The position numbers were made by a program, and so were the translations under genes. From positions 1 through 64,000 of IMG/VR virus record IMGVR_UViG_3300025280_000001: a stretch of DNA of 64,000 nucleotides; one strand, written 5' to 3'. Positions 1-64,000 of the stretch are shown piece after piece. The notes beneath the pieces are model-generated. The model saw nothing but the letters and a program-made list of their open reading frames with translations. It made no database searches and was not told the DNA's origin. Each line of letters starts with the position of its first letter. Position 1 is the stretch's first letter. This stretch comes from a virus.

Positions 1-234
1 GGTGATGGAAAATTTACTGATAAAAACCTAAGATTGTCCTTGACATCTCAAGAAATTGTGGTACAATACCCTATAGATACAGAAAGTGTGATCTATACAA
101 GAGTACAAGGATGTTATTACTTTATGGATGATTTTGAAGACTATGAATGTGACTATATTGCTGAACTCAGCCATATTGAATACAACATAGAAACCAGAAT
201 GTTTGATGCAACTTATGAGGTGAACGAAGGATGA
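1..234 (+). CDS. hypothetical protein, 5' end outside window
   Basis: An open frame runs from the first base of the window to a stop at 232-234 (77 codons seen), so the true start lies upstream. The product is acidic and rich in Tyr, Asp and Glu, with no motif I recognise; it ends in YEVNEG. Its stop overlaps the next small frame (ATGA). If the molecule is circular, the frame continues from the partial CDS at 63929-64000, giving one protein of 101 aa. Alternatively translation could begin inside, at the ATG at 124, downstream of a candidate promoter. Small acidic early proteins of T7-like phages often inhibit host functions; nothing here proves that. Confidence 0.5.
   Translation, partial: GDGKFTDKNLRLSLTSQEIVVQYPIDTESVIYTRVQGCYYFMDDFEDYECDYIAELSHIEYNIETRMFDATYEVNEG
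40..67 (+). promoter_or_regulatory. candidate sigma70 promoter inside a reading frame
   Basis: TTGACA (40-45), a 16-base spacer, then TACAAT (62-67) preceded by TGG, an extended -10. Spacer length and TGn are the same as in the promoters at 1959 and 5974. It lies inside an open frame, so it could be a chance match; the shared architecture is the argument for it. Confidence 0.4.
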
Positions 235-302
235 GAATGTTATACTGGAGTAGACTATATGTTATATTTGGAAAGGCTGCCATAATAACAGCCATATGTT
301 AA
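231..302 (+). CDS. possible 23-aa hydrophobic peptide
   Basis: The ATG at 231 overlaps the preceding stop as ATGA. The 23-residue product begins MRMLYWSRLYVIF and is mostly hydrophobic after two early arginines, so it could be a tiny membrane peptide. The GAACGAAGG just upstream is a modest ribosome binding site. A frame this short can arise by chance; translational coupling is the only support. Confidence 0.25.
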   Translation: MRMLYWSRLYVIFGKAAIITAIC

Positions 303-311
303 GGAGACGAT

Positions 312-557
312 ATGAATATTCACATATCAAACACATGTTTAGAAACTATGCTTAAGCTTGGTATGATTAATGACTTCACAGACGACGGATTCGTCTTACA
401 TGAGGACGCAGGTTGGCAACCAGCGGGTGATGTTATTGAATACTATTTAGGCATGGAGGAGTATGAGCTTGAAAAAGCAAAAGAAACGGTACGAGCGTCA
501 GTCGAAAGACGAGCAAGCCAAGGACAAAAAGAAACCCAAGCGTTTACCAAAGGGTAA
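312..557 (+). CDS. hypothetical early protein, 81 aa
   Basis: A small acidic protein starting at an ATG with AAGGAGA spaced well upstream. It begins MNIHISNTCLETMLKLG and its C-terminal third is a charged, probably helical segment (MEEYELEKAKETV). I recognise no domain. Its 3' part overlaps, in another frame, the 52-aa basic gene at 463-621. Position ahead of the RNA polymerase suggests an early gene. Confidence 0.6.
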   Translation: MNIHISNTCLETMLKLGMINDFTDDGFVLHEDAGWQPAGDVIEYYLGMEEYELEKAKETVRASVERRASQGQKETQAFTKG

Positions 558-621
558 ACTAAAGGATGATCTCAAGCGTTGGGATCAAACTAATTGGGAG
601 AAATACAGTGATGAACTATAG
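463..621 (+). CDS. small lysine-rich protein, 52 aa, overlapping gene
   Basis: The ATG at 463 follows GGAGG by a few bases and opens 52 codons ending in TAG at 619-621, nine bases before the next gene's ATG. The product is extremely basic in its first two thirds (begins MSLKKQKKRYERQ) and ends in WEKYSDEL. It overlaps the end of the upstream gene by 95 bases in another frame. The ribosome binding site and clean abutment with the next gene support it. It may bind nucleic acid, but there is no recognisable fold. Confidence 0.5.
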   Translation: MSLKKQKKRYERQSKDEQAKDKKKPKRLPKGKLKDDLKRWDQTNWEKYSDEL

Positions 622-629
622 GAGAACTT

Positions 630-1613
630 ATGAGTCACGAAATGTATGAAAATGACCACGCACTTTATGTAGGTAAACCAGCGTGGCACGGACTGGGAAC
701 AGTCGTAGAGAATGCACCTACAACTATGGATGCTATGCGTATGGCTAAGATGGACTTCGGTGTTGTACTTAGTAGTCCGTTGATTGCTGATTACGATGGC
801 TTAGCAGATCGACAAACAAAGCCTAGTAAGTTCCATGCAACAGTACGAACTGATACTGAAGAAGTATTAGGTGTAGTTAATAAACACTACAAGATAGTAC
901 AGAACGAGGAACTGTTTGAGATCGCCGATGCATTACCTAATGCTAAGGTAGAAACAGCAGGGACTCTATTCAATGGAGCACAATCATATATCCTGATGAA
1001 GGATGATGAGTGGGCTGTCAATGGCAACGATGAGATGCATGAGTATCTATGCCTAATGAACAGTCATAATGGTACGCTTAGCCTATCGGCTTTACCTACC
1101 TCAATCAGAGTTGTATGTAACAACACATTGAGCTGGGCTATCAGTGAAGGCTCACAACGTATGATTAAACTGAAGCATACAGGTGATATCGATGCTAAGA
1201 TCCTTAGTCTTAAGGATGCACTAGAAGAGTGGAAGAATCACAAGACTGCATTCCGTGGTGCTGTTCAACAACTGGGCAGTAAGCGATGGTCTGCTGAAGA
1301 GATTCAAGGCTTCTGGATGGAATGCTATCAGATGTTCGAAGGTGAAGTGCCAACAGCACGGTCATCTTACACACAAGAGGAACACAACTCTCGTAAGAAA
1401 GCCATGGCTACAATGCAAGGCTTTACTGAGACCTTTGATAAAGAGGTGAAAGAGTTTGGAGGAGACAGTGCATGGCTTGCTGCTAACGCAGTAACCAACT
1501 GGCTGCAACACAAGAAGCGTAGAACAATCGAAGCTACCATTGCTAATAAACTTATTGGTGATGCTAGTAGAGACTCTACTCGTGTGATGCGAAAGGCACT
1601 GACGCTAGTATAA
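630..1613 (+). CDS. DUF932 / phage-plasmid-like protein (TIGR03299 type)
   Basis: The 327-residue product has the family's characteristic N-terminus, a tyrosine then KPAWHGLGTVV, and a core with YILMKDDEW, LCLMNSHNGTLSL and RVVCNNTLSWA followed by a helical C-terminal part. The family is common in phages and plasmids, is near its usual length here, and is often found beside replication or recombination genes; its biochemical role is not settled. The ATG follows AGGAG closely. It is the last gene before a structured gap and a sigma70 promoter, so it probably belongs to the earliest transcript. The family call is firm; the function is open. Confidence 0.85.
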   Translation: MSHEMYENDHALYVGKPAWHGLGTVVENAPTTMDAMRMAKMDFGVVLSSPLIADYDGLADRQTKPSKFHATVRTDTEEVLGVVNKHYKIVQNEELFEIADALPNAKVETAGTLFNGAQSYILMKDDEWAVNGNDEMHEYLCLMNSHNGTLSLSALPTSIRVVCNNTLSWAISEGSQRMIKLKHTGDIDAKILSLKDALEEWKNHKTAFRGAVQQLGSKRWSAEEIQGFWMECYQMFEGEVPTARSSYTQEEHNSRKKAMATMQGFTETFDKEVKEFGGDSAWLAANAVTNWLQHKKRRTIEATIANKLIGDASRDSTRVMRKALTLV

Positions 1614-1745
1614 TCAGATGACACAGTGTCGTATGGTTACTCATAAGAACAACAGCATTTACTGTGCTGATATACTAACAACGCCCTGCCCCACAGGCGG
1701 TAAAGAACGGTGGGCATGGGAATCTGGCTCATATAATTCCAGCGT

Positions 1746-1837
1746 CATAGGGATGACCTATGACCGACTATTGTACCCTGTCGTTAAACGACCAAGCTCG
1801 GACACCGTGAGTACACGAGTGATAGGCGTAACCTATC
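1746..1837 (+). ncRNA. cluster of short perfect hairpins (possible structured RNA)
   Basis: Three perfect hairpins occur close together: CATAGG-5-CCTATG (1746-1762), GTCGTTAAACGAC (1780-1792) and GATAGG-5-CCTATC (1821-1837). The first and third have near-identical stems and equal loop sizes. They sit in the 1614-1992 gap after the DUF932 gene and before the promoter. A 79-codon frame across 1618-1857 lacks a ribosome binding site and is judged spurious. The RNA interpretation is inference from stem density. Confidence 0.45.
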
Positions 1838-1848
1838 TACAATACAAT

Positions 1849-1924
1849 GGGGAGTAGTAGGCATATGAAGCAGCTACCGAAGTGATGAGGTGTACAAGGA
1901 AACATATTCACGCTACTACTCCCC
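1849..1924 (+). ncRNA. 12-bp stem element, copy A
   Basis: A perfect 12-bp inverted repeat, GGGGAGTAGTAG (1849-1860) against CTACTACTCCCC (1913-1924), closes a 52-base interior. A second copy at 63439-63525 has the same stem with one compensatory pair change (T-A here, C-G there) and one G-C to G-T change. This pattern is expected of a conserved RNA secondary structure or of a structural DNA site. Confidence 0.6.
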
Positions 1925-1958
1925 GACAATTTAATATTAAAATCTTTAGATTTTTTAC

Positions 1959-1986
1959 TTGACAAAGTGTAAAAGTATGGTATAAT
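1959..1986 (+). promoter_or_regulatory. consensus sigma70 promoter, extended -10
   Basis: TTGACA (1959-1964), 16-base spacer, TGG then TATAAT (1981-1986). A small hairpin, AAAATC-TTTA-GATTTT (1939-1954), followed by more T lies just upstream and may be a weak terminator or operator. Predicted start is about 1993. It would drive the RNA polymerase 1 operon through the host enzyme. Confidence 0.85.
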
Positions 1987-1992
1987 ATACCT

Positions 1993-2082
1993 ATGAATGA
2001 TCCAGAGCATGATCGAATGTCTTTTAGAATTAGTATTCTTATAGTGATATTAATTCTATTTTATATCAGAGGCTGTACTTAA
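1993..2082 (+). CDS. possible leaderless 29-aa membrane peptide
   Basis: An ATG at 1993 opens 29 codons, beginning MNDPEHDRMSFR and followed by a single hydrophobic helix (ISILIVILILFYI). The ATG lies seven bases after the -10 hexamer, exactly where the transcript should begin, so the mRNA would be leaderless. The next gene's ribosome binding site overlaps its stop. A polar head plus one clear membrane segment makes it more credible than a random frame, but no family is recognised. Confidence 0.4.
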   Translation: MNDPEHDRMSFRISILIVILILFYIRGCT

Positions 2083-2091
2083 GGAGTATCT

Positions 2092-2370
2092 ATGGGCGTT
2101 GAGGGAGAAGATAATAGTCGTATCAGTAGTAATTGGGATCATACCAAGAACTGGAAGAAGATGAGAGACAAGCAGCATAAAATGAAAAAGGCTCTCAAGG
2201 CGGGTAGGAAGTACCATAACTTATGGAAGCCTACTGAGATGGGTAGTGCAGGTAAAGGCAGCAGACCTAGACCTGTTGATAAAGAGATTTATGATTTGAA
2301 TTATGACCTAGCATTTGGTCGCATTACCAAAGAAGAGCATGCTAAAAGGATAGAAGAACTTGAAGGATAA
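2092..2370 (+). CDS. hypothetical basic protein, 92 aa
   Basis: It starts at an ATG after AAGGAG. The product is rich in Lys, Arg and Trp in its first half (WDHTKNWKKMRDKQHKMKK) and ends with an acidic helix (ITKEEHAKRIEELEG). It is the first well-supported gene after the sigma70 promoter and directly precedes RNA polymerase 1. No domain is recognised; nucleic-acid or host-protein binding is possible but unproved. Confidence 0.65.
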   Translation: MGVEGEDNSRISSNWDHTKNWKKMRDKQHKMKKALKAGRKYHNLWKPTEMGSAGKGSRPRPVDKEIYDLNYDLAFGRITKEEHAKRIEELEG

Positions 2371-2401
2371 TAAATGGGACTCACTAACTAAAGGTGAGCA
2401 A

Positions 2402-4807
2402 ATGAACCGTCATACATATCAAGTAACTATGGAAGAAGAAATGCTATTGACCTCAAGGGAGAGGTACTGGCGTGAGTATAACCGTGCACCTGATGAAGGA
2501 GTACCAGAGCAGAAGACATTAGATGGTGTTGTTAAGCGACTAGCTCCGCTCTATCAGGAGTGGATAGATACTGTCTGTTCTAATACTAAGACACCTCAGT
2601 GGGTATACCCAATGTTATTGTTAGGTGCTGATAAGATGGCTGATCTAACTATAAGATGTTTAATGAAAGCTTGGTTAACTCCTAGTATATTTGGATATAA
2701 GTTTGCTGAATTACATAGACCACCGACTGCTCAAGTGCTGTCTAATCTTATTGCTCAAGAAGCAATGAATATTATATCCTTTCAACAAGCAAAAGAAATT
2801 AATAAAGATGAATGGAAGAAACAGTCTAAGTTTATAAAGAACTGGACACCTAAGAGATGTATTGCTTTTGCTAAGAAGGTAGGTACTGTATTGGATATGC
2901 CTCTTAAGAAGCGACAAGATTTTGGGCATCATATGATTCGCATCGCAGAACAAAGCGAGGTGGTAACAACATATACAAAGCGAGAGAAAACTAGGGGTGG
3001 CTATAGAAACTACCTGTTTGTTGAATTAAGTTCTGATATATTAAGAGACTTACATGAACAGCACTACCTTCTAGAGTTATCTTCTTTATTATATAGACCT
3101 ATGATGACACCGCCTGTTGATCATACTATGACCCTATCGGGTGGGCACCTAACACCAGAGATAAGAAAACCAGTGGTCCAGAAATATAGATCTAATGTAT
3201 ACGAGGATAAGAAAGAAGAGCAGAAGTATTCCGAACCATCGCAATTAGTTTTAGATGGTGTTAATGGATTGCAGAAAACTGAGTGGACTATTAATGTAGT
3301 AGTGTCTGAGGTTATGAAAAACCTATTTGAAAACAATACACTTCTATGTAACCTACCAGCATATAACTTTGAAGAGTTTATGTATACCGCAGAGTATCCT
3401 AAAAATGGTACTAAGACTGAGCAAGCTATCTGGTGCCAGCATCGTGAAGAAACATGGTGTAATTGGTATAAACAAGAACAGGCTAGAGGAAGGATGCTTG
3501 TCCGCCTCACTTTGGTTGAGAAGATTAAGAGATGGTCTTTCTTTTATATGCCTTATACCTTAGACTTTAGAGGTAGAGCATACTCGGTATGTGAATTACT
3601 ATCTCCCCAAAGTTCTGATTTAGATAGAGGTTTAATCATGTTTGCTAATACAATGGAGCAAACTGAAGATGGTAGATACTGGCAGAAAGTTTATCTTGCC
3701 AATCTATTTGGTATGGATAAGATAAGTTTAGATGAAAGAGTTTCATGGGTAGATAGCAACTGGGAAAGGTTTACTAACATTGCTGCTGATCCTTACTCAG
3801 ATTATTTTTGGGTAGATGATGCAGCTAAGAAGAATAAATCATTCCAAAGACTCGCTACTATTATAGACTTAACGAGGACTGATGGGTTAACACAAGTACC
3901 TGTACATATTGATGGTAAATGTAATGGATCTCAGCATTGGTCTGCGTTAATGCGTGATATAATTATAGGAGATCTTACTAATGTAAATCCTTCTACAATG
4001 CCTCAAGACTTGTATCAATATGTTGCAGATAAAGCTACTGAGTACTGTATACATATGGCTAATGAGAATCCCCTATATCAGGAGTTTTTAAATTACTGGA
4101 AAGATGGTATAGATAGGGTAGTAACTAAGAGATCTACAATGTGTGATTCATATGGTCTTACCTTCTATGGTATACAAAAGTATACTAGATCTGAGGGTCA
4201 TGTTGATTGGATACCTAAAGAAAGAAGAGGTGGTGCAGTAGTGGAGCTAGCTAGAGCTATAGAAGCTGGGCTTAATACCACATTGCAAGAACCAAACAAA
4301 GGTAAGGAATATTTAAAAGAACTAGCAACCGAAGCATCGAATAATAATAAACAGTTAACATGGACTACGCCGTCTGGTTTTAAAGTGGTTCATATATACA
4401 CTACAACAGGAACTAGAAGATCTTTAGCGAAACTATTTAATAATAAAGAGCTACAATTCTTTTACAAGACTACTGATGTAGATTCAAGGGCTGTTAGACA
4501 AGCTATATCACCTAACTATATCCATTCATTGGATGCAGCTCATATGTTTTTGACAATTTTTGCTTTAATAGCACTTAATTTTAGAGATTTCTCTATGATA
4601 CATGATTCTTATGGGTGTCACGCACCCTTGGTTAGTGTAATGAGAGACGCAATACGAAAGGAGTTTTATGAAATGCATAAACCACAACTGTTAGAAAAAT
4701 TTCGGGAAGAAACCCAAGAACTTATTGGGAAAGTGTTACCTAAGTCACCTATTACTGGAGACTTGGATATTAATTTAGTGTTAAAATCAGATTACTTCTT
4801 CTCATGA
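2402..4807 (+). CDS. T7-type single-subunit DNA-directed RNA polymerase (RNAP 1)
   Basis: Transcribes middle and late phage genes as a single polypeptide. All hallmarks of the T7 RNA polymerase family are present (numbering from ATG 2402): LDFRGRAYSV with R392; HIDGKCNGSQH with the first metal-binding aspartate D504; TKRSTMCDSYG with K576 and Y584 eight residues apart, as in T7 K631/Y639; MIHDSYGCHA with the second metal aspartate D735. At 801 aa it is slightly shorter than T7's 883. A TTG at 2360 would add 14 residues, but ATG 2402 has its own AAAGGTGAG site, so I prefer it. The gene ends in an ATGA overlap with the next. Its promoter specificity cannot be read from sequence. Confidence 0.96.
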   Translation: MNRHTYQVTMEEEMLLTSRERYWREYNRAPDEGVPEQKTLDGVVKRLAPLYQEWIDTVCSNTKTPQWVYPMLLLGADKMADLTIRCLMKAWLTPSIFGYKFAELHRPPTAQVLSNLIAQEAMNIISFQQAKEINKDEWKKQSKFIKNWTPKRCIAFAKKVGTVLDMPLKKRQDFGHHMIRIAEQSEVVTTYTKREKTRGGYRNYLFVELSSDILRDLHEQHYLLELSSLLYRPMMTPPVDHTMTLSGGHLTPEIRKPVVQKYRSNVYEDKKEEQKYSEPSQLVLDGVNGLQKTEWTINVVVSEVMKNLFENNTLLCNLPAYNFEEFMYTAEYPKNGTKTEQAIWCQHREETWCNWYKQEQARGRMLVRLTLVEKIKRWSFFYMPYTLDFRGRAYSVCELLSPQSSDLDRGLIMFANTMEQTEDGRYWQKVYLANLFGMDKISLDERVSWVDSNWERFTNIAADPYSDYFWVDDAAKKNKSFQRLATIIDLTRTDGLTQVPVHIDGKCNGSQHWSALMRDIIIGDLTNVNPSTMPQDLYQYVADKATEYCIHMANENPLYQEFLNYWKDGIDRVVTKRSTMCDSYGLTFYGIQKYTRSEGHVDWIPKERRGGAVVELARAIEAGLNTTLQEPNKGKEYLKELATEASNNNKQLTWTTPSGFKVVHIYTTTGTRRSLAKLFNNKELQFFYKTTDVDSRAVRQAISPNYIHSLDAAHMFLTIFALIALNFRDFSMIHDSYGCHAPLVSVMRDAIRKEFYEMHKPQLLEKFREETQELIGKVLPKSPITGDLDINLVLKSDYFFS

Positions 4808-5031
4808 CTCATTTCTTTATAGACAGTGAGCATGATATGGAGGTGAACATAACATATTTAACCGAGCTTGCAAAATCAAAAGATTATTCTAAGATAGACA
4901 TAACATTCCCTTCTAAGTTTATGATGATGACTTTTATGGATAATCTTTTAAATAATTTTGCCGATGAACACGTACCAGAACATACTAATATGGACATTAG
5001 TATCTTTGTACCAGGAGGAGATAATGAATAA
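4804..5031 (+). CDS. hypothetical acidic protein, 75 aa
   Basis: Its start overlaps the RNA polymerase stop (ATGA), so translation is probably coupled. The product is acidic with a methionine-rich stretch (PSKFMMMTFMDNLL) and ends FVPGGDNE. The next gene starts inside its last codons after GGAGGAG. I recognise no family; in T7 this position holds small host-modifying genes. Confidence 0.55.
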   Translation: MTHFFIDSEHDMEVNITYLTELAKSKDYSKIDITFPSKFMMMTFMDNLLNNFADEHVPEHTNMDISIFVPGGDNE

Positions 5032-5281
5032 GAATGATGTTGTTTGGAATGGTATTAAATATAATTCCAAGAAGGATCCTAACCTTAACGAACTTCAGGA
5101 GATGCATATGAATGAAGAGATAAATTTATATGAACCTATTGAAGCTTACTATGTTAAGTGGGATCATGATATAGATGGTGATAATCATAATCCTATTGAA
5201 GAGACAAAGGTAAGGAAAGATCTTCCTTGCATTTCTCAGCAATGGAAAGAGGATTATAATAGGAGATTAAAGAATGGCTAG
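5024..5281 (+). CDS. hypothetical protein, 85 aa
   Basis: Begins at the ATG at 5024, directly after a strong GGAGGAG; the frame is open further upstream but lacks such a site. The product is acidic overall, with a basic tail (WKEDYNRRLKNG). It overlaps the previous gene by eight bases and the following phosphoesterase by eight bases. No domain is recognised. Confidence 0.6.
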   Translation: MNKNDVVWNGIKYNSKKDPNLNELQEMHMNEEINLYEPIEAYYVKWDHDIDGDNHNPIEETKVRKDLPCISQQWKEDYNRRLKNG

Positions 5282-5927
5282 AGTATTATGTATTGGAGAC
5301 TTACATTTACCTGCTATCCACCCTGACTACCTACAATTTGTAAAGGATTTGAAACGAAAGTATAAAACAAATACTACTGTATTTATAGGTGATGTGTTAG
5401 ATCATCACTCGATATCGTTTCACCAAAAGAATCCTGAATTGCCATCTGCAATTGATGAGCATGAGCAAGCTATTAAAGGTATGAAGGCGTGGAAGAAGGC
5501 GTTCCCTGAAGCTATGGTATGCATTGGTAACCATGATGAACGAGTACATCGTTTGTCAGCTACTGCGGGGATTCCTTCTATGTATCTGGTAGATTACGTA
5601 GAGTTATATGATACACCTAATTGGGAATGGGACTACTCATTTCTAATTGATGATGTTATGTATACTCATGGCACAGGAGCAGGCGGTCAACGACCAGCCT
5701 ATTCTGCTGCTATAAAGTTAGGACATAGTGTGGTGATGGGTCATGTACATAGTAATGCTATGCTACAGATTTTACAATCACCAACTCAAAGGATCTTTGG
5801 TTTAAATGTAGGGTGTGGTGTTAATACACATCACCGTGCTATGAATTATGCTAAGAATCATTTGAGTAAGCCAGTACTAGGTGCTGGTGTTATTATTGAT
5901 GGAAAGCCATCATTAAAGTTAATGTAA
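5274..5927 (+). CDS. calcineurin-like metallophosphoesterase
   Basis: A 217-residue metal-dependent phosphoesterase. The full motif set is visible: GDLHLP near residue 8 (DxH), FIGDVLDHH near residue 37 (GDxxD), CIGNHDERVH near residue 83 (GNHD/E), a THG motif, and VMGHVHSNA (GHxH). Such enzymes occur in many T7-like marine phages; the substrate could be a cyclic nucleotide, a phosphoprotein or a nucleic acid end, and sequence alone does not decide. The start overlaps the previous stop. It is the last gene before the internal sigma70 promoter. Confidence 0.9.
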   Translation: MARVLCIGDLHLPAIHPDYLQFVKDLKRKYKTNTTVFIGDVLDHHSISFHQKNPELPSAIDEHEQAIKGMKAWKKAFPEAMVCIGNHDERVHRLSATAGIPSMYLVDYVELYDTPNWEWDYSFLIDDVMYTHGTGAGGQRPAYSAAIKLGHSVVMGHVHSNAMLQILQSPTQRIFGLNVGCGVNTHHRAMNYAKNHLSKPVLGAGVIIDGKPSLKLM

Positions 5928-5939
5928 TTTGAAAAATTT

Positions 5940-5965
5940 TGCTGAAAATTTTTAGAAAGTCAGCA
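5940..5965 (+). repeat. inverted repeat upstream of promoter
   Basis: TGCTGA (5940-5945) is matched by TCAGCA (5960-5965), ending nine bases before the -35 box at 5974. It could be an operator or the remains of a terminator; no T-run follows it. Confidence 0.35.
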
Positions 5966-5973
5966 TTATTTAC

Positions 5974-6001
5974 TTGACAAATTACAAATGTATGGTATAA
6001 T
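5974..6001 (+). promoter_or_regulatory. consensus sigma70 promoter, extended -10, second copy
   Basis: TTGACA (5974-5979), 16-base spacer, TGG then TATAAT (5996-6001). ACTTGACAA, TATGGTATAATAT and spacing match the promoter at 1959. It lies in the only intergenic gap of the replication cluster and should drive SSB and the replication genes from host RNA polymerase. Confidence 0.87.
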
Positions 6002-6042
6002 ATCCATATAAGATTTTCAAACAGTCAGATAAAGGAGACAAA

Positions 6043-6573
6043 ATGACAATGACAGCGAAAATGAAACAGTTTGTAACAGAAACTTTAGAGGTAGTATACG
6101 GACATCTTCATCGTCCAGATGATAAGTTCGGAGCTGATTCTGCTAATCACAATATAACTGTGATCGTAGATAAAGACTTTCAAGTTGTACTTGATAACCT
6201 AGAAAAAGAATCTGGAGCAACAAAGATTAATGGTATGCGTGTTGATGATGATGGTCGTACTTTACTAAAGGTCAAATCAAAGATCTTTGTTAAGAAGGGC
6301 GATCAAACATTCCCATGTCGTGATGCCAATTCAATTAAGACTGAGGCTACACCCTTTGGTGGAGACAAGGTTAGACTACGATTGAATCCTACAATTCTAG
6401 AGAGAGACAACAGTATGAGTATCTATCTTAATGGATGTCAAATTGTTGAGAAGAATGCTTTAGATACTGGTGGATTTGATACAGTAGAAGATGGTTTCGA
6501 TGGCAGTACTTGGACAGCACCCGCTGCTACACAAGAATTACCTGCTGAAACCGAAGACCCCCTACCATTCTAA
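6043..6573 (+). CDS. single-stranded DNA-binding protein (T7 gp2.5 / DUF2815 type)
   Basis: A 176-residue protein with an OB-fold-like beta-rich body and a disordered acidic tail ending in an aromatic residue (ETEDPLPF), the hallmark of phage SSBs that bind polymerase and helicase through that tail. The body has the DUF2815 look (HNITVIVDKDF, INGMRVDDDGR, RLRLNPT). It is first after the sigma70 promoter and has AAAGGAGA before its ATG. It protects single-stranded DNA during replication and recombination. The next gene starts at its stop (TAATG). Confidence 0.85.
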   Translation: MTMTAKMKQFVTETLEVVYGHLHRPDDKFGADSANHNITVIVDKDFQVVLDNLEKESGATKINGMRVDDDGRTLLKVKSKIFVKKGDQTFPCRDANSIKTEATPFGGDKVRLRLNPTILERDNSMSIYLNGCQIVEKNALDTGGFDTVEDGFDGSTWTAPAATQELPAETEDPLPF

Positions 6574-6986
6574 TGGAGTGGGTCTTTCCTATAAGCCCCA
6601 TTGCAGCGAGTAGACCCCGTGTGTCAAAGCACGGGGCTTACTTTGCTGGTGCTTATAAGAAATTTAGAAAGGAAATGATAGATTTAATTCCTACTATTAT
6701 TGGTGATGATTTTATACCACTTGAAAAACAACTCAAGGTAGACGTTGAGTTCTATATAACTCAACCAAATAAAACCAAACTAGATTCACCTAGAGCAGAC
6801 ATAGATAATTTTCTTAAAGCCTGCTTTGATTCTTTAAATGGTTGGTTATGGGAAGATGATCGTCAAATTATTCAGGTGTATGCAAGCAAAGAGTGGGCAC
6901 CTAAAGATACTTCAGGCTATTTTGTTATAGGCATAGAGGAAATCGAAAGGATTACTAGAGATGTATTTAGAAAAAATCGTGATTGA
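6573..6986 (+). CDS. RusA-like Holliday junction resolvase
   Basis: A 137-residue endodeoxyribonuclease of the RusA family, which cuts branched DNA made during phage replication. The core is RADIDNFLKACFDSLNG then WLWEDDRQI, containing the acidic metal ligands and the lysine typical of RusA. The N-terminal SPIAASRPRVSKHG also fits. It takes the place of T7 gp3 endonuclease I, the usual resolvase in this genome type. Start coupled to SSB by TAATG. Confidence 0.9.
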   Translation: MEWVFPISPIAASRPRVSKHGAYFAGAYKKFRKEMIDLIPTIIGDDFIPLEKQLKVDVEFYITQPNKTKLDSPRADIDNFLKACFDSLNGWLWEDDRQIIQVYASKEWAPKDTSGYFVIGIEEIERITRDVFRKNRD

Positions 6987-7035
6987 AGAAGATGATGAAG
7001 GCTGTGTAATTATTGACGATGGGGAAGGAGAATAA
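6961..7035 (+). CDS. possible 24-aa acidic peptide
   Basis: The ATG at 6961 opens 24 codons (begins MYLEKIVIEEDDEG) overlapping the end of the RusA gene, and stops immediately before another ATG. The overlapping stop-start chain is the only support. No function can be proposed. Confidence 0.25.
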   Translation: MYLEKIVIEEDDEGCVIIDDGEGE

Positions 7036-7101
7036 ATGGTTGTAGTTTATTGTATATTTTTTGGTATTTATTTATGGGGGATAATTAATGGAAAAGTTTA
7101 A
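7036..7101 (+). CDS. possible 21-aa membrane peptide
   Basis: The ATG at 7036 follows GGGGAAGGAG, an excellent ribosome binding site. The product is essentially one membrane helix (VVVYCIFFGIYLWGII) and a short tail. It overlaps the start of the next gene. The good site and clear hydrophobic character make a small membrane protein plausible, perhaps part of a lysis or envelope cluster with the next two genes. Confidence 0.4.
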   Translation: MVVVYCIFFGIYLWGIINGKV

Positions 7102-7483
7102 AAAAGTTTTAGCCAGTACTATGGCTGTATTATTAGGAGGATGTAGTGCTATACATAAAGTATTTGTTCCATCACCTAGCGCAATGGAACAAGCTATTCA
7201 GGTCATGGATACGCCTGTCAATAATTGTAGCCCTATGCTTGGTTGGCTTGGTGGTATCTGTACCCTTTCTGGTATGGCTCTGCTTGTGCTGTCTGGTGGT
7301 CGAATGGGATACCAGCCGTTGATCGGTGGAGTTTTATTCGTAATATTAAATTATGCCCTAGCTTTATATGCTAGTTGGTTCTTCCTTCCTATGGTGGTTG
7401 CAACAGGTGCAATCTCATTAGCATGGGCAGGTAAAATAGTTATGGGGATTTATAAGGAGAAAAAAAATGGTAGAAATATTTGA
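7088..7483 (+). CDS. putative lipoprotein / multi-pass membrane protein
   Basis: A 131-residue protein with a basic N-terminus, a hydrophobic stretch and a lipobox-like LLGGC at residues 16-20, suggesting a lipid-modified cysteine. About three hydrophobic segments follow (WLGGICTLSGMALLVLSGG, then IGGVLFVILNYALALYA, then FLPMVVATGAISLAWAG). I know no matching family. It lies in a run of tiny membrane genes among replication genes, where some T7-like phages keep lysis or exclusion functions; that role is inference. Confidence 0.5.
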   Translation: MEKFKKVLASTMAVLLGGCSAIHKVFVPSPSAMEQAIQVMDTPVNNCSPMLGWLGGICTLSGMALLVLSGGRMGYQPLIGGVLFVILNYALALYASWFFLPMVVATGAISLAWAGKIVMGIYKEKKNGRNI

Positions 7484-7595
7484 TACAGTGGTTGGAACAC
7501 TATGTTATACGGCGGTAGTCTTTATAGCAGGTGCTCTTATTGGTAAACCAATGTGGGAATGGATGCGTAAAAGTATGCCTTGGTCGGGGAAATAA
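7467..7595 (+). CDS. small single-span membrane protein, 42 aa
   Basis: The ATG at 7467 follows TAAGGAGA, and the stop at 7593-7595 directly abuts the primase-helicase ATG. The product has one hydrophobic helix (TLCYTAVVFIAGALIG) and a Trp-rich basic tail (MWEWMRKSMPW). It overlaps the end of the lipoprotein-like gene. Holin or membrane anchor are possible guesses; the sequence shows only the topology. Confidence 0.5.
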   Translation: MVEIFDTVVGTLCYTAVVFIAGALIGKPMWEWMRKSMPWSGK

Positions 7596-9284
7596 ATGTC
7601 TAAGGTAACAACAAGAGAACAATGTCCTGCCTGCGCCAGTCGTGGGCAGGACAACTCTCAAGATAACCTAGCAGTATATGATGATGGTCATAAATATTGC
7701 TACGCTTGTGAGTATAGAGAGAATGGTAAAGGAACAACTATGAAAACTAGTTCCAAACTTAATAAGTTTTATTCAGGTAATCCCGTATCTAATAGGGGTA
7801 TTACAGAGAAAACTATGAGAATGTATGGATATGAAACTATATCGAATGACGGTAAGAGAGCAGAGATTGCTTCGTTCTATCGTGATGGTACAGTAATAGC
7901 CCAACATCTTAGAGGTCCTAACAAAACCTTTAGATGGGTCGGTGATTCGTCTGCTCCCACACTATGGGGACAGCACCTCTGGAAGAACACTGGCGGTAAA
8001 CGCTTAGTGATTACAGAAGGTGAGTACGATTGTATGACAGTAAGTCAACTGTTTAATAATAAGTGGGCAGTAGTTAGTCTACCAAATGGTGCAGCAGGTG
8101 CAATCAAAGCTATTAAAGATAACCTTGAGTTTGTTAGTGGCTATGATGAGATTGTTCTTATGTTTGATAATGATCAGGCAGGACAAGAGGCAGCACAATC
8201 TGTTGCAGAGTTTCTTCCACCTTCGAAGTGTAAGATTGCTACTCTACCATACAAAGATGCTAACGAATGTTTACAAAAGAATGACTCTCAAGCTGTAGTT
8301 ACGGCTGTATGGGAAGCACAACAGTACAGCCCAGACGAAATTCTTCACGTTAAGAATATAGAGAGTACGGTTAATGTCGACAGTACTGTATACCCCTTCC
8401 CCTTCCACTCACTGACTGAGTTTTTGGTGGGTCAAAGGTCAGGTGAGATTACACTATGGGCTTCTGGTACTGGGTCTGGTAAGACTACTATCATCAGAGA
8501 ACTAATATACGATCACTTGGTAAATGGTAGATCTGTTGGTGCTATCATGTTAGAGGAAGCACCACAAGAAACTATGGACGATATGATATCTCTTATGATT
8601 AATAAACCAGTAAGAGTTATCCGTGCTACTAGAATGATGAACGAGTTAAGAACTAAGCTTGGTCAAGATCCTATTAGCATGAGTATCATTGATGACTTAA
8701 CAGATGAAGAATATGCAGAAGCTAGGAAACAACTTAATGATACTAACTTCTATATATATGATCATCTTGGAAACAATGGATTGAAGAACCTGTGTTCACG
8801 TATGGAATACATGGCTGTGTCTTTAGGTGTAGAGGTTATCGTGCTTGATCACATAACAGCCGCAGCTACTGGTCTCATGGGTGGAGACAGGGATTATGAT
8901 GGAGGATCATCCGAAAGACTTCTTATTGATAATATCATGAAAGAATTCAGAGGACTTGTTTCTCGGACTGGTGTTAGAATAGATGTAATATCCCAACTAA
9001 AGAAGACTAATAAGGCTTACGAAGAAGGAGATAGGATTACTCTTCAAGACCTAAGAGGTTCTGGTTCACTATCCAGTGTTCCAAATACTGTTATAGGATT
9101 AGAAAGAGATAGACAAAACCCAGACACTATGATTGCTAACACCACAACAATCAGAGTATTAAAGAATAGACTTACAGGTAAGGCTGGGGTCGCAACATGC
9201 TTATACTATGACCATGACAATGGTAGATTAACTGAACTAGACTGGGCACTAGATGATGAGGGTAAGGTTTTACTACACACATGA
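7596..9284 (+). CDS. T7 gp4-like primase-helicase
   Basis: A bifunctional replication protein (562 aa; T7 gp4 is 566). N-terminal zinc finger CPAC then CYAC (residues 9-37) reads primer templates. A TOPRIM primase core follows (VITEGEYDCMTV; LMFDNDQAGQEAA). The C-terminal DnaB/RecA-like helicase has Walker A GTGSGKTT near residue 291, Walker B-like VIVLDHIT, and the DLRGSGSLSSVPN motif typical of gp4-like helicases. It unwinds DNA 5'-3' and primes lagging strands, working with the SSB and DNA polymerase encoded nearby. The stop overlaps the next start. Confidence 0.95.
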   Translation: MSKVTTREQCPACASRGQDNSQDNLAVYDDGHKYCYACEYRENGKGTTMKTSSKLNKFYSGNPVSNRGITEKTMRMYGYETISNDGKRAEIASFYRDGTVIAQHLRGPNKTFRWVGDSSAPTLWGQHLWKNTGGKRLVITEGEYDCMTVSQLFNNKWAVVSLPNGAAGAIKAIKDNLEFVSGYDEIVLMFDNDQAGQEAAQSVAEFLPPSKCKIATLPYKDANECLQKNDSQAVVTAVWEAQQYSPDEILHVKNIESTVNVDSTVYPFPFHSLTEFLVGQRSGEITLWASGTGSGKTTIIRELIYDHLVNGRSVGAIMLEEAPQETMDDMISLMINKPVRVIRATRMMNELRTKLGQDPISMSIIDDLTDEEYAEARKQLNDTNFYIYDHLGNNGLKNLCSRMEYMAVSLGVEVIVLDHITAAATGLMGGDRDYDGGSSERLLIDNIMKEFRGLVSRTGVRIDVISQLKKTNKAYEEGDRITLQDLRGSGSLSSVPNTVIGLERDRQNPDTMIANTTTIRVLKNRLTGKAGVATCLYYDHDNGRLTELDWALDDEGKVLLHT

Positions 9285-9877
9285 TGATAGTGACAGGTAG
9301 TCCCAGAGCAGGGACAAGTTTAGTTATGCAAAGTTTAAAGATCTTTGGGTTACCTATCGAGGGTGCGAAATTCCATGAGGATTTTCCTATCGTCGAAGGT
9401 AACCCAAAAGGTTACTACGATATACCCTTTCAAGAACAGATCGATGCTGCTAAGAACGGTGGCTTTGGAGATAAGTATGAGGGTAAGGTAGTTAAGTTAT
9501 TCGGTGAGTCACTACTTCTTGCTGACCCATCTATAGTTACTCATATAATTGTATGTAAACGAAGAGACACAGGGGCACAAGATCGTAGTTGTATGAAGCT
9601 TATTAAACAGGAACGAGAGTTTGATAATGATTCAGAGATACGTAATAACCTTATAACTATTCTGAAGGATGTAACTTTAGAACAGTTAGCATATAGAAGA
9701 GATGCTTATAATCACATGATAGAAACATTTCTTTCGCGTTGGTCAGGATATTCTATGGATGTTTATCTTGAAGATATGAGATACAATACAGTAGCTACAC
9801 TAACAGAGTTACAAGACTTCTTCGATGCTGGAGGAAAAAAAGAATTAAAAAAAGCAATTGAAAATGTAGGAGAGTAA
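9281..9877 (+). CDS. sulfotransferase-like / P-loop protein
   Basis: A 198-residue protein whose N-terminus MMIVTGSPRAGTSLVMQSL has the phosphate-binding loop of PAPS-dependent sulfotransferases (SxRxGTSL type) at residues 7-13. KGYYDIPF and a C-terminal YLEDMRYNTVATL also fit that family. Sulfotransferase-like genes are recurrent accessory genes in marine phages; the acceptor is unknown. A nucleotide kinase-like P-loop protein is the alternative. It is placed between helicase and DNA polymerase, starting by ATGA overlap with the helicase stop. Confidence 0.6.
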   Translation: MMIVTGSPRAGTSLVMQSLKIFGLPIEGAKFHEDFPIVEGNPKGYYDIPFQEQIDAAKNGGFGDKYEGKVVKLFGESLLLADPSIVTHIIVCKRRDTGAQDRSCMKLIKQEREFDNDSEIRNNLITILKDVTLEQLAYRRDAYNHMIETFLSRWSGYSMDVYLEDMRYNTVATLTELQDFFDAGGKKELKKAIENVGE

Positions 9878-9878
9878 T

Positions 9879-11573
9879 ATGAAAAAACTATTGTTTGATA
9901 TTGAGACCGATGGTCTTAATGAAATAGTTATAAATGGGAAGGGCAACGCAGTCCCCGAAGGGACTAAAGTCTTTTGTCTTTGTACAAGAGACTTCGACAC
10001 TGGATCAGTCAATGCGTATGTTGGACCCGGCATTAAAGATGGTGTTGAAGCATTACGTTGTGCTGATTTAATTATAGGTCACAATATATTAATGTTTGAC
10101 ATACCTTTCTTAGAGAGACTGTATGGTAAGATATATACCGACACCTGTGATACCCTTGTAGTATCTAGGTTAATGTATCCTGATCTACATAACCACCCAC
10201 TTGGTGGTAACTCTCTAAAGCATTGGGGTAAACATTTAGGGATAGAAAAGATGGAGTATGATAACTTTGATTACTTCTGTGAAGAGATGCTTGAGTATTG
10301 TCTTCAAGATGTAGAGGTTAATGCTGAGATCTACAATACCCAACAAAATTTTATAGAGAAATATAAAAAGAACATAGCACTAGAGCACATAACAACTAAG
10401 ATCATATCACTACAAATTAATAATGGTTTTGGTTTTGATTTAGAGGCTGCGGAACAGTTGCAGATGCAGTTGTTATGTGAGAAAGCTAAGATAGATGATA
10501 GGATGCGGCACATATTTCCCCCTATTGTAGAAGAGAGATGGTCTGACAAGACGGGTAATCGTTTAAAGGATAAAGTAACTGTCTTTAATCCCGGATCACG
10601 GCAACAGATAGCATCTCGCTTAACTACGAAGTATGGATGGAAGCCACCCCTAACAAATAAAGGTAATCCTAAAGTAGACGCGGCTGTACTTAAGAAGTTA
10701 GATTATCCTGAGGCTAAGGAACTTGTAAACCAGTTTGATATAATGAAACTAGAAAGTCAAGTTGCTGACTGGATCAAGAGAGCGTCTGCTTCTAGGGATG
10801 GTAGGATACATGGTAATGTTAATGTACAAGGAACTGTGACTGGTCGTATGACAGCTAGTCAACCTAACATGCAGCAAGTATCTGGTGATAGTAGAGCAAG
10901 AGCTTTGTTTAAACCAAGAGATGGCTGGGTACAGGTGGGTATAGATGCTAGTGGATTAGAAGCTAGGATGCTGGCTAACCGCATGGCACCTTATGACAGC
11001 TTAGAATATGGTAAGATTATTCTTAATGATGATATACATGAAGCTAATCGTAAGGCTGCTGGCTTAACAAACCGAGATCAAGCAAAGACTTTCTTCTATG
11101 GTCTGATCTATGGTGCTGGTAACCAGAAAATAGGTGAGATAGTTGGTAAGAATTCTTGGACTGGTGGTAAACTAAAAGAAAAGTTCTTCAAGAATATCCC
11201 TGCAATCAAGAAGGTTATGGATAACTGTGCTTTTCAGGTTGCTGATAAGAAAACTATTACACTACTGGATGGTAGAGAGGTACCATGTAGAGCTAAACAT
11301 GTAGGTCTTAACGTACAACTACAGGGTGACGGTGCTATCGTGATGAAGCTAGCTTTATGTATACTTATAAACAAACTAAGTAAGTATAAGGGTAAGTATG
11401 GATTAATGGCTACTGTACATGATGAGTGGCAGTTCGAATGTGATCCTATGATAGCTGAAGAACTAGGTAAACTAGGTTGTGAAGCTATTAAGGAGGCAGG
11501 TGAGCGGCTAAGTTGTGTCATGCCTCTTGCTGGTGACTATTGCATTGGTAAGGATTGGAGTGAGTGTCATTAA
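9879..11573 (+). CDS. family A DNA polymerase with 3'-5' exonuclease
   Basis: Replicative polymerase of the T7 gp5 type, but 564 aa against 704 in T7. Exonuclease motifs: FDIETDG (D7, E9), IIGHNILMFDIPFL, and YCLQDVEVNAE. Polymerase motif A: VGIDASGLEARML. Motif B: AKTFFYGLIYGAG, where the residue equivalent to E. coli F762 and T7 Y526 is a tyrosine (Y407). Motif C: TVHDEWQFE. The shorter length fits loss of spacer and thumb insertions such as the T7 thioredoxin-binding loop; I cannot confirm that without alignment. Strong ribosome binding site GGAGAG. Confidence 0.96.
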   Translation: MKKLLFDIETDGLNEIVINGKGNAVPEGTKVFCLCTRDFDTGSVNAYVGPGIKDGVEALRCADLIIGHNILMFDIPFLERLYGKIYTDTCDTLVVSRLMYPDLHNHPLGGNSLKHWGKHLGIEKMEYDNFDYFCEEMLEYCLQDVEVNAEIYNTQQNFIEKYKKNIALEHITTKIISLQINNGFGFDLEAAEQLQMQLLCEKAKIDDRMRHIFPPIVEERWSDKTGNRLKDKVTVFNPGSRQQIASRLTTKYGWKPPLTNKGNPKVDAAVLKKLDYPEAKELVNQFDIMKLESQVADWIKRASASRDGRIHGNVNVQGTVTGRMTASQPNMQQVSGDSRARALFKPRDGWVQVGIDASGLEARMLANRMAPYDSLEYGKIILNDDIHEANRKAAGLTNRDQAKTFFYGLIYGAGNQKIGEIVGKNSWTGGKLKEKFFKNIPAIKKVMDNCAFQVADKKTITLLDGREVPCRAKHVGLNVQLQGDGAIVMKLALCILINKLSKYKGKYGLMATVHDEWQFECDPMIAEELGKLGCEAIKEAGERLSCVMPLAGDYCIGKDWSECH

Positions 11574-12081
11574 GAATTATAAAGTATTTGTTATGTTTTA
11601 CAGTGGGCTTAGTAAGCCGTGTATATTTAAATCCTTAATGGACTTAGGTAAACTATTCTTTATACCAGGCGCTAACTTGGAACACGTATGTTTATTCCTG
11701 CATGGAGAGGATGAAGATCTTATGTATCATGTAGGGAAAAGAGAAACTGTGGGGTGGAGAAAGGCTAAGTGGATGCATAAAGCATTCTATCCTGACAAGG
11801 CTGTATTCTTTGGCACAAAGTCAGTAAGTAAAGAGTGGATTGATGCATGCCCCATCATTAAGTTTAATTTTATAAAAATATTATTATGGTATTTTGTTAC
11901 ACGGTGGTTCAGTAAATGGATGCCTAAAGATAACTGTGCTATAGTTACATGTCAATTGTTAAGGGAACTTGGTTATCCTGTAAATGATAATGTTGTGCCC
12001 ACATTAATGTGGAAGGAGATAAATAATGCAGATGATACTAATATCTGGTCAAGCTGGAGTAGGGAAGAGTATGCTAGCTAA
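11560..12081 (+). CDS. putative circularly permuted NlpC/P60-like protein
   Basis: About 173 aa from a GTG at 11560 preceded by AAGGA; ATG 11593 is the alternative start, and the frame is open back into the polymerase gene. LEHVCLFLHGE early and DNCAIVTCQLLRELG late match the order His then Cys seen in permuted papain-fold (YiiX-type) phage proteins, where an HV motif is followed by NC...L..LG. These act on lipid or peptide bonds at the cell envelope. It may be the nearest thing to a lysis hydrolase in the window. The assignment rests on weak motifs. Confidence 0.4.
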   Translation: MSVIKNYKVFVMFYSGLSKPCIFKSLMDLGKLFFIPGANLEHVCLFLHGEDEDLMYHVGKRETVGWRKAKWMHKAFYPDKAVFFGTKSVSKEWIDACPIIKFNFIKILLWYFVTRWFSKWMPKDNCAIVTCQLLRELGYPVNDNVVPTLMWKEINNADDTNIWSSWSREEYAS

Positions 12082-12751
12082 GCTAATAGCTGAAGAAGTG
12101 TTTAGACTTGGTCTAAAGCCAGTCTTTCTATCCTTTGCTAGTCCACTCAAAGAAGACGCTGTTCGTAAAGGTTACTCTAAAGAAGATAATCCAGTAAAAT
12201 ATAGAGAGTACTGTCAAGAGATAGGTGCAGCCAGAAGAGAGGAAGATCCAGACTATTGGGTTGTAAAATTTGATGAGTCTCTTCAGGATATAGTAAAGGA
12301 AGAAAAGAAAGATATAGAAGCTAACGCTAAATACTGGGAGAGAGTAGTGATTGTTGATGATTGTCGTTATGTAAATGAACTAGCATACGGGGTTTTATAT
12401 AATGCAACAACTCTGTTCATGGCTTATGGAGAAAGAACTATAGAAGATTTCGAATGGAGGAAACACCCCTCCGAAGAAATGTCTCGATCTCTAGAGAATG
12501 GAGAAGACATACTGTTACACCAGTTTAGTGATGTGGTTTATAATGATTCCTCTGAATCTGATCTTATTAAAATAGTTAAAGCTAATGTTCCTATATGGTG
12601 TGGCACAGAAATAGAAACAGATGAGGAAGAAATAGATGCCTTGCCTTTACTACAAGATGTTATGGACAATCTAATGGACATGCTATTCCTATCAGATCCC
12701 GAAGAAGAAGAGGAGGAAGAGGATGAAGATACCGAAGACAGCGATTCTTGA
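12026..12751 (+). CDS. deoxynucleoside monophosphate kinase-like protein
   Basis: A 241-residue P-loop kinase. ISGQAGVGKSMLAKLIAEE at residues 5-23 is Walker A, FLSFASPLKEDAVRKG is the nucleotide-substrate segment, and VIVDDCRYVNE resembles the DxRxxNE lid/Walker B region of phage dNMP kinases (T4 gene 1 group). It would raise dNDP supply beside the ribonucleotide reductase. The last 20 residues are almost all Glu/Asp/Ser; the purine-rich DNA that encodes this tail also supplies the ribosome binding site of the next gene, which starts 29 bases before this stop. Confidence 0.8.
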   Translation: MQMILISGQAGVGKSMLAKLIAEEVFRLGLKPVFLSFASPLKEDAVRKGYSKEDNPVKYREYCQEIGAARREEDPDYWVVKFDESLQDIVKEEKKDIEANAKYWERVVIVDDCRYVNELAYGVLYNATTLFMAYGERTIEDFEWRKHPSEEMSRSLENGEDILLHQFSDVVYNDSSESDLIKIVKANVPIWCGTEIETDEEEIDALPLLQDVMDNLMDMLFLSDPEEEEEEEDEDTEDSDS

Positions 12752-13475
12752 TGCTGATATAATAGCATATAAAGCTGCGTGTTATGTAGATATAGAAGGC
12801 TATGATCATATGGAAGACCGTATTAATGATGACATAAAGCGATGGACACCTAAAGAAACAGATTCTATTGTAATATCCTTCTCATGTAAGAGAAGAGATA
12901 ATTTTAGAAGAGGTGTATGGGAAGGCTATAAAAAGAAAAGAGATTCTAGTGTTCACCCAGATTCCTTAAGTGATTGCCGTGCATATATGTCCGATAAGTG
13001 GGAAACTATAGTAGAGCCGTCGCTTGAAGCTGATGATATAATGGGTATATATGTATCAAGAGGAGAGATGCTCGGGGTTACAATAGATAAGGATCTAAAG
13101 ACAATCCCAGGATATCACTGGAACCCTGATAAAGATAAGGCTATACGCTACATATCAGAAGAAGAAGCGGATAGGTTCTTCCATCTACAGTGGATGACTG
13201 GTGACCCAACTGATGGTGTCCCTGGTCTTTGGAGAATTGGTCCAAAGAAAGCTACCAAGTTATTGGACGAATGGGATATTGATAAGTGGGACGAAGAGAT
13301 ATTAAAAATGTATGATGAGTGTAAGCGAGTAGTAGAGCTAGACGTAGACTCTAGAGACTTTGCATTATCTATGGCTCATAGTGTTAGGATACTACGAGCT
13401 AATGAATATGACTTTAATACCCAACAGGTAAGCTTATGGTTACCTATAGTTGGGTCTAACAATAATAAGGAGTAA
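12723..13475 (+). CDS. 5'-3' exonuclease (T7 gp6 / FEN type)
   Basis: A 250-residue flap/5' exonuclease that removes primers and supplies nucleotides from host DNA. Motifs run in family order: ILDADIIAYKAA at the N-terminus, EPSLEADDIMGIY mid-protein, VTIDKDLKTIPG, then the helix-hairpin-helix MTGDPTDGVPGLWRIGPKKA. It overlaps the kinase gene by 29 bases and starts after GAGGAGGAAGAGG. Directly followed by ribonucleotide reductase. Confidence 0.92.
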   Translation: MKIPKTAILDADIIAYKAACYVDIEGYDHMEDRINDDIKRWTPKETDSIVISFSCKRRDNFRRGVWEGYKKKRDSSVHPDSLSDCRAYMSDKWETIVEPSLEADDIMGIYVSRGEMLGVTIDKDLKTIPGYHWNPDKDKAIRYISEEEADRFFHLQWMTGDPTDGVPGLWRIGPKKATKLLDEWDIDKWDEEILKMYDECKRVVELDVDSRDFALSMAHSVRILRANEYDFNTQQVSLWLPIVGSNNNKE

Positions 13476-13477
13476 GG

Positions 13478-15376
13478 ATGGATCAATTTCAGGAGTTTGT
13501 TGTAACAAGAAGTTACTGTAAATGGATAGAAAATTTAGGGAGGAGAGAAAGCTGGAATGAATGCGTAGATCGGTATTACGATTACTTTGGAGATCGCTTT
13601 CCAGAAATATTGGGAGAGGATTGGGACGAAATAAGAAGATCGACTATAGACAGAGAAGTCTTCCCCTCTATGAGAGCACTCATGACCGCAGGAGTTGCGG
13701 CAGAGGTAGACGATACGTGCCTATACAACTGTTCTTACCTACCAATAAATACCGTTAGATCCTTTTCAGATGTATTATATATACTCTGTTGCGGGACAGG
13801 TGTAGGGTTTTCCTGTGAATTTAATGAGATATCACAGCTTCCAGATATACCTGACATAGAAAGAGATGATAAACTAGAAATAATTGTTAAAGATTCCAGA
13901 CGGGGCTGGGCAGAGGCGTTCAATGACCTATTGTCAGCCCTATATTCTGGTCTGCATCCCACTTGGGATACATCAGCAGTACGCCCCAAGGGTTCTAGAC
14001 TAAAAACCTTTGGTGGTAGAGCATCTGGTCCTGAGCCACTGGAAAGATTGTTTAAGTTCGTAGTTAAATTATTCTACGAAGCTAATGGTCGTAAGCTACA
14101 TCCCATAGAGGTACATGATATTATATGCATGGTGGGAGAGATAGTCATATCTGGTGGAGTTAGGCGTAGTGCCTTGATATCTTTATCAGACCTTGATGAT
14201 CGTGCCATGAGGATGGCTAAGTCTGGTGCTTGGTGGGAAACATCAGGTCACAGAGCCTTAAGTAATAACTCTGCTGTATATATCAGCAAGCCTAACATGG
14301 GTAGATTTCTTGAAGAGTGGTCATCTTTATATGATTCACGATCTGGTGAGCGTGGTATCTGCAATAGAGAAGCTATGAATAATATAGCTTTATCTTCAGG
14401 TAGAGAGCCTGCTTCTTGGGGAACCAATCCCTGTAGTGAAATAATACTAAGACCAAAACAATTTTGTAACCTGAGTGAGGTAGTAATAAGACCTTATGAT
14501 AACCTTGCTACACTTCGAAGGAAGGTTAAACAGGCTACTATTTTAGGAACAATACAATCAGCGTGTACCAGATTCACGTACTTAGATCCAGAGTGGAAAG
14601 CTAACTGTGATAAAGAGAGACTGCTGGGCGTATCATTCACTGGTATATATGATAACAAACTAATGTCTACTCCAAGTAAAGAGTTAGAAGATATACTAGT
14701 AGAGTTAAGAGATGTTGCTGTTGAAACTAATAAAGAATGGGCAGAAAAGCTAGGCATTGATCCTTCAAAGTCTATTACATGCTGTAAACCATCTGGTACT
14801 ACGTCATGTGTAGCTGGAACTTCATCTGGGATTCATCCTAGGTATTCAAAATATTATATAAGAAGAGTTAGGATTGATAAAGACAATCCACTATGCTTAT
14901 TCATGCAGGATATGGGTATACCAAATGAACCGTGTGTTCAGAAGCCTGATACTACTACGATATTTTCCTTCCCGATAAGTTCACCAGATAGTATACTAAC
15001 ATACGAAACATATGATCCCATGGATCACTTAGAGCTATGGCTTATGTATCAAAAGCATTGGTGCCATCACAAGCCCAGTGTTACTATAAACTATGATGAT
15101 ACTAACTTCATGTCTATTGGACAGTGGGTTCATAATAATTGGGATTGGGTATCTGGGATTTCCTTTCTGCCACATACTGATCATATCTATGAACAAGCTC
15201 CGTTTGAGGCTATAGATGATGAGTTATACAGAGAGTTAATTGATGCCATGCCTAGAAATATTGATTGGCAAGACCTTAGTTTATATGAGTTAGAGGATAC
15301 TACTACTAGCTCACACTTATTAGCGTGTACAGGTGGAGCATGTGAAGTTGTAGATATTACAGGAGAACAAGAATGA
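13478..15376 (+). CDS. nrdJ: adenosylcobalamin-dependent (class II) ribonucleotide reductase
   Basis: Converts ribonucleotides to deoxyribonucleotides for phage DNA synthesis, using coenzyme B12. Diagnostic parts of the 632-residue protein are CCGTGVGFSCEF, the GGVRRSALISLSD segment, the active-site NPCSEIILRPKQFCNLSEV (catalytic N, C, E), and KPSGTTSCVAGTSSGIHPR. The NLSEVV signature is that of monomeric triphosphate reductases (RTPR/NrdJ); the length is a little short for that group. A C-terminal CTGGACEV supplies cysteines that may act in re-reduction. Use of B12 implies a host that makes or imports cobalamin. ATGA overlap with the next gene. Confidence 0.93.
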   Translation: MDQFQEFVVTRSYCKWIENLGRRESWNECVDRYYDYFGDRFPEILGEDWDEIRRSTIDREVFPSMRALMTAGVAAEVDDTCLYNCSYLPINTVRSFSDVLYILCCGTGVGFSCEFNEISQLPDIPDIERDDKLEIIVKDSRRGWAEAFNDLLSALYSGLHPTWDTSAVRPKGSRLKTFGGRASGPEPLERLFKFVVKLFYEANGRKLHPIEVHDIICMVGEIVISGGVRRSALISLSDLDDRAMRMAKSGAWWETSGHRALSNNSAVYISKPNMGRFLEEWSSLYDSRSGERGICNREAMNNIALSSGREPASWGTNPCSEIILRPKQFCNLSEVVIRPYDNLATLRRKVKQATILGTIQSACTRFTYLDPEWKANCDKERLLGVSFTGIYDNKLMSTPSKELEDILVELRDVAVETNKEWAEKLGIDPSKSITCCKPSGTTSCVAGTSSGIHPRYSKYYIRRVRIDKDNPLCLFMQDMGIPNEPCVQKPDTTTIFSFPISSPDSILTYETYDPMDHLELWLMYQKHWCHHKPSVTINYDDTNFMSIGQWVHNNWDWVSGISFLPHTDHIYEQAPFEAIDDELYRELIDAMPRNIDWQDLSLYELEDTTTSSHLLACTGGACEVVDITGEQE

Positions 15377-15567
15377 AGCAAGAATATTTAGAAGCAATTA
15401 AACTTAGGGCTAAAATCGGAGGCATGCTAACACCAGCAGATCAGATTTTACTCATTAAGGATTTAATTCACAGAGTAGATACTATAGAGGAAAAGTTAAA
15501 TGAAAAGACTACCACTGCTAGATCCGGAAATAGTAAAGTATCTAAAAGAAAAACTACCACCAGTTGA
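15373..15567 (+). CDS. hypothetical protein, 64 aa
   Basis: Starts by ATGA overlap with the reductase stop. A short helical protein (LRAKIGGMLTPADQILLIKDLIHRVDTIEEKLNEK) with a Ser/Thr/Lys-rich tail. Its end overlaps the next small gene by 68 bases. Translational coupling supports it; no function is apparent. Confidence 0.5.
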   Translation: MKQEYLEAIKLRAKIGGMLTPADQILLIKDLIHRVDTIEEKLNEKTTTARSGNSKVSKRKTTTS

Positions 15568-15685
15568 ATATAATATAAATCTAGAAAAAGATGAGTTTTT
15601 TAATCAGGCTGTGTATAGGGCAGGTCAAAGAGATGTCCTAGCTATGCTTGAAGTAATTTTGAAAGATCAGGAAAGGGGAAATTAA
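15500..15685 (+). CDS. hypothetical protein, 61 aa
   Basis: Starts at 15500 after GAGGAAAAG, inside the previous gene, and ends one base before the next ATG. Product begins MKRLPLLDPEIVKYLKEKLPPVEY and ends with a helix (DVLAMLEVILKDQERGN). Many phages of this type carry a small protein like this just ahead of the head genes; I cannot assign a role. Confidence 0.55.
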   Translation: MKRLPLLDPEIVKYLKEKLPPVEYNINLEKDEFFNQAVYRAGQRDVLAMLEVILKDQERGN

Positions 15686-15686
15686 C

Positions 15687-16670
15687 ATGGCTGTACCAGA
15701 TGAGAACACATCATCGATAGATAATAGCTTGCAACGAAGGATCCAAGAAGGTCACTGGCGAGGCAAAGAAGGAAATTGGTCTGATCAGTCAGGTAGTGAG
15801 TGGTTCTCACCACCAAAATGGCTTGGTGTAGATCCCGTTATGACAAGACCTTTTTACTTAAATCCAGACATCATGCCACCATCAACCCCGGACCCACCAT
15901 TCTGGGAAAACTTATCAGAATGGGACGTAAGACGAGAGGGTCGTAAATTACCTAGAACAGGTGTAACTTTAGCATCAGATGTTGAGCATGGTACAGAAAG
16001 ATCTGGCGGTGGTGCGAGACCTGGTAAATCTGTTGGTTCTATGGGTAGGTATGGTGATACAAGGGTTGCACACCTTACACCAGGTGAGGTTGTTCTTCCT
16101 CAAGTAGCAGCACAGAAACTAAGATCACAGATTGAAGCAATTATTGGTAAGGGTGGTATAGAAAGACATACGGTTGGCTCTCCTCAAGCTTCTGTTAATC
16201 CTGAGACTGGATTAGAAGAACACTTCAGTATTGGAGGGTTCCATCCTTTCAGAAGCAGTTCGTATACTGGAAGTTCTAAAAGAAGGCAGGCAGCATCCAA
16301 TCAAAAGCAGTGGTATGAGAAACAGTCCAAGAAACTGGCAGCCCAATATCGTAAGCAAGTAGACAAACTACAAAAAATAATGAACAGAGCTATGCGTCAA
16401 CAAGATCGAGATAGAAGAGTTGCTGCTAAAGAAGAAGATGCAAAACTAGTTAGGGCTAAGATTGAAAACATACACGCTCAACGAAAAATTTCAAAAACAT
16501 TTATGGAAAAAGAAAAGGGTATTGGTATAGCAACTGGAGAAGATATAGCTACTGCGCCTCTTGAAATGGCTGGACCTAGAGTTACTAGCGCTAGCCCAAG
16601 ACGTAAGGTATCTTACACAGGCTCTGCTGTCCCCACTTTACAAGTTGGCGGAAGCTTTAGACCAGCATAA
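15687..16670 (+). CDS. putative virion-associated protein, 327 aa
   Basis: The middle holds RVAHLTPGEVVLPQ (residues ~128-141), a motif family often seen in phage structural proteins, followed by a basic, Gln/Lys-rich coiled region (KQWYEKQSKKLAAQYRKQ). The N-terminus is Trp- and Pro-rich. It stands first in the head module, before the portal. Role as a head or injected protein is inference from position and motif. Confidence 0.5.
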   Translation: MAVPDENTSSIDNSLQRRIQEGHWRGKEGNWSDQSGSEWFSPPKWLGVDPVMTRPFYLNPDIMPPSTPDPPFWENLSEWDVRREGRKLPRTGVTLASDVEHGTERSGGGARPGKSVGSMGRYGDTRVAHLTPGEVVLPQVAAQKLRSQIEAIIGKGGIERHTVGSPQASVNPETGLEEHFSIGGFHPFRSSSYTGSSKRRQAASNQKQWYEKQSKKLAAQYRKQVDKLQKIMNRAMRQQDRDRRVAAKEEDAKLVRAKIENIHAQRKISKTFMEKEKGIGIATGEDIATAPLEMAGPRVTSASPRRKVSYTGSAVPTLQVGGSFRPA

Positions 16671-16681
16671 GGAGGTATAAC

Positions 16682-17017
16682 ATGGGAGGAATATTTGGAT
16701 CTGATGTAACGGTAGCAGCCCCACCCGACAATTCAGATATGTTAAAATGGATGGCTGAGCGTGATGATAGAAACAACGCTTTGTATGCAGAGAGACAAGA
16801 TCAGATTATGGCAATGGAGAATGAGAGGCTTGAAATGGAATCCGCAGCTAGGTTATCTGTTCAAAAAGAAGAAGCTGATATACTTAGGAAAGCTCAGTCC
16901 CTAGAAACATTAGCACAAGAAGAAGCTAGATTACAAGCGGTTGATGAATCGGATGCTGATATAGATAATATAATTACTGGTTTCTATGGTAGTATGTTTG
17001 GTGATAGACCAGAGTAA
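16682..17017 (+). CDS. coiled-coil head-module protein, 111 aa
   Basis: Follows a near-perfect AAGGAGGT. After a short Gly/Pro N-terminus, most of the protein is one long predicted helix rich in Glu, Ala and Gln (RQDQIMAMENERLEMESAA), with an acidic end. It directly precedes the portal gene. It could be a small head-assembly or head-tail joining factor; no family is recognised. Confidence 0.5.
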   Translation: MGGIFGSDVTVAAPPDNSDMLKWMAERDDRNNALYAERQDQIMAMENERLEMESAARLSVQKEEADILRKAQSLETLAQEEARLQAVDESDADIDNIITGFYGSMFGDRPE

Positions 17018-17020
17018 TAT

Positions 17021-18712
17021 ATGAAAGAAAAAATTGCAGACAGATACAAGAAACTAGACTCTAAGAGAGCATCTAAACTAGAGCGTAGTAGATATTGTGC
17101 TTCATTATCAGTCCCCTCATTACTGCCTCCTTATGGTTGGACAGAGGAGACAGCACTACCACAGCCCTTTAGTTCTGTTAGTGCAAAGGGAGTAACTGCT
17201 ATGGCAAGTCGTATGTTAAGTGCACTACTACCACTAAATGATATGCCCTTCTTTAAGTTTGAACAATCAACAGGCATGCAGCCTGATCCAGAAATACGGG
17301 CGTATCTAGAATCTTTAAGCTATCAGGTATATAATAAACTAGCTTCAAAAAACCTAAGAGATATTCTATATCAAGTTCTACAACATCTTATTGTTGTGGG
17401 AGACTGTCTTCTAGTTATGGAAGATGACTATACATTCAGAATGATTAGGCTTGATCAATATGTTTGTCGAAGAGATGTAAGAGGTGATGTTCAGGAGTTG
17501 ATACACCTTGAGTTTGTTGGTGTAGAGAACACTGAAGATGTAGACTCTGTATTTCCTACCGATACAGGAATGCTTGGGCGTACTGGATATAAAACTCTAT
17601 ATTGTAGAGTAACAGCAGAAGAAGACGGTACTTGGAAAATGAGAAGAGAAGACTCTGAAGGTAAACTTGTTAGTGAGGGTGTGTATACAGTTAATCCTCA
17701 CATAGTCCTAAGATGGACTGGTGTTCCTGGTGAAAACTATGGACGCTCTCATTGCGAAGATTTGATAGGTGATATCAAAACACTTGAAGCATTTACCGAA
17801 GGATTAATTGAAGGGATTGCTGCTGGCTCATGTTTTTGGGTTGGTGTAGATCCTGCTGGTATTACAGAAATACAGGACATATCTGGTGCACAGAATGGTG
17901 CAATCATTGGAGCAAGAGCACAAGATGTATTTACCCTATCTCCCTCAGGTACTATGAGTCCTCAGATAAGTGCAACACAGACTGGTGTTGAGCAGATGCG
18001 GCAAGAAATAGGCAAAGCATTTCTTATGGATTCAGCTAGTATGCCTCAAGGAGAGAGAGTTACAGCTACTGCTGTAAGAATGGTTGGACAAGAGTTAGAA
18101 AATGTACTAGGTGGTGCCTTCTCATCTATTGCTCGTAATCTAATGAGACCTATTGTTGAACGAACGGTCTTTCTTATGATTTCTGAAGAAGAAATAGATC
18201 CTAGAATTGCTGATGAGTTTACTGAAAAGGGTGAACTAACAGTAGAAATAGTTACTGGGTTGCAAGCATTGTCTAGAGATTCTGATTTACAGAAGCTTAT
18301 GCAAATGGGTGAGATGGTACGAAACTTACCAGAACAAGCTATGGCTATGTTTAAATGGGATTCTTATGGAAGAGCACTTATATCTTCGTTAGGATTTAAT
18401 GCAGACAACTGGATTAAGTCAGAAGATGATGCTTACCAACAACAACTACAACAACAACAAGATCAAGCAGCTATCCAAGGACAGGCTTCTCAAGCTCAGA
18501 TGATGGCTCAAGCTGTAGCACAAACAGGACAACAAGCTGCAATGCAAGATATAGAGCAAACTGGTGGAGCTGGCGTTGAACAAATGCTAGCACAACTAGG
18601 GATGAGTGGGGAAGATCTAGGTGCTGGGGCTGGTGGACCAGGTATGGATATGAGTCAGCTACAGGGCTTAGAAGAAGCTTTAATGTCTGGTGAATCAGGA
18701 GGAATGGGCTAA
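17021..18712 (+). CDS. portal protein (head-tail connector, T7 gp8-like)
   Basis: Forms the dodecameric portal through which DNA enters and leaves the capsid. The 563-residue product matches the T7 head-tail connector family in length (T7 536) and segments: LPPYGWTEETALPQPFSSVSA, then ASRMLSALLPLNDMPFFKF, then TGVPGENYGRSHCEDLIGD and ERVTATAVRMVGQELENVLGG. The last 100 residues are Gln-rich low complexity, coded by CAA repeats, followed by a Gly-rich end. The next gene begins at its stop. Confidence 0.94.
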   Translation: MKEKIADRYKKLDSKRASKLERSRYCASLSVPSLLPPYGWTEETALPQPFSSVSAKGVTAMASRMLSALLPLNDMPFFKFEQSTGMQPDPEIRAYLESLSYQVYNKLASKNLRDILYQVLQHLIVVGDCLLVMEDDYTFRMIRLDQYVCRRDVRGDVQELIHLEFVGVENTEDVDSVFPTDTGMLGRTGYKTLYCRVTAEEDGTWKMRREDSEGKLVSEGVYTVNPHIVLRWTGVPGENYGRSHCEDLIGDIKTLEAFTEGLIEGIAAGSCFWVGVDPAGITEIQDISGAQNGAIIGARAQDVFTLSPSGTMSPQISATQTGVEQMRQEIGKAFLMDSASMPQGERVTATAVRMVGQELENVLGGAFSSIARNLMRPIVERTVFLMISEEEIDPRIADEFTEKGELTVEIVTGLQALSRDSDLQKLMQMGEMVRNLPEQAMAMFKWDSYGRALISSLGFNADNWIKSEDDAYQQQLQQQQDQAAIQGQASQAQMMAQAVAQTGQQAAMQDIEQTGGAGVEQMLAQLGMSGEDLGAGAGGPGMDMSQLQGLEEALMSGESGGMG

Positions 18713-19992
18713 TGGCTAATCAGAGATATACAGGTTCGGCTAGTTTAGCAGCAACTGGCGGTGAAAAAGGTGTAGTTAATATAGGTGCAACAGAGTATAC
18801 TGTAGGCACAAATTCTACGGTTATTGTAGTCGGTACTGATAGAACTGATTCATTCTCATCAGTAGAATATGACTTAGGATCCACCCCTATTTCCGGGAAG
18901 AGAGTTACTCTGGGAATAGATGTTGATGCTAATGGTGGTACTGTTACTAATGTTGCGGCTACGACTACTTTTACATTTGATGGTGCTTCTAAGACAGACA
19001 ATTCTTCTATTGTTTTAATAGACGGTCATGGTACATCTAAAACCTATGTAGGTAGGACTCGATTATTTTCAACAGCAACCGTCACTATTACAGACTTTAC
19101 TGAACTAAACAGTACTGATAAGGTAAACCTAATTGCTACTGATGGTACCAACTACGATTTTGTTAATGGTGACCAAAGTTCGGTGGCAGGGACATGGGAA
19201 TCCACAACCTCTAACAATGCTACCGCTACTAATTTAATGAATGTCATCAACACCTCATCGGGTCCAGCTGGAACTAGATTTACTGCTACGGTAGATGAGG
19301 CAACTGTAACTATAACTCAAGCAACAATAGGCAGTGATGGTAATACCACAGTTACTTTAACGGACACTGGAACTGCTGGTATGACAAAGACAAACTTTAC
19401 TGGTGGACAGAATATAAGATCAGATGAATTTACTTTGGTAGATAGTGCTACTACAACAGGTGATAACTTTATTGCTTTAGTAAATGGATCTAATGGTCAC
19501 AATGGAACAATCACAGCTGCTAATTCTAGTGGTGCTATTACATTAACACAAGTAGTAAAGAGTATAAAAGGAAATACATTAATAACATCAGATACTAATT
19601 TCGATGCTGCTTGTACTGGAGATGTGCCAGACGCTGCCTTTACAGGCGGAGCTGATCTTAATTTTTATGCAGAATTCTCACCCACTGGTAATGCTAATGA
19701 ATGGACTGTATTTGATGCATACGGAGGTACAGGTGCTTTAGTCTATACTCATAATAGATTTAATCCTACTGGTATAGAGATTGCTAATGATTTAACCTTA
19801 ACGAATGGAAGCTTTGGAATCTATAGTTTAGACTTAACTTCTATTAATGCTCCGTTTATTAGGTTAGGAATTAATTCACAAGGTAGAACACTACCAGATG
19901 ACTTAGGATTTACATTTAATATATCATATCCCGTTGACTATGACAAGGGTATAGATAAAGAAACATGGTCTGAAAAAGGAGAACGAAACTAA
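18712..19992 (+). CDS. head-module structural protein with repeated beta domain
   Basis: 426 residues, Thr/Ser/Asn/Gly rich and beta-strand-like. Residues ~115-230 have the pattern NLIATDGTNYDFVNG, ATATNLMNVIN, FTAT, VTITQ, IGSDGNTTVTL, FTGG; a diverged second copy follows and the same pattern recurs in the tail fibre at 28027. The C-terminal ~110 residues (FYAEFSPTGNANEWTVF, RLGINSQGRTLPDD) resemble the whole of the next protein. Likely a capsid fibre or decoration protein, as three such genes sit between portal and scaffold, where T7 has none. Confidence 0.55.
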   Translation: MANQRYTGSASLAATGGEKGVVNIGATEYTVGTNSTVIVVGTDRTDSFSSVEYDLGSTPISGKRVTLGIDVDANGGTVTNVAATTTFTFDGASKTDNSSIVLIDGHGTSKTYVGRTRLFSTATVTITDFTELNSTDKVNLIATDGTNYDFVNGDQSSVAGTWESTTSNNATATNLMNVINTSSGPAGTRFTATVDEATVTITQATIGSDGNTTVTLTDTGTAGMTKTNFTGGQNIRSDEFTLVDSATTTGDNFIALVNGSNGHNGTITAANSSGAITLTQVVKSIKGNTLITSDTNFDAACTGDVPDAAFTGGADLNFYAEFSPTGNANEWTVFDAYGGTGALVYTHNRFNPTGIEIANDLTLTNGSFGIYSLDLTSINAPFIRLGINSQGRTLPDDLGFTFNISYPVDYDKGIDKETWSEKGERN

Positions 19993-20438
19993 TGGCAGTA
20001 AAAGAAACCATAAACAAGGGGTGGAGCCCAGTCTCAACAGGAGATGGTTTTTATATTACCACCACCCAAGGTGAAAATGATGCACTGAGTGCAGCTACTG
20101 TTGCCCCTGTAACCCCAGCTATTCCAGCTTCTACAAGACTAAGCGGAAGTAAGATAATGGTATTCATTGATGTGAATACAATAAGCGGTTCAGTAGGAAC
20201 AACTGATATATTCATGGAAATGTCACCCGATGGTGTTAATTGGACTTCTCATGAAACCACTGGTCAAGACTATATCGAACTATCAACTACATTTAATCAT
20301 AATGCTACAGGTTGGACTGTTTTAATTGCAGACCTACAAGAATTTAGATCTCCATATTATAGGATTGGTTTTAATTCTCAAGGAAATACTATGGGAACAG
20401 TTATGCGATTCCAAATGGGTTACTCCTATGCTAAGTAA
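19992..20438 (+). CDS. head-module structural protein, paralogue of upstream C-terminus
   Basis: A 148-residue beta-rich protein. FMEMSPDGVNWTSHET and YYRIGFNSQGNTMGTVMRFQ line up with FYAEFSPTGNANEWTVF and FIRLGINSQGRTLPDDLGF at the end of the preceding gene, so both probably use the same capsid-binding or trimerising domain. The start overlaps the previous stop (TAATG). A decoration or fibre component is the best guess. Confidence 0.5.
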   Translation: MAVKETINKGWSPVSTGDGFYITTTQGENDALSAATVAPVTPAIPASTRLSGSKIMVFIDVNTISGSVGTTDIFMEMSPDGVNWTSHETTGQDYIELSTTFNHNATGWTVLIADLQEFRSPYYRIGFNSQGNTMGTVMRFQMGYSYAK

Positions 20439-20443
20439 TCACC

Positions 20444-21487
20444 ATGGCTATAGACAATGACCCTATCTTTTCCCTAGATATAATAGGGGCATCGGAGGAT
20501 GTTACTAGTACTAACTGTGTATTAAGACAGAATAAAACAAGAATGCTAGGTCGTGGTAGTATGGATAATATGGTATCTATACGTAATGAAACACTGTTTA
20601 ACAGGGGTTGGAGTGTACCAGAATCATGGGATCATGACTGGACAAAAGACCTTGGTCCGGTGTGGACACCTGAAAATCTTACTAATATAGAATCATGGAT
20701 ACTACCAGAGTATTTTCATCCCGAAGAATCAGATGAAACTAAATGTGTGTGGGCTAATAATAGAATAGGCTTTGATGAAGATGCAGAAACTCTTGGTACT
20801 GGTGGTTTTGAACAAAACGATTCTGGAAAGATGCCTGTGTTTCTTAGAAACACTAGCCATAGAAATTTCAATGGTTTAAAGTTTGATGGTACTAACGATG
20901 TTATGCGAGGTTCGTCTGGTGCTATGTGGAATGTGGGCACAGCTAATTTCCTATGCTATGTAGCATTCCTACAAACCGATAGCGATGAGAAACAGCCCGT
21001 AGTTGCTAAGGATGACAAAGGTTCTTTTCTTCTTGAAGCTGATTGGTCAAGCTCTAATATTTCTGCAACATTTAATATGGCTGACAATGAACTACTTGTA
21101 CGCATGAATACAGGTGCTGATGGTTTCCAAATTATAGGATTTGGTAGAGGAGCAGGAGTACCTACCGTACAGAAACAATGGGCAAGATCATATAATTTCG
21201 GCACTGAAACAATTGCTTTGTCTACTGATACAACAGACTTAGATGACGCACAAAAACCAGGGCTTGGTGATGCAGTCGGTGCTTCATTTAGTGATGAGTT
21301 TGATGGTGTTATATATGAAGTGATTTTTGTAAATGATGATTTGGGTGTAGGAACTAATATTAGTGATGGTACTAAAGATAAGATAGAGGGTTATTTAGCG
21401 TGGAAATACAATGTACAGGGTAATCTTTACTCTGGACATCCATATGAGAACGAACCACCACGAATGGATGACTTAAGAAGAGCATAA
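20444..21487 (+). CDS. structural protein with LamG/concanavalin-like lectin domain
   Basis: 347 residues. The C-terminal 200 residues read as a concanavalin A-like (LamG) domain: LKFDGTNDVMRGSSG at its start, VIYEVIFVND, and the classic end KIEGYLAWKYNVQGNLYSGHPYEN. Such domains bind glycans and are common in marine phage virion proteins. The first 100 residues (SMDNMVSIRNETLFNRGWSVPESW) probably attach it to the capsid or its fibres. Last of the three extra structural genes ahead of the scaffold. Confidence 0.65.
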   Translation: MAIDNDPIFSLDIIGASEDVTSTNCVLRQNKTRMLGRGSMDNMVSIRNETLFNRGWSVPESWDHDWTKDLGPVWTPENLTNIESWILPEYFHPEESDETKCVWANNRIGFDEDAETLGTGGFEQNDSGKMPVFLRNTSHRNFNGLKFDGTNDVMRGSSGAMWNVGTANFLCYVAFLQTDSDEKQPVVAKDDKGSFLLEADWSSSNISATFNMADNELLVRMNTGADGFQIIGFGRGAGVPTVQKQWARSYNFGTETIALSTDTTDLDDAQKPGLGDAVGASFSDEFDGVIYEVIFVNDDLGVGTNISDGTKDKIEGYLAWKYNVQGNLYSGHPYENEPPRMDDLRRA

Positions 21488-21518
21488 ATGTTTGTATTAA
21501 TTTTAAAGGAGAATTCAA

Positions 21519-21689
21519 ATGGCTAAGAATAATTTAACTGAAGCAGAAAAGAAAAAGCGAGCTGCTGCACGGAGAGCTGCTGCACGATCTAGTGCAAAGT
21601 CTGGTGCAAGTGGTAGTGGCACGAAGTCTAGATCAAAAAAACGAGCAGCATACAGATCAGCAAAAGCTAAGACTAGCGGCGGTCGTTAA
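21519..21689 (+). CDS. small Ala/Lys/Arg/Ser-rich protein, 56 aa
   Basis: ATG 21519 follows AAGGAG, and the stop falls two bases before the next ATG. After MAKNNLTEAEKKKRAAARRA the rest is nearly all Ala, Ser, Lys and Arg, like histone H1 tails. The protein must bind a polyanion, most simply DNA in the capsid or nucleoid. Good ribosome binding site and tight packing support a real gene. Confidence 0.65.
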   Translation: MAKNNLTEAEKKKRAAARRAAARSSAKSGASGSGTKSRSKKRAAYRSAKAKTSGGR

Positions 21690-21691
21690 AC

Positions 21692-21928
21692 ATGCCACCA
21701 GAAGATCCATGGGAGACTCATGACGGCAAGACTAATGGTTGGGATGAATACAAAAGATTAGTCATTAATGAGCTAGAAAGAACTAACCATAGATTAGATG
21801 TAATGGATAAAAGATTATCAAAGATAGAGAAACATATTGTAGTATTACAAACTAAGGCAGCTATGTGGGCTGCCTGTATTGCAATAATGATTTCAGGGGG
21901 CTTCGGTCTCCTAACTAAAATCCTTTGA
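21692..21928 (+). CDS. coiled-coil protein with C-terminal membrane helix
   Basis: 78 residues: a polar N-terminus (PWETHDGKTNGWDEY), a heptad-like coiled coil (ERTNHRLDVMDKRLSKIEKHI), and one C-terminal membrane helix (AAMWAACIAIMISGGFGLL). This layout matches XhlA/holin-associated proteins and some small T7-like lysis proteins. A role in lysis is plausible; its place between head genes neither supports nor excludes it. Confidence 0.55.
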   Translation: MPPEDPWETHDGKTNGWDEYKRLVINELERTNHRLDVMDKRLSKIEKHIVVLQTKAAMWAACIAIMISGGFGLLTKIL

Positions 21929-21964
21929 CTCTGGGGAACAGAATTATCGTAAGGAGATAAAGAC

Positions 21965-23005
21965 ATGGCACAATTAGGCGACCCTTCGCAGATACCTCAA
22001 GCAGAATTGCTTGGAGCAGAACAATCATTAACACCTGGAGCTGTAGAATACAGCCCAGAAAACTCAACAACACCTGGAGCTGTACCTACAGCTGATGCTA
22101 CAGCTGAGCAGCTAGCAGCATTATCTCAAGATCCTACAGCAGTACCTGACGATTTCAATCGTCTGAAAGAACGGGCTGCATTTGAATCTTATGTACAGAA
22201 TCAAGGGGAAACTATACCGCCTAACTTTAAAGATGCTGGTGCATGGTTTGATTCCTTGAAAGAGGCACAGAAAAACTATACCCAAGGACAACAGGATATA
22301 GCAGACCTAAAGCGTACATATGCTGAGAACGATACAGTTAATCCTAACTATCAGGCTCCAGTAGAGACACCGCCTGAAGCCCCTCAGCCAGTAACTGATG
22401 GAGTTAATCCAGAACTTAGGATACCTAGCCCATCAGAAACTCAAGAGGTAGAGACGGAATCGCATTCTCAGCCTGCCCTCTCTGAAGAGCAGTGGCAAGC
22501 TTGGGGCATGGAGATAGCAGTAAAGGGAGACCTTACACCAGAAACTAGAGAAGAAATTAAACAAGCAGGTTTTACCGATAGAATGGTAGACGATTTCTTA
22601 GGTGCTCAAAAGGCACGAATGAGAGAAGCATATGGCGATGCCGCTACTGTTGTTGGTGGGAAAGATAAACTAGACAATCTCTTTAAATGGGCTGCTGAAA
22701 GCTTATCATACGAAGAACAAGTCCAGATTAATGTTGGACTATCAAGCCCCGCTTATGAAGTAACTCTAAGAGGCTTGAATGATATGTACAATACAAGATC
22801 AAATAAAACAGCCAAGGCTAATGAGCCTGCCAGTTTACAAAACAGACAACCAGTAGCTGATACTCAGGCTGGTTATGTAGCATATTCAACTAAACGAGAG
22901 TTTTATGCTGACAGAAACAACCCTCGTTTTAAAACAGACAAAGCGTTTCGTGCTGCTGTAGAACAGCGTATGGTGCGAACCGATTATAACAGATTACCAA
23001 ATTAA
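21965..23005 (+). CDS. capsid scaffold / assembly protein (T7 gp9-like)
   Basis: 346 residues, strongly acidic and Pro/Gln/Ala/Glu-rich with little hydrophobic core, immediately before the major capsid gene: the usual place and look of T7 gp9-type scaffolds. The C-terminal third (SEEQWQAWGMEIAVKGDLTPETREEIKQ; FAWAESL-like helices; YVAYSTKREFYADRNNPRFK) is typical of the family. PGAVEYSPENSTTPGAVPT near residues 25-45 repeats the unit TPGAV. AAGGAG ribosome binding site. Confidence 0.82.
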   Translation: MAQLGDPSQIPQAELLGAEQSLTPGAVEYSPENSTTPGAVPTADATAEQLAALSQDPTAVPDDFNRLKERAAFESYVQNQGETIPPNFKDAGAWFDSLKEAQKNYTQGQQDIADLKRTYAENDTVNPNYQAPVETPPEAPQPVTDGVNPELRIPSPSETQEVETESHSQPALSEEQWQAWGMEIAVKGDLTPETREEIKQAGFTDRMVDDFLGAQKARMREAYGDAATVVGGKDKLDNLFKWAAESLSYEEQVQINVGLSSPAYEVTLRGLNDMYNTRSNKTAKANEPASLQNRQPVADTQAGYVAYSTKREFYADRNNPRFKTDKAFRAAVEQRMVRTDYNRLPN

Positions 23006-23184
23006 GAGGTGATAGACTCTTAATAAACTACCAGACTAGCTGTCTTGTAGTGATCTTCCGTTCAGGAAAGGTTGCTTGATGGCTAAGAGGTCGTAGATGA
23101 ATACTCCTAGGGGAACAATTGAAGTCTATGTATATATTTTCTATCATATATTAACACAGTCTTTAATTTCTAAGGAGAAATATT
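23006..23184 (+). promoter_or_regulatory. capsid gene leader with hairpins
   Basis: A 179-base gap before the capsid gene. ACTACCAGAC-TAGCT-GTCTTGTAGT (23027-23051) is a 10-bp stem with one mismatch, followed by a CTTCC/GGAAAG hairpin. AT-rich DNA and a strong AAGGAG come just before the ATG. T7 has a phage promoter and an RNase III hairpin at the equivalent place, so a processing site and phage promoter are likely here, but I cannot name the promoter bases. Confidence 0.45.
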
Positions 23185-24444
23185 ATGACATCATCAGGAA
23201 GTCCCCAAGGGGACCTACTCAATACCCATCTACCCTATCGCGGAGACGTGGCGGCGGCAACGTCAGGCACTAGTCAGATAGCTGGTTCAGGTGACGGTAA
23301 ATTATGGCTCCCGATTTGGTCGGGAGAAGTTATTCATGCTTATGACGAATACAATACATTCGAAAGCTTGGTAACAAGTAAAACAATAGCAAGCGGACGC
23401 TCAATGCAATTCCCAATCACGGGAACAGTTGACATCCAAGCCGCTTGGAACGCAGGCGAAGAATTAGTAGGCGGAACAGATGCTAAGTCAACCACATTCA
23501 ATGTGAGTCTTGACGCGCGTCCTATCGCAGCATTCTTCGAAACTGATAACATCGACTTGATGATTACTCAGTGGGAATACCGAGCAGAATTGGCACGACA
23601 AGCAGGTCTAGCACTTGCTAATGCTCGTGATAAGCAAATCTGGTCATTCCTTTGTCGCGCTGGTGCAACCAATCAACTTGGTGCAACAACAGATCCTCGT
23701 CCACAAATGGGTTTGGATACTGTTATTTACGGCGGTACAGTTGAAGCAAATGCAGATCACCTTGGTGCTATGTGGGGTACTGCAACTGTCAAAGAACGAA
23801 CAGATGCTGCTCTTGAACTCTTAGCTTCTCTTGAGAAGTTCTTAGTTCACTTGCAAGAAAATAACATTGACGCAGGTCAAGTTTACTGTGCTGTTTCACC
23901 TCAAGCGTTCATGGATATCCGTGCGTTAGGTGTAGCCAGAGTAGATACTGATCTGAACGATGGTGGTAACCAACTTATGTTCAACGGCTCCGCCGTTGGT
24001 GGATTTGGTACTGGACTAGGTGGACCTTTAACACAAGGCATGGCTAAGATTCGGGATACCCTAACTTATATGGGTGTTACCATTGTGAAAAGTAATCACA
24101 TTATGACAACTGATATTTCAGATTCAAGTTCAGCTGATATTGGTGAGGCTCGTTACGGTCTTAACTTTGCTCTTGCTAAAGTTGGTGCTGCTATGTGGAC
24201 ACCTGAATGCATTGCTTCTCTTAAGTTGCAAGGCGTGAAGGTAGATACTGTAGATGATATTCGTCGTAACACACAGTTCACTGTTGCTTCAACAATGAAT
24301 GGTACTGGTGTTCTTCGTCCAGAATGTTGTGCTCTGTTCTCAGGGTACGAACCTACGGATGCAACTCCAACTCGTACAGACGTTGCAGCTGCTGGAACTG
24401 GGCTCGATCTTGCTGGCGCAGGTGCAGAGTACACAGCAGTGTAA
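23185..24444 (+). CDS. major capsid protein (T7 gp10-like)
   Basis: Main shell protein, 419 aa, HK97 fold by family. Segments typical of T7-like capsids: LWLPIWSGEVIHAYDEYNTFESLV, SGRSMQFPITGT, DARPIAAFFETDNIDLMITQWEYR, and a C-terminal GLNFALAKVGAAMWTPECI. Codon use shows many preferred GCT/GGT/CGT codons, as expected for the most expressed gene. It has its own leader upstream and a strong terminator downstream. Confidence 0.95.
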   Translation: MTSSGSPQGDLLNTHLPYRGDVAAATSGTSQIAGSGDGKLWLPIWSGEVIHAYDEYNTFESLVTSKTIASGRSMQFPITGTVDIQAAWNAGEELVGGTDAKSTTFNVSLDARPIAAFFETDNIDLMITQWEYRAELARQAGLALANARDKQIWSFLCRAGATNQLGATTDPRPQMGLDTVIYGGTVEANADHLGAMWGTATVKERTDAALELLASLEKFLVHLQENNIDAGQVYCAVSPQAFMDIRALGVARVDTDLNDGGNQLMFNGSAVGGFGTGLGGPLTQGMAKIRDTLTYMGVTIVKSNHIMTTDISDSSSADIGEARYGLNFALAKVGAAMWTPECIASLKLQGVKVDTVDDIRRNTQFTVASTMNGTGVLRPECCALFSGYEPTDATPTRTDVAAAGTGLDLAGAGAEYTAV

Positions 24445-24476
24445 TTTAGTTTATAATTTAATTATTATATACATCG

Positions 24477-24513
24477 GGTCCCTTGCCTCTCTGAGGTGAG
24501 GGACCTTTTTTTT
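24477..24513 (+). terminator. intrinsic terminator after capsid gene
   Basis: 13-bp stem GGTCCCTTGCCTC / GAGGTGAGGGACC (two G-T pairs) with a 3-base TCT loop, then eight T residues. Placement directly after the capsid gene mirrors T7 Tphi. Confidence 0.93.
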
Positions 24514-24527
24514 ATAGGGAGATAATC

Positions 24528-25181
24528 ATGGGAAGTATATCAAGACTTGAAGCAGTGAATCACATGCTGCTTACCGCAGGTGAGAGCATAGTCGCAGATT
24601 TAGACGATAGCTCTGGTATAGATACAGGCTTAGCCGAATTTGTTTTAGACCAAGCTTCGAAAGATTATCAACTTAGGGGACTGGCTAGCAATAAGTTTGT
24701 AAAGAAGTATAAACTATCGTCTGCTGGTGAGATTGTTTTACCTGATAATGTCATTGCCGCTGAACTAGTATCTAATCATACTGATACTGATGGCAATGTT
24801 ATTATAGGTATAGATCGTCAGAAGAAACTATTCAATATAGTTAACAATACATTGGATTGGAAATCAGATACAGAATATAAAGTAGAGATTGTATTTGAAT
24901 TAAGTTGGGAAGACCTGTCAACCCCAGGACAAAGAGGTATACTTTCTTCGGCTATGAGACAATATCAATTAATTGTACAGGGAGATGATATCTCCGATAG
25001 ATACCTTGGGGAAGCTGAAGGTATACACAGGGCTAGAGCTAAAGCAGCTGATATAAATGATAGACGCTCTTCTATATTTAATAGTGGTAGCCGTATAATG
25101 CTCCGTGCTTTGACTAGAGAATCAGGAGGTGCTGGTAATGATCCTGCACGGTTTAGGTTCTGGCGGCATAGAGGAGTATAA
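24528..25181 (+). CDS. tail tubular protein A (T7 gp11-like)
   Basis: 217 residues (T7 gp11 is 196). The start SRLEAVNHMLLTAGES, the DQASKDYQLRGLASN segment and the C-terminal ARAKAADINDRRSS are typical of the gatekeeper/adaptor ring of podoviral tails. It joins portal to nozzle. It is followed at once by the nozzle gene. Confidence 0.92.
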   Translation: MGSISRLEAVNHMLLTAGESIVADLDDSSGIDTGLAEFVLDQASKDYQLRGLASNKFVKKYKLSSAGEIVLPDNVIAAELVSNHTDTDGNVIIGIDRQKKLFNIVNNTLDWKSDTEYKVEIVFELSWEDLSTPGQRGILSSAMRQYQLIVQGDDISDRYLGEAEGIHRARAKAADINDRRSSIFNSGSRIMLRALTRESGGAGNDPARFRFWRHRGV

Positions 25182-25183
25182 AG

Positions 25184-28015
25184 TTGAGTAAGTATAACCC
25201 AACTACAATCCCCATAAACTCTCTTTCGGGAGGAGTAGGACGACAAGCACAGTCTAAAAGACTACCGTCTGAAGCACACACCCTTGAAAATGTATTCTGT
25301 ACATTAGAAAGATCTGTGGAACGCAGAACTAATACAGAAATGGTGTTAAATGAGAACGGTGCAGTAGAAGCTTTGGGTAGAGGTGGAGATAATACCTGGT
25401 ATCATTGGTTTGCTATAAGTGAAGAGTCACGGTTTCTTATTTCAGTGAATCAAGATGCCACAAAAAAAGAATTAATGCTAGATATATGGAAGCTTTCAGG
25501 TGATGGTGCTATATCTAAAGTATCCGAAGATAAAATAACAATTGAAGATGAATGCTTTAAATATTTAACATATAAGATAGATAATACTAAAGAAAATATT
25601 AAGTCAGTTGCTATTGGAACTAGCTTACTTCTTTTAAATACCGAAGTTAAGGCTGGCTTTACTTCAGATGGTTCTTTTACCACGATGTACAATTTGGATG
25701 GTAGCAGGAACAACGAAGAAGATATAACAGGTAAAGAAGAAGATTATCAGACAGCAGCATCTGTAGATAGGAAGCAAGATGCGGTATTATGGAGTCAGTT
25801 TAGTAGTTTCTTACCGGGAGATGTGGTTATAGATGATGGAGATATTAATACTGAAAATTCTGCGACGCGTGGTATATGGCAGGTTAACTTAAATATAGAG
25901 GGGGAAACCGTTGGTCCTGAAAATAAACATCCCTATTATGCATATAGAAATGACAGGGATAGAGGTACAATAGAAGACATTGCAAACGCTCCTCCATCTT
26001 TTACAGATCTAGCAGTAAAGGATACTTATTATATTAAAAAAGGTGGCGTTCGTCACGCTGATTGGGGAACATTTAAGCTAGAGGATAGTAGTGATGCTGA
26101 AACAGTTATTTCGGATGGTGCTCAAATAAGGTGTAATGTTGCTACTGGTGGTTCTGAGGTATGGAAGATAAACAAATGGAGACCAGTGCATGATGATGAT
26201 GGAAATAGGCGGTATACAGAATTTATATCTGTTAAAGACTACGTGTATCCAGATCCAGATAAATCCTACTTGGGTCAATCTGTTACAGACCTAACAAAAC
26301 TTAGGCTGCCTCCAGATTCTAGTGATATAATAGATAGAAATAATGCTGAAACAATGATTAAAAATCTCTATCCTTCTACAGGTGATTCTGTTGGTAGGGG
26401 TAAAATATATTACTTCTCTACACCATATGCATCCTTAGTTCCAGGATACTATAGAGTAAAGAGCTTTGAAGATCAGCCGTACTTACATAACGTAAGAACA
26501 CCCGATAAGATGTCCTTGTTAGATAAGAATAGGATGCCTATGCAACTGGACTATGATCCAGATACTGATGAATGGCTTCTTAGAACTATAGGATGGGATC
26601 CACGAACAGGAGGTACTGAAGAATCTAATCCAGGACCAAGTCCGTTTCGTAATGCGGATGGGACAGCCCGTCAATCAGAGATTACAGCTATAGCTTTTTA
26701 TAGGGATAGGTTATTTCTTGCGGCTGGTGATGTATTATTCTCTAGTAGGCTAGGAGATTTTGATAATTTCTGGATTAAGGATCCAAGTAATATTGTTTCT
26801 ACAGATCCGCTTGATCTCAGTGTTAGTTCTAATAAGTATTCACCTATTAATAGTATGATACCTTTCAATGATTATCTATTTATTAATACCGCTGGTGATA
26901 CCCAATTTGAATTGATAGGTTCTGAGAATCAGATAACACCCTTTACTGCAGAGATTGCACCAACAACATTTTTCTCGACAATATCTACGCTAGAACCACA
27001 ACTAATGGGTACTCAGATTTATTTCTTTGCTGAAGGTCGTTTGTATATATACTTTGGACAAACACAAACTAATATCAACCAAGCTGTAGATGTATCTTTG
27101 CATTGTCCAGGTTATTTACCAAAAACACCTAAAGCTATAACAGTATCTCCCGCACATAATTCAATTTATTTTGTAGATAGCGATAATCCTAATGAAATAT
27201 TTACATATGTTAATAGATTTGCAGGAGATACAGTTGTACAGAATGCTTTCTTTAAACAGATATTAGATAGTAGTATTAACATTCAAGACCTAACTGTATT
27301 TGGTGACTACTTATATATTACCGCAAGAGAAGAAGGATATAGTACAGTATACTTACAAAGAATGCTGCTAGATACAGCAGGAGAAATTAGAAATGACGCT
27401 CTGTTGGATAACAAGTTTATATTAGGAGAAGGAAACTATTCCTCTGAGTCGGGTTATACCTCCTATAGTATAGAGAATATAGCTTTGAATAGTATAAATA
27501 AGGTTGTAGTTAGGAGTTTTCACGAACAAGGCGGGTCGGTATATGATGCCTACGCTACTACAGTAGATAATTATCCCTACCCAGTAACTACTGTAAGGGT
27601 ATACGGAGATGTGACGACATTACCACTTGAAGCTGGTACTTCTTATAAGTCTTTAATAGAATTATCTGAGCAATTTGTAAGAGATGATAAGAATAATGTA
27701 AGGAATGGGGTACTTAATTTAAGAAGCCTATCTTTGCGTCATGCTAATAGTGGATCATATAATGTAGAGATAGCACGAAGATCACGAACGCCTGAGATAT
27801 ATGAGTTTACCCCTTTTTATGTGGGTACTACGGGAGACGAACCATTTCCATTTAAGAATTTAGAAATAGATGGAGAATTTTTAATGAGAGTATTTGGATT
27901 ATCTAATGAATTAAGTATTAAAATTGAATCAGATTATCCAGTACCATTTAACATAACAAATATAGAATTTCGGGGCAAGTTTAGTTCCCGTGATAGTTTA
28001 CTTGAAAGACGATAA
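25184..28015 (+). CDS. tail tubular protein B, nozzle (T7 gp12-like)
   Basis: 943 residues, beta-rich, forming the tail nozzle. NSLSGGVGRQAQSKRLPSEA at the N-terminus, FYRDRLFLAAGDVLFSSRLGDFDNFW near residue 505, and PINSMIPFNDYLFINTAGDTQFEL are classic gp12 signatures. Start is a TTG at 25184, spaced seven bases after GAGGAG; no ATG fits the conserved N-terminus. Longer than T7's 794. Confidence 0.94.
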   Translation: MSKYNPTTIPINSLSGGVGRQAQSKRLPSEAHTLENVFCTLERSVERRTNTEMVLNENGAVEALGRGGDNTWYHWFAISEESRFLISVNQDATKKELMLDIWKLSGDGAISKVSEDKITIEDECFKYLTYKIDNTKENIKSVAIGTSLLLLNTEVKAGFTSDGSFTTMYNLDGSRNNEEDITGKEEDYQTAASVDRKQDAVLWSQFSSFLPGDVVIDDGDINTENSATRGIWQVNLNIEGETVGPENKHPYYAYRNDRDRGTIEDIANAPPSFTDLAVKDTYYIKKGGVRHADWGTFKLEDSSDAETVISDGAQIRCNVATGGSEVWKINKWRPVHDDDGNRRYTEFISVKDYVYPDPDKSYLGQSVTDLTKLRLPPDSSDIIDRNNAETMIKNLYPSTGDSVGRGKIYYFSTPYASLVPGYYRVKSFEDQPYLHNVRTPDKMSLLDKNRMPMQLDYDPDTDEWLLRTIGWDPRTGGTEESNPGPSPFRNADGTARQSEITAIAFYRDRLFLAAGDVLFSSRLGDFDNFWIKDPSNIVSTDPLDLSVSSNKYSPINSMIPFNDYLFINTAGDTQFELIGSENQITPFTAEIAPTTFFSTISTLEPQLMGTQIYFFAEGRLYIYFGQTQTNINQAVDVSLHCPGYLPKTPKAITVSPAHNSIYFVDSDNPNEIFTYVNRFAGDTVVQNAFFKQILDSSINIQDLTVFGDYLYITAREEGYSTVYLQRMLLDTAGEIRNDALLDNKFILGEGNYSSESGYTSYSIENIALNSINKVVVRSFHEQGGSVYDAYATTVDNYPYPVTTVRVYGDVTTLPLEAGTSYKSLIELSEQFVRDDKNNVRNGVLNLRSLSLRHANSGSYNVEIARRSRTPEIYEFTPFYVGTTGDEPFPFKNLEIDGEFLMRVFGLSNELSIKIESDYPVPFNITNIEFRGKFSSRDSLLERR

Positions 28016-28026
28016 GGAGCAGATAA

Positions 28027-31000
28027 ATGACAACGTATGACAATCAATCTAATGCAACAGGGGTAATATATACGCCTACATCTAGCGATTGGTCACTAGA
28101 TGTAGACGGAACATATAAGGTAAACATATCATCACTATCCCTCGATCCAAAAGTTACAACAGCAGATCAAATAGTAGTCATACGCCAATTTGATTTCGAT
28201 ACTATTGTTTCAACTCCTAGCCCTCTCCTAACAGGTGCCGAAACTTGGGAAGTGTGGACACTACCTAAAGCTAACTCATCTGGTAGTACAATGTATTCTC
28301 TTTCTGGCGATGGTAGTTCTGTGACGGTAAACATGTCTGTTACCGCTGCTGATTATTTGTATCAAAGAACTGTAGGTAATACTACTACAGAAATTCAACT
28401 ACCTGTATTTGATTCCTCAGCAGATACTGTATATATCATGCGTAAGACTCAAGACCTAATGAACTATATTAACTGGACAGCTGGATCAAGAATTACAGCG
28501 TCTCAACTTAATCATGGGTTACTTCAGTTACTAAATATATCCCAAGAACTATCTGTTATGCAGGATAATAAGAATACCTTAGATCCCTTTGTTGGGAAAC
28601 CTGGTGGTATATGCCCTCTAGAGGCAGACGGTACAATATCTAATACATACATCGGTTCAGCAACATTAAGTAATACTGTTGGTGATGGTCTAGAAGGGGA
28701 TGGTAGTAGTACTACTCCTCTAAAGGTAGACCTTGCTGGAACAGATGGTGTAGAGAGTGGTCTTGCTTTCGATGGAAGCGGTGATCTTAAAGCTGATACT
28801 ATAGATAACCTAACATCCTCGACTGAAGTTTATAAACCATTATCAGCTAAGCAAGGATATACTCTTGATCAAAAGATTGCAGGACTCGATTCTGCCTTTA
28901 CATACAAAGGTACTATAGATATTGATGCTGGAGCTGGTCAAGCTGCACCATCTGCGGTTGCTGGCGATACTTATGATATTATCGAAGGTGACGGGGGTAC
29001 AACTACAGTAACTTTATCAAACTTTAATAATATATCCGCCACTAAAGGAGATATCATTAGATACAATGGCTCAGCTTGGGTCGAAGTAGATCAAGCTCAA
29101 GTTGTTAGAGCCGATGGTACAGTTGCTCTTAATACAGCACAGGTAGCTGTAACACAAAGTGCAGCTGATAGTACTACTAAGGTTTCTACTACAGCTTTTG
29201 TACAACAAGAAATAACTGGAACCAAGCTTTCAGAACTTAGTGATGTAGAAACTGATACAGATGACACAGGCGGTAATATGATAGTTTGGGATACCGACTC
29301 GTGGGAGCCCCTAAGACTAGAAACAGTAGACTATACTAAACAAGTCATTACTACAGGGAGCGATCTATCAGCAATAGACGGAGTAACATTGTCTGGTACT
29401 CCTTCAACTGGACAAGTTTTAAATGTAGGTGGGGATGGACAATGGGTCAACGCCACTGTTTCCAATGATTCATATGTAGCAACAGTAGCAAGCTCTGCTG
29501 ATGCTGGTGGAGGTGCTGATGATAGTGCTGCTGTATATACTGCTTGGAATAATGCGAACTTAGGACACGGGGGAATACCTACATCAAGTACTCTGTCATA
29601 TCTAGAGTTTGCTGGTGCTAAGCACCTTATGAGTGCTACCAATAATGGTGCTCCTGCTGGTACTAGATTAAGTTTTACCGCTAAACAAGGTATTACCTAC
29701 AGAAACGGAACTCTTCAGTTTAACGAAGTGACACCTTTTGATGGTACATGGACTACGATGCTCACTACTAGTGGTACTACCCTAAATACAACAACTCTTG
29801 AGAATGATAATGACTACCCTGCTGAATGGGGAGACTACTATATAAAGGTACCTACATCTGGCGTTCCGTTTATGTTTGAGGGTGCTTTAATTAGAATAGG
29901 AACTAATGACGCTTTGCAATCCTCTATTCCTCTCGGCTGTGACAAAGAAAGCACAGTAAAAGTTCGCGCTGGTGAAATGAATGTTGTTCAAAGTGTTGAT
30001 AGACCTACTGGAAGAGTACGTCTCAAGTATCCTATTAAAGCAAGAATAGATGATCTTGAAGAGATTATAATTCCTACTGTTTCGGCAACGGCTGCTTATG
30101 TAGACATTGTCCTTGATGATCCTATACCAGCATCAGCTGATAACGATACTATAATTTTAGAGAGAGCAGACGGTACGAAAGATACCTTTACAGCTACAAC
30201 TGGTACTCCTGCCGCTAATGAGTGGGTTCATAGTACTGCTACAGATACCTATGGTGCAAATATGGCAACTGAAATAAATAGCCATCCTTCATGGGTTGCT
30301 GCTTATACAACAGGTACTAATACAATAAGAATAACCCAAGCTATTGCTGGTGTAACAGGCAACACCGCTGTTGGTGGAACCATACTTGCAGGTGATGGTG
30401 TTGTTGGTAATCCTATAACTCCTTCCCTAGCAGGTGGAACCTCACCACAAATTTCTGATCAAGTATTCGATAATATGGTATTTGAGGATCTCAATACAGG
30501 ATTCTGGGAATTAGATACAAACTCAGTAGCTGGTACTGGGAGTACATCAGTAACCGTAACCCTACCAAGAGATCATGGCTTAGCTAATGGAGTAACATTC
30601 ACTGGACAAATGGATTCCTGTAATATATCTGGTGGCGTTAGTGGTACTCCATATTATTCTGATATAAATACACCGATAGTTTATACTGCGGTTGTTGATA
30701 CTGATACAGGTAGTAGTAATACCCTTACCGCTACATTAAATAATTCTAAAACTCTAGATACTGGAAATTTTGGTGGTAGGAATGCTCAATTACACTATGG
30801 TGAAAATAATGGAATCTACTTAACGTATGCTAAGAATATTACATTCCGAAACTGTACCTTTAAGGGGTTTGGTATAGCTGTATGGTTAAAGTTCTGCGAT
30901 AATATCACCTTTGAAAGCTGTACATTTGAAAATGGATCTAATATCCCGCGACCTTACTATGTAAATCAGTTGGCGACTGGAAAAAGATTAAGAATAGATG

Positions 31001-32361
31001 GGGGTTGTAGAAATATTACCGTTAAGGATTGTAACTTTAATAACGACAATACAGCAATTCATATGACAGCCGGTTCTAGTGCTACATATAGGGCTATTTA
31101 TGATTTACATATAGATAACAATAAAATGGATGGGTTCAGTTTTGGACTATATCAGAGTGCAAATCCTGCAACAACTCTTTTAATAGAATCTAAGATTACA
31201 AATAATACTATAACTTTGAAGTCACACAATTCCCGTAGAAATTGCCGCCAGTTGAGTAGAGAGTGGCGTACTAATTATGCATACGGTATGTATCTCGCTG
31301 GATGGAATTTAGAGATTAAGAATAATAATATAGGTGGAGTGCAAGCCTATGTACAAGAGGAAAACGAAGATGCATTTGATCAAGTGGGTTATGGTAGAGC
31401 GGACGATGGTGGCAGGGATCATCCTGTAGGTGGTCCTACCTTTCGCAATGTTTTATACGAAAAGAAAAAGGTTCCTGTAGCCTTTGAGGGTATCCTCGTA
31501 TTCATCATGGGAGGAGGCAGACGGAGCTTTTATAATACTTATCAAGGTGGCTTAGGTGCTTCTTCACCATTAACTGGGAAAAATGTAGGTCCAAATGGTG
31601 CTGATTCAACATGGGGAGCTCTTCTGTATACTCCTATTGGTAATTGGGACACACCTTCTTGTAGCCAAATAGAAAATAATAATATACATTCGTATTTTTA
31701 TGCTATCGCGGTATACTACAGGGGCGGCTCTTCCGAAGCACCCGAAGCAATACCATCGCCGAGGATAATAGGAAATAATATAGTATGTCTGAGGCGTGGT
31801 ATATTTATGGTTTCAGGTTATAACCAAACTACCTGTATTGAAAATGCTATAGTTAGGGATAACCATATTTTCAATGATCATTGGTCAAAGATTTACGAGA
31901 AGGTAACTAGCGTTGAATCAAGTGATGGTACTAGCGATTTCGATGTCGAAGGTAGTGCCGATGGTATGTTATGGATATATGCTGTCAAGGATGGCGGTAC
32001 AGGCGGTACGAATCACCACAACTGTTTTGTAAATCTTTTGGTTGAGTCAAATACTGTACAGTGTACGAGCAATGTATATAAAACTTATCCAATGCGGGTA
32101 AGTGGGCAAAGTGGGCTTCATAGTAGATACTGGCAAGAGCAGACGCATCTGCGTAGCAATAATTTCCTTGGTGGATACCAGTCCCAGCTCTGGAGTCCAA
32201 CATGGAACTCAACTACACAGGGCAACAGCCACTCTAGACTAGATGGTGGTTTTCACTATAATTATGCAGATGTTGACTTCGCGGGGGCATATTTTGGAAC
32301 TGAAACGTCATGGGCTTGGTGGGCGAATCGTCAGAATGACGATCAACAAGGTACCGAGTGA
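28027..32361 (+). CDS. tail fibre / tailspike with T7 gp17-type N-terminus
   Basis: 1444 residues. The first ~165 carry the T7 gp17 attachment domain (VVIRQFDFDTIVSTPSPL; ITASQLNHGLLQLLNISQE). EVYKPLSAKQGYTLDQKI is a common fibre-shaft motif. Residues ~690-810 repeat the FTAT/ITQ/GNT domain found in the head protein at 18712. From ~920 a right-handed parallel beta-helix is likely: repeated short strands ITFRNCTFKG, ITFESCTFEN, ITVKDCNFNN, as in pectate-lyase-like spikes. Probably recognises, perhaps cuts, host surface glycan. Confidence 0.88.
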   Translation: MTTYDNQSNATGVIYTPTSSDWSLDVDGTYKVNISSLSLDPKVTTADQIVVIRQFDFDTIVSTPSPLLTGAETWEVWTLPKANSSGSTMYSLSGDGSSVTVNMSVTAADYLYQRTVGNTTTEIQLPVFDSSADTVYIMRKTQDLMNYINWTAGSRITASQLNHGLLQLLNISQELSVMQDNKNTLDPFVGKPGGICPLEADGTISNTYIGSATLSNTVGDGLEGDGSSTTPLKVDLAGTDGVESGLAFDGSGDLKADTIDNLTSSTEVYKPLSAKQGYTLDQKIAGLDSAFTYKGTIDIDAGAGQAAPSAVAGDTYDIIEGDGGTTTVTLSNFNNISATKGDIIRYNGSAWVEVDQAQVVRADGTVALNTAQVAVTQSAADSTTKVSTTAFVQQEITGTKLSELSDVETDTDDTGGNMIVWDTDSWEPLRLETVDYTKQVITTGSDLSAIDGVTLSGTPSTGQVLNVGGDGQWVNATVSNDSYVATVASSADAGGGADDSAAVYTAWNNANLGHGGIPTSSTLSYLEFAGAKHLMSATNNGAPAGTRLSFTAKQGITYRNGTLQFNEVTPFDGTWTTMLTTSGTTLNTTTLENDNDYPAEWGDYYIKVPTSGVPFMFEGALIRIGTNDALQSSIPLGCDKESTVKVRAGEMNVVQSVDRPTGRVRLKYPIKARIDDLEEIIIPTVSATAAYVDIVLDDPIPASADNDTIILERADGTKDTFTATTGTPAANEWVHSTATDTYGANMATEINSHPSWVAAYTTGTNTIRITQAIAGVTGNTAVGGTILAGDGVVGNPITPSLAGGTSPQISDQVFDNMVFEDLNTGFWELDTNSVAGTGSTSVTVTLPRDHGLANGVTFTGQMDSCNISGGVSGTPYYSDINTPIVYTAVVDTDTGSSNTLTATLNNSKTLDTGNFGGRNAQLHYGENNGIYLTYAKNITFRNCTFKGFGIAVWLKFCDNITFESCTFENGSNIPRPYYVNQLATGKRLRIDGGCRNITVKDCNFNNDNTAIHMTAGSSATYRAIYDLHIDNNKMDGFSFGLYQSANPATTLLIESKITNNTITLKSHNSRRNCRQLSREWRTNYAYGMYLAGWNLEIKNNNIGGVQAYVQEENEDAFDQVGYGRADDGGRDHPVGGPTFRNVLYEKKKVPVAFEGILVFIMGGGRRSFYNTYQGGLGASSPLTGKNVGPNGADSTWGALLYTPIGNWDTPSCSQIENNNIHSYFYAIAVYYRGGSSEAPEAIPSPRIIGNNIVCLRRGIFMVSGYNQTTCIENAIVRDNHIFNDHWSKIYEKVTSVESSDGTSDFDVEGSADGMLWIYAVKDGGTGGTNHHNCFVNLLVESNTVQCTSNVYKTYPMRVSGQSGLHSRYWQEQTHLRSNNFLGGYQSQLWSPTWNSTTQGNSHSRLDGGFHYNYADVDFAGAYFGTETSWAWWANRQNDDQQGTE

Positions 32362-32365
32362 TAGT

Positions 32366-32587
32366 ATGACTAAAGCCTCTAGAATAGAGAGACTTCAGAA
32401 CATCTTAATTGAACGGATGCTTGAAGATCTTGATGATCCAGATAAGTGTACCCCTGGATTATATCAAGTAATCAGGGGTATTATAACAGATAATAGAGAA
32501 CAATTAGATTCTATACCTAACTCAACTTTAGATTTTCTAGAGGATAAGTTCAAGGATAGTATCCCATTTAAAAGGGAGGCTTCATAA
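32366..32587 (+). CDS. small terminase subunit (T7 gp18-like)
   Basis: 73 residues from ATG 32366. SRIERLQNILIERMLEDLDD, TPGLYQVIRGIITDNREQL and DFLEDKFKDSIPFKRE follow the pattern of short gp18-like small terminases. It recognises concatemeric DNA and recruits the large subunit, separated here by a 34-aa basic gene. The stop and the next ATG overlap. Confidence 0.82.
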   Translation: MTKASRIERLQNILIERMLEDLDDPDKCTPGLYQVIRGIITDNREQLDSIPNSTLDFLEDKFKDSIPFKREAS

Positions 32588-32691
32588 TGCCTAAAGTAGG
32601 GAAAAAGAAATTTGCTTATACAACTAAAGGAAAGAAAAAAGCCAAGGCTTATGCTAAAAAGACTGGCAAGAAGATCAAAAAGAAATACTGA
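32587..32691 (+). CDS. tiny lysine-rich protein, 34 aa
   Basis: ATG 32587 overlaps the small terminase stop, and its own stop overlaps the large terminase ATG (TGATG), with AAAGGGAGG upstream. Begins MPKVGKKKFAYTTKGKKK; roughly half of all residues are lysine. Similar short proteins sit beside the terminase genes in many marine podoviruses. Nucleic-acid binding during packaging is the natural guess. Confidence 0.72.
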   Translation: MPKVGKKKFAYTTKGKKKAKAYAKKTGKKIKKKY

Positions 32692-34373
32692 TGAACATAC
32701 CCCAAGAAATGCTTGATGATTTTCGTAATCATCTATGGGGTTGCTTTAAATATCTAGGTATTGGAGAACCTACACCCGCACAGTATGCTATGGCAGAATC
32801 ACTACAAGGTGGTCCTAAAGATATGCAGCTTCAGGCAGGTCGTGGGTTTGGGAAGTCTGTTATTACTGCATGCTTAGCTTCGTGGTTCTTATTACAGAAT
32901 CCAAACACTGTAATTATGGTTATTTCTGCTACTAGTAACAAGGCGGCAGAGTTTATCAGCATGACACGAAGAATCTTAGACGTTGTACCGTACTGTGAGC
33001 ACCTAAAACCTGGAGATCACACTACAGATAATGCTTTTGGGTTCAATGTAGAGTGCCGTAATAAGATAGGACAGGATAAGTCTTGTTTTGCTAGGGGTAT
33101 TAGCTCTCAGATAACAGGTAGCCACGCAGACTTCGTTATTGCGGACGATGTGGAGATTGAGGGTAACTGTGAGACTACACACGCTAGAGATAAGCTTTTG
33201 AATAAGGTATCTGAGTTTGAACAGATAAGAAATGTCGGTGGTCGTGTTATATTTCTAGGCACACCACAAATTAGGGACTCTATTTACAATTCTTTGAGTG
33301 AAGGCTATCCTATTACTAAGTTTCCTGCTGTTATTCCAAATAAACACAACGAAGCAGAGTGTGAGAATGTTAATCAGTGGGTATGGGAGCTTCAGGGAGA
33401 GACTGGAGATGCTACTCAACCAGAAAGATTTAGTAATGAGGTTCTAGAAGAGCGTAAGGCTAAGATCGGACCTCGATTATTCGCACTACACTACAAACTA
33501 GACACCTCTCTTGCTGATGCAGAGAAATATCCCCTAAGATTATCTGATTTAATAGTATTAGATCTAGATCAGGATGTCTGCCCAGAGAAAATAGTGTGGG
33601 CTAACAGTGTACCCCTTAAGAAGATGCCATCTTTTGGTATGTCGGGTGATATGTTATATGAACCCATGTGGGTATCTGATAACTACACTGATTATGTACA
33701 AACTCTGATGTTTATAGATCCATCAGGTCGAGGTAGAGATGAAACTGGTGTATGTGTTAGCTCCTTTGCTAATGGCTATATCTTTATTCATGAATTGCTT
33801 GGTCTTGATGGAGGATACGATAGGTCAGTTCTGATAAAGATCTGTCAAATTGCTAGAGATTATGATATTCGTAGTATCTTTGTCGAAAGTAACTTTGGTG
33901 ATGCTATGTTTTGTCAGATACTAGCTCCTGTTGTATCAGAAATATGCGGTCGTAACCTTGGTATTGAAGAATTCAGAGTTAAGGGACAGAAGGAAGCTAG
34001 GATGCTTGATATATTAGAGCCTGTCTTGGCTCAGCATAGGTTAGTATTCAACAGAAAGGCTATAATAAGTGAGGAGACACAGAAACAACTCACTAGATTA
34101 CACGACTCAAGGGGTGCCTTACCTAAAGATGACAGGGTAGACGTACTATCCGCCGCCATATCACACTGGACAGAGTCTATGCATCTAGATGTAGATACAA
34201 TACTAAGAAAAAACAAAGATAAGGCTAGAGATGATGTAGTTAAGACATGGCTATCAGATGATAGGGTTATGGGTTTGTGGGGAGATAAGCTTTCGGGAGC
34301 TGTTCTTCGAAATGAGTACCCATTTGAGGGTAATAGTAATAGCCTCTGGAAGAGGCGTGGAAGGACTTGGTAG
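32691..34373 (+). CDS. large terminase subunit (T7 gp19-like)
   Basis: DNA packaging motor, 560 aa (T7 gp19 is 586). ATPase part: GRGFGKSVITACLASWF is Walker A near residue 46, ITGSHADFVIADDVE is Walker B. Nuclease part: MFIDPSGRGRDETGVCV with metal-binding aspartates near 345, IFVESNFGDAMFCQIL, and KDDRVDVLSAAISHW at the C-terminus. T7-group terminases cut concatemers with terminal repeats. Confidence 0.96.
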   Translation: MNIPQEMLDDFRNHLWGCFKYLGIGEPTPAQYAMAESLQGGPKDMQLQAGRGFGKSVITACLASWFLLQNPNTVIMVISATSNKAAEFISMTRRILDVVPYCEHLKPGDHTTDNAFGFNVECRNKIGQDKSCFARGISSQITGSHADFVIADDVEIEGNCETTHARDKLLNKVSEFEQIRNVGGRVIFLGTPQIRDSIYNSLSEGYPITKFPAVIPNKHNEAECENVNQWVWELQGETGDATQPERFSNEVLEERKAKIGPRLFALHYKLDTSLADAEKYPLRLSDLIVLDLDQDVCPEKIVWANSVPLKKMPSFGMSGDMLYEPMWVSDNYTDYVQTLMFIDPSGRGRDETGVCVSSFANGYIFIHELLGLDGGYDRSVLIKICQIARDYDIRSIFVESNFGDAMFCQILAPVVSEICGRNLGIEEFRVKGQKEARMLDILEPVLAQHRLVFNRKAIISEETQKQLTRLHDSRGALPKDDRVDVLSAAISHWTESMHLDVDTILRKNKDKARDDVVKTWLSDDRVMGLWGDKLSGAVLRNEYPFEGNSNSLWKRRGRTW

Positions 34374-34448
34374 AGCTTTGAATTATAGGTATATCTTGAG
34401 TCATTTTTATAAAATAACGAGCACACAGAGTAATGTAGGAGGGTTTAT

Positions 34449-35090
34449 ATGCCACCACTAATGATTGGCGTAATGGCAGCAGGAGGAGTCATGTCTTCCA
34501 TGGGGCAAGCAGACGCTGCAGCACAACAAGCAGTTAACGAAATGGCTGCCTTCCGACAGAATGAAAAGAATCGTACCCATGAATGGGCTAACCAGTCATG
34601 GTTCCAAGTTCTACAGCAAGCTCAGAGATGGGCTACTAATAAAGCTATCGTAAAGGATGCTATTAGTACAAGAGAGAAAAATAAATTCTGGGAGAGAGCA
34701 AGGCTAGATAACACAAGATCTACCATGTCTAAGAATATGGTTAAGGGTTATAACGATCTTACTTCAGTATTAGGAGGAAGGTTAGGAAAGAACTCAGCTA
34801 CCTCAAGAGCTTTACTAAGGAGTACTATGCAAAACTATCACCAAGCTCGACAAACACAGAATATAAGCTTATCCTTAAAAGATAGGGCATATGATGATCA
34901 GTATCAAAAGGCTATTAACAAGAGAGACTTTGGGTTTACTCCTGTTCAAGAGTTTAATTTGAATCAGTACTATGGGGCAGACCCAAATCAAGTATATAAA
35001 ACTACACTTATGCAGGGCTTAGGTCAAACTGCTATGGGTGTTGGTAGTGCACATATGAGCTTCAAAGGTGCAGGTGGGACATACTTCTAA
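34449..35090 (+). CDS. internal virion protein, gp14-like
   Basis: 213 residues. A hydrophobic Gly/Ala/Met N-terminus (IGVMAAGGVMSSMGQADAAA) followed by a long helical, Gln-rich body and a final Gly-rich tail is the usual look of T7 gp14-type ejection proteins, which insert into the outer membrane. It is the first gene of the internal-protein cluster. Strong TAGGAGGG site; stop overlaps next ATG. Confidence 0.65.
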   Translation: MPPLMIGVMAAGGVMSSMGQADAAAQQAVNEMAAFRQNEKNRTHEWANQSWFQVLQQAQRWATNKAIVKDAISTREKNKFWERARLDNTRSTMSKNMVKGYNDLTSVLGGRLGKNSATSRALLRSTMQNYHQARQTQNISLSLKDRAYDDQYQKAINKRDFGFTPVQEFNLNQYYGADPNQVYKTTLMQGLGQTAMGVGSAHMSFKGAGGTYF

Positions 35091-36067
35091 TGAGTCTAGA
35101 CTTCCTAAAGAATCCAACTGTTAAAACCATGGTTGAACAACAGTATAATGATCAGCAGCTAAACAGAACAATGGAATATCTTAAGGACTATAAGGGTTCT
35201 GATGTATTTAAAGATTGGCAAAGGGATGTACCGTTTGATATTACCCCAGAAAATAGAGAATCGTATTGGGATATATATAACAATCTATCTCCACTGGGTG
35301 TTAAAGATACTGAAAATGCTTTTATTAAATCAGTACAATTAGATTTAGATAATGCACCGACACCAGCAGAAAAACTATTCATACTTAGGGATGGTCAATC
35401 TATCTGGAGTGATAATGTATCTGAGTATTTTAAAGAACAGACTGATATTTTAGGTGGGTATATAACTGCAGATTCTTTGAATAAAGGTCAAGTGGCTTAT
35501 GAAAAGGATTTCTCTAATAGAGTAAACTCTTTATATGGTAGAGGTGTAGAGCTAGATGCAATGGTATCTGAAGCTAATCATATTAAAGATGGTATAGAAA
35601 TAGAAAAGTATGGGATGTGGGATAACGCTTTAATACATAATGGAAGATTATCTACTAAAGACGTAGATGGTAATATTACAATGGGTGCTAATGCTGGATT
35701 AGATCTTGACGAGAAAACATTACCTGCATGGGATGAACAACTAGAGGTATCACGAATTGCTTACAATACTTTAAAGAAGGTTATACCAACAGCACTCAGT
35801 ATGGCTCGTTATAAATTCTTAGACAGTAAGAAGAAAGCAGATATAGCAATGCTCAATAGTGCTGAGAAGGGTGAGCTAAGTAAGGAAAATATTATACCTG
35901 CTGTAACTAATATGTTAGTATATAAAGATTCAGACACTGAAGACGTAGTTCGTAAGGGAGCTAAAGGAGCTTTTAAACATGCTATGCCTCAAGAAGTTCA
36001 TAAGATAGGTGGTAAACTTATAGCTGGTATTATGAATGCTACTATGAAAAGAGGATATGATATATGA
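35090..36067 (+). CDS. putative internal virion protein, 325 aa
   Basis: Acidic, mainly helical protein beginning SLDFLKNPTVKTMVEQQYNDQQ, with a basic C-terminus ending in ATMKRGYDI. No domain recognised. It is chained by stop-start overlaps between a gp14-like gene and further internal-protein genes, so a T7 gp15-like position is the main clue. Confidence 0.5.
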   Translation: MSLDFLKNPTVKTMVEQQYNDQQLNRTMEYLKDYKGSDVFKDWQRDVPFDITPENRESYWDIYNNLSPLGVKDTENAFIKSVQLDLDNAPTPAEKLFILRDGQSIWSDNVSEYFKEQTDILGGYITADSLNKGQVAYEKDFSNRVNSLYGRGVELDAMVSEANHIKDGIEIEKYGMWDNALIHNGRLSTKDVDGNITMGANAGLDLDEKTLPAWDEQLEVSRIAYNTLKKVIPTALSMARYKFLDSKKKADIAMLNSAEKGELSKENIIPAVTNMLVYKDSDTEDVVRKGAKGAFKHAMPQEVHKIGGKLIAGIMNATMKRGYDI

Positions 36068-36627
36068 GAAATATAGACCAGAGACGAGAAGATTCTAATA
36101 GACCTATAGATATACCTGATATAAATCAGAAGGTAGGTATAGAGAATGTAACATTTTCTAGTGCAGACGCACGGTTTCTAGACTCAAATAGAAATAGATA
36201 TGTCTCTACTATGCCAATGCAGATGAAGGGGTTGGAAAATTCTGAAGCCCGTTTAATGTATGATATGTATAAAACTATGAGGGGTACCCTTTTGGAGGGT
36301 GGCAAAGCTTGGATGCAATCTGTGGCAGCAAAGCAAGCCATGGATGACCCAGCGTTGACTGCGAGGTATGAGATGGAGGCTCGACGAGACGCTACCATGA
36401 AAGAGTTTTCTGAGATAGATCAAGCTGAAGTAGAGCCTAGATGGAGGTCATATAATCGTGATACTGCTAGGGGAACAAGATTTGAGAAAGATAAACGAAT
36501 AATAGCACAAACAAAACTAAAGAATAAAACCATTGAAATTGAAGAGAATGAGACCTTATCTGCGGCTGCAAAGACTGCGGCAAAATTGAAACTACATAAG
36601 GAGTTTTTAGATGAAGCAGGATATTAA
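36064..36627 (+). CDS. putative internal virion protein, 187 aa
   Basis: A highly charged protein (begins MRNIDQRREDSNRPIDIPD) with an extended helical C-terminus (TIEIEENETLSAAAKTAAKLKLHKEF by composition, Ala/Lys/Glu). It overlaps both neighbours by a few bases. No family recognised; role inferred only from its location in the internal-protein cluster. Confidence 0.5.
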   Translation: MRNIDQRREDSNRPIDIPDINQKVGIENVTFSSADARFLDSNRNRYVSTMPMQMKGLENSEARLMYDMYKTMRGTLLEGGKAWMQSVAAKQAMDDPALTARYEMEARRDATMKEFSEIDQAEVEPRWRSYNRDTARGTRFEKDKRIIAQTKLKNKTIEIEENETLSAAAKTAAKLKLHKEFLDEAGY

Positions 36628-38680
36628 TCCCATACTAGACGACATCTCCCATATCTATTGGGGAGATACTGAAGAAACGGTTAGTGCATTAGATAATATT
36701 AGAGATGATTTAATGGATTATCCAGTAGTACCTAAGTCGGAAAGTATGTCGTATGATGTTACTGATAAAGACACACTCTTTTCTTTATCTGAAAAGATAG
36801 GGGTACATCCAGAAGATATAAGCGAACTTAATGATTACAGACAAGTTAAACCAGGACAAACAATAAATGTACCTCCTACAAAAATGATCTCTACTTATCA
36901 AGGTGAAACTATGCCACAAAACTTTAGGGATGCCGTACCTTCTTTGGGACCGCCGCCAAAATATACTCTATCTCCCTCAGGCGAGACCATTGTACATCCA
37001 GATGATTGGGGGGATATAAGTGAAGCTGCTAATCCATATTATACAGCTAGAGAACAGTCTAATATGGCAGGTGAGATATTTGTACCAGATAGTTTTACTG
37101 ACTATGATCAGACACATCCAGAGGCTACCTGGGAAATAGAAGATCCACTAAAGCAGATTAGATTGTTACAACCAGATATTAAGGTTGGTGCTTTAAGTAC
37201 TTTGCTAGATGTTAGTTCTCTAGTTCCTCTTGAAGACGATATGGCACAAGCACTACGAGCAACTAATGATGCTAATCGTAGGCTTGAGGAATTTCAAAAG
37301 AGTATATATCAAACAGCACTCACAGATGGTACCTATCCTACAGATCAGGATGGCACTCCAGTTGGATATGATTCTCAGGAAGTTGCGGATCGTATACAAA
37401 GCGATCGACACCTTATACCTATTTCTGATAGAGATAAAGCTGAACATGCTGCTTTAGTAGAAGCTCTTGATAGAAATATGACACATTACTTTTCTACAAG
37501 ATCCGGATATTCGTCTGCCCATAAAGAGCTTCTTTCGAAGTCGGTACTAGATCGAAATGTTCCTAAAGGATTACGTATAGGTGATTTACCATATATAACA
37601 CCATATAATTTCTATCGGGCAATGTATAAAGCTAGCAAAGTTGACTATGATGACGGTTTGAAAATCTATCAGAACAAAGTTAATAAACTTAACCCCAAGC
37701 AGAAAGAAATATGGGAGACAATGTTTGGGACTCAAGAAGGGCTTCATAATAAAATCCACGTAGCAGTAATTCCACATGCTGAGTTGATGGGTAAGTTTAC
37801 AGGAGTATATGACGTATTCGGTAATATGTTATATGAGAAAAACAGACCCCATCTAGGTAAGGAATATGTAATGGATATTACAACACTATCACCTAGAGAG
37901 GTAGGCTATGCTGATAAAAGTCTGTTCATGCAACAAGGTTATCAAGAGGATCCAGAAACATTTGCTGAAGCTATAGGAGATCAAATACAACAAGCTGCAA
38001 TGCAAGATATAGAGACCGATCTATATGAGCCAACAGATCCACCATTTAAAGGTAAGATAAAAGATCTTGACACAGACGATCTACTGATATACCCAATGAG
38101 AACGGACCCCTGGATCGACCATCGAACCGGCAAAAAGCTTAGACATACCTATGCAGAATATCCTCAACCTACTTATTGGGAGTCAGTTGGAGGTCTTGGT
38201 ACACAAGATCCAGCTAGGGTGCAAAAACAAGACTTACTAGGATTCGGAACAGATACTCAAGTCTTTTGGTTTCATGGTGAAGAAAGAGTAAATCTACCTG
38301 TTGCTGGTCATGAAATTGGGGGTCATGGAAAACAGGTGAAGATCCCTAGTGCCCCACTAAGACCTAGACCTGATGGATCATTTGAAAATAAATGGGCTTA
38401 TAGGTGGCATGAAATAGGTGCAGAGTGGTCTGAAGCTGTAAGGAAGTATAGAGTGCAGCGTGGTGATAATACCTTAGCTCCTTTAGATCTTAATGATTTT
38501 ACTACTTACCTTGAAAACAAGATTGTTGCTCCTCCCTATCCACTTCCAGAAAATATAACTGAAGTTTATGAGGAGATTCTAGATATAATGCGTAGCTGGA
38601 GTGATGAAGAAAAAGAAGCACTTAGATATATGATTGGTCACGCAGATGAGAATAACCAAGTAATGACAATGTCAGCATAA
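36611..38680 (+). CDS. virion protein with LysM domain and HEIGGH zincin motif
   Basis: 689 residues. A LysM peptidoglycan-binding domain lies near residues 46-92 (YDVTDKDTLFSLSEKIGV, then ISELNDYRQVKPGQTINVP). Near the C-terminus, GHEIGGHGKQ gives a full HExxH zinc motif (H567, E568, H571), and RWHEIGAEWSEA about 30 residues later offers E600 or E604 as third ligand, the gluzincin pattern. It may bind the cell wall and cleave a peptide or protein during entry. LysM is clear; activity of the zincin is inference. Confidence 0.65.
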   Translation: MKQDINPILDDISHIYWGDTEETVSALDNIRDDLMDYPVVPKSESMSYDVTDKDTLFSLSEKIGVHPEDISELNDYRQVKPGQTINVPPTKMISTYQGETMPQNFRDAVPSLGPPPKYTLSPSGETIVHPDDWGDISEAANPYYTAREQSNMAGEIFVPDSFTDYDQTHPEATWEIEDPLKQIRLLQPDIKVGALSTLLDVSSLVPLEDDMAQALRATNDANRRLEEFQKSIYQTALTDGTYPTDQDGTPVGYDSQEVADRIQSDRHLIPISDRDKAEHAALVEALDRNMTHYFSTRSGYSSAHKELLSKSVLDRNVPKGLRIGDLPYITPYNFYRAMYKASKVDYDDGLKIYQNKVNKLNPKQKEIWETMFGTQEGLHNKIHVAVIPHAELMGKFTGVYDVFGNMLYEKNRPHLGKEYVMDITTLSPREVGYADKSLFMQQGYQEDPETFAEAIGDQIQQAAMQDIETDLYEPTDPPFKGKIKDLDTDDLLIYPMRTDPWIDHRTGKKLRHTYAEYPQPTYWESVGGLGTQDPARVQKQDLLGFGTDTQVFWFHGEERVNLPVAGHEIGGHGKQVKIPSAPLRPRPDGSFENKWAYRWHEIGAEWSEAVRKYRVQRGDNTLAPLDLNDFTTYLENKIVAPPYPLPENITEVYEEILDIMRSWSDEEKEALRYMIGHADENNQVMTMSA

Positions 38681-38692
38681 AGGAGAATAGTA

Positions 38693-41600
38693 GTGACAGA
38701 TGTACCTCGCAATGAACAGTCTATGATAGACCCTAGCACAATAAAAGAATCCCCAGAAGTCGAAGAGGTGTGGGAATCATCTTATGATTATGATGTCTTT
38801 ACTTCTGGTAAAGGGTGGGGATCTGTGGAGGTATCAACTGAAGGTCGTGGTAAATATTCTCAACCTACAGCTGAAGAGATAAGAGAGAATAGAGGAAGAA
38901 AACTCCATTACGGATATAACAGTAAAGAAAATAGATTGATGTGGTCACCTATAGATAAAGTTCCCCCGAAAAGTGATTACATTCCTAAACCAGATATTAC
39001 ACAAGAAGAATTAGATACTGCAATAGATTCACTACAACAAAGATCTAATCATATAAATAATAGACTAGAGCAATCCTTAACAGGAGATTCTGTAGATACA
39101 GATGATGGTATAACTATAACCAGCAACTGGATAAATAAAATGATTGATGAGGTTAGAAGTAGACTATCATCATCAGGTAAAGTAAATGAATACTTATTAA
39201 ACCCATTTTATACAAGACCTGACAAAGATGGAAAACCTGAAATACCTGCATTACAGGATCCGTTATTTAGAGAGATACTAGCAGACGGTGCCTTAGAAGC
39301 ACACGAAGAAGAATTATTTAAGAAGTATCTTAAGGAAGGGACACTATCTTCTTACTCTACTATGGAAGGTGAGTTTGTTCAGAAAGTAATTCCACATCCA
39401 GAAATTGCTCCTCGTATGAAAGATTATAATTGGTTATGGAAACGATATACTGAACATACTAATAAATATAATAATATGAAGTCAGAGGTTGATGCAATTG
39501 AAAGGGTTATTCGCACAGAGTTAGATTCAGAAACTAAAGATTATCTAATGGAAACACTAATAGATAACTTTGGATGGGTTAGAAAAGACTTTACAGATAG
39601 GGGTATTGTATTAACTGACTATGCTCGTAGTATTATTGATCAGAATGAATGGAATGATACAAGAGAAGATATGGATGATACATCCCTAGTCTATCCAGAC
39701 GGATCTTTTGTTCCGGAGGGTCATTATTATGACACAGCTACCGATACGTCTATACCTATTGAAGATTCTAATATAAAAAGAGAATTAGGTATTGTATTTA
39801 ATCAGGAAAATGTACCTGAAGAAGTTGTTAATAACTTTAGGGAACTTCCTGATACACTACAAGCTTTTATTATGAAAGACCAGACATCCCTAGTCTATCC
39901 AGACGGATCTTTTGTACCAGAAGGATACTATTATGATATTGAAAAAGATCATACTGTAACTATATCAGAAAAGGTGGACCAATATAGGAAAAACTTTAAA
40001 CATAGTAAAGAAGAATTAGAAGACCTACAAAGATTTTTTAAATTAGCTCAACTGCAGGCTGGTAGAGCGAATGAATTTAGTAGTATGAGTGATAAGGAGT
40101 TAGAACAGTACATTACGAGTAGGACGAAAAAGAGAGATGCAAAACTTAAGGGTATTACTATAGGTACTCCCCAGTTTCAGACAACTTTAGAAGCTATTAC
40201 TAGAAGATTTGACGAAAGGTTTGGTACAAACTACCACACATGGGAAGACTTAAACCAAGGTCTATTAGCGGGTGCATTATCCAGTAGACAAATAGTATGG
40301 ATTGAGGATATGTATAGATGGGGGATGCAGAGATTGCCAAAGTCTTCTGCTACCGCCACTAATCTATCAAAGATGGAGAAATCATCTTTCGATAGAAATA
40401 ATGATAGAGGCTTTGACGTTCCTTGGGATCCCAAAATTAAAATGTTACTTGGAGGAATAGATCCTCAAGATTTAGAAACCATTCTTAGTGATCGAGGTGC
40501 TACATATAAGAATCTTTGGAAGGAGTTTATGCTACTAGGTAACGAGTGGAATAAACAGAAAGAAAATTATAAAAATATTCTTCTTGGTAATCCAGCTATG
40601 GAGAATTGGGATACAGAAATGGTTTCCCCAGAAATGTCTAGATTAGATCAGGTATTGAATAATATGTTCCTCCCTATTGAGCAGATGTTATTTATGCATG
40701 CTTCAGGAGAGCTGGGTTTTTGGGAACCAGGGTTTGAACAGTGGTCATTATTTGCTGGTAGAATGTATGCTAAGGAATACGGCAAGCGACAAAGCGGGGC
40801 TAGTGATAACTTTAATACACATCTTAAATACGCACTACATGTTATACATACTATGAGTGGAGAAATTACTCCCGAAGTAACCTCTGCCATGTTATTTCTT
40901 TTTGGACTCAAAGCTGGTTCTGAAGAAGTAGATGATAAAGTTTTCATGACAAAAGCACTACAAGCTGCTGGACAGCCTGTTGAAGCAGCGGCAATACTTG
41001 GAGTAACTCTAGAATATCTACTCCAGTTATCAGGTGGAGATATGACTTCTCTTGATCCTAATAATATTAATCAAGCAGTAAATACTGTTACTTATGAAAT
41101 TGCGTCTGCAATATCTGCTGCGTCTTACGCAGCAACTACAGACCGTTTTGCATTAGAGGCATTACTACCTAAAGGTACTATTAGAGACATGACCCGAATA
41201 TCACAAAATATTAGGTTTCGTACACCAAGTGCTGAAGCTATGGAGGGTGCCTTTGATCCTGAAATAAAGCTGGGTCAGGAACAAGCATACGAATTGCAGC
41301 AGACAGAGTATGATGAAATGCTTCGACTTTCCGCACCGTTATTGCCCTCACTTGCAGAAGGTGGTGAAATGCCTGATGTAGAGAGTATAGAAACTTTACT
41401 TGTAGAGGCTGCATTGGGCTCTCCTGCAATTGAGTCATTGCTATCGGCTGACTGGGCAACTGACGCAACTAATAGAGAGAAACTATTATATGTATTTAGA
41501 ACTATGATGTTAACGGAAGAGTCTGCTTTGGCTTTTAAGGGTGCAATGTTTACAGCTTTAATAGCTAACAAGAGAACTCCAATGGCTGGAACAACAGAAA

Positions 41601-42670
41601 GAAATATGATGCAGATGAAGGATGTCTTTCTATTCTGGGAAACATATTTGAATAGACAGAACACAGCAATCATTCCGTACACATACAGAAATGGAGAGTT
41701 TATCCCTGCTACAGCATCACATACTAAAGAATATGACTATTCTAAATGGGCTAATCCAACTGAAGAACAGCCTGATGGTGGGGTATTAAATGTATCTATA
41801 TATAACGATCTCAATCAAACAAAAGAAACCCAAGCAGAAAATGATGAAACAACAAGAAGAACTATGCTTAGAAACTTTAGCAATATAACAGTAGCAAATC
41901 CAAATATAATACAACCAATTAGACCGGATATGATAGGACCTGCAATTAATAAGGTTATGGATACTATTCACGAAATTAATAATCAGGGTAAAGAACCAGT
42001 AGGATTAATTGAAGCACAACTACTTTTAGCTTTAGAATTAGTAGAGGGTGAACATAAATTAGATGCGGGAATAATTCCAGTAAAGTTAGCAAAGTTAGCA
42101 AGCTTTGTTAAAGCTTTTCGAGAAGGCGACAGACTTAGTAAGATATCTTATGGACTAGAGTTAGGTAGAAGTAAAACAACTGGGGGTATTAGGGGTATGC
42201 AACAAGCTCCGCACATTCGAATTAATACGTATGAGATGGAAACCACTTATCAGCCTGGGGGGTTTGCAGGTTTGTTTCTTGAAACTAAGAGCGAACAAAA
42301 AATTATTAACTCCTTTACTATACCGTGGATGGCTTTCCATAATGACGACTGGAAAGGAACTACGGCTGAAAAAGAGGCAGGTTTACAGGGAAGCGTTAAA
42401 GATTTTATGTTAGTAAGCAGAGAAGATTGGGTTCAAATTATGACAGGTAAGGAGAATATTCCCGCTATTGGTGGGTATATGGAATGGGAAGGCAGAGCTG
42501 ATCAATATAACGTCAGGGGCTTGAAGAAGAAGTTTCTTGATAAATATGAAACATCCCATAATATCCATAATGGAATATATGGAATAAAGGTAGAGTACTA
42601 CGGGGCGAATGGTAAATGGCAAACCAACATAACCCGTGATTATACTAAAGTAAGAGTAAGAGTAAAATAA
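38693..42670 (+). CDS. large putative internal virion protein, 1325 aa
   Basis: Starts at GTG 38693 after AGGAG. Mostly charged and helical, with acidic N-terminal third. Near residues 330 and 398 a 14-residue motif TSLVYPDGSFVPEG occurs twice. A C-terminal domain (from about 1170) is beta-rich and ends in KVRVRVK. No enzyme motif seen. Place and size suggest an ejection protein comparable to T7 gp15/gp16, now expanded. Confidence 0.5.
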   Translation: MTDVPRNEQSMIDPSTIKESPEVEEVWESSYDYDVFTSGKGWGSVEVSTEGRGKYSQPTAEEIRENRGRKLHYGYNSKENRLMWSPIDKVPPKSDYIPKPDITQEELDTAIDSLQQRSNHINNRLEQSLTGDSVDTDDGITITSNWINKMIDEVRSRLSSSGKVNEYLLNPFYTRPDKDGKPEIPALQDPLFREILADGALEAHEEELFKKYLKEGTLSSYSTMEGEFVQKVIPHPEIAPRMKDYNWLWKRYTEHTNKYNNMKSEVDAIERVIRTELDSETKDYLMETLIDNFGWVRKDFTDRGIVLTDYARSIIDQNEWNDTREDMDDTSLVYPDGSFVPEGHYYDTATDTSIPIEDSNIKRELGIVFNQENVPEEVVNNFRELPDTLQAFIMKDQTSLVYPDGSFVPEGYYYDIEKDHTVTISEKVDQYRKNFKHSKEELEDLQRFFKLAQLQAGRANEFSSMSDKELEQYITSRTKKRDAKLKGITIGTPQFQTTLEAITRRFDERFGTNYHTWEDLNQGLLAGALSSRQIVWIEDMYRWGMQRLPKSSATATNLSKMEKSSFDRNNDRGFDVPWDPKIKMLLGGIDPQDLETILSDRGATYKNLWKEFMLLGNEWNKQKENYKNILLGNPAMENWDTEMVSPEMSRLDQVLNNMFLPIEQMLFMHASGELGFWEPGFEQWSLFAGRMYAKEYGKRQSGASDNFNTHLKYALHVIHTMSGEITPEVTSAMLFLFGLKAGSEEVDDKVFMTKALQAAGQPVEAAAILGVTLEYLLQLSGGDMTSLDPNNINQAVNTVTYEIASAISAASYAATTDRFALEALLPKGTIRDMTRISQNIRFRTPSAEAMEGAFDPEIKLGQEQAYELQQTEYDEMLRLSAPLLPSLAEGGEMPDVESIETLLVEAALGSPAIESLLSADWATDATNREKLLYVFRTMMLTEESALAFKGAMFTALIANKRTPMAGTTERNMMQMKDVFLFWETYLNRQNTAIIPYTYRNGEFIPATASHTKEYDYSKWANPTEEQPDGGVLNVSIYNDLNQTKETQAENDETTRRTMLRNFSNITVANPNIIQPIRPDMIGPAINKVMDTIHEINNQGKEPVGLIEAQLLLALELVEGEHKLDAGIIPVKLAKLASFVKAFREGDRLSKISYGLELGRSKTTGGIRGMQQAPHIRINTYEMETTYQPGGFAGLFLETKSEQKIINSFTIPWMAFHNDDWKGTTAEKEAGLQGSVKDFMLVSREDWVQIMTGKENIPAIGGYMEWEGRADQYNVRGLKKKFLDKYETSHNIHNGIYGIKVEYYGANGKWQTNITRDYTKVRVRVK
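39680..39711 (+). repeat. 32-bp direct repeat, copy 1
   Basis: Identical over 32 bases to 39884-39915, 204 bases (68 codons) downstream in the same frame; both encode TSLVYPDGSF. Nearby bases are diverged but related, so this is a small internal duplication. Confidence 0.9.
39884..39915 (+). repeat. 32-bp direct repeat, copy 2
   Basis: Second copy of the repeat at 39680-39711, in the same frame of the 1325-residue protein. The following residues (VPEGYYYD versus VPEGHYYD) remain alike although the DNA differs. Confidence 0.9.
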
Positions 42671-42680
42671 GGAATATTAA

Positions 42681-45600
42681 ATGGTAAGACCAAGACAATC
42701 CCCAGCAGATTATTTACCCCCACTACCGGGACCGAGCCCTGATGATATGTTTCATATGGGGTCACTAGATAGGGAGCTAGATGCAGGATATTATTCAAAG
42801 ATTCCTGAAGCACCACTAGAAGCGTGGGGTGAGGATACTCTATACTCATCGAAGACTATACATGAATCTCAAAAACCCTATCAGGTAGAATCTATTAATC
42901 TTGCGACAGGTGATTATCAAATAGGACCCCTGTCTTTACTAGAGTCTAATAGATTAGGTATGGCTTTAGTTCATACTGGTGGTATGTGGGGTTCAAATGC
43001 ACAAAATACAAATCTTGTTGCATCTATGATGTTTGCTGGTAGAAGAGAATTAGCTGGTACATTTATGGCACTAGATGAGGACATGGAAAAAAACTTAAAA
43101 AACTTCATAAGTCCTCTCGCTTATAGTAACTGGCTTAAAGGTGTTAATGTTCATCTACCCGAACTTGATAAGCCAAGTACCTATATACCAGTTAGGACAC
43201 AACATTTCGAACCTATGTTTATTGGTGAAGCGTGGGAACAGTTTAATCCAAACGATTTATTCTTAGAAGAACCACATCCAGATTACACACCAGATAAGGC
43301 TTGGGCTTTGATGTGGGAAAAAAATCCTGGATTTATGAATAGAATCTCTAAACTCGGAGCTAATGAAGAATACTTTGCGGATGCTAAAAACGAACATGAG
43401 TGGATGCATAATGCCAACATGTTGATAGAGCTAAACTATATAACTAAGAGTAAGATGTGGAGTGACGATACTTCTTGGTGGGGAAAGAATGTAAGTGGAC
43501 AGTTATATACCTTTGTTGTAAGCGGTATCTTAAATGAACCAGATATGGTTGGAGAAATGCTTGTAGGATTACTTCTTACAGCCGCCACTGCAGGTATTGG
43601 TGGTGTAGCCCTTACTGCTAAAATAGCCACTTATATGCGCAAGGGTGTTAAGATAATGGATGAGCTTGCCGAGCTTCGGACATTTGTTAGTAAGGTATTA
43701 AGAATGTCTAGGGTTACAAATTTCCTACCGTCTGCTATTCCTCATACGTTTATGACACGGGGTGGGAAGGTAGCTCTAAAGTCTAGGTGGTTTAATCCTT
43801 TTGCAAACAAGGGTCGTAATATCTTTATGGCTAATGCAGCTGAAGGAGCTCTTACAGGTACTCTTGCAGAAATTGGTAACCAACGAAGAAAAATAAATTG
43901 GGAACTACAAGACGAGTATGATTGGGAAATGGTAGCATGGCAGGGCGGTCTTGAGTCTATTATAACCCCATTCATTAACCCCGCATTTGTTTTGGGAATG
44001 AAGGGTTTACAAAGAGGTAGTATGAGAACTATGCAGTTCAGTAGTCAGCTTATGACTGAATTGACTGGTACTGATATAGATCTAGGAGCTAAGCTTCCAG
44101 ATGTTGTAAAGAATATTGTAAAGGTATGGGGACAACCAGAATCTGCAACAGATAGAATTACTCTAGATATTCTTGGTAATATGGCTTGGAAGAATTTAGA
44201 AAATATGTTAGGCTCTTTAGATGCTGATGGTAGAAAAGTAACTGGTCAAAGACTTGGTCAAATACTAGCTATGTTACTAGAAGATGGTAAACTAGACTCT
44301 CTACAAGGTCTGGAAACGACTCTTGAACTAATGATTAAAGAGGCTACTGTAAGAAAAGATGATGGTACTACATATATTGATCATAAGAAAATGGATCTTC
44401 CAATGGCAGTAGCAAAATTAGCCGCTATTGCAGCTAAGAAAAGGGGTCTGACAGCTGATGAAATAGGAACACACGAAGCTACAGCTTTCTTCTTTATTCA
44501 TGGAGAAAGAATAGCTTCAGAGAGAAATAAGAAAAACATAAAAAGGAAAGACGGTTCAGAACCTGTAGGAGATAATAAATGGACTGCTCCTGATATTATT
44601 ACAGAAGCGCTTGGCGGTACTGAGATAGATATTGCAGTATTCTTTGACGAAGCAATGAGAGCTGAGGTTGATGAGGAGTTGACATTAGGGGGTTTAGATC
44701 CCAAGTTTGCTAGTAAAAGTCAGGTTGCTGCAGCTTGGGAAAAAGCTATGGTTAAACGTGGTGCAACATTTGCAAAACGTGCCTCAGCAATAATTGATGA
44801 ACAAGAGAAACTTATAAAAGAAGTTTCTGAATTAATTGAGGCAGCTAGACAAGCACTGGATATACGAGAAGGTGATGCTAGTTATTATATGAATGAACTA
44901 GTAGCTTCGGATCCTGAGCTTAAAAGAAGATTGGTAGAGTTAGAAAACTTTACTAATGATTTGCAAGCATTATTTAATCAGATATCAGAAATACGGGCTT
45001 TAAGGGAAAGTGATTTGCATGTTAAAGATCAAACCCAAGCTAATTCAATGCTAGATATAGCATTAACTTCTGATCGCGTTGGCGGTATGATGGCTAGATT
45101 AAAATTAATAGCTAAGGCTTTAAATATAGATGTTAAAGGAATTAGTAAAATTTCAGATATGGTTGCTATACTAAAACAAAGAGTTTCACAGGATGAGAGA
45201 TTTGATTTAGAAGCATTCAAACCACTAGCAGAGCACCTAAGTTTAGAGCTTAGTGAAAACCTTGCTGTAATAACCGAAGAGCAATCAAACTTAGAAAAGG
45301 TTCTTATAGACAACCTATTTAGAACAATTGCAAACTATCATAATGTATATAAAAACTCAAGTCCACATGTTATAGACCAAACCATTGATGGTGTGAAGAT
45401 TGATCGACAATTCCAAGCAATAGTTAATTCTATTATGAGAGTAAACGACTCTAATTATGAGGTACTGAATATAGATAACATGACCAATACTGGTGAGTGG
45501 AATGTTACTGAATCAGGAACCAAAACCGATACTACAGAACCTATATTTCTTACCGATAAGATTCTATTAAAGGATAAAAAATCCGGAGATGTTTTAAGTA

Positions 45601-48600
45601 AAGGCGAGGGCACCATCCACCATGTTGAAGCACACTTATTAGATAAGGCTGATCCTCGTCATAAAGAATATGTTCCTCCGCCCCCACCACCGACAACAGG
45701 TGGACACCCATCAACACCGCCAAGTAAGATTAATGAACTAAGAGAGAAGGCTGGTTTTGAACCTGTAGAAGTAGAACTATCTGGTGATCCAGAAAGTAAT
45801 TCATTTGTTCCCTTAGATTTTGCTGAAAGTGTCACAGTCTATCAGACTCTTCAGGAATTAATAGCTAAGGCTGAAGAGGCTGGAGATACAAAACTAGCAA
45901 AAGAACTTAAAAGAACACTGTCTGCATTAAGATTCTTTGCTGAGAACCATCTAGATACTCTTCCTATTACTGAAGCAATTGTTGATATACAGACAAAAAC
46001 ATTAGCTATTACAAAGAGAATGAATGAGATAGATGAAGAGTTTATGAATAATGAAAAGTTTAAAGCAAACTATCAAATAGAAGCAGATGCTCAAGTTGTT
46101 GCAGTATTATCTACAAGAATAAAGAACAGTGCTGATAGGGGTAAGATTAAAGAAAATGATGTTGTTCTTGATACAGAATCACAGGAAGCATTATCTTCCT
46201 TAGAAGATAGCTATAAGATTAAGCCTAAGAAAGGTGTATCTCATTGGAAGAGATTAGCTAAAATTAGAACCATGCTTGAAAAGAAATCTGCTAACTTTGG
46301 GGCTAAATACTTAAAGGCTAAAGAAAAACACAACAAAGAGATTACAACCCATAGCGATGAGATAATGAGACTTAAGGAGAAACAGAGATCCGAAATTCAC
46401 AAAATAAATATGCGTGTTATTGAAGCTCATTTAGGAGAACATACAGGTCTAACTCTAGCTACAGGTAGAGAAATTGCAGAACAAGTAGCAACGCACCAAC
46501 TTAAGTTAGCTAGGAAAGAAGCAGATTGGAAATTCTTTTGGGAAGAACAATCAACAATGACCTTAAATGATTTTATTTTTCAATATCTTAATAACAATCA
46601 ATATGTAAGAACGAGAATACTCAAAAAACATGGTACTAAAGAAGAGGGTTATACAAAGAAACAGCTACAAGAATATTGGGATCAGGCTATAAAAAAAGAA
46701 AAAGAATTAATTGATCGTCTGCATGTAGGTAGAATGATGGCTACCCAAAGAGTTATTAATAACCTAGCTACTGAAATCCTAGAAGAGAAGGGTGTTACGA
46801 TAGATAACTGGAATCCTGAACATAGGTTTACTCTAGATACATTACCAGATCAAAGACTTGCAGCACTTGCTGCGGGTGATGGGGTCACATCTCATATAGA
46901 AACAAAACTAGAAGCAGTAACCTTATTAAGTCAGTTTGCTAGAAGAATTATATATATGCTCAACACTCCGAGATGGAGTGACGAAACAACACTGAAGTGG
47001 GATAAGGTTAAAAAGGCATTGCCACCGGGTATTAAAAATCTTCGGATAGAGATTGTATTTGCACATGCCCTAACTCCTGACTCTAAAAATAAAGCTAATA
47101 CAGAAATGCTTGAGGTGTTAGAATTAGAGTTTGATGTTGAACTACTAAAGGGAGCGTTAGCGGATCTAATAACATTACTAGATCCCGCAATTAAAGAGCA
47201 ATATAAATATACAGCTAGAATGATTAGAGAGGCTCAAAAAGATCCTACCGATACTCATAGTGAATACAGTTGGTATGCAGCACAGAGAATTGTTACAATG
47301 TTATGGGATGCCATGCTACCCGCTTATCGAGACGAGTTCTTAGCTAATGAAATCCATCCGGATCATATAGGTCGAGGATATAAACTTGTACACAGTAAGG
47401 GAGTTACTACTAAGTGGGGAACTGAGTCTGATTATATTATTGCGGTAGGAGAAGAAGCTAAGAATATGCTTTTAATCTTACCAGAGGGAATAAGAAAGCT
47501 TGCTCTTGAAAGGCTTGGTATTAAAGAAACAGCTATTATTGCTGATATAGATCCCAACACACTTTTAACAGCTATGGCTAGTTTTATGCATAAGAAAACT
47601 GCAGCGGATTTAGCAAAATATGGTAATGGTACAGAGGATTACAATTCAGCCTTTACTACTGGTCGGGGTATAATTGAAATTGTTCTAGATAGATCACCGG
47701 GTACTATGAGACGAGTAGTAGATAAGTCTGATCCTGAAGGTGTTGTTGATAACTTTACTGAACTTAATGAAACTAGTAAAGAATCCGCAAAACGATTTAA
47801 AAAACCAGAAAAAGAAAAAAGTAAAGTTCTATTACCTCCACATACAGGTGATATAAATATGTTTGGTCCTCTAGAAGAGTGGGGACTTATACGTACCCTT
47901 GAGGATGAAGTATTCCGTAATAGAATTAAATTCTCTGCACATGTAGAGATAACTGATTCTATCAGAAACCAATGGGCTGATCCGAACAGAGTGTCTAATG
48001 TTAAAGAAGATGATATGTTTAATGTTGGTCGAAGACTTCCGTTTAGACTTACACCTTATATTAATAATAGACTATATAAAGGAACAACACTGGATCGCCA
48101 AGAACTATTGGAAGCTTTGTTTACAGTACAGTTAGATATGCCAGCAGTAGTACAGTCATTTATTTATGATGCTGTTATTGGACACAGACAATTCTATGCT
48201 AGTGAAGCTAAAACTACTAGTGAAATTATTACTACTGGTTGGGATACAGTGATGCCGTCAACTAACTTGGCTTGGGTGAATATCCTACAACAGTTGAATC
48301 CAGAGCTTCTTCAAGCAGAGAATGTAGACTCTCCACTTGTACAACTTGTATTGGAAGAGGCATTAAGATGGGAAAACCAAACTGATCCTGATACTGGGAA
48401 GACAAGACCCTTCAATGAAATTATTAACCAATACAACTATGGAGATCAATCATGGCAAGGTGCTCACCTATTCTGGTTTCTCAATCGAAAAGGTGATGAG
48501 TTTATAGCTGAACTACAAAGGATTCATGATGAAGGAGAAATGGGTTGGAATGAAGATCTTGAGGATAGATATATTACAACAGCCGTGAAGTGGATACATG

Positions 48601-51600
48601 AATTATTATCTACTGATAAGGATAGTAGAATGGATATCTTTAGAGACTTATTCAAAAAGGTTGGTATTACTGAAGATACAGACTATGATACTATCCGTAC
48701 TATGCAAGAAGAGGATGGCAATCGAGTTAAGATACTAAGAGATGCTTTATTCAAGCCTGGTCCTTTGATGACTTTATATGGTGGCGGTAAAGAAGCACAG
48801 ATGGTTTATTATAAAGGCGATGGTCGAGTAGATTTAGTTAGATTAAATGAAGAATTAGACGTTGCTATAACTTTAAAAGATATAGAAAACTTACAAGACT
48901 TTATGTTTGGTGGTTTCATGTGGGAAGGTACAACGATATTGCATGATGCTATGGACTATAGTGTCGAACTAAAGAGAGCAGTATTTAAGTTATTAGCTGT
49001 CGAAGGAACTGGTGGTGCCCGTAGTCAGGCAGCAATAGAATCTGCTAGAGCGGGATTACAGAAAATTTCTGATGATGACGGTGGAGATTATGGTAGAATG
49101 CTGATGAGAGCTAGTGATGCCTTAGTTCTTTTACGAGCTAGAATAGCAGATATATCAGAGTTTACAGAAATTCCCGTAAAAATTATTGAAGAGAGATATG
49201 CTACAAGATTAAGGTGGGTTAGAGGATACCTGAAAAAGAAAGCTAAAGCAAATGAGTTGGTTGATGAATATGATATGGCAAGACTCAATGAGTTTTTATT
49301 AGGGGATCGTTTGGGTTGGAGAGATGTAGAAAACTTACGAGCACAGAACCTACAAAACTCTGTTGCTCATTATATGAACTTAGATCATATGCGTATTCAA
49401 GCACGGATGGAAGGCTATAATTTTGATCAAGACGATACTATGGGTCTAGAAGAGCTAGCCCTTTACTTTACACAGATGAGATCACATGATTCAAAACGGT
49501 GGTATCATACTGTATATGATGCTATGAATGTACAGCCAGTTAATGTTTCAGCGTCTAAGATTGCTACTGTATATGAAGGTATAATGAATACAGATAGATT
49601 TGCTGCTAGAGTAGAAGAGCTTGCTAATGATCCTGACGATCCGAAAAGTACATCTCCAGAATTCAATGGTATGTCTCAAGCCGAAGTATTTGCTTTATCG
49701 GAAATGCTACAAGAAGAAGGCGGAGCTCCCTTCGGAATGTGGGATATTAAAGTTAATAATTACCATGCAGCTAAAGAACGGTTTGGTGCTTTAGATGAAC
49801 GGGGTCAATTTATTAAAGACGCAGATCGTAAAAAATGGAAGGTTTGGGCAGAACGAGAAATTGAGGATGCACTCCTAAGAGATGAGATGTTATACGAAGC
49901 ATCATATGGTCCATTAGCTTTAACTGAATATGAGCAAGGTGGAGTAGTAACTACTAAGGGTGGAAGAGAGTTTGATATATTCTCTGAGATGGATCCCGAA
50001 AGAATGTATGGTACTATTGCACAAAGATGGCATACTGCTGATAAGGCAGCAGAGGTTGAACATAGACAGATAGTGAATCTTATTAATAAATATGAAGCAT
50101 TCAGATCTATGGGTACAGAGACTGAGGCAGCAGGTCGTCAGATTCTAACTAGAGTAAGCCAGTGGAGTGGTATCCCTATTGATCTTCTTCCTACCATTAA
50201 AGAGCTGGGTATTAGAATTGGTACTAATAGATATCCAGTAGAATCACCTTATACTAGAACCGTTAAACCTTTGGGTGACGAGACTCACGATGTAGATGAC
50301 TTCATTGGAATTCAAACTGCACACCCTGGTGGATATGCTGCAATGAGACCCGCTATTAAGAAGGTAGCATGGGATCAGGTTGGATCTTTAGCTCTCCGTA
50401 AATTCTATTATGATCGAAAGATTAATGATCTAGAGACTAGAATTAATCCATACTTAGATCCAGCAATAGACCCCTCAATACGTCCAGTTGAATCCCTAGA
50501 AAATATTTTACCAGAGCACAATAGAACAGACTTCCCTATTCTAAGTGATAAACAAAATATTCTTTATCCAGAATCTTTAAGGGGTTTCGAAGCAGAAAAC
50601 TTACTATCGGGTAGAGCCGCTACAGTGCAGTCTATACGATTTAAGCTAGAGGAAAAAATAGATATATGGGCAAGAAATCAAGGTTGGGATATTCAGTTTC
50701 TAAAAGAACATAAAGAGTTATATCTCTCTCTATACTATATGATGAAACTTGATGACATGTTTGGATATGTGGATTCAGGATATAGACCTCCAGAATATGC
50801 AGAAGCATGGAATATAATGAGACAACTAGAAACCGTTGGTCGAGCTACAAGAGCTAATAAGCCTGGTGAAATGTTTAAAGCTAAGTATGATATTATAGAA
50901 AAGATTAGAAAGATATATAGAATATCTCATGGTATGCTTACAAGAACTAGATCTATGATAGATTTACATGATAAGGGTGCTGTATTAGGTACTGTATATG
51001 TTCCTGGAAAAGGTAAGATGACTTATGAAGAAGCTTTAGTATCTGGTATACTAGGTCCTAATGCTTTAACTCCTGCTCTAGAACTAGGTTTACAAGCTGC
51101 TGATCTAATGGTACTTGATGCTGATAATAATCTTGGAGAATATATAGCCACAACCGAAACCAAGGAAGGTACTCAAGTTATCCAAGGTATAGATAGTAAT
51201 ATGTTAGTTACAAAGCTTCCAGAACAGTTTGGATTAGATACTATACTTATAAAGATGTTAGAAGATACTGGTAGATTAACTAAAGAACAAATAGCAGGAT
51301 ACGAAGCTGGCTCTTATAAATCTATTATAGATCCGACTGGTAAGAATGGAATAACTAGCTATGAGCTTCTGGGTTTTGTTCAAGAAGTATTTAGAAGAAA
51401 TAGAGAAGACAGATTGTCTAACTATGATTTAGTAATCTTTGAGGTACGTGAGGAATCAGAAGGTAGGTTTACTCCTCTTAATATTCAGGTAGCTTCTAGA
51501 AGAGATCATACTGGTGTACAGGCTATTGTTAAGAGAGATCCTCTCAATACAGGTATAACTTTAACACCCCGATCCTATATTGGTCCAACCAAACGATTTG

Positions 51601-54600
51601 CTATGACTCCAGAATCTATATTCCATGCTTTGAATACTTTGGGTAACTTCCATGCTATAGAGATGATGGAGTATACACTAAGAACGGGTATGAGATTAAA
51701 TGTACGAGAAAAGGTACAACCTGATGGTACTGTTGTGCTTACACCTAGAGAAGCTTTATCAGATCGTATGAGACAGGATATGGGTTTTAGTTTTAGACAA
51801 GACAGAAAAAATGAACAGCTTTTATATGAAGCCTTTAGATTAATGTTGGGTGAAGATACTCATATGGATTTAGTAGAAGAAACAAGAGAGATAGATGGCA
51901 GTAAAACTAAATTCATAAATGCTCGTACATATATAAATCATAATATAGATATCAAGTTCCATAAAGATGGACCGTCATTCTCTACTAGTGTTCATCGTGC
52001 TGCTCTTATATCTCCCTTACAGAGAGTTATGCAGAGGCTAAACTACTTTGGATCTAATAAATTAAATGGTGACTTAGATGCATTTGTTGAAGCTCGTGAA
52101 GAAGATCTACTAATGGTTATAGGTACAATGATTCGTAAGCCTGAGATTACAGCAGAAGAGATGTCAATAATTCTACCATTTATTATGGAAGAAAAGGTAA
52201 TAAAGAAAGATGGAGAGTCTACTCCTGTTCTCGAACACATAAGAGATTTGCAAAGTAGAGCTGAATACTTCCTACAAGAAATTTTAAATGAGCTACGATG
52301 GAGAGAACTTTCTAGTACTGTTAAACACCTACATGAAATCAATACCCCAAAGATTGTTGATAAGCGTACTGGTAGGATTATGAATTCATGGCAATCAAAA
52401 ACAATACCATTTGATTGGATTGCTAGATCTTTCTGGGAAAATGTTAGTGAAGAATCATTTAAGGTAGATTTAAATGAAACAGAATTTTATGAACAAGTAT
52501 ATAAACCACATGCAGAAAAGATATGGGATAGTGTTAAAGCAACATACTCCAAGACTCATCATAAAGATATATTAGATTTTCTTGAGCGACATAAAGAAGA
52601 GCTTATGGAATTAAGTTATAAAAATGCTTTAGAAACAATGTTTAATGAAAACCTAGAGGAAGAACCACGAGCAGAATCTGTCTTACTAAAAGAAGATATG
52701 GATGCTAGGTGGAGAAAAATACAAGAGATAGATCCTCAGAAAATTAAACAGCTTAGAACGAAAGCGGCATTACTCAAGAGATGGGAAGGTAGTACCACTA
52801 TTTATCCACACCTTGTACATGTATTAAGTAGTATTGATACGCTTGTTAAAGATAAAGTAATAACCGAACAGGTTGCAGATGCTACCCGCTCAATGTTGGC
52901 ATGGATGGCTGAAAAAAATCCCCAGATATTTGTTAACATGAAATTTGAATCAAAAGAAAATATCCCAGGAATATATGTAGCGTTTGCTCAAAAGGTAAAT
53001 CAAGCTGAATCTGGAGTTACCTTCGATGGTATATATAGAAACGATCCTGAAGCTGGGGTAAGATATGAACCAGATGAGGACATGAGAACAACAAAGAATT
53101 TGTTGTATCTAACTGGACTATCGAATGAACAAATAGATGCAATGCCTGAATTCCAAGAAGGATGGTTAGATGGTGTGGATGCTATGTCCTATGTTGTAGG
53201 ATTTGATATGGAAACAACTATTGCTGCTACTCCAGAGGGTAGAGATATTCTTATGGCATCTATAAAATCTCGTACAGATGGAGATGCAAAAGGTACCTAT
53301 GAAAAGAATCTATGGACAGCTCAACCTATACCAGGATATGCTAATATCCGAAACGAAATAGAAACTATTAAATCAAACCATACACGAATAACTCTGTCTG
53401 AAGATGGTACACATTATCACGCTGTTGGTAACCCTGATAAAAAATATGCCCGTGTTACACAGGCTATTAGGGGAGATGTCGATCCTAAAGAAATGAACCA
53501 GAAAGCTATGGATATCGGTACTAATATAGATGTAATAGTAAGAGACTTCTTTGCTGGAGAGCTAAAGGGGTATCTGAATTATCATACTGATGGTAACCCA
53601 CATATAAAAACCGAAGAAATATTTGATAGTTTTATCGAACAACTAGAAGAACTGAAGCAAAAATTTGACCGTAATGGTGATGAAGTTATAGCTAATAACA
53701 TAGTATTATATAGTGATGAACTTGAAATTGCTGGTACTGTCGATCTGTTAGTATACAATGAAGATAAACAAACTATTAGTATCTATGATATGAAAACTAA
53801 ACGAAGAGGTGCAAAGGCAGGAGCTGGGCGTAGTGGTTTGTTATATAATGTAGATACAAAATATGAAGCTGGAAGTTATAGAGATAAGTGGACGAATCAA
53901 TTAAATCTTTATTCCATATTATTAAACCACACCCACAATATAGATACAGAGACTCTTGGTATTATACCAATAGCTGTTGCTTATGATGGAAGAGTGAAGG
54001 CAAGAACTACAGATGAACTTACTCTATATGAAACAGAGTCTATCAAAGAACTTCCAGAAGTTACATTACTAGCTAGAGATGAAGGTGCTTCAAGAAATAC
54101 ACTAGCACAAGATGGTGGTAGAATAACTCAAGAGCAAGCTCAAGATATGTTGAACACTCTTGAGATGCATCAGAATCGTGGCGGTAAGGTAGTTACTCAT
54201 AACGGTAATGAGTTTGACTTATTAACACTTGGGCATATAGCAGATAATCCTAGACAAGCCGCTAGGATTGCATTAAGAGGTTATGATATAATGCAAATAC
54301 TTATGTATGCTGAACCAGAACCTGGCAGATCACTAGATTGGTTTGGATTAAATGATGCTGGGCTAAATACAATAGGTAGAGGTAAGATAGACGAATCCGG
54401 ATTAGCTCCACTATATTCACAGCAAATGCTAGGGCAAGAATTAGAAGACCTTACTGGAGAGGTATCATCTGAAGCAATAGCTAAAATCAAAGAGATGGAC
54501 CCAGCAATGGCTGGAGATAAATTACGCATTTATGTAGAAGACGATGCAAACTTAACCGCAGATCTTCTTGTTGGACTATGGGAAAAGAGTCAATCAGATA

Positions 54601-57600
54601 ATAAAGCTCTTGATATTACTAACGCTAAGGGAGCAACTAGGGTTACTATGCATAATGCACACCCATCTTGGAAGACAGCTTCTGAGATAGACTCTGTTCC
54701 AGGATCTGTAAGAAAGTTTAACAACAACGGTTTGATTACACCACGCTCTACACATATACCTGGAGATCCTTCACTAGATCCTGCATATCTTATTGGGTTG
54801 GATGCTGCAAAGCTTTCAACAATGGATACAGCTTCTGCTGTTGAGATTATTTTCCATGAGGTTATGGAGGTTGCTATCTTAAAGTATATGAGAGAAGATA
54901 CCGCAGCGTTTGATAATCTCGTAGAAATGTTAGAACGTAAAGAAAATATAAAACTATTGGAGAGAATGATATTAGCTCAATCTGGTGGTAAGAGCGGACC
55001 CTCAATTAAAGCAAGAATGGAATACTTTACAAGTTCGCCAACTGAACTTATTGCCGCCTTTGCTTCATACTATGTAGCCGCTAAAGTATTGGGAGATCCA
55101 GAAGGAGTTGTAGCTCCAATTATAAATGATCTTCATAAGTCTTCAGCTTGGAGTAAGCTAAAGGAATTTATGAACAAAACATTTAGATGGGTTGGAGATA
55201 TCTATAGAGATATGTCACATGTATTTGTTTCATTCATAGATGAGCCAGGTGGTCAGCGTGAGTTTGATGATCTTATGACCCTATTAAATACAGTGTTCGG
55301 TCTAGATCAAGAAGGTAATATGCTATTAGATGCTAATAATGATTTATCTAAACCACGTTATTCAAAAGACTGGAGATATGATACGCCTTATCAACTAGCC
55401 GAAGAACCAGCAGAAATATTAGAGGGTGGGGATAAAGAGTATCTAAAGAAATATAATAAGATACAAACACTCTCGGATGAGTTAGATGTACTGATGGCAA
55501 ACGGAAAGGGTAGTTCTAAAGAATATCGAAACAAGAGTCTATTATCCCGTAAGCTTCATGGAGAAATGGTTCAGTATGGATATGTTAATAATAATCCAAA
55601 AACCATGATAGGTACTGAAGGTGGTGAAGGTGGTCGTCATGTTCAAGGTCTTACTAGAGGAGAACAACTATCGTGGGAACAAATTATACGTAGAGATTGG
55701 TGGCTTGGTAGTGGTCCCGATGGATTAGCTATTCTGAATTCAGGAAACATATATCTCAAGGCAGCCTTTGCGCATATGACAAGTCAAAAAATGTCGGACT
55801 ATTTAGGAGGGCACCTATCACAGGGAGTGGGTGGAACCGCTAGATGGTTTGCTGATTTCTTTGATAGGAGTGGGGTTTCTAAATATGTTATGGATAATGC
55901 AAAGAAATTTATTCTTGCATCTTCTGGTGCAAATGTTACATACAATAGTCCATTTGTAATATCAGTTATACTAGCAAATATGATGGTTGATGGGGCGACT
56001 ATTACTAGGAGTTCAGTATTACCACACTCAAAGGGTATTGTTTCTGTTCAGGCAGCACATAGAAAAGCAACAGGATTTGAAAAGGCTGTTGGTGATACAT
56101 TCTCACGAGATGTAATTAAACTATTTGAAAAAAGCCCATACTATAAGAATGCACTTGAGAGTGGAGAAACTAAGGGAGATCTAGTACAGAATCTTCAAAC
56201 TGAAATTATTAAGATTCTAGTAGATCAAAAAGATAAAAGAGATTATAGCGGTATTGAAAAGTATGATGATGGTATTCAAAAAGGTATAAAGAATCTAGAT
56301 GCTACATTTAGAAGTTTTGTTAATCAGATATTTGGAATGTCCAAAGAGCAGGGTAGAGCTTATATGGAAAAAGATACTGAAATGGTTCCTTGGTTAGTTA
56401 AATCTACAAACACTGGAGAAACATTACATGCTGCTACCCAAAGAACTAGACCTGCACTTAAGAAATTATTTACGGATAAAATATCTTCAGCAAGTAAGGA
56501 ATATATTCATCCTGTGTTAGCGTATACGGCTGGATTATTACCTAAACCATCAAGATTAAATAAATCATTAGAGATGATGCAAATTATTCATCCCGCATGG
56601 TATAGGTTTATTGCAACGAAAGCTCTGTTAAATTATAGAGCTATGGCTAATGATCCTACAATTAGTTTAAATGCTTTCGTAGCTTTAACAATGAATGCTA
56701 CTGTTAGAAGTGCATGGAATAAAGTTACATCTGATGCTATGTCTGCTAAGGGTGATAGACATCTGATGTGGAATGATCTCGATGGTTTTGCTGTTAAGGA
56801 TCCTAAAGGAAAACCTTATGATATGAATGAGGTTAAAGCTAAGATACGAGAGAGATATGATATGTTACTTGATGGTGAAGCTCTTGGTGATGATTTTGGT
56901 TTAAACAATGTTATCGACGAATTGTTTGATCTCAATAATCATCTAGATCCCCATGATAAAGTTAGATCATTTTATGTTGCTTCTAAGACTAGAAGAAATA
57001 AAGACTTCTCTAGTGTAATGGATTTTATTCTTAATACATTCCTAGAGCGAATACACCACCAAGCTTACTTTGTTTATGATAGTATATTTACTCCTAAAGT
57101 ATCTGAAGCACTAGCTATACCTGAAATTAGAAGTTATTTAGAAACTAACCCCGCTATACTAGCTAGAGCTGTATCTCGTTCACAGGGTCATAGAGCTCAT
57201 GAGATAGATATGTTTAAGGAGATTACTAACACAAATCTAGATTTCAGTGAACTACTAAGTCTATTTGGGGAGGTTGCTAGTACTAAAGGTAGTGTCTTTA
57301 GGATGACAGATGGTAAAGGTAAAGACCTTACCGAAAAAGAACAGGCACAATTATCTCATGCTTTAAATGTAACCTTTAAACGTAAGTATGAAGTACTCAG
57401 AGGCGTTGCTGCTAGATATGATACAAGCGAAGATACCTTCGCAAACAGCTTAGGAGAGGGTTCTAACTGGATTGTTAAGTCTGTATACGGTACTAACCTA
57501 GCTATGGCTACTTCTGTAGTGGAAGGAAGCATGGCTGGCTTATTAAGTACTATAGGATATAACGATGTAAAGGGGCTTATATTCCCGTTTTTAGCCTATT

Positions 57601-59378
57601 TAAAGCCCCTTATGAGGCAGGATAATGAGGTTGCTAGGGGTATGATATACGGTCTTAGGCTTCTAAAGGGCGATACAACACCAGGCTTGGTTGATCTAGA
57701 TACTAGTATACACCCCGCTGATACCGATCTTTACTTCGCCAAACAGCGTAAGAATTGGTGGGCAAGACGACCCGAAGCAATTACACACCACGCTTCACGA
57801 GTTAATGAACAACTTAAGTCAATGATTGATTTGCAAATGAGAAAGTTCATGTATGATAAACTTAATAAGGGGCAGTGGAGAGATTTAATTAATCTTATTG
57901 CCTCTGGATCTAGAGATGCTAAGACAGGTAAGCTACTAGAACACCTTGAGTTTGAAAAAGATCCCGTTGCTTGGAGAAAACGAGAGGAAGCAAGGGTAAT
58001 GGCAGCTAATAGGAAGCTTCCTGCCGACCAACAACAGGCAGCAAGAGAAAAACCAGGCTATGACCTAGAAGCATTGCTAGATGATAGCAAAGCTAGCTGG
58101 AGGTTATGGAAAAAGCTGGCAACGGAGAGTGGATGGGGAGCCAAACAGTGGAGATCGGCTATGATTGCCGCAAAACACGGTCTTATGACCCACGAAGCTC
58201 TAGATAATTTTATTATTATGGAATCTGAAGCCCGTACTATAGCAAAAGCCGAAGGTTACGGGAAGGAGGGGTTCTTTCACCTCTATAAAATGAGACAGTG
58301 GACAGAAATGTTTGCTAAAGAAGAAGATGCAGCTGGTATGCTGGATGTATATGGTAATACACGTAATGCTTTACAAGAATTTATAGAAATAGTTATGGTA
58401 GCCCCTAATATTCTAGACTTGAATGTAGTCCCAAGTGCTTTGTGGGCTATACTTCACCAATATAGAACATATCCAATCCTATTTACTGCCCAAAGAATTG
58501 TTAGAGACTCATCTAACTATGATCCCTTTACCTGGTCTTTAAGAGTTGTATCTAATTTGCTCCTAGATATGCTATATACTCTATTAACAATGGTAGCTGG
58601 TGGTTATAGAATACAAGATATGCAAGATGACTGGGAAAAAGAACCTGCGTCAATGATAGCATTATTAGCAACACGGCTACCCATGTTTGGTTTCTATGGT
58701 TCAGCTGCATTTGAGCTAATGAATCTTGTTGCATCAGGTAGAAAGGGTGCTGTAATGGCTCCTGTATCCCTTGCAGGGCTTGCAGGATTCCTTGGAAACT
58801 TAGTTAATGTTGGTAAATCAGGCATAGAAGCAGCTATTCCAGGTGGAAAATTATGGGATACCGATGGTGATACACAAGACCTTATTAACTTATTAAGAGT
58901 CATTCCTTATTTAGGTGAGTCTGTAGTTAGGATGGGACTACATCAAGCACTTCGTAGTAAACAATCCAGAGGTGCTATCACAAAATATGGACAGAATAGA
59001 GAGTTTTTCAACTTTGGTCTGACACGAAAGCAAATGATGGATCAACCTAAGTATTACTTAGCAGAGCTTATAGGTGAATTAGCTCCACACCTTATCCCCG
59101 AAGATATACAAGACTTGGATGTAGAAGATTGGGTAGCCATTAAATCAGGAGTAGAGTCCCTGCCCCTTCAGCAGCCCGAAGAAGCAACTGGTGTTGATAC
59201 TCCAGTCGGAACGACTCCAGATCCTGACCCCTTCACAGCGGCAACAGAACGCTCTCTACGGGCTCCGAGTACCCTCGGACTGGGCAAGCTAGACAAATTC
59301 ATCAAAGCTCCTATGCCGACTCCTAAGGGGATTACGGGAGGAAAGCGAACTTGGGACATACAAGATAAAATCGACTAG
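42681..59378 (+). CDS. giant virion/ejection protein, 5565 aa, with nuclease domains
   Basis: One uninterrupted frame of 16.7 kb, about a quarter of the window. Order: hydrophobic segment near 291-312 (LVGLLLTAATAGIGGVAL); long helical parts with a proline linker near 995; candidate 3'-5' exonuclease motif I at 3507-3513; PD-(D/E)XK nuclease ~3600-3750; exonuclease motifs II and III at 3840 and 3951; degenerate zincin HEVME at 4059; membrane-like segments near 5290-5380 (LLDMLYTLLTMVAGG); Pro/Thr-rich tail. Its position last in the internal-protein cluster suggests injection with the DNA, as for T7 gp16 or N4 vRNAP, but no RNA polymerase or transglycosylase motif was found. Confidence 0.75.
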   Translation: MVRPRQSPADYLPPLPGPSPDDMFHMGSLDRELDAGYYSKIPEAPLEAWGEDTLYSSKTIHESQKPYQVESINLATGDYQIGPLSLLESNRLGMALVHTGGMWGSNAQNTNLVASMMFAGRRELAGTFMALDEDMEKNLKNFISPLAYSNWLKGVNVHLPELDKPSTYIPVRTQHFEPMFIGEAWEQFNPNDLFLEEPHPDYTPDKAWALMWEKNPGFMNRISKLGANEEYFADAKNEHEWMHNANMLIELNYITKSKMWSDDTSWWGKNVSGQLYTFVVSGILNEPDMVGEMLVGLLLTAATAGIGGVALTAKIATYMRKGVKIMDELAELRTFVSKVLRMSRVTNFLPSAIPHTFMTRGGKVALKSRWFNPFANKGRNIFMANAAEGALTGTLAEIGNQRRKINWELQDEYDWEMVAWQGGLESIITPFINPAFVLGMKGLQRGSMRTMQFSSQLMTELTGTDIDLGAKLPDVVKNIVKVWGQPESATDRITLDILGNMAWKNLENMLGSLDADGRKVTGQRLGQILAMLLEDGKLDSLQGLETTLELMIKEATVRKDDGTTYIDHKKMDLPMAVAKLAAIAAKKRGLTADEIGTHEATAFFFIHGERIASERNKKNIKRKDGSEPVGDNKWTAPDIITEALGGTEIDIAVFFDEAMRAEVDEELTLGGLDPKFASKSQVAAAWEKAMVKRGATFAKRASAIIDEQEKLIKEVSELIEAARQALDIREGDASYYMNELVASDPELKRRLVELENFTNDLQALFNQISEIRALRESDLHVKDQTQANSMLDIALTSDRVGGMMARLKLIAKALNIDVKGISKISDMVAILKQRVSQDERFDLEAFKPLAEHLSLELSENLAVITEEQSNLEKVLIDNLFRTIANYHNVYKNSSPHVIDQTIDGVKIDRQFQAIVNSIMRVNDSNYEVLNIDNMTNTGEWNVTESGTKTDTTEPIFLTDKILLKDKKSGDVLSKGEGTIHHVEAHLLDKADPRHKEYVPPPPPPTTGGHPSTPPSKINELREKAGFEPVEVELSGDPESNSFVPLDFAESVTVYQTLQELIAKAEEAGDTKLAKELKRTLSALRFFAENHLDTLPITEAIVDIQTKTLAITKRMNEIDEEFMNNEKFKANYQIEADAQVVAVLSTRIKNSADRGKIKENDVVLDTESQEALSSLEDSYKIKPKKGVSHWKRLAKIRTMLEKKSANFGAKYLKAKEKHNKEITTHSDEIMRLKEKQRSEIHKINMRVIEAHLGEHTGLTLATGREIAEQVATHQLKLARKEADWKFFWEEQSTMTLNDFIFQYLNNNQYVRTRILKKHGTKEEGYTKKQLQEYWDQAIKKEKELIDRLHVGRMMATQRVINNLATEILEEKGVTIDNWNPEHRFTLDTLPDQRLAALAAGDGVTSHIETKLEAVTLLSQFARRIIYMLNTPRWSDETTLKWDKVKKALPPGIKNLRIEIVFAHALTPDSKNKANTEMLEVLELEFDVELLKGALADLITLLDPAIKEQYKYTARMIREAQKDPTDTHSEYSWYAAQRIVTMLWDAMLPAYRDEFLANEIHPDHIGRGYKLVHSKGVTTKWGTESDYIIAVGEEAKNMLLILPEGIRKLALERLGIKETAIIADIDPNTLLTAMASFMHKKTAADLAKYGNGTEDYNSAFTTGRGIIEIVLDRSPGTMRRVVDKSDPEGVVDNFTELNETSKESAKRFKKPEKEKSKVLLPPHTGDINMFGPLEEWGLIRTLEDEVFRNRIKFSAHVEITDSIRNQWADPNRVSNVKEDDMFNVGRRLPFRLTPYINNRLYKGTTLDRQELLEALFTVQLDMPAVVQSFIYDAVIGHRQFYASEAKTTSEIITTGWDTVMPSTNLAWVNILQQLNPELLQAENVDSPLVQLVLEEALRWENQTDPDTGKTRPFNEIINQYNYGDQSWQGAHLFWFLNRKGDEFIAELQRIHDEGEMGWNEDLEDRYITTAVKWIHELLSTDKDSRMDIFRDLFKKVGITEDTDYDTIRTMQEEDGNRVKILRDALFKPGPLMTLYGGGKEAQMVYYKGDGRVDLVRLNEELDVAITLKDIENLQDFMFGGFMWEGTTILHDAMDYSVELKRAVFKLLAVEGTGGARSQAAIESARAGLQKISDDDGGDYGRMLMRASDALVLLRARIADISEFTEIPVKIIEERYATRLRWVRGYLKKKAKANELVDEYDMARLNEFLLGDRLGWRDVENLRAQNLQNSVAHYMNLDHMRIQARMEGYNFDQDDTMGLEELALYFTQMRSHDSKRWYHTVYDAMNVQPVNVSASKIATVYEGIMNTDRFAARVEELANDPDDPKSTSPEFNGMSQAEVFALSEMLQEEGGAPFGMWDIKVNNYHAAKERFGALDERGQFIKDADRKKWKVWAEREIEDALLRDEMLYEASYGPLALTEYEQGGVVTTKGGREFDIFSEMDPERMYGTIAQRWHTADKAAEVEHRQIVNLINKYEAFRSMGTETEAAGRQILTRVSQWSGIPIDLLPTIKELGIRIGTNRYPVESPYTRTVKPLGDETHDVDDFIGIQTAHPGGYAAMRPAIKKVAWDQVGSLALRKFYYDRKINDLETRINPYLDPAIDPSIRPVESLENILPEHNRTDFPILSDKQNILYPESLRGFEAENLLSGRAATVQSIRFKLEEKIDIWARNQGWDIQFLKEHKELYLSLYYMMKLDDMFGYVDSGYRPPEYAEAWNIMRQLETVGRATRANKPGEMFKAKYDIIEKIRKIYRISHGMLTRTRSMIDLHDKGAVLGTVYVPGKGKMTYEEALVSGILGPNALTPALELGLQAADLMVLDADNNLGEYIATTETKEGTQVIQGIDSNMLVTKLPEQFGLDTILIKMLEDTGRLTKEQIAGYEAGSYKSIIDPTGKNGITSYELLGFVQEVFRRNREDRLSNYDLVIFEVREESEGRFTPLNIQVASRRDHTGVQAIVKRDPLNTGITLTPRSYIGPTKRFAMTPESIFHALNTLGNFHAIEMMEYTLRTGMRLNVREKVQPDGTVVLTPREALSDRMRQDMGFSFRQDRKNEQLLYEAFRLMLGEDTHMDLVEETREIDGSKTKFINARTYINHNIDIKFHKDGPSFSTSVHRAALISPLQRVMQRLNYFGSNKLNGDLDAFVEAREEDLLMVIGTMIRKPEITAEEMSIILPFIMEEKVIKKDGESTPVLEHIRDLQSRAEYFLQEILNELRWRELSSTVKHLHEINTPKIVDKRTGRIMNSWQSKTIPFDWIARSFWENVSEESFKVDLNETEFYEQVYKPHAEKIWDSVKATYSKTHHKDILDFLERHKEELMELSYKNALETMFNENLEEEPRAESVLLKEDMDARWRKIQEIDPQKIKQLRTKAALLKRWEGSTTIYPHLVHVLSSIDTLVKDKVITEQVADATRSMLAWMAEKNPQIFVNMKFESKENIPGIYVAFAQKVNQAESGVTFDGIYRNDPEAGVRYEPDEDMRTTKNLLYLTGLSNEQIDAMPEFQEGWLDGVDAMSYVVGFDMETTIAATPEGRDILMASIKSRTDGDAKGTYEKNLWTAQPIPGYANIRNEIETIKSNHTRITLSEDGTHYHAVGNPDKKYARVTQAIRGDVDPKEMNQKAMDIGTNIDVIVRDFFAGELKGYLNYHTDGNPHIKTEEIFDSFIEQLEELKQKFDRNGDEVIANNIVLYSDELEIAGTVDLLVYNEDKQTISIYDMKTKRRGAKAGAGRSGLLYNVDTKYEAGSYRDKWTNQLNLYSILLNHTHNIDTETLGIIPIAVAYDGRVKARTTDELTLYETESIKELPEVTLLARDEGASRNTLAQDGGRITQEQAQDMLNTLEMHQNRGGKVVTHNGNEFDLLTLGHIADNPRQAARIALRGYDIMQILMYAEPEPGRSLDWFGLNDAGLNTIGRGKIDESGLAPLYSQQMLGQELEDLTGEVSSEAIAKIKEMDPAMAGDKLRIYVEDDANLTADLLVGLWEKSQSDNKALDITNAKGATRVTMHNAHPSWKTASEIDSVPGSVRKFNNNGLITPRSTHIPGDPSLDPAYLIGLDAAKLSTMDTASAVEIIFHEVMEVAILKYMREDTAAFDNLVEMLERKENIKLLERMILAQSGGKSGPSIKARMEYFTSSPTELIAAFASYYVAAKVLGDPEGVVAPIINDLHKSSAWSKLKEFMNKTFRWVGDIYRDMSHVFVSFIDEPGGQREFDDLMTLLNTVFGLDQEGNMLLDANNDLSKPRYSKDWRYDTPYQLAEEPAEILEGGDKEYLKKYNKIQTLSDELDVLMANGKGSSKEYRNKSLLSRKLHGEMVQYGYVNNNPKTMIGTEGGEGGRHVQGLTRGEQLSWEQIIRRDWWLGSGPDGLAILNSGNIYLKAAFAHMTSQKMSDYLGGHLSQGVGGTARWFADFFDRSGVSKYVMDNAKKFILASSGANVTYNSPFVISVILANMMVDGATITRSSVLPHSKGIVSVQAAHRKATGFEKAVGDTFSRDVIKLFEKSPYYKNALESGETKGDLVQNLQTEIIKILVDQKDKRDYSGIEKYDDGIQKGIKNLDATFRSFVNQIFGMSKEQGRAYMEKDTEMVPWLVKSTNTGETLHAATQRTRPALKKLFTDKISSASKEYIHPVLAYTAGLLPKPSRLNKSLEMMQIIHPAWYRFIATKALLNYRAMANDPTISLNAFVALTMNATVRSAWNKVTSDAMSAKGDRHLMWNDLDGFAVKDPKGKPYDMNEVKAKIRERYDMLLDGEALGDDFGLNNVIDELFDLNNHLDPHDKVRSFYVASKTRRNKDFSSVMDFILNTFLERIHHQAYFVYDSIFTPKVSEALAIPEIRSYLETNPAILARAVSRSQGHRAHEIDMFKEITNTNLDFSELLSLFGEVASTKGSVFRMTDGKGKDLTEKEQAQLSHALNVTFKRKYEVLRGVAARYDTSEDTFANSLGEGSNWIVKSVYGTNLAMATSVVEGSMAGLLSTIGYNDVKGLIFPFLAYLKPLMRQDNEVARGMIYGLRLLKGDTTPGLVDLDTSIHPADTDLYFAKQRKNWWARRPEAITHHASRVNEQLKSMIDLQMRKFMYDKLNKGQWRDLINLIASGSRDAKTGKLLEHLEFEKDPVAWRKREEARVMAANRKLPADQQQAAREKPGYDLEALLDDSKASWRLWKKLATESGWGAKQWRSAMIAAKHGLMTHEALDNFIIMESEARTIAKAEGYGKEGFFHLYKMRQWTEMFAKEEDAAGMLDVYGNTRNALQEFIEIVMVAPNILDLNVVPSALWAILHQYRTYPILFTAQRIVRDSSNYDPFTWSLRVVSNLLLDMLYTLLTMVAGGYRIQDMQDDWEKEPASMIALLATRLPMFGFYGSAAFELMNLVASGRKGAVMAPVSLAGLAGFLGNLVNVGKSGIEAAIPGGKLWDTDGDTQDLINLLRVIPYLGESVVRMGLHQALRSKQSRGAITKYGQNREFFNFGLTRKQMMDQPKYYLAELIGELAPHLIPEDIQDLDVEDWVAIKSGVESLPLQQPEEATGVDTPVGTTPDPDPFTAATERSLRAPSTLGLGKLDKFIKAPMPTPKGITGGKRTWDIQDKID
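53190..54600 (+). other. nested nuclease domains in the giant protein
   Basis: GFDMETT (D3509, E3511) looks like motif I of a DEDD exonuclease. About 330 residues later VTHNGNEFDLL (D3846) is motif II, and YVEDDANLT (Y3951, D3955) is motif III of the DEDDy type. In between lies a separate nuclease: GTVDLLVY (D3688), YDMKTK (D3703, K3705) and QLNLY (Q3740, Y3744), the PD-(D/E)XK core with the QxxxY motif of RecB/Cas4-like enzymes. The nested arrangement is inference. Confidence 0.65.
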
Positions 59379-59403
59379 GGGGTCGAGAATTTACGTGACC
59401 CCT
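59378..59403 (+). repeat. inverted repeat after giant gene
   Basis: GGGGTC (59379-59384) pairs with GACCCC (59397-59402) just past the giant gene's stop, extendable by a G-T pair. No T-run follows, so it is not a typical terminator. Confidence 0.5.
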
Positions 59404-59460
59404 TAATAGGGTTTGGACTGGGGCTGACCCCCCCGTACCCCCTATTGGAACATTCCACTT

Positions 59461-59472
59461 GGCGCTTGCGCC
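59461..59472 (+). promoter_or_regulatory. GGCG-CTTG-CGCC hairpin before small gene
   Basis: A 4-bp GC stem closed by a CTTG (CUUG in RNA) tetraloop, a known extra-stable loop, a few bases before the GGAAAGGAG site of the next gene. It may protect the mRNA end or modulate translation. Confidence 0.45.
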
Positions 59473-59485
59473 GGAAAGGAGTCTT

Positions 59486-59722
59486 ATGATTAATTTCATT
59501 TTGGCTTTCCTACTAGTGTGTGTTACTACTCTTGTAGTAGTTTCCTTATGTCGTCGACGTGCGCGTCGTCGTGCTACTGATCGATCTTTGCAAAGACTGC
59601 TTCACGAGATAGGTTGGGCAGTATCGAACGATGAACGTCGTGCTGACAAGTCTGTAGACCCTGTGGTTAAACACAAGGATACAGAGACATCGCCATCTGA
59701 TGATTCAGAAATATGGTGGTGA
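59486..59722 (+). CDS. small membrane-anchored Arg-rich protein, 78 aa
   Basis: ATG 59486 follows GGAAAGGAG; a TTG at 59459 is in frame but lies inside the preceding hairpin region. The N-terminus is one membrane helix (MINFILAFLLVCVTTLVVVSL) followed at once by an Arg cluster (CRRRARRRATD), so the C-terminal 50 acidic residues should face the cytoplasm. First gene of the G+C-richer module. No family recognised; it could act on a host membrane target. Confidence 0.6.
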   Translation: MINFILAFLLVCVTTLVVVSLCRRRARRRATDRSLQRLLHEIGWAVSNDERRADKSVDPVVKHKDTETSPSDDSEIWW

Positions 59723-59991
59723 TCAACTCCGGTGCCCTCCCGCAAGGGAGGGATGCCGAGCCCTTTCGGTGGTAGAGCTGCCATGACGAGCAGCTGAAGA
59801 GAAAGCAACCACTGCGCCATGGATGGTGGGTCGTGGTTGGTGGGCTACGGTTTGAGAAGCCACTAACATTGCGGGGGATGCCGACGTTTGTGCGGCATTC
59901 AAGTAGTGGCTTAGGCTAGTAGTCGAGCTCGTAACTGACCTGGTGAGCACTAGCCAAGACGATAAGGACACATCTCAAAGGAGACTCTACT
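59723..59991 (+). ncRNA. highly structured leader before RNAP 2
   Basis: A 269-base gap packed with stems: CCCTCCC-GCAA-GGGAGGG (59735-59752, a GNRA loop), AGCTGC/GCAGCT (59776-59795), CAACCAC/GTGGTTG (59806-59839), AAGCCACTA/TAGTGGCTT (59857-59912) enclosing ATGCCG/CGGCAT (59878-59898), and GGCTAGT/ACTAGCC (59914-59955) enclosing GCTC/GAGC. AAAGGAGA then precedes the polymerase ATG. It could be a stable RNA or a translation-control leader. Confidence 0.6.
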
Positions 59992-61956
59992 ATGAAAAGT
60001 CCTTCTTCCCCCGCAAGTGGAGACCCCACTTGCAGCCTACTTCTTCCCGAAGTAGCAAGTATTTTAGATACTTACGGCAGCGATAAGTTACTCGCTGCCG
60101 CAAAATTGCTGCGAAAGGGCGGTATGGGTAATCACGATGTGGTTAACCAGCTCGTCAATGATGTAGCCATTCATGCTGGTCTGACTGGTGAGAGTGGTGG
60201 TACAGCCGCAGCAGTTGCAGTATTTACCTACTGCAAGGTCATGGCTCGTAAGCATGGTGTTCGTCGCATGACGGACAAAGCACCATTGTTTGAATCTGAA
60301 GTGCCAGGTACACGCCGTTTCGTTGGCTCACGCCGACCTGACTGGTCGCTGGACTCAGCATCTGAAGGTTACGTAGGCGAGAAAGTAGCTGCTGTTCTGA
60401 AATGGATATCAGCTAAGGGTTTCAAGGTTCATCAAGCTTTTGCTGCTGAACTTCGACTACTCCCCCGTGGAGTTCTTTGTACAAAGCCTAACAAAGACTA
60501 CCGTGACTTAGATACAGGCGAACCTCTAAGCCAAGCACAGTCAATAGTGACAGCACTAGATTATGCTGCAGAAGCAGGAGATCGTCTCGTATATTGGATC
60601 GTCTTTATGGATTTGGATGGACGTATTTATTATGTCGCTCCAATTTCACTGCAAGCTGCAGACGGTGTAAAAGGATTAGTATGCCTACCAGAAGCGAAAG
60701 CTCTAACCGACCAAGGTTGGGCTGATCTGTGGTGGAACCACTCAAAGGAGTGGGGAATCCGTGACATGCAAGACTGTCGAGAAATCGTCAGCTCTGGTAT
60801 CGTTGCGTACCACGCAACTGGTGGCAAGCTAGACGCATACGCCCATGCGATGCACACTGTACAAGCAGACGATACCAATATGTACCAACTACCAGTTGGT
60901 CTCGATGAGAACTTCTCATCTGCGCTGATAAATGCGGGACTTTCTGGTTGTGAAACCTCAGCTCAGAACTCTGGTCTCTTAAGGTTACCTGACGGTAGCT
61001 ATACAGAAGGTTGGAGTAGTACGAGTAAGGAAATGAGTACTGTGGAACTTGTTGATGAGATTCCTGTCGATAAGCGTAAGCCATTCATTAAACCGGGTGG
61101 CACCACACTATCTTATAACTCTGGTACAGAAACCGCAGCTCTAGCTTTCATGTTTGGTAAAAAATGTGAATATGCTTTCAAGGATACCTTGCATATGAAA
61201 TGGCAGGTCTTTAGGAAAGCAGCTAAAAGTAAGCCGCTACGTCTCGTAAAAGCCTTGCTCAACAAGAAGAATACGGATGTTAACGCTCACAACTGCATGA
61301 TGGTAGCCTTAGAATTCTCAGGTGCCATAGAAGAAGCATTAGATAAAGCTTTGCCAGCAACGCTAGGTAATGCCTCGTTCTTGAATGATGTGTCAGCATC
61401 GTGCCAAGAGCAAGGACTGCCGCGTGAATGGACAACTCCAATGGACTTGACTATTAAGGTCCTTCCCTATCGCCCAACTAAAGAGACCATATCTGAGGGT
61501 AAGCGAAAAGGTAAATTGGTTACGGTAAGGCTCGCCGCTGGTATTAATTGGACAGAAACCCGTGGTGGTCGCACAAGGTCGACCATGTTACACGTAGCAT
61601 TTATATTAAACGATGGCGACTTGTCACTAATGCCTCAATTGATTCAGAGTATTGAAGCTGCTATACTTCAAAAAGCCATGTATGATTTGATTCAGATGGC
61701 TATAGATATATGGCTGTCTTCTGCCCATGACTGTATGTATGCTCATCCAAATGACATTCGTGTTATAGACCGTGTGTTGAGTAAAGCATTTATGTGGGTT
61801 ATCAAGCGATTCAACTTGGAAAAAGTCTTCGCCCATGTTGGCGTTGGCGCTGTCTATCCTGATGGCACTCCTGTCGTTAGGTCTAATCGTGATGCTATAC
61901 TTAATCGAATCTCTAGTGAAATGAATTTGTGTGGTCTCCCCGCACCAATTAAGTAA
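59992..61956 (+). CDS. second, divergent single-subunit RNA polymerase (RNAP 2)
   Basis: 654 residues, much shorter than RNAP 1 and T7. Despite low similarity it keeps the T7-family catalytic set: FMDLDGRIYYVAPIS (R211, cf. T7 MDWRGRVYAV), VGLDENFSSAL (D305, metal site A), FIKPGGTTLSYNSG (K367 and Y375, eight apart as in T7 K631/Y639), and AHDCMYAHPNDI (D580, metal site C, cf. HDSFGT). About 230 residues are missing overall, mostly before R211, where T7 has its promoter-reading N-terminal domain. It may use a simple promoter, a primer, or an RNA template. Ribosome binding site AAAGGAGA. Confidence 0.75.
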   Translation: MKSPSSPASGDPTCSLLLPEVASILDTYGSDKLLAAAKLLRKGGMGNHDVVNQLVNDVAIHAGLTGESGGTAAAVAVFTYCKVMARKHGVRRMTDKAPLFESEVPGTRRFVGSRRPDWSLDSASEGYVGEKVAAVLKWISAKGFKVHQAFAAELRLLPRGVLCTKPNKDYRDLDTGEPLSQAQSIVTALDYAAEAGDRLVYWIVFMDLDGRIYYVAPISLQAADGVKGLVCLPEAKALTDQGWADLWWNHSKEWGIRDMQDCREIVSSGIVAYHATGGKLDAYAHAMHTVQADDTNMYQLPVGLDENFSSALINAGLSGCETSAQNSGLLRLPDGSYTEGWSSTSKEMSTVELVDEIPVDKRKPFIKPGGTTLSYNSGTETAALAFMFGKKCEYAFKDTLHMKWQVFRKAAKSKPLRLVKALLNKKNTDVNAHNCMMVALEFSGAIEEALDKALPATLGNASFLNDVSASCQEQGLPREWTTPMDLTIKVLPYRPTKETISEGKRKGKLVTVRLAAGINWTETRGGRTRSTMLHVAFILNDGDLSLMPQLIQSIEAAILQKAMYDLIQMAIDIWLSSAHDCMYAHPNDIRVIDRVLSKAFMWVIKRFNLEKVFAHVGVGAVYPDGTPVVRSNRDAILNRISSEMNLCGLPAPIK

Positions 61957-61972
61957 AGGACTCTTATTCTTT

Positions 61973-62034
61973 CCCTCTCCCTATGCCCAGGTCAGGTAGG
62001 TGAGAGGGAGGATGTAATAGCCCTTGTTGCTATT
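61973..62034 (+). promoter_or_regulatory. two hairpins between RNAP 2 and next gene
   Basis: CCCTCTC (61973-61979) pairs with GAGAGGG (62002-62008), and AATAGC (62016-62021) pairs with GCTATT (62029-62034). No T-run follows, so RNA processing or translational control is more likely than termination. Confidence 0.5.
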
Positions 62035-62052
62035 AGGAAGGAGGTTACTGTT

Positions 62053-62331
62053 ATGGCAGTAAACCCTTACATCGGTACCTTTACTGAACTGTGCTTCAGT
62101 AATGGTATAATCTCAATACGGCTTCGTGTCATGTTCAATGATAATGGAGAGGTGTTGTTCTCAGAGGTGGTTTGTATGGAGTCTTCGAAAGACTGCACTA
62201 AAGCCCTGCTTGCTAAGTGGCATGCTTCACATCCTGGTGTGAACATATCCTTTGTAGAGTGGGTTAATTTTAGTGACCAACAACCACCTCCTCCTCCAAC
62301 TACCATGGATTCGCCCATGTTTGGAGGATAA
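62053..62331 (+). CDS. hypothetical protein, 92 aa
   Basis: ATG 62053 follows AAGGAGG. The product is beta-rich at first (GIISIRLRVMFNDNGEVLFSEVV), then helical (DCTKALLAKWHASHPG), and ends in a proline run (QQPPPPPTTMDSPMFGG) that is probably disordered and may bind a partner. A good terminator follows at 62353. No family recognised. Confidence 0.6.
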   Translation: MAVNPYIGTFTELCFSNGIISIRLRVMFNDNGEVLFSEVVCMESSKDCTKALLAKWHASHPGVNISFVEWVNFSDQQPPPPPTTMDSPMFGG

Positions 62332-62352
62332 CTAAGGGGGATGGGGGAGACC

Positions 62353-62392
62353 AGGGGGCACAGGATCTAGGTCTTGTGCCCCTCTTTTTTTT
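62353..62392 (+). terminator. intrinsic terminator
   Basis: GGGGCACA / TGTGCCCC stem (62355-62362 with 62375-62382), extended by further pairing toward the loop, then CTC and about eight T residues. It ends the RNAP 2 operon. Confidence 0.88.
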
Positions 62393-62415
62393 ATAAGCGA
62401 CGGTTTATGATGCGT

Positions 62416-62464
62416 CCGCACTACCGTGCAGACTTGGCGAGGGGGCGTAGGTTCGGGAGTGCGG
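62416..62464 (+). repeat. 7-bp inverted repeat upstream of small gene
   Basis: CCGCACT (62416-62422) pairs with AGTGCGG (62458-62464) across 35 bases. It lies between the terminator and the next gene, so it is probably part of that gene's structured leader. No promoter consensus is evident here. Confidence 0.4.
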
Positions 62465-62514
62465 GCTGTAACCGTGCCGAGGTAACCGACGAGGCTTCAA
62501 TGGAGTACAGAACC

Positions 62515-62745
62515 ATGGCTAACGATACGAAAGTAGCGAAAGCGAAAGTCTACAGACCCAAGGGTAAGCCTGCAAGGGCTACCAAGGACCTTACAGCAGC
62601 TGAAGCACAGGACCAAGCGGACCAGTGCGTTAGTATGCAAGGGACCTACCAAGAGTGGAGCATGAAATCATGCGTAAAACTCAAGAATAGGGCAGCAAAG
62701 GCTGGCGTAACGCTCGATATCAATGACTTGTACAAGGGTGCATGA
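62515..62745 (+). CDS. basic protein, 76 aa
   Basis: I choose ATG 62515, nine bases after GGAG; the frame is open to 62374 but upstream starts lack a site. Begins MANDTKVAKAKVYRPKGK, a strongly basic, Ala-rich N-terminus like a nucleic-acid-binding tail. The second half (EWSMKSCVKLKNRAAKAGVTL) is helical. A terminator follows within two bases of the stop. Possibly an RNA- or DNA-binding partner of the structured region downstream. Confidence 0.55.
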   Translation: MANDTKVAKAKVYRPKGKPARATKDLTAAEAQDQADQCVSMQGTYQEWSMKSCVKLKNRAAKAGVTLDINDLYKGA

Positions 62746-62746
62746 A

Positions 62747-62786
62747 GCAGGGGGTGTCTGTAAGGGCACCCCTGCTTTTTTCTTTT
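62747..62786 (+). terminator. intrinsic terminator
   Basis: GCAGGGG(G)TG / CACCCCTGC stem with a 10-base loop, then six T, C, four T. It directly follows the small basic gene. Confidence 0.87.
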
Positions 62787-62862
62787 CTGCTAACACTGCA
62801 CGACTCTCGCAAGAGAGTATGCTATAGCTCACGCTCTCAAGAGGAGTACAGTGTTAGCAGAA
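62785..62862 (+). ncRNA. three-way-junction RNA candidate
   Basis: A perfect 14-bp outer stem (62785-62798 with 62849-62862), extendable by G-T pairs, encloses two hairpins: ACTCTC-GCAA-GAGAGT (a GNRA tetraloop) and CTC-TCAA-GAG. This makes a compact three-way junction. Its outer left arm begins where the preceding T-run ends, so it could also be a processed 3' end. Confidence 0.6.
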
Positions 62863-63438
62863 GGGAAGAAAGATATGGACAATCGACACTGTCCAAGAAA
62901 AGTGTTGGATGCTGACTTGTGAGGGCGGAACATCCCTAGATCCACAAGGTTCATATCCTAGGTATGAGCAACAACAGCAGTCACAGATTCAAACCACTGT
63001 TCCTTCTTGGGTAGCAGCAGAGCTACCAAGAAGACAACAAGAATATAGGTCTGGAAAGGACCCAGGTTCCTACCTCGGTAGGGAGAAGACTGTTGGCAAC
63101 GACAGTCACTAATCCGAATTAACCTTTCCTGAGGCGCACCTAGTATAAGACAGGTGTGACAGGTGAGACAGATGGGCACTTCCTGCGGGATGCGGTCTGT
63201 CCCTGTCCTCATGCACACATGCGTGTGTGTGTGAGGATAGACACTTTTGATGGACGTTATGATAGTCCGTTAGCTTTACACCAGCTAAAGGTGTAGTTCA
63301 AGAGCACAAGATGCTAACTCTTGGAAGGCAGAAGTATTACGATCCAATGGATGTGACATGGAGGAAACGCCCAGATATGGGAACACACTCCGTCGTTGAA
63401 ATAATACACGGTGGTCCCCTCACATCCAACTAATAATC

Positions 63439-63525
63439 GGGGAGTAGCAGTAAGGGTCTCCGTTCGAGTAACCAAGATATTCGGAAGGACTTTGCATCCG
63501 TACGCTTGGATATCTGCTACTTCCC
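63439..63525 (+). ncRNA. 12-bp stem element, copy B
   Basis: GGGGAGTAGCAG (63439-63450) pairs with CTGCTACTTCCC (63514-63525), 11 Watson-Crick pairs and one G-T, around 63 bases. Compared with copy A (1849-1924), one T-A pair has become C-G and one G-C has become G-T while pairing is kept. Interiors are not obviously alike. Confidence 0.62.
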
Positions 63526-63638
63526 TTTAACTAATGCTCGACGGAGCAGTTCGTGGCTGAATAATCTCTTCAGTAAGGAGATAAGGCACACAGTAGACCG
63601 TGGTGGTCTGACCAATGCACATAATGTGTGAGGTCATC

Positions 63639-63649
63639 CTCGTAACTGA
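63639..63649 (+). repeat. 11-bp repeat shared with RNAP 2 leader
   Basis: CTCGTAACTGA here is also at 59928-59938 in the structured leader before RNAP 2. In both places it lies in or beside a hairpin. Short enough to be chance. Confidence 0.4.
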
Positions 63650-63928
63650 GGATAAGGTGATAGATGGTTGTAACAAATAATATTGCTCCTCTGTCTTGTA
63701 GGTAATAAAAGAATCCTACCGAACACAATATACTTTCTGCTACCTGATCAGTAGTGGGACTGGGATAATGCCCCAGTGCAGATACGTCCAAACTGCGACA
63801 ACAAAGCGGACGCAATATACAGAGTTTTTGCTGTGCTGTGACCTCTCTACAAAAGGTGAGATGCTCCGGCTTAGTCCACCATTGTTTAATAGACCATAAA
63901 CGGACTACAAACTAACAGGAGGTATCTT

Positions 63929-64000
63929 ATGACGATGCACACAAGAGGACTGGAATCAGCACCCCCAACAGAGATTATTCAACTAATTGATGGGGAATAT
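63929..64000 (+). CDS. hypothetical protein, 3' end outside window
   Basis: ATG 63929 follows ACAGGAGGT, a strong ribosome binding site, and 24 codons run to the window edge (begins MTMHTRGLESAPPTEIIQLI). Joined to base 1 of the window, the frame would continue without a break into the 77-codon partial frame at 1-234, as expected if the molecule is circular or circularly permuted; otherwise the rest lies outside. No family recognised. Confidence 0.6.
   Translation, partial: MTMHTRGLESAPPTEIIQLIDGEY

Follow-up and report, generated by a model that had tools for sequence, protein, structure and literature searches.

Why would a T7-like phage that already encodes a canonical single-subunit RNA polymerase (ssRNAP) carry a second and strongly divergent one? 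The question is raised by a 64,000-nucleotide stretch of viral DNA (here called the window), positions 1 to 64,000 of IMG/VR record IMGVR_UViG_3300025280_000001. The record as a whole comprises 68,523 bases, and because its two ends have 127 bases in common, we regard the assembly as circular and probably complete. The phage is uncultured and probably of marine origin, and comparison with bacterial genomes for host inference returned no match. Its canonical polymerase, 801 aa in length, lies at 2402-4807 (Pfam RNA_pol, E=7e-78; phrog_414, E=6e-153), and the second candidate, an ORF of 654 aa, at 59992-61956; both genes, and all other sites to which we assign a strand, are on the plus strand. 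The 654-aa ORF starts with ATG, is preceded by an AAGGAG ribosome-binding site at 59978-59983 and is followed by a 92-aa ORF with no assigned function (62053-62331). A preliminary description of this DNA, made from its letters alone, had reported the pair as one normal and one divergent polymerase, and both ORFs are present as it gave them.

Family membership, fold and active site

The 654-aa protein is a T7-family single-subunit RNA polymerase, as had been proposed from its motifs. Among PHROG profiles it matches phrog_414 (RNA polymerase) at E=9e-12, and against a profile built from canonical phage RNAPs alone, to which no second RNAP contributed, it scores 54.9 bits, while the best of 1000 shuffles of its own sequence reaches 3.7; a chance match to the motifs is thereby ruled out. 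The Pfam RNA_pol model stays under its cut-off (E=0.05), and the strong divergence of the protein is therefore visible. A profile of the second-RNAP family as a whole, compared with PDB sequences, finds T7 RNAP at 3e-48, mitochondrial RNAPs at 2e-45 and N4 RNAP2 at 1e-14.

Structure prediction, which the preliminary description had suggested, yielded the right-hand polymerase fold, and the outcome which that description had named as refuting, a fold of another kind, did not arise. The AlphaFold2 model, computed with 21 homologues, has a pTM of 0.75 and a core pLDDT of about 85-95, and is uncertain at residues 1-120 and about 490-540, the latter being the expected place of the specificity loop. 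Its best solved match in Foldseek is T7 RNAP (E=5.8e-16, probability 1.00), mitochondrial RNAPs are also recovered, and the viral structure matches include the short RNAP of phiEcoM-GJ1 (BFVD, E=8e-17), a protein of similar length (648 aa) and fold that is nonetheless only 14% identical.

The five active-site residues singled out earlier occur in the proper contexts: R211 in DLDGR (60622-60624), the motif A aspartate D305 in VGLD (60904-60906), K367 and Y375 of motif B in K-x7-Y (61090-61116), and D580 of motif C, which forms the HD pair with H579 (61726-61731). In the family profile and in the structure they align with the T7 residues which we take to be R425, D537, K631, Y639 and D812, H579 being matched to H811. 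Gaps in a mixed alignment shift motif B of the 654-aa protein, and the family alignment holds it in register. Across 24 second RNAPs, no positions are better conserved than the catalytic ones: D305 and D580 are found in 24/24, as is R211, for which the alignment of the most divergent members may be forced, K367 and Y375 are each found in 23/24, and H579 in 22/24. The motif C histidine is lost in two distant members (G017 and G023), the former of which also aligns a serine at the motif B lysine, and some lineages may on this sequence evidence be degenerating. Five close pairs of second RNAPs give dN/dS values of 0.16-0.20, from which we conclude that these proteins are under purifying selection; the window's copy is without a close homologue that would give a value of its own.

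Relative to T7-like RNAPs (PHROG 414, PF00940), then, the protein shares the palm and fingers fold, the DxxGR arginine, the motif A aspartate, the lysine and tyrosine eight apart and the HD pair, but it is only 12-21% identical, stands as a second copy in its genome, and lacks the glycine after the motif A aspartate, the glycine after the motif B tyrosine, and H784. The C-terminal aromatic foot FAFA, usual in the family but not defining for it, is absent, and the protein ends in ...LCGLPAPIK. Its N-terminal part had been described as mostly missing; about 210 residues precede the DxxGR arginine, as opposed to 424 in T7, such that the complete promoter-reading domain (again usual and not defining) is absent and about half of its length remains. 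A protein so reduced could conceivably have given up catalysis to become a decoy, an inhibitor or a partner of the canonical RNAP, and its very fast divergence, the loss of the N-terminal domain and the foot, and the degenerate motifs of G017 and G023 would all suit such a derivative. The catalytic residues outlast every other position in 24 homologues, however, which a decoy would not need, and dN/dS is low, as noted above; we consider a non-catalytic role quite unlikely.

A phage clade with second polymerases

A peptide search with the 654-aa sequence alone returned no relatives, and annotated phages gave weak and partial matches only. Relatives were instead reached among IMG/VR contigs by way of the terminase, and then by way of an alignment of the canonical RNAP. 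They form a clade of phages with genomes of 57-70 kb, a giant ORF of 3,500-5,600 aa, the gene order of the window, and canonical RNAPs about 50-73% identical to that of the window. Most members have an ORF of 590-713 aa after the giant ORF and before the canonical RNAP, and 24 full-length and five partial second RNAPs were collected in this manner. That the most divergent homologues had been admitted by circular reasoning was ruled out with staged profiles, in which 11 clearly T7-like copies recover them. The second RNAP is thus a conserved, syntenic gene of the clade and not a singleton. A copy search of the clade records detected no second RNAP in four of them (G011, G046, G051 and G053), which suggests that the gene is dispensable in some phages; G046 may lack sequence at its contig ends, and G011 is more distantly related. 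As separate observations, the RNA polymerase of the Pelagibacter phages HTVC025P and HTVC041P (L007 and L008) is annotated as two separate ORFs, and six relatives (L112, L116, L119, L124, L234 and L235) have tRNA genes in the interval from the giant ORF to the canonical RNAP, or nearby; the window has none.

The two polymerases of these phages have diverged to very different extents, the median pairwise identity being 24% for the second RNAPs and 55% for the canonical RNAPs of the same phages. Single pairs disagree in both directions: the canonical RNAPs of G023 and G024 are 90% identical and their second RNAPs 24%, whereas for G005 and G047 the corresponding figures are 78% and 90%. On account of these discrepancies, rapid divergence and exchange between phages both seem to occur in the second RNAPs. 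In a phylogenetic tree the canonical RNAPs group together in a single clade (100/100), and the second RNAPs belong neither to this clade nor to the T7-like outgroups but fall into two groups, with long branches that constitute a risk. The tree took in 12 of the less divergent second RNAPs, the window's own copy being too divergent to be placed. Recent duplication of the phage's own canonical RNAP was considered and ruled out, given that the fully supported canonical clade excludes all 12. By this phylogeny, and in agreement with the preliminary description, the second RNAPs are a lineage apart from the canonical RNAP, with the window's copy represented by its relatives.

The giant gene upstream and the structured RNA around the locus

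Directly upstream of the second RNAP lies a giant ORF of 5565 aa (42681-59378), which has a probable core of the type of the N4 virion RNAP (vRNAP, gp50) and a region resembling PD-(D/E)XK nucleases, and which probably encodes a virion-borne protein. Its vRNAP-like motifs, from motif A (D1922) to motif B (R2020, K2025, Y2033), lie at 48444-48779; these four residues are invariant in 12 relatives, with the lysine and the tyrosine again eight apart. A profile of the giant ORF matches N4 vRNAPs over motifs A and B at E=0.003 (10.6% HH probability), and in the relative G005 Pfam RNA_pol matches inside the giant ORF at 1e-4. Because of the invariant residues, the N4-type profile match and the Pfam match in G005, there may be a third, virion-borne ssRNAP inside the giant ORF, which would bring the number of ssRNAPs in these phages to three; the AlphaFold2 model of this core is of low quality (pLDDT 49.6). 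The giant ORF also matches the phrog_298 exonuclease (7e-10), and the nuclease-like region, which follows the vRNAP-like motifs, matches giant proteins of crAss-like phages as well.

This neighbourhood invites the thought that the second RNAP is itself packaged in the virion and ejected with the giant protein, in the manner of N4 vRNAP, so as to be the first polymerase to act on the incoming DNA: its gene comes directly after the giant ORF, at the boundary of late and early genome regions, and that ORF has vRNAP-like motifs. The likeness to N4 vRNAP resides in the giant ORF, however, and the 654-aa protein is of the T7 type. The two genes are set apart by a conserved element and some 600 bases with structured RNA, and a sigma70-like promoter ahead of the canonical RNAP gene (1950-1994; direct repeat D3, TTGACA-N17-TATAAT), with a near copy at 5965-6009, indicates early transcription by the host RNAP, which probably begins infection from such promoters. 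Packaging of the second RNAP is, on balance, unlikely. The conserved element, TCGACTAGGGG-GTC..GAATTT followed by CCCCCCGTACCCCC, spans the stop codon of the giant ORF (59370-59442). About 10 further clade members have it too, with no more than one mismatch in its C-rich box, and none of the shuffles does. It could be a genome end, a packaging site, a terminator or a promoter.

The preliminary description had also seen a module of structured RNA around the gene, and this stands, with additions from the relatives. A strong intrinsic terminator follows the second RNAP and the 92-aa ORF (62354-62392; L002 4354-4383 plus a T run), and a second one lies at 62750-62782. Directly after the first terminator, AAGCGACGGTTTATG at 62395-62409 is a promoter candidate; the sequence shared exactly, and in the same place, with the relative G016 is AAGCGACGGYTTATG, of which no exact copy was found elsewhere. 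A de novo search of the window for promoter motifs returned ribosome-binding sites only, and none specific to either polymerase. By folding energy, a largely non-coding region of 1.2 kb (62746-63928) is strongly folded; the segment 62740-63540 folds at -313.9 kcal/mol, versus -235.1 +/- 7.9 kcal/mol for the comparison (z=-9.9). A long, near-perfect hairpin, CTGCTAACACTG...CAGTGTTAGCAG, lies in this non-coding region at 62778-62870. A manA RNA (RF01745) is found at 63535-63729 (78.6 bits against a cut-off of 55.2), and manA is also found in L220, L226, L228 and L230, at 1.3-1.8 kb downstream of the second RNAP. In three relatives a type II hammerhead ribozyme lies after the giant ORF and before the second RNAP, and in several a pistol ribozyme is found downstream of the second RNAP; in L228, a hammerhead II (3148-3218), a pistol (6127-6193) and manA (7168-7362) bracket the polymerase gene. 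One or other of the two ribozymes is also present in L217, L213, L218, L223, L226, L229, L116 and L234.

With ribozymes on both sides of the gene in L228, manA downstream of it in five phages and very strong folding in the window, it might be thought that the second RNAP copies RNA, or produces structured RNA, in the service of this module. The window is without a detectable hammerhead or pistol, even at E<=10, however. L234 (G051) keeps its pistol and L235 (G053) the boundary element, both in phages with no second RNAP detected, and the literature on hammerheads and manA in phages (PMC6155905, PMC2864571) makes no mention of a polymerase of this kind. For these reasons the polymerase and the RNA module may at most be functionally linked, and L234 and L235 speak against the earlier, tentative proposal of a polymerase dedicated to the module. 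We regard an enzyme tied to the module in this way as highly improbable, and the broader construction, in which the second RNAP, the flanking ribozymes, manA and the folded RNA would be one functional module of three-ssRNAP phages, with the polymerase making or copying ribozyme-processed RNAs, as very unlikely.

Proposed role and significance

On the sequence comparisons and the modelled structure, we consider it likely that the second RNAP is a catalytically active, DNA-dependent ssRNAP that belongs to a separate accessory lineage kept by a clade of large T7-like phages. The preliminary description had likewise proposed an active polymerase of a separate lineage; fold, active site, purifying selection and lineage agree with this, and activity itself is a prediction. 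Single-subunit RNAPs can also prime replication, as in T7 and in mitochondria, and a polymerase with its promoter-reading domain missing might accordingly be a replication primase, or a polymerase for primer RNA, and not an enzyme of gene expression. Given that the phage already encodes a primase-helicase (phrog_239, 5e-154) in addition to the canonical RNAP, we assign this role very little probability.

The closest parallel to the favoured reading, that of an active accessory transcriptase, is found in N4, an earlier example of a phage that has several ssRNAPs. Since its N-terminal domain is about half gone, the second RNAP resembles N4 RNAPII (gp15-gp16), with which it has in common a minimal size (673 versus 654 aa), the truncated domain and the position of a secondary polymerase in a phage with more than one. 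The likeness is one of architecture; the N4 enzyme, whose recruiter is the ssDNA-binding gp2, consists of two chains where there is one here, and belongs to a different phage family. N4 RNAPII is a minimal enzyme that acts on opened DNA and needs recruiter and helper proteins (PMC4496689). By analogy, the second RNAP would make RNA on a DNA template and would transcribe some of the phage's genes or RNAs within a temporal programme. The canonical RNAP would also take part in this programme, as would the host RNAP, acting from the sigma70-like promoters at 1950 and 5965. The surfaces by which the second RNAP contacts promoters would change rapidly through divergence and exchange between phages, the catalytic core being kept.

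With the second RNAPs the T7 RNAP family gains a deeply divergent branch, in which nearly everything but the active site has been altered and which provides a natural data set for asking what is required of a minimal RNA polymerase. An uncultured clade with up to three ssRNAPs and ribozyme-rich intergenic regions opens polymerase swapping and the co-evolution of polymerases with their promoters to study, and may prove a source of orthogonal polymerases with which to synthesise RNA.
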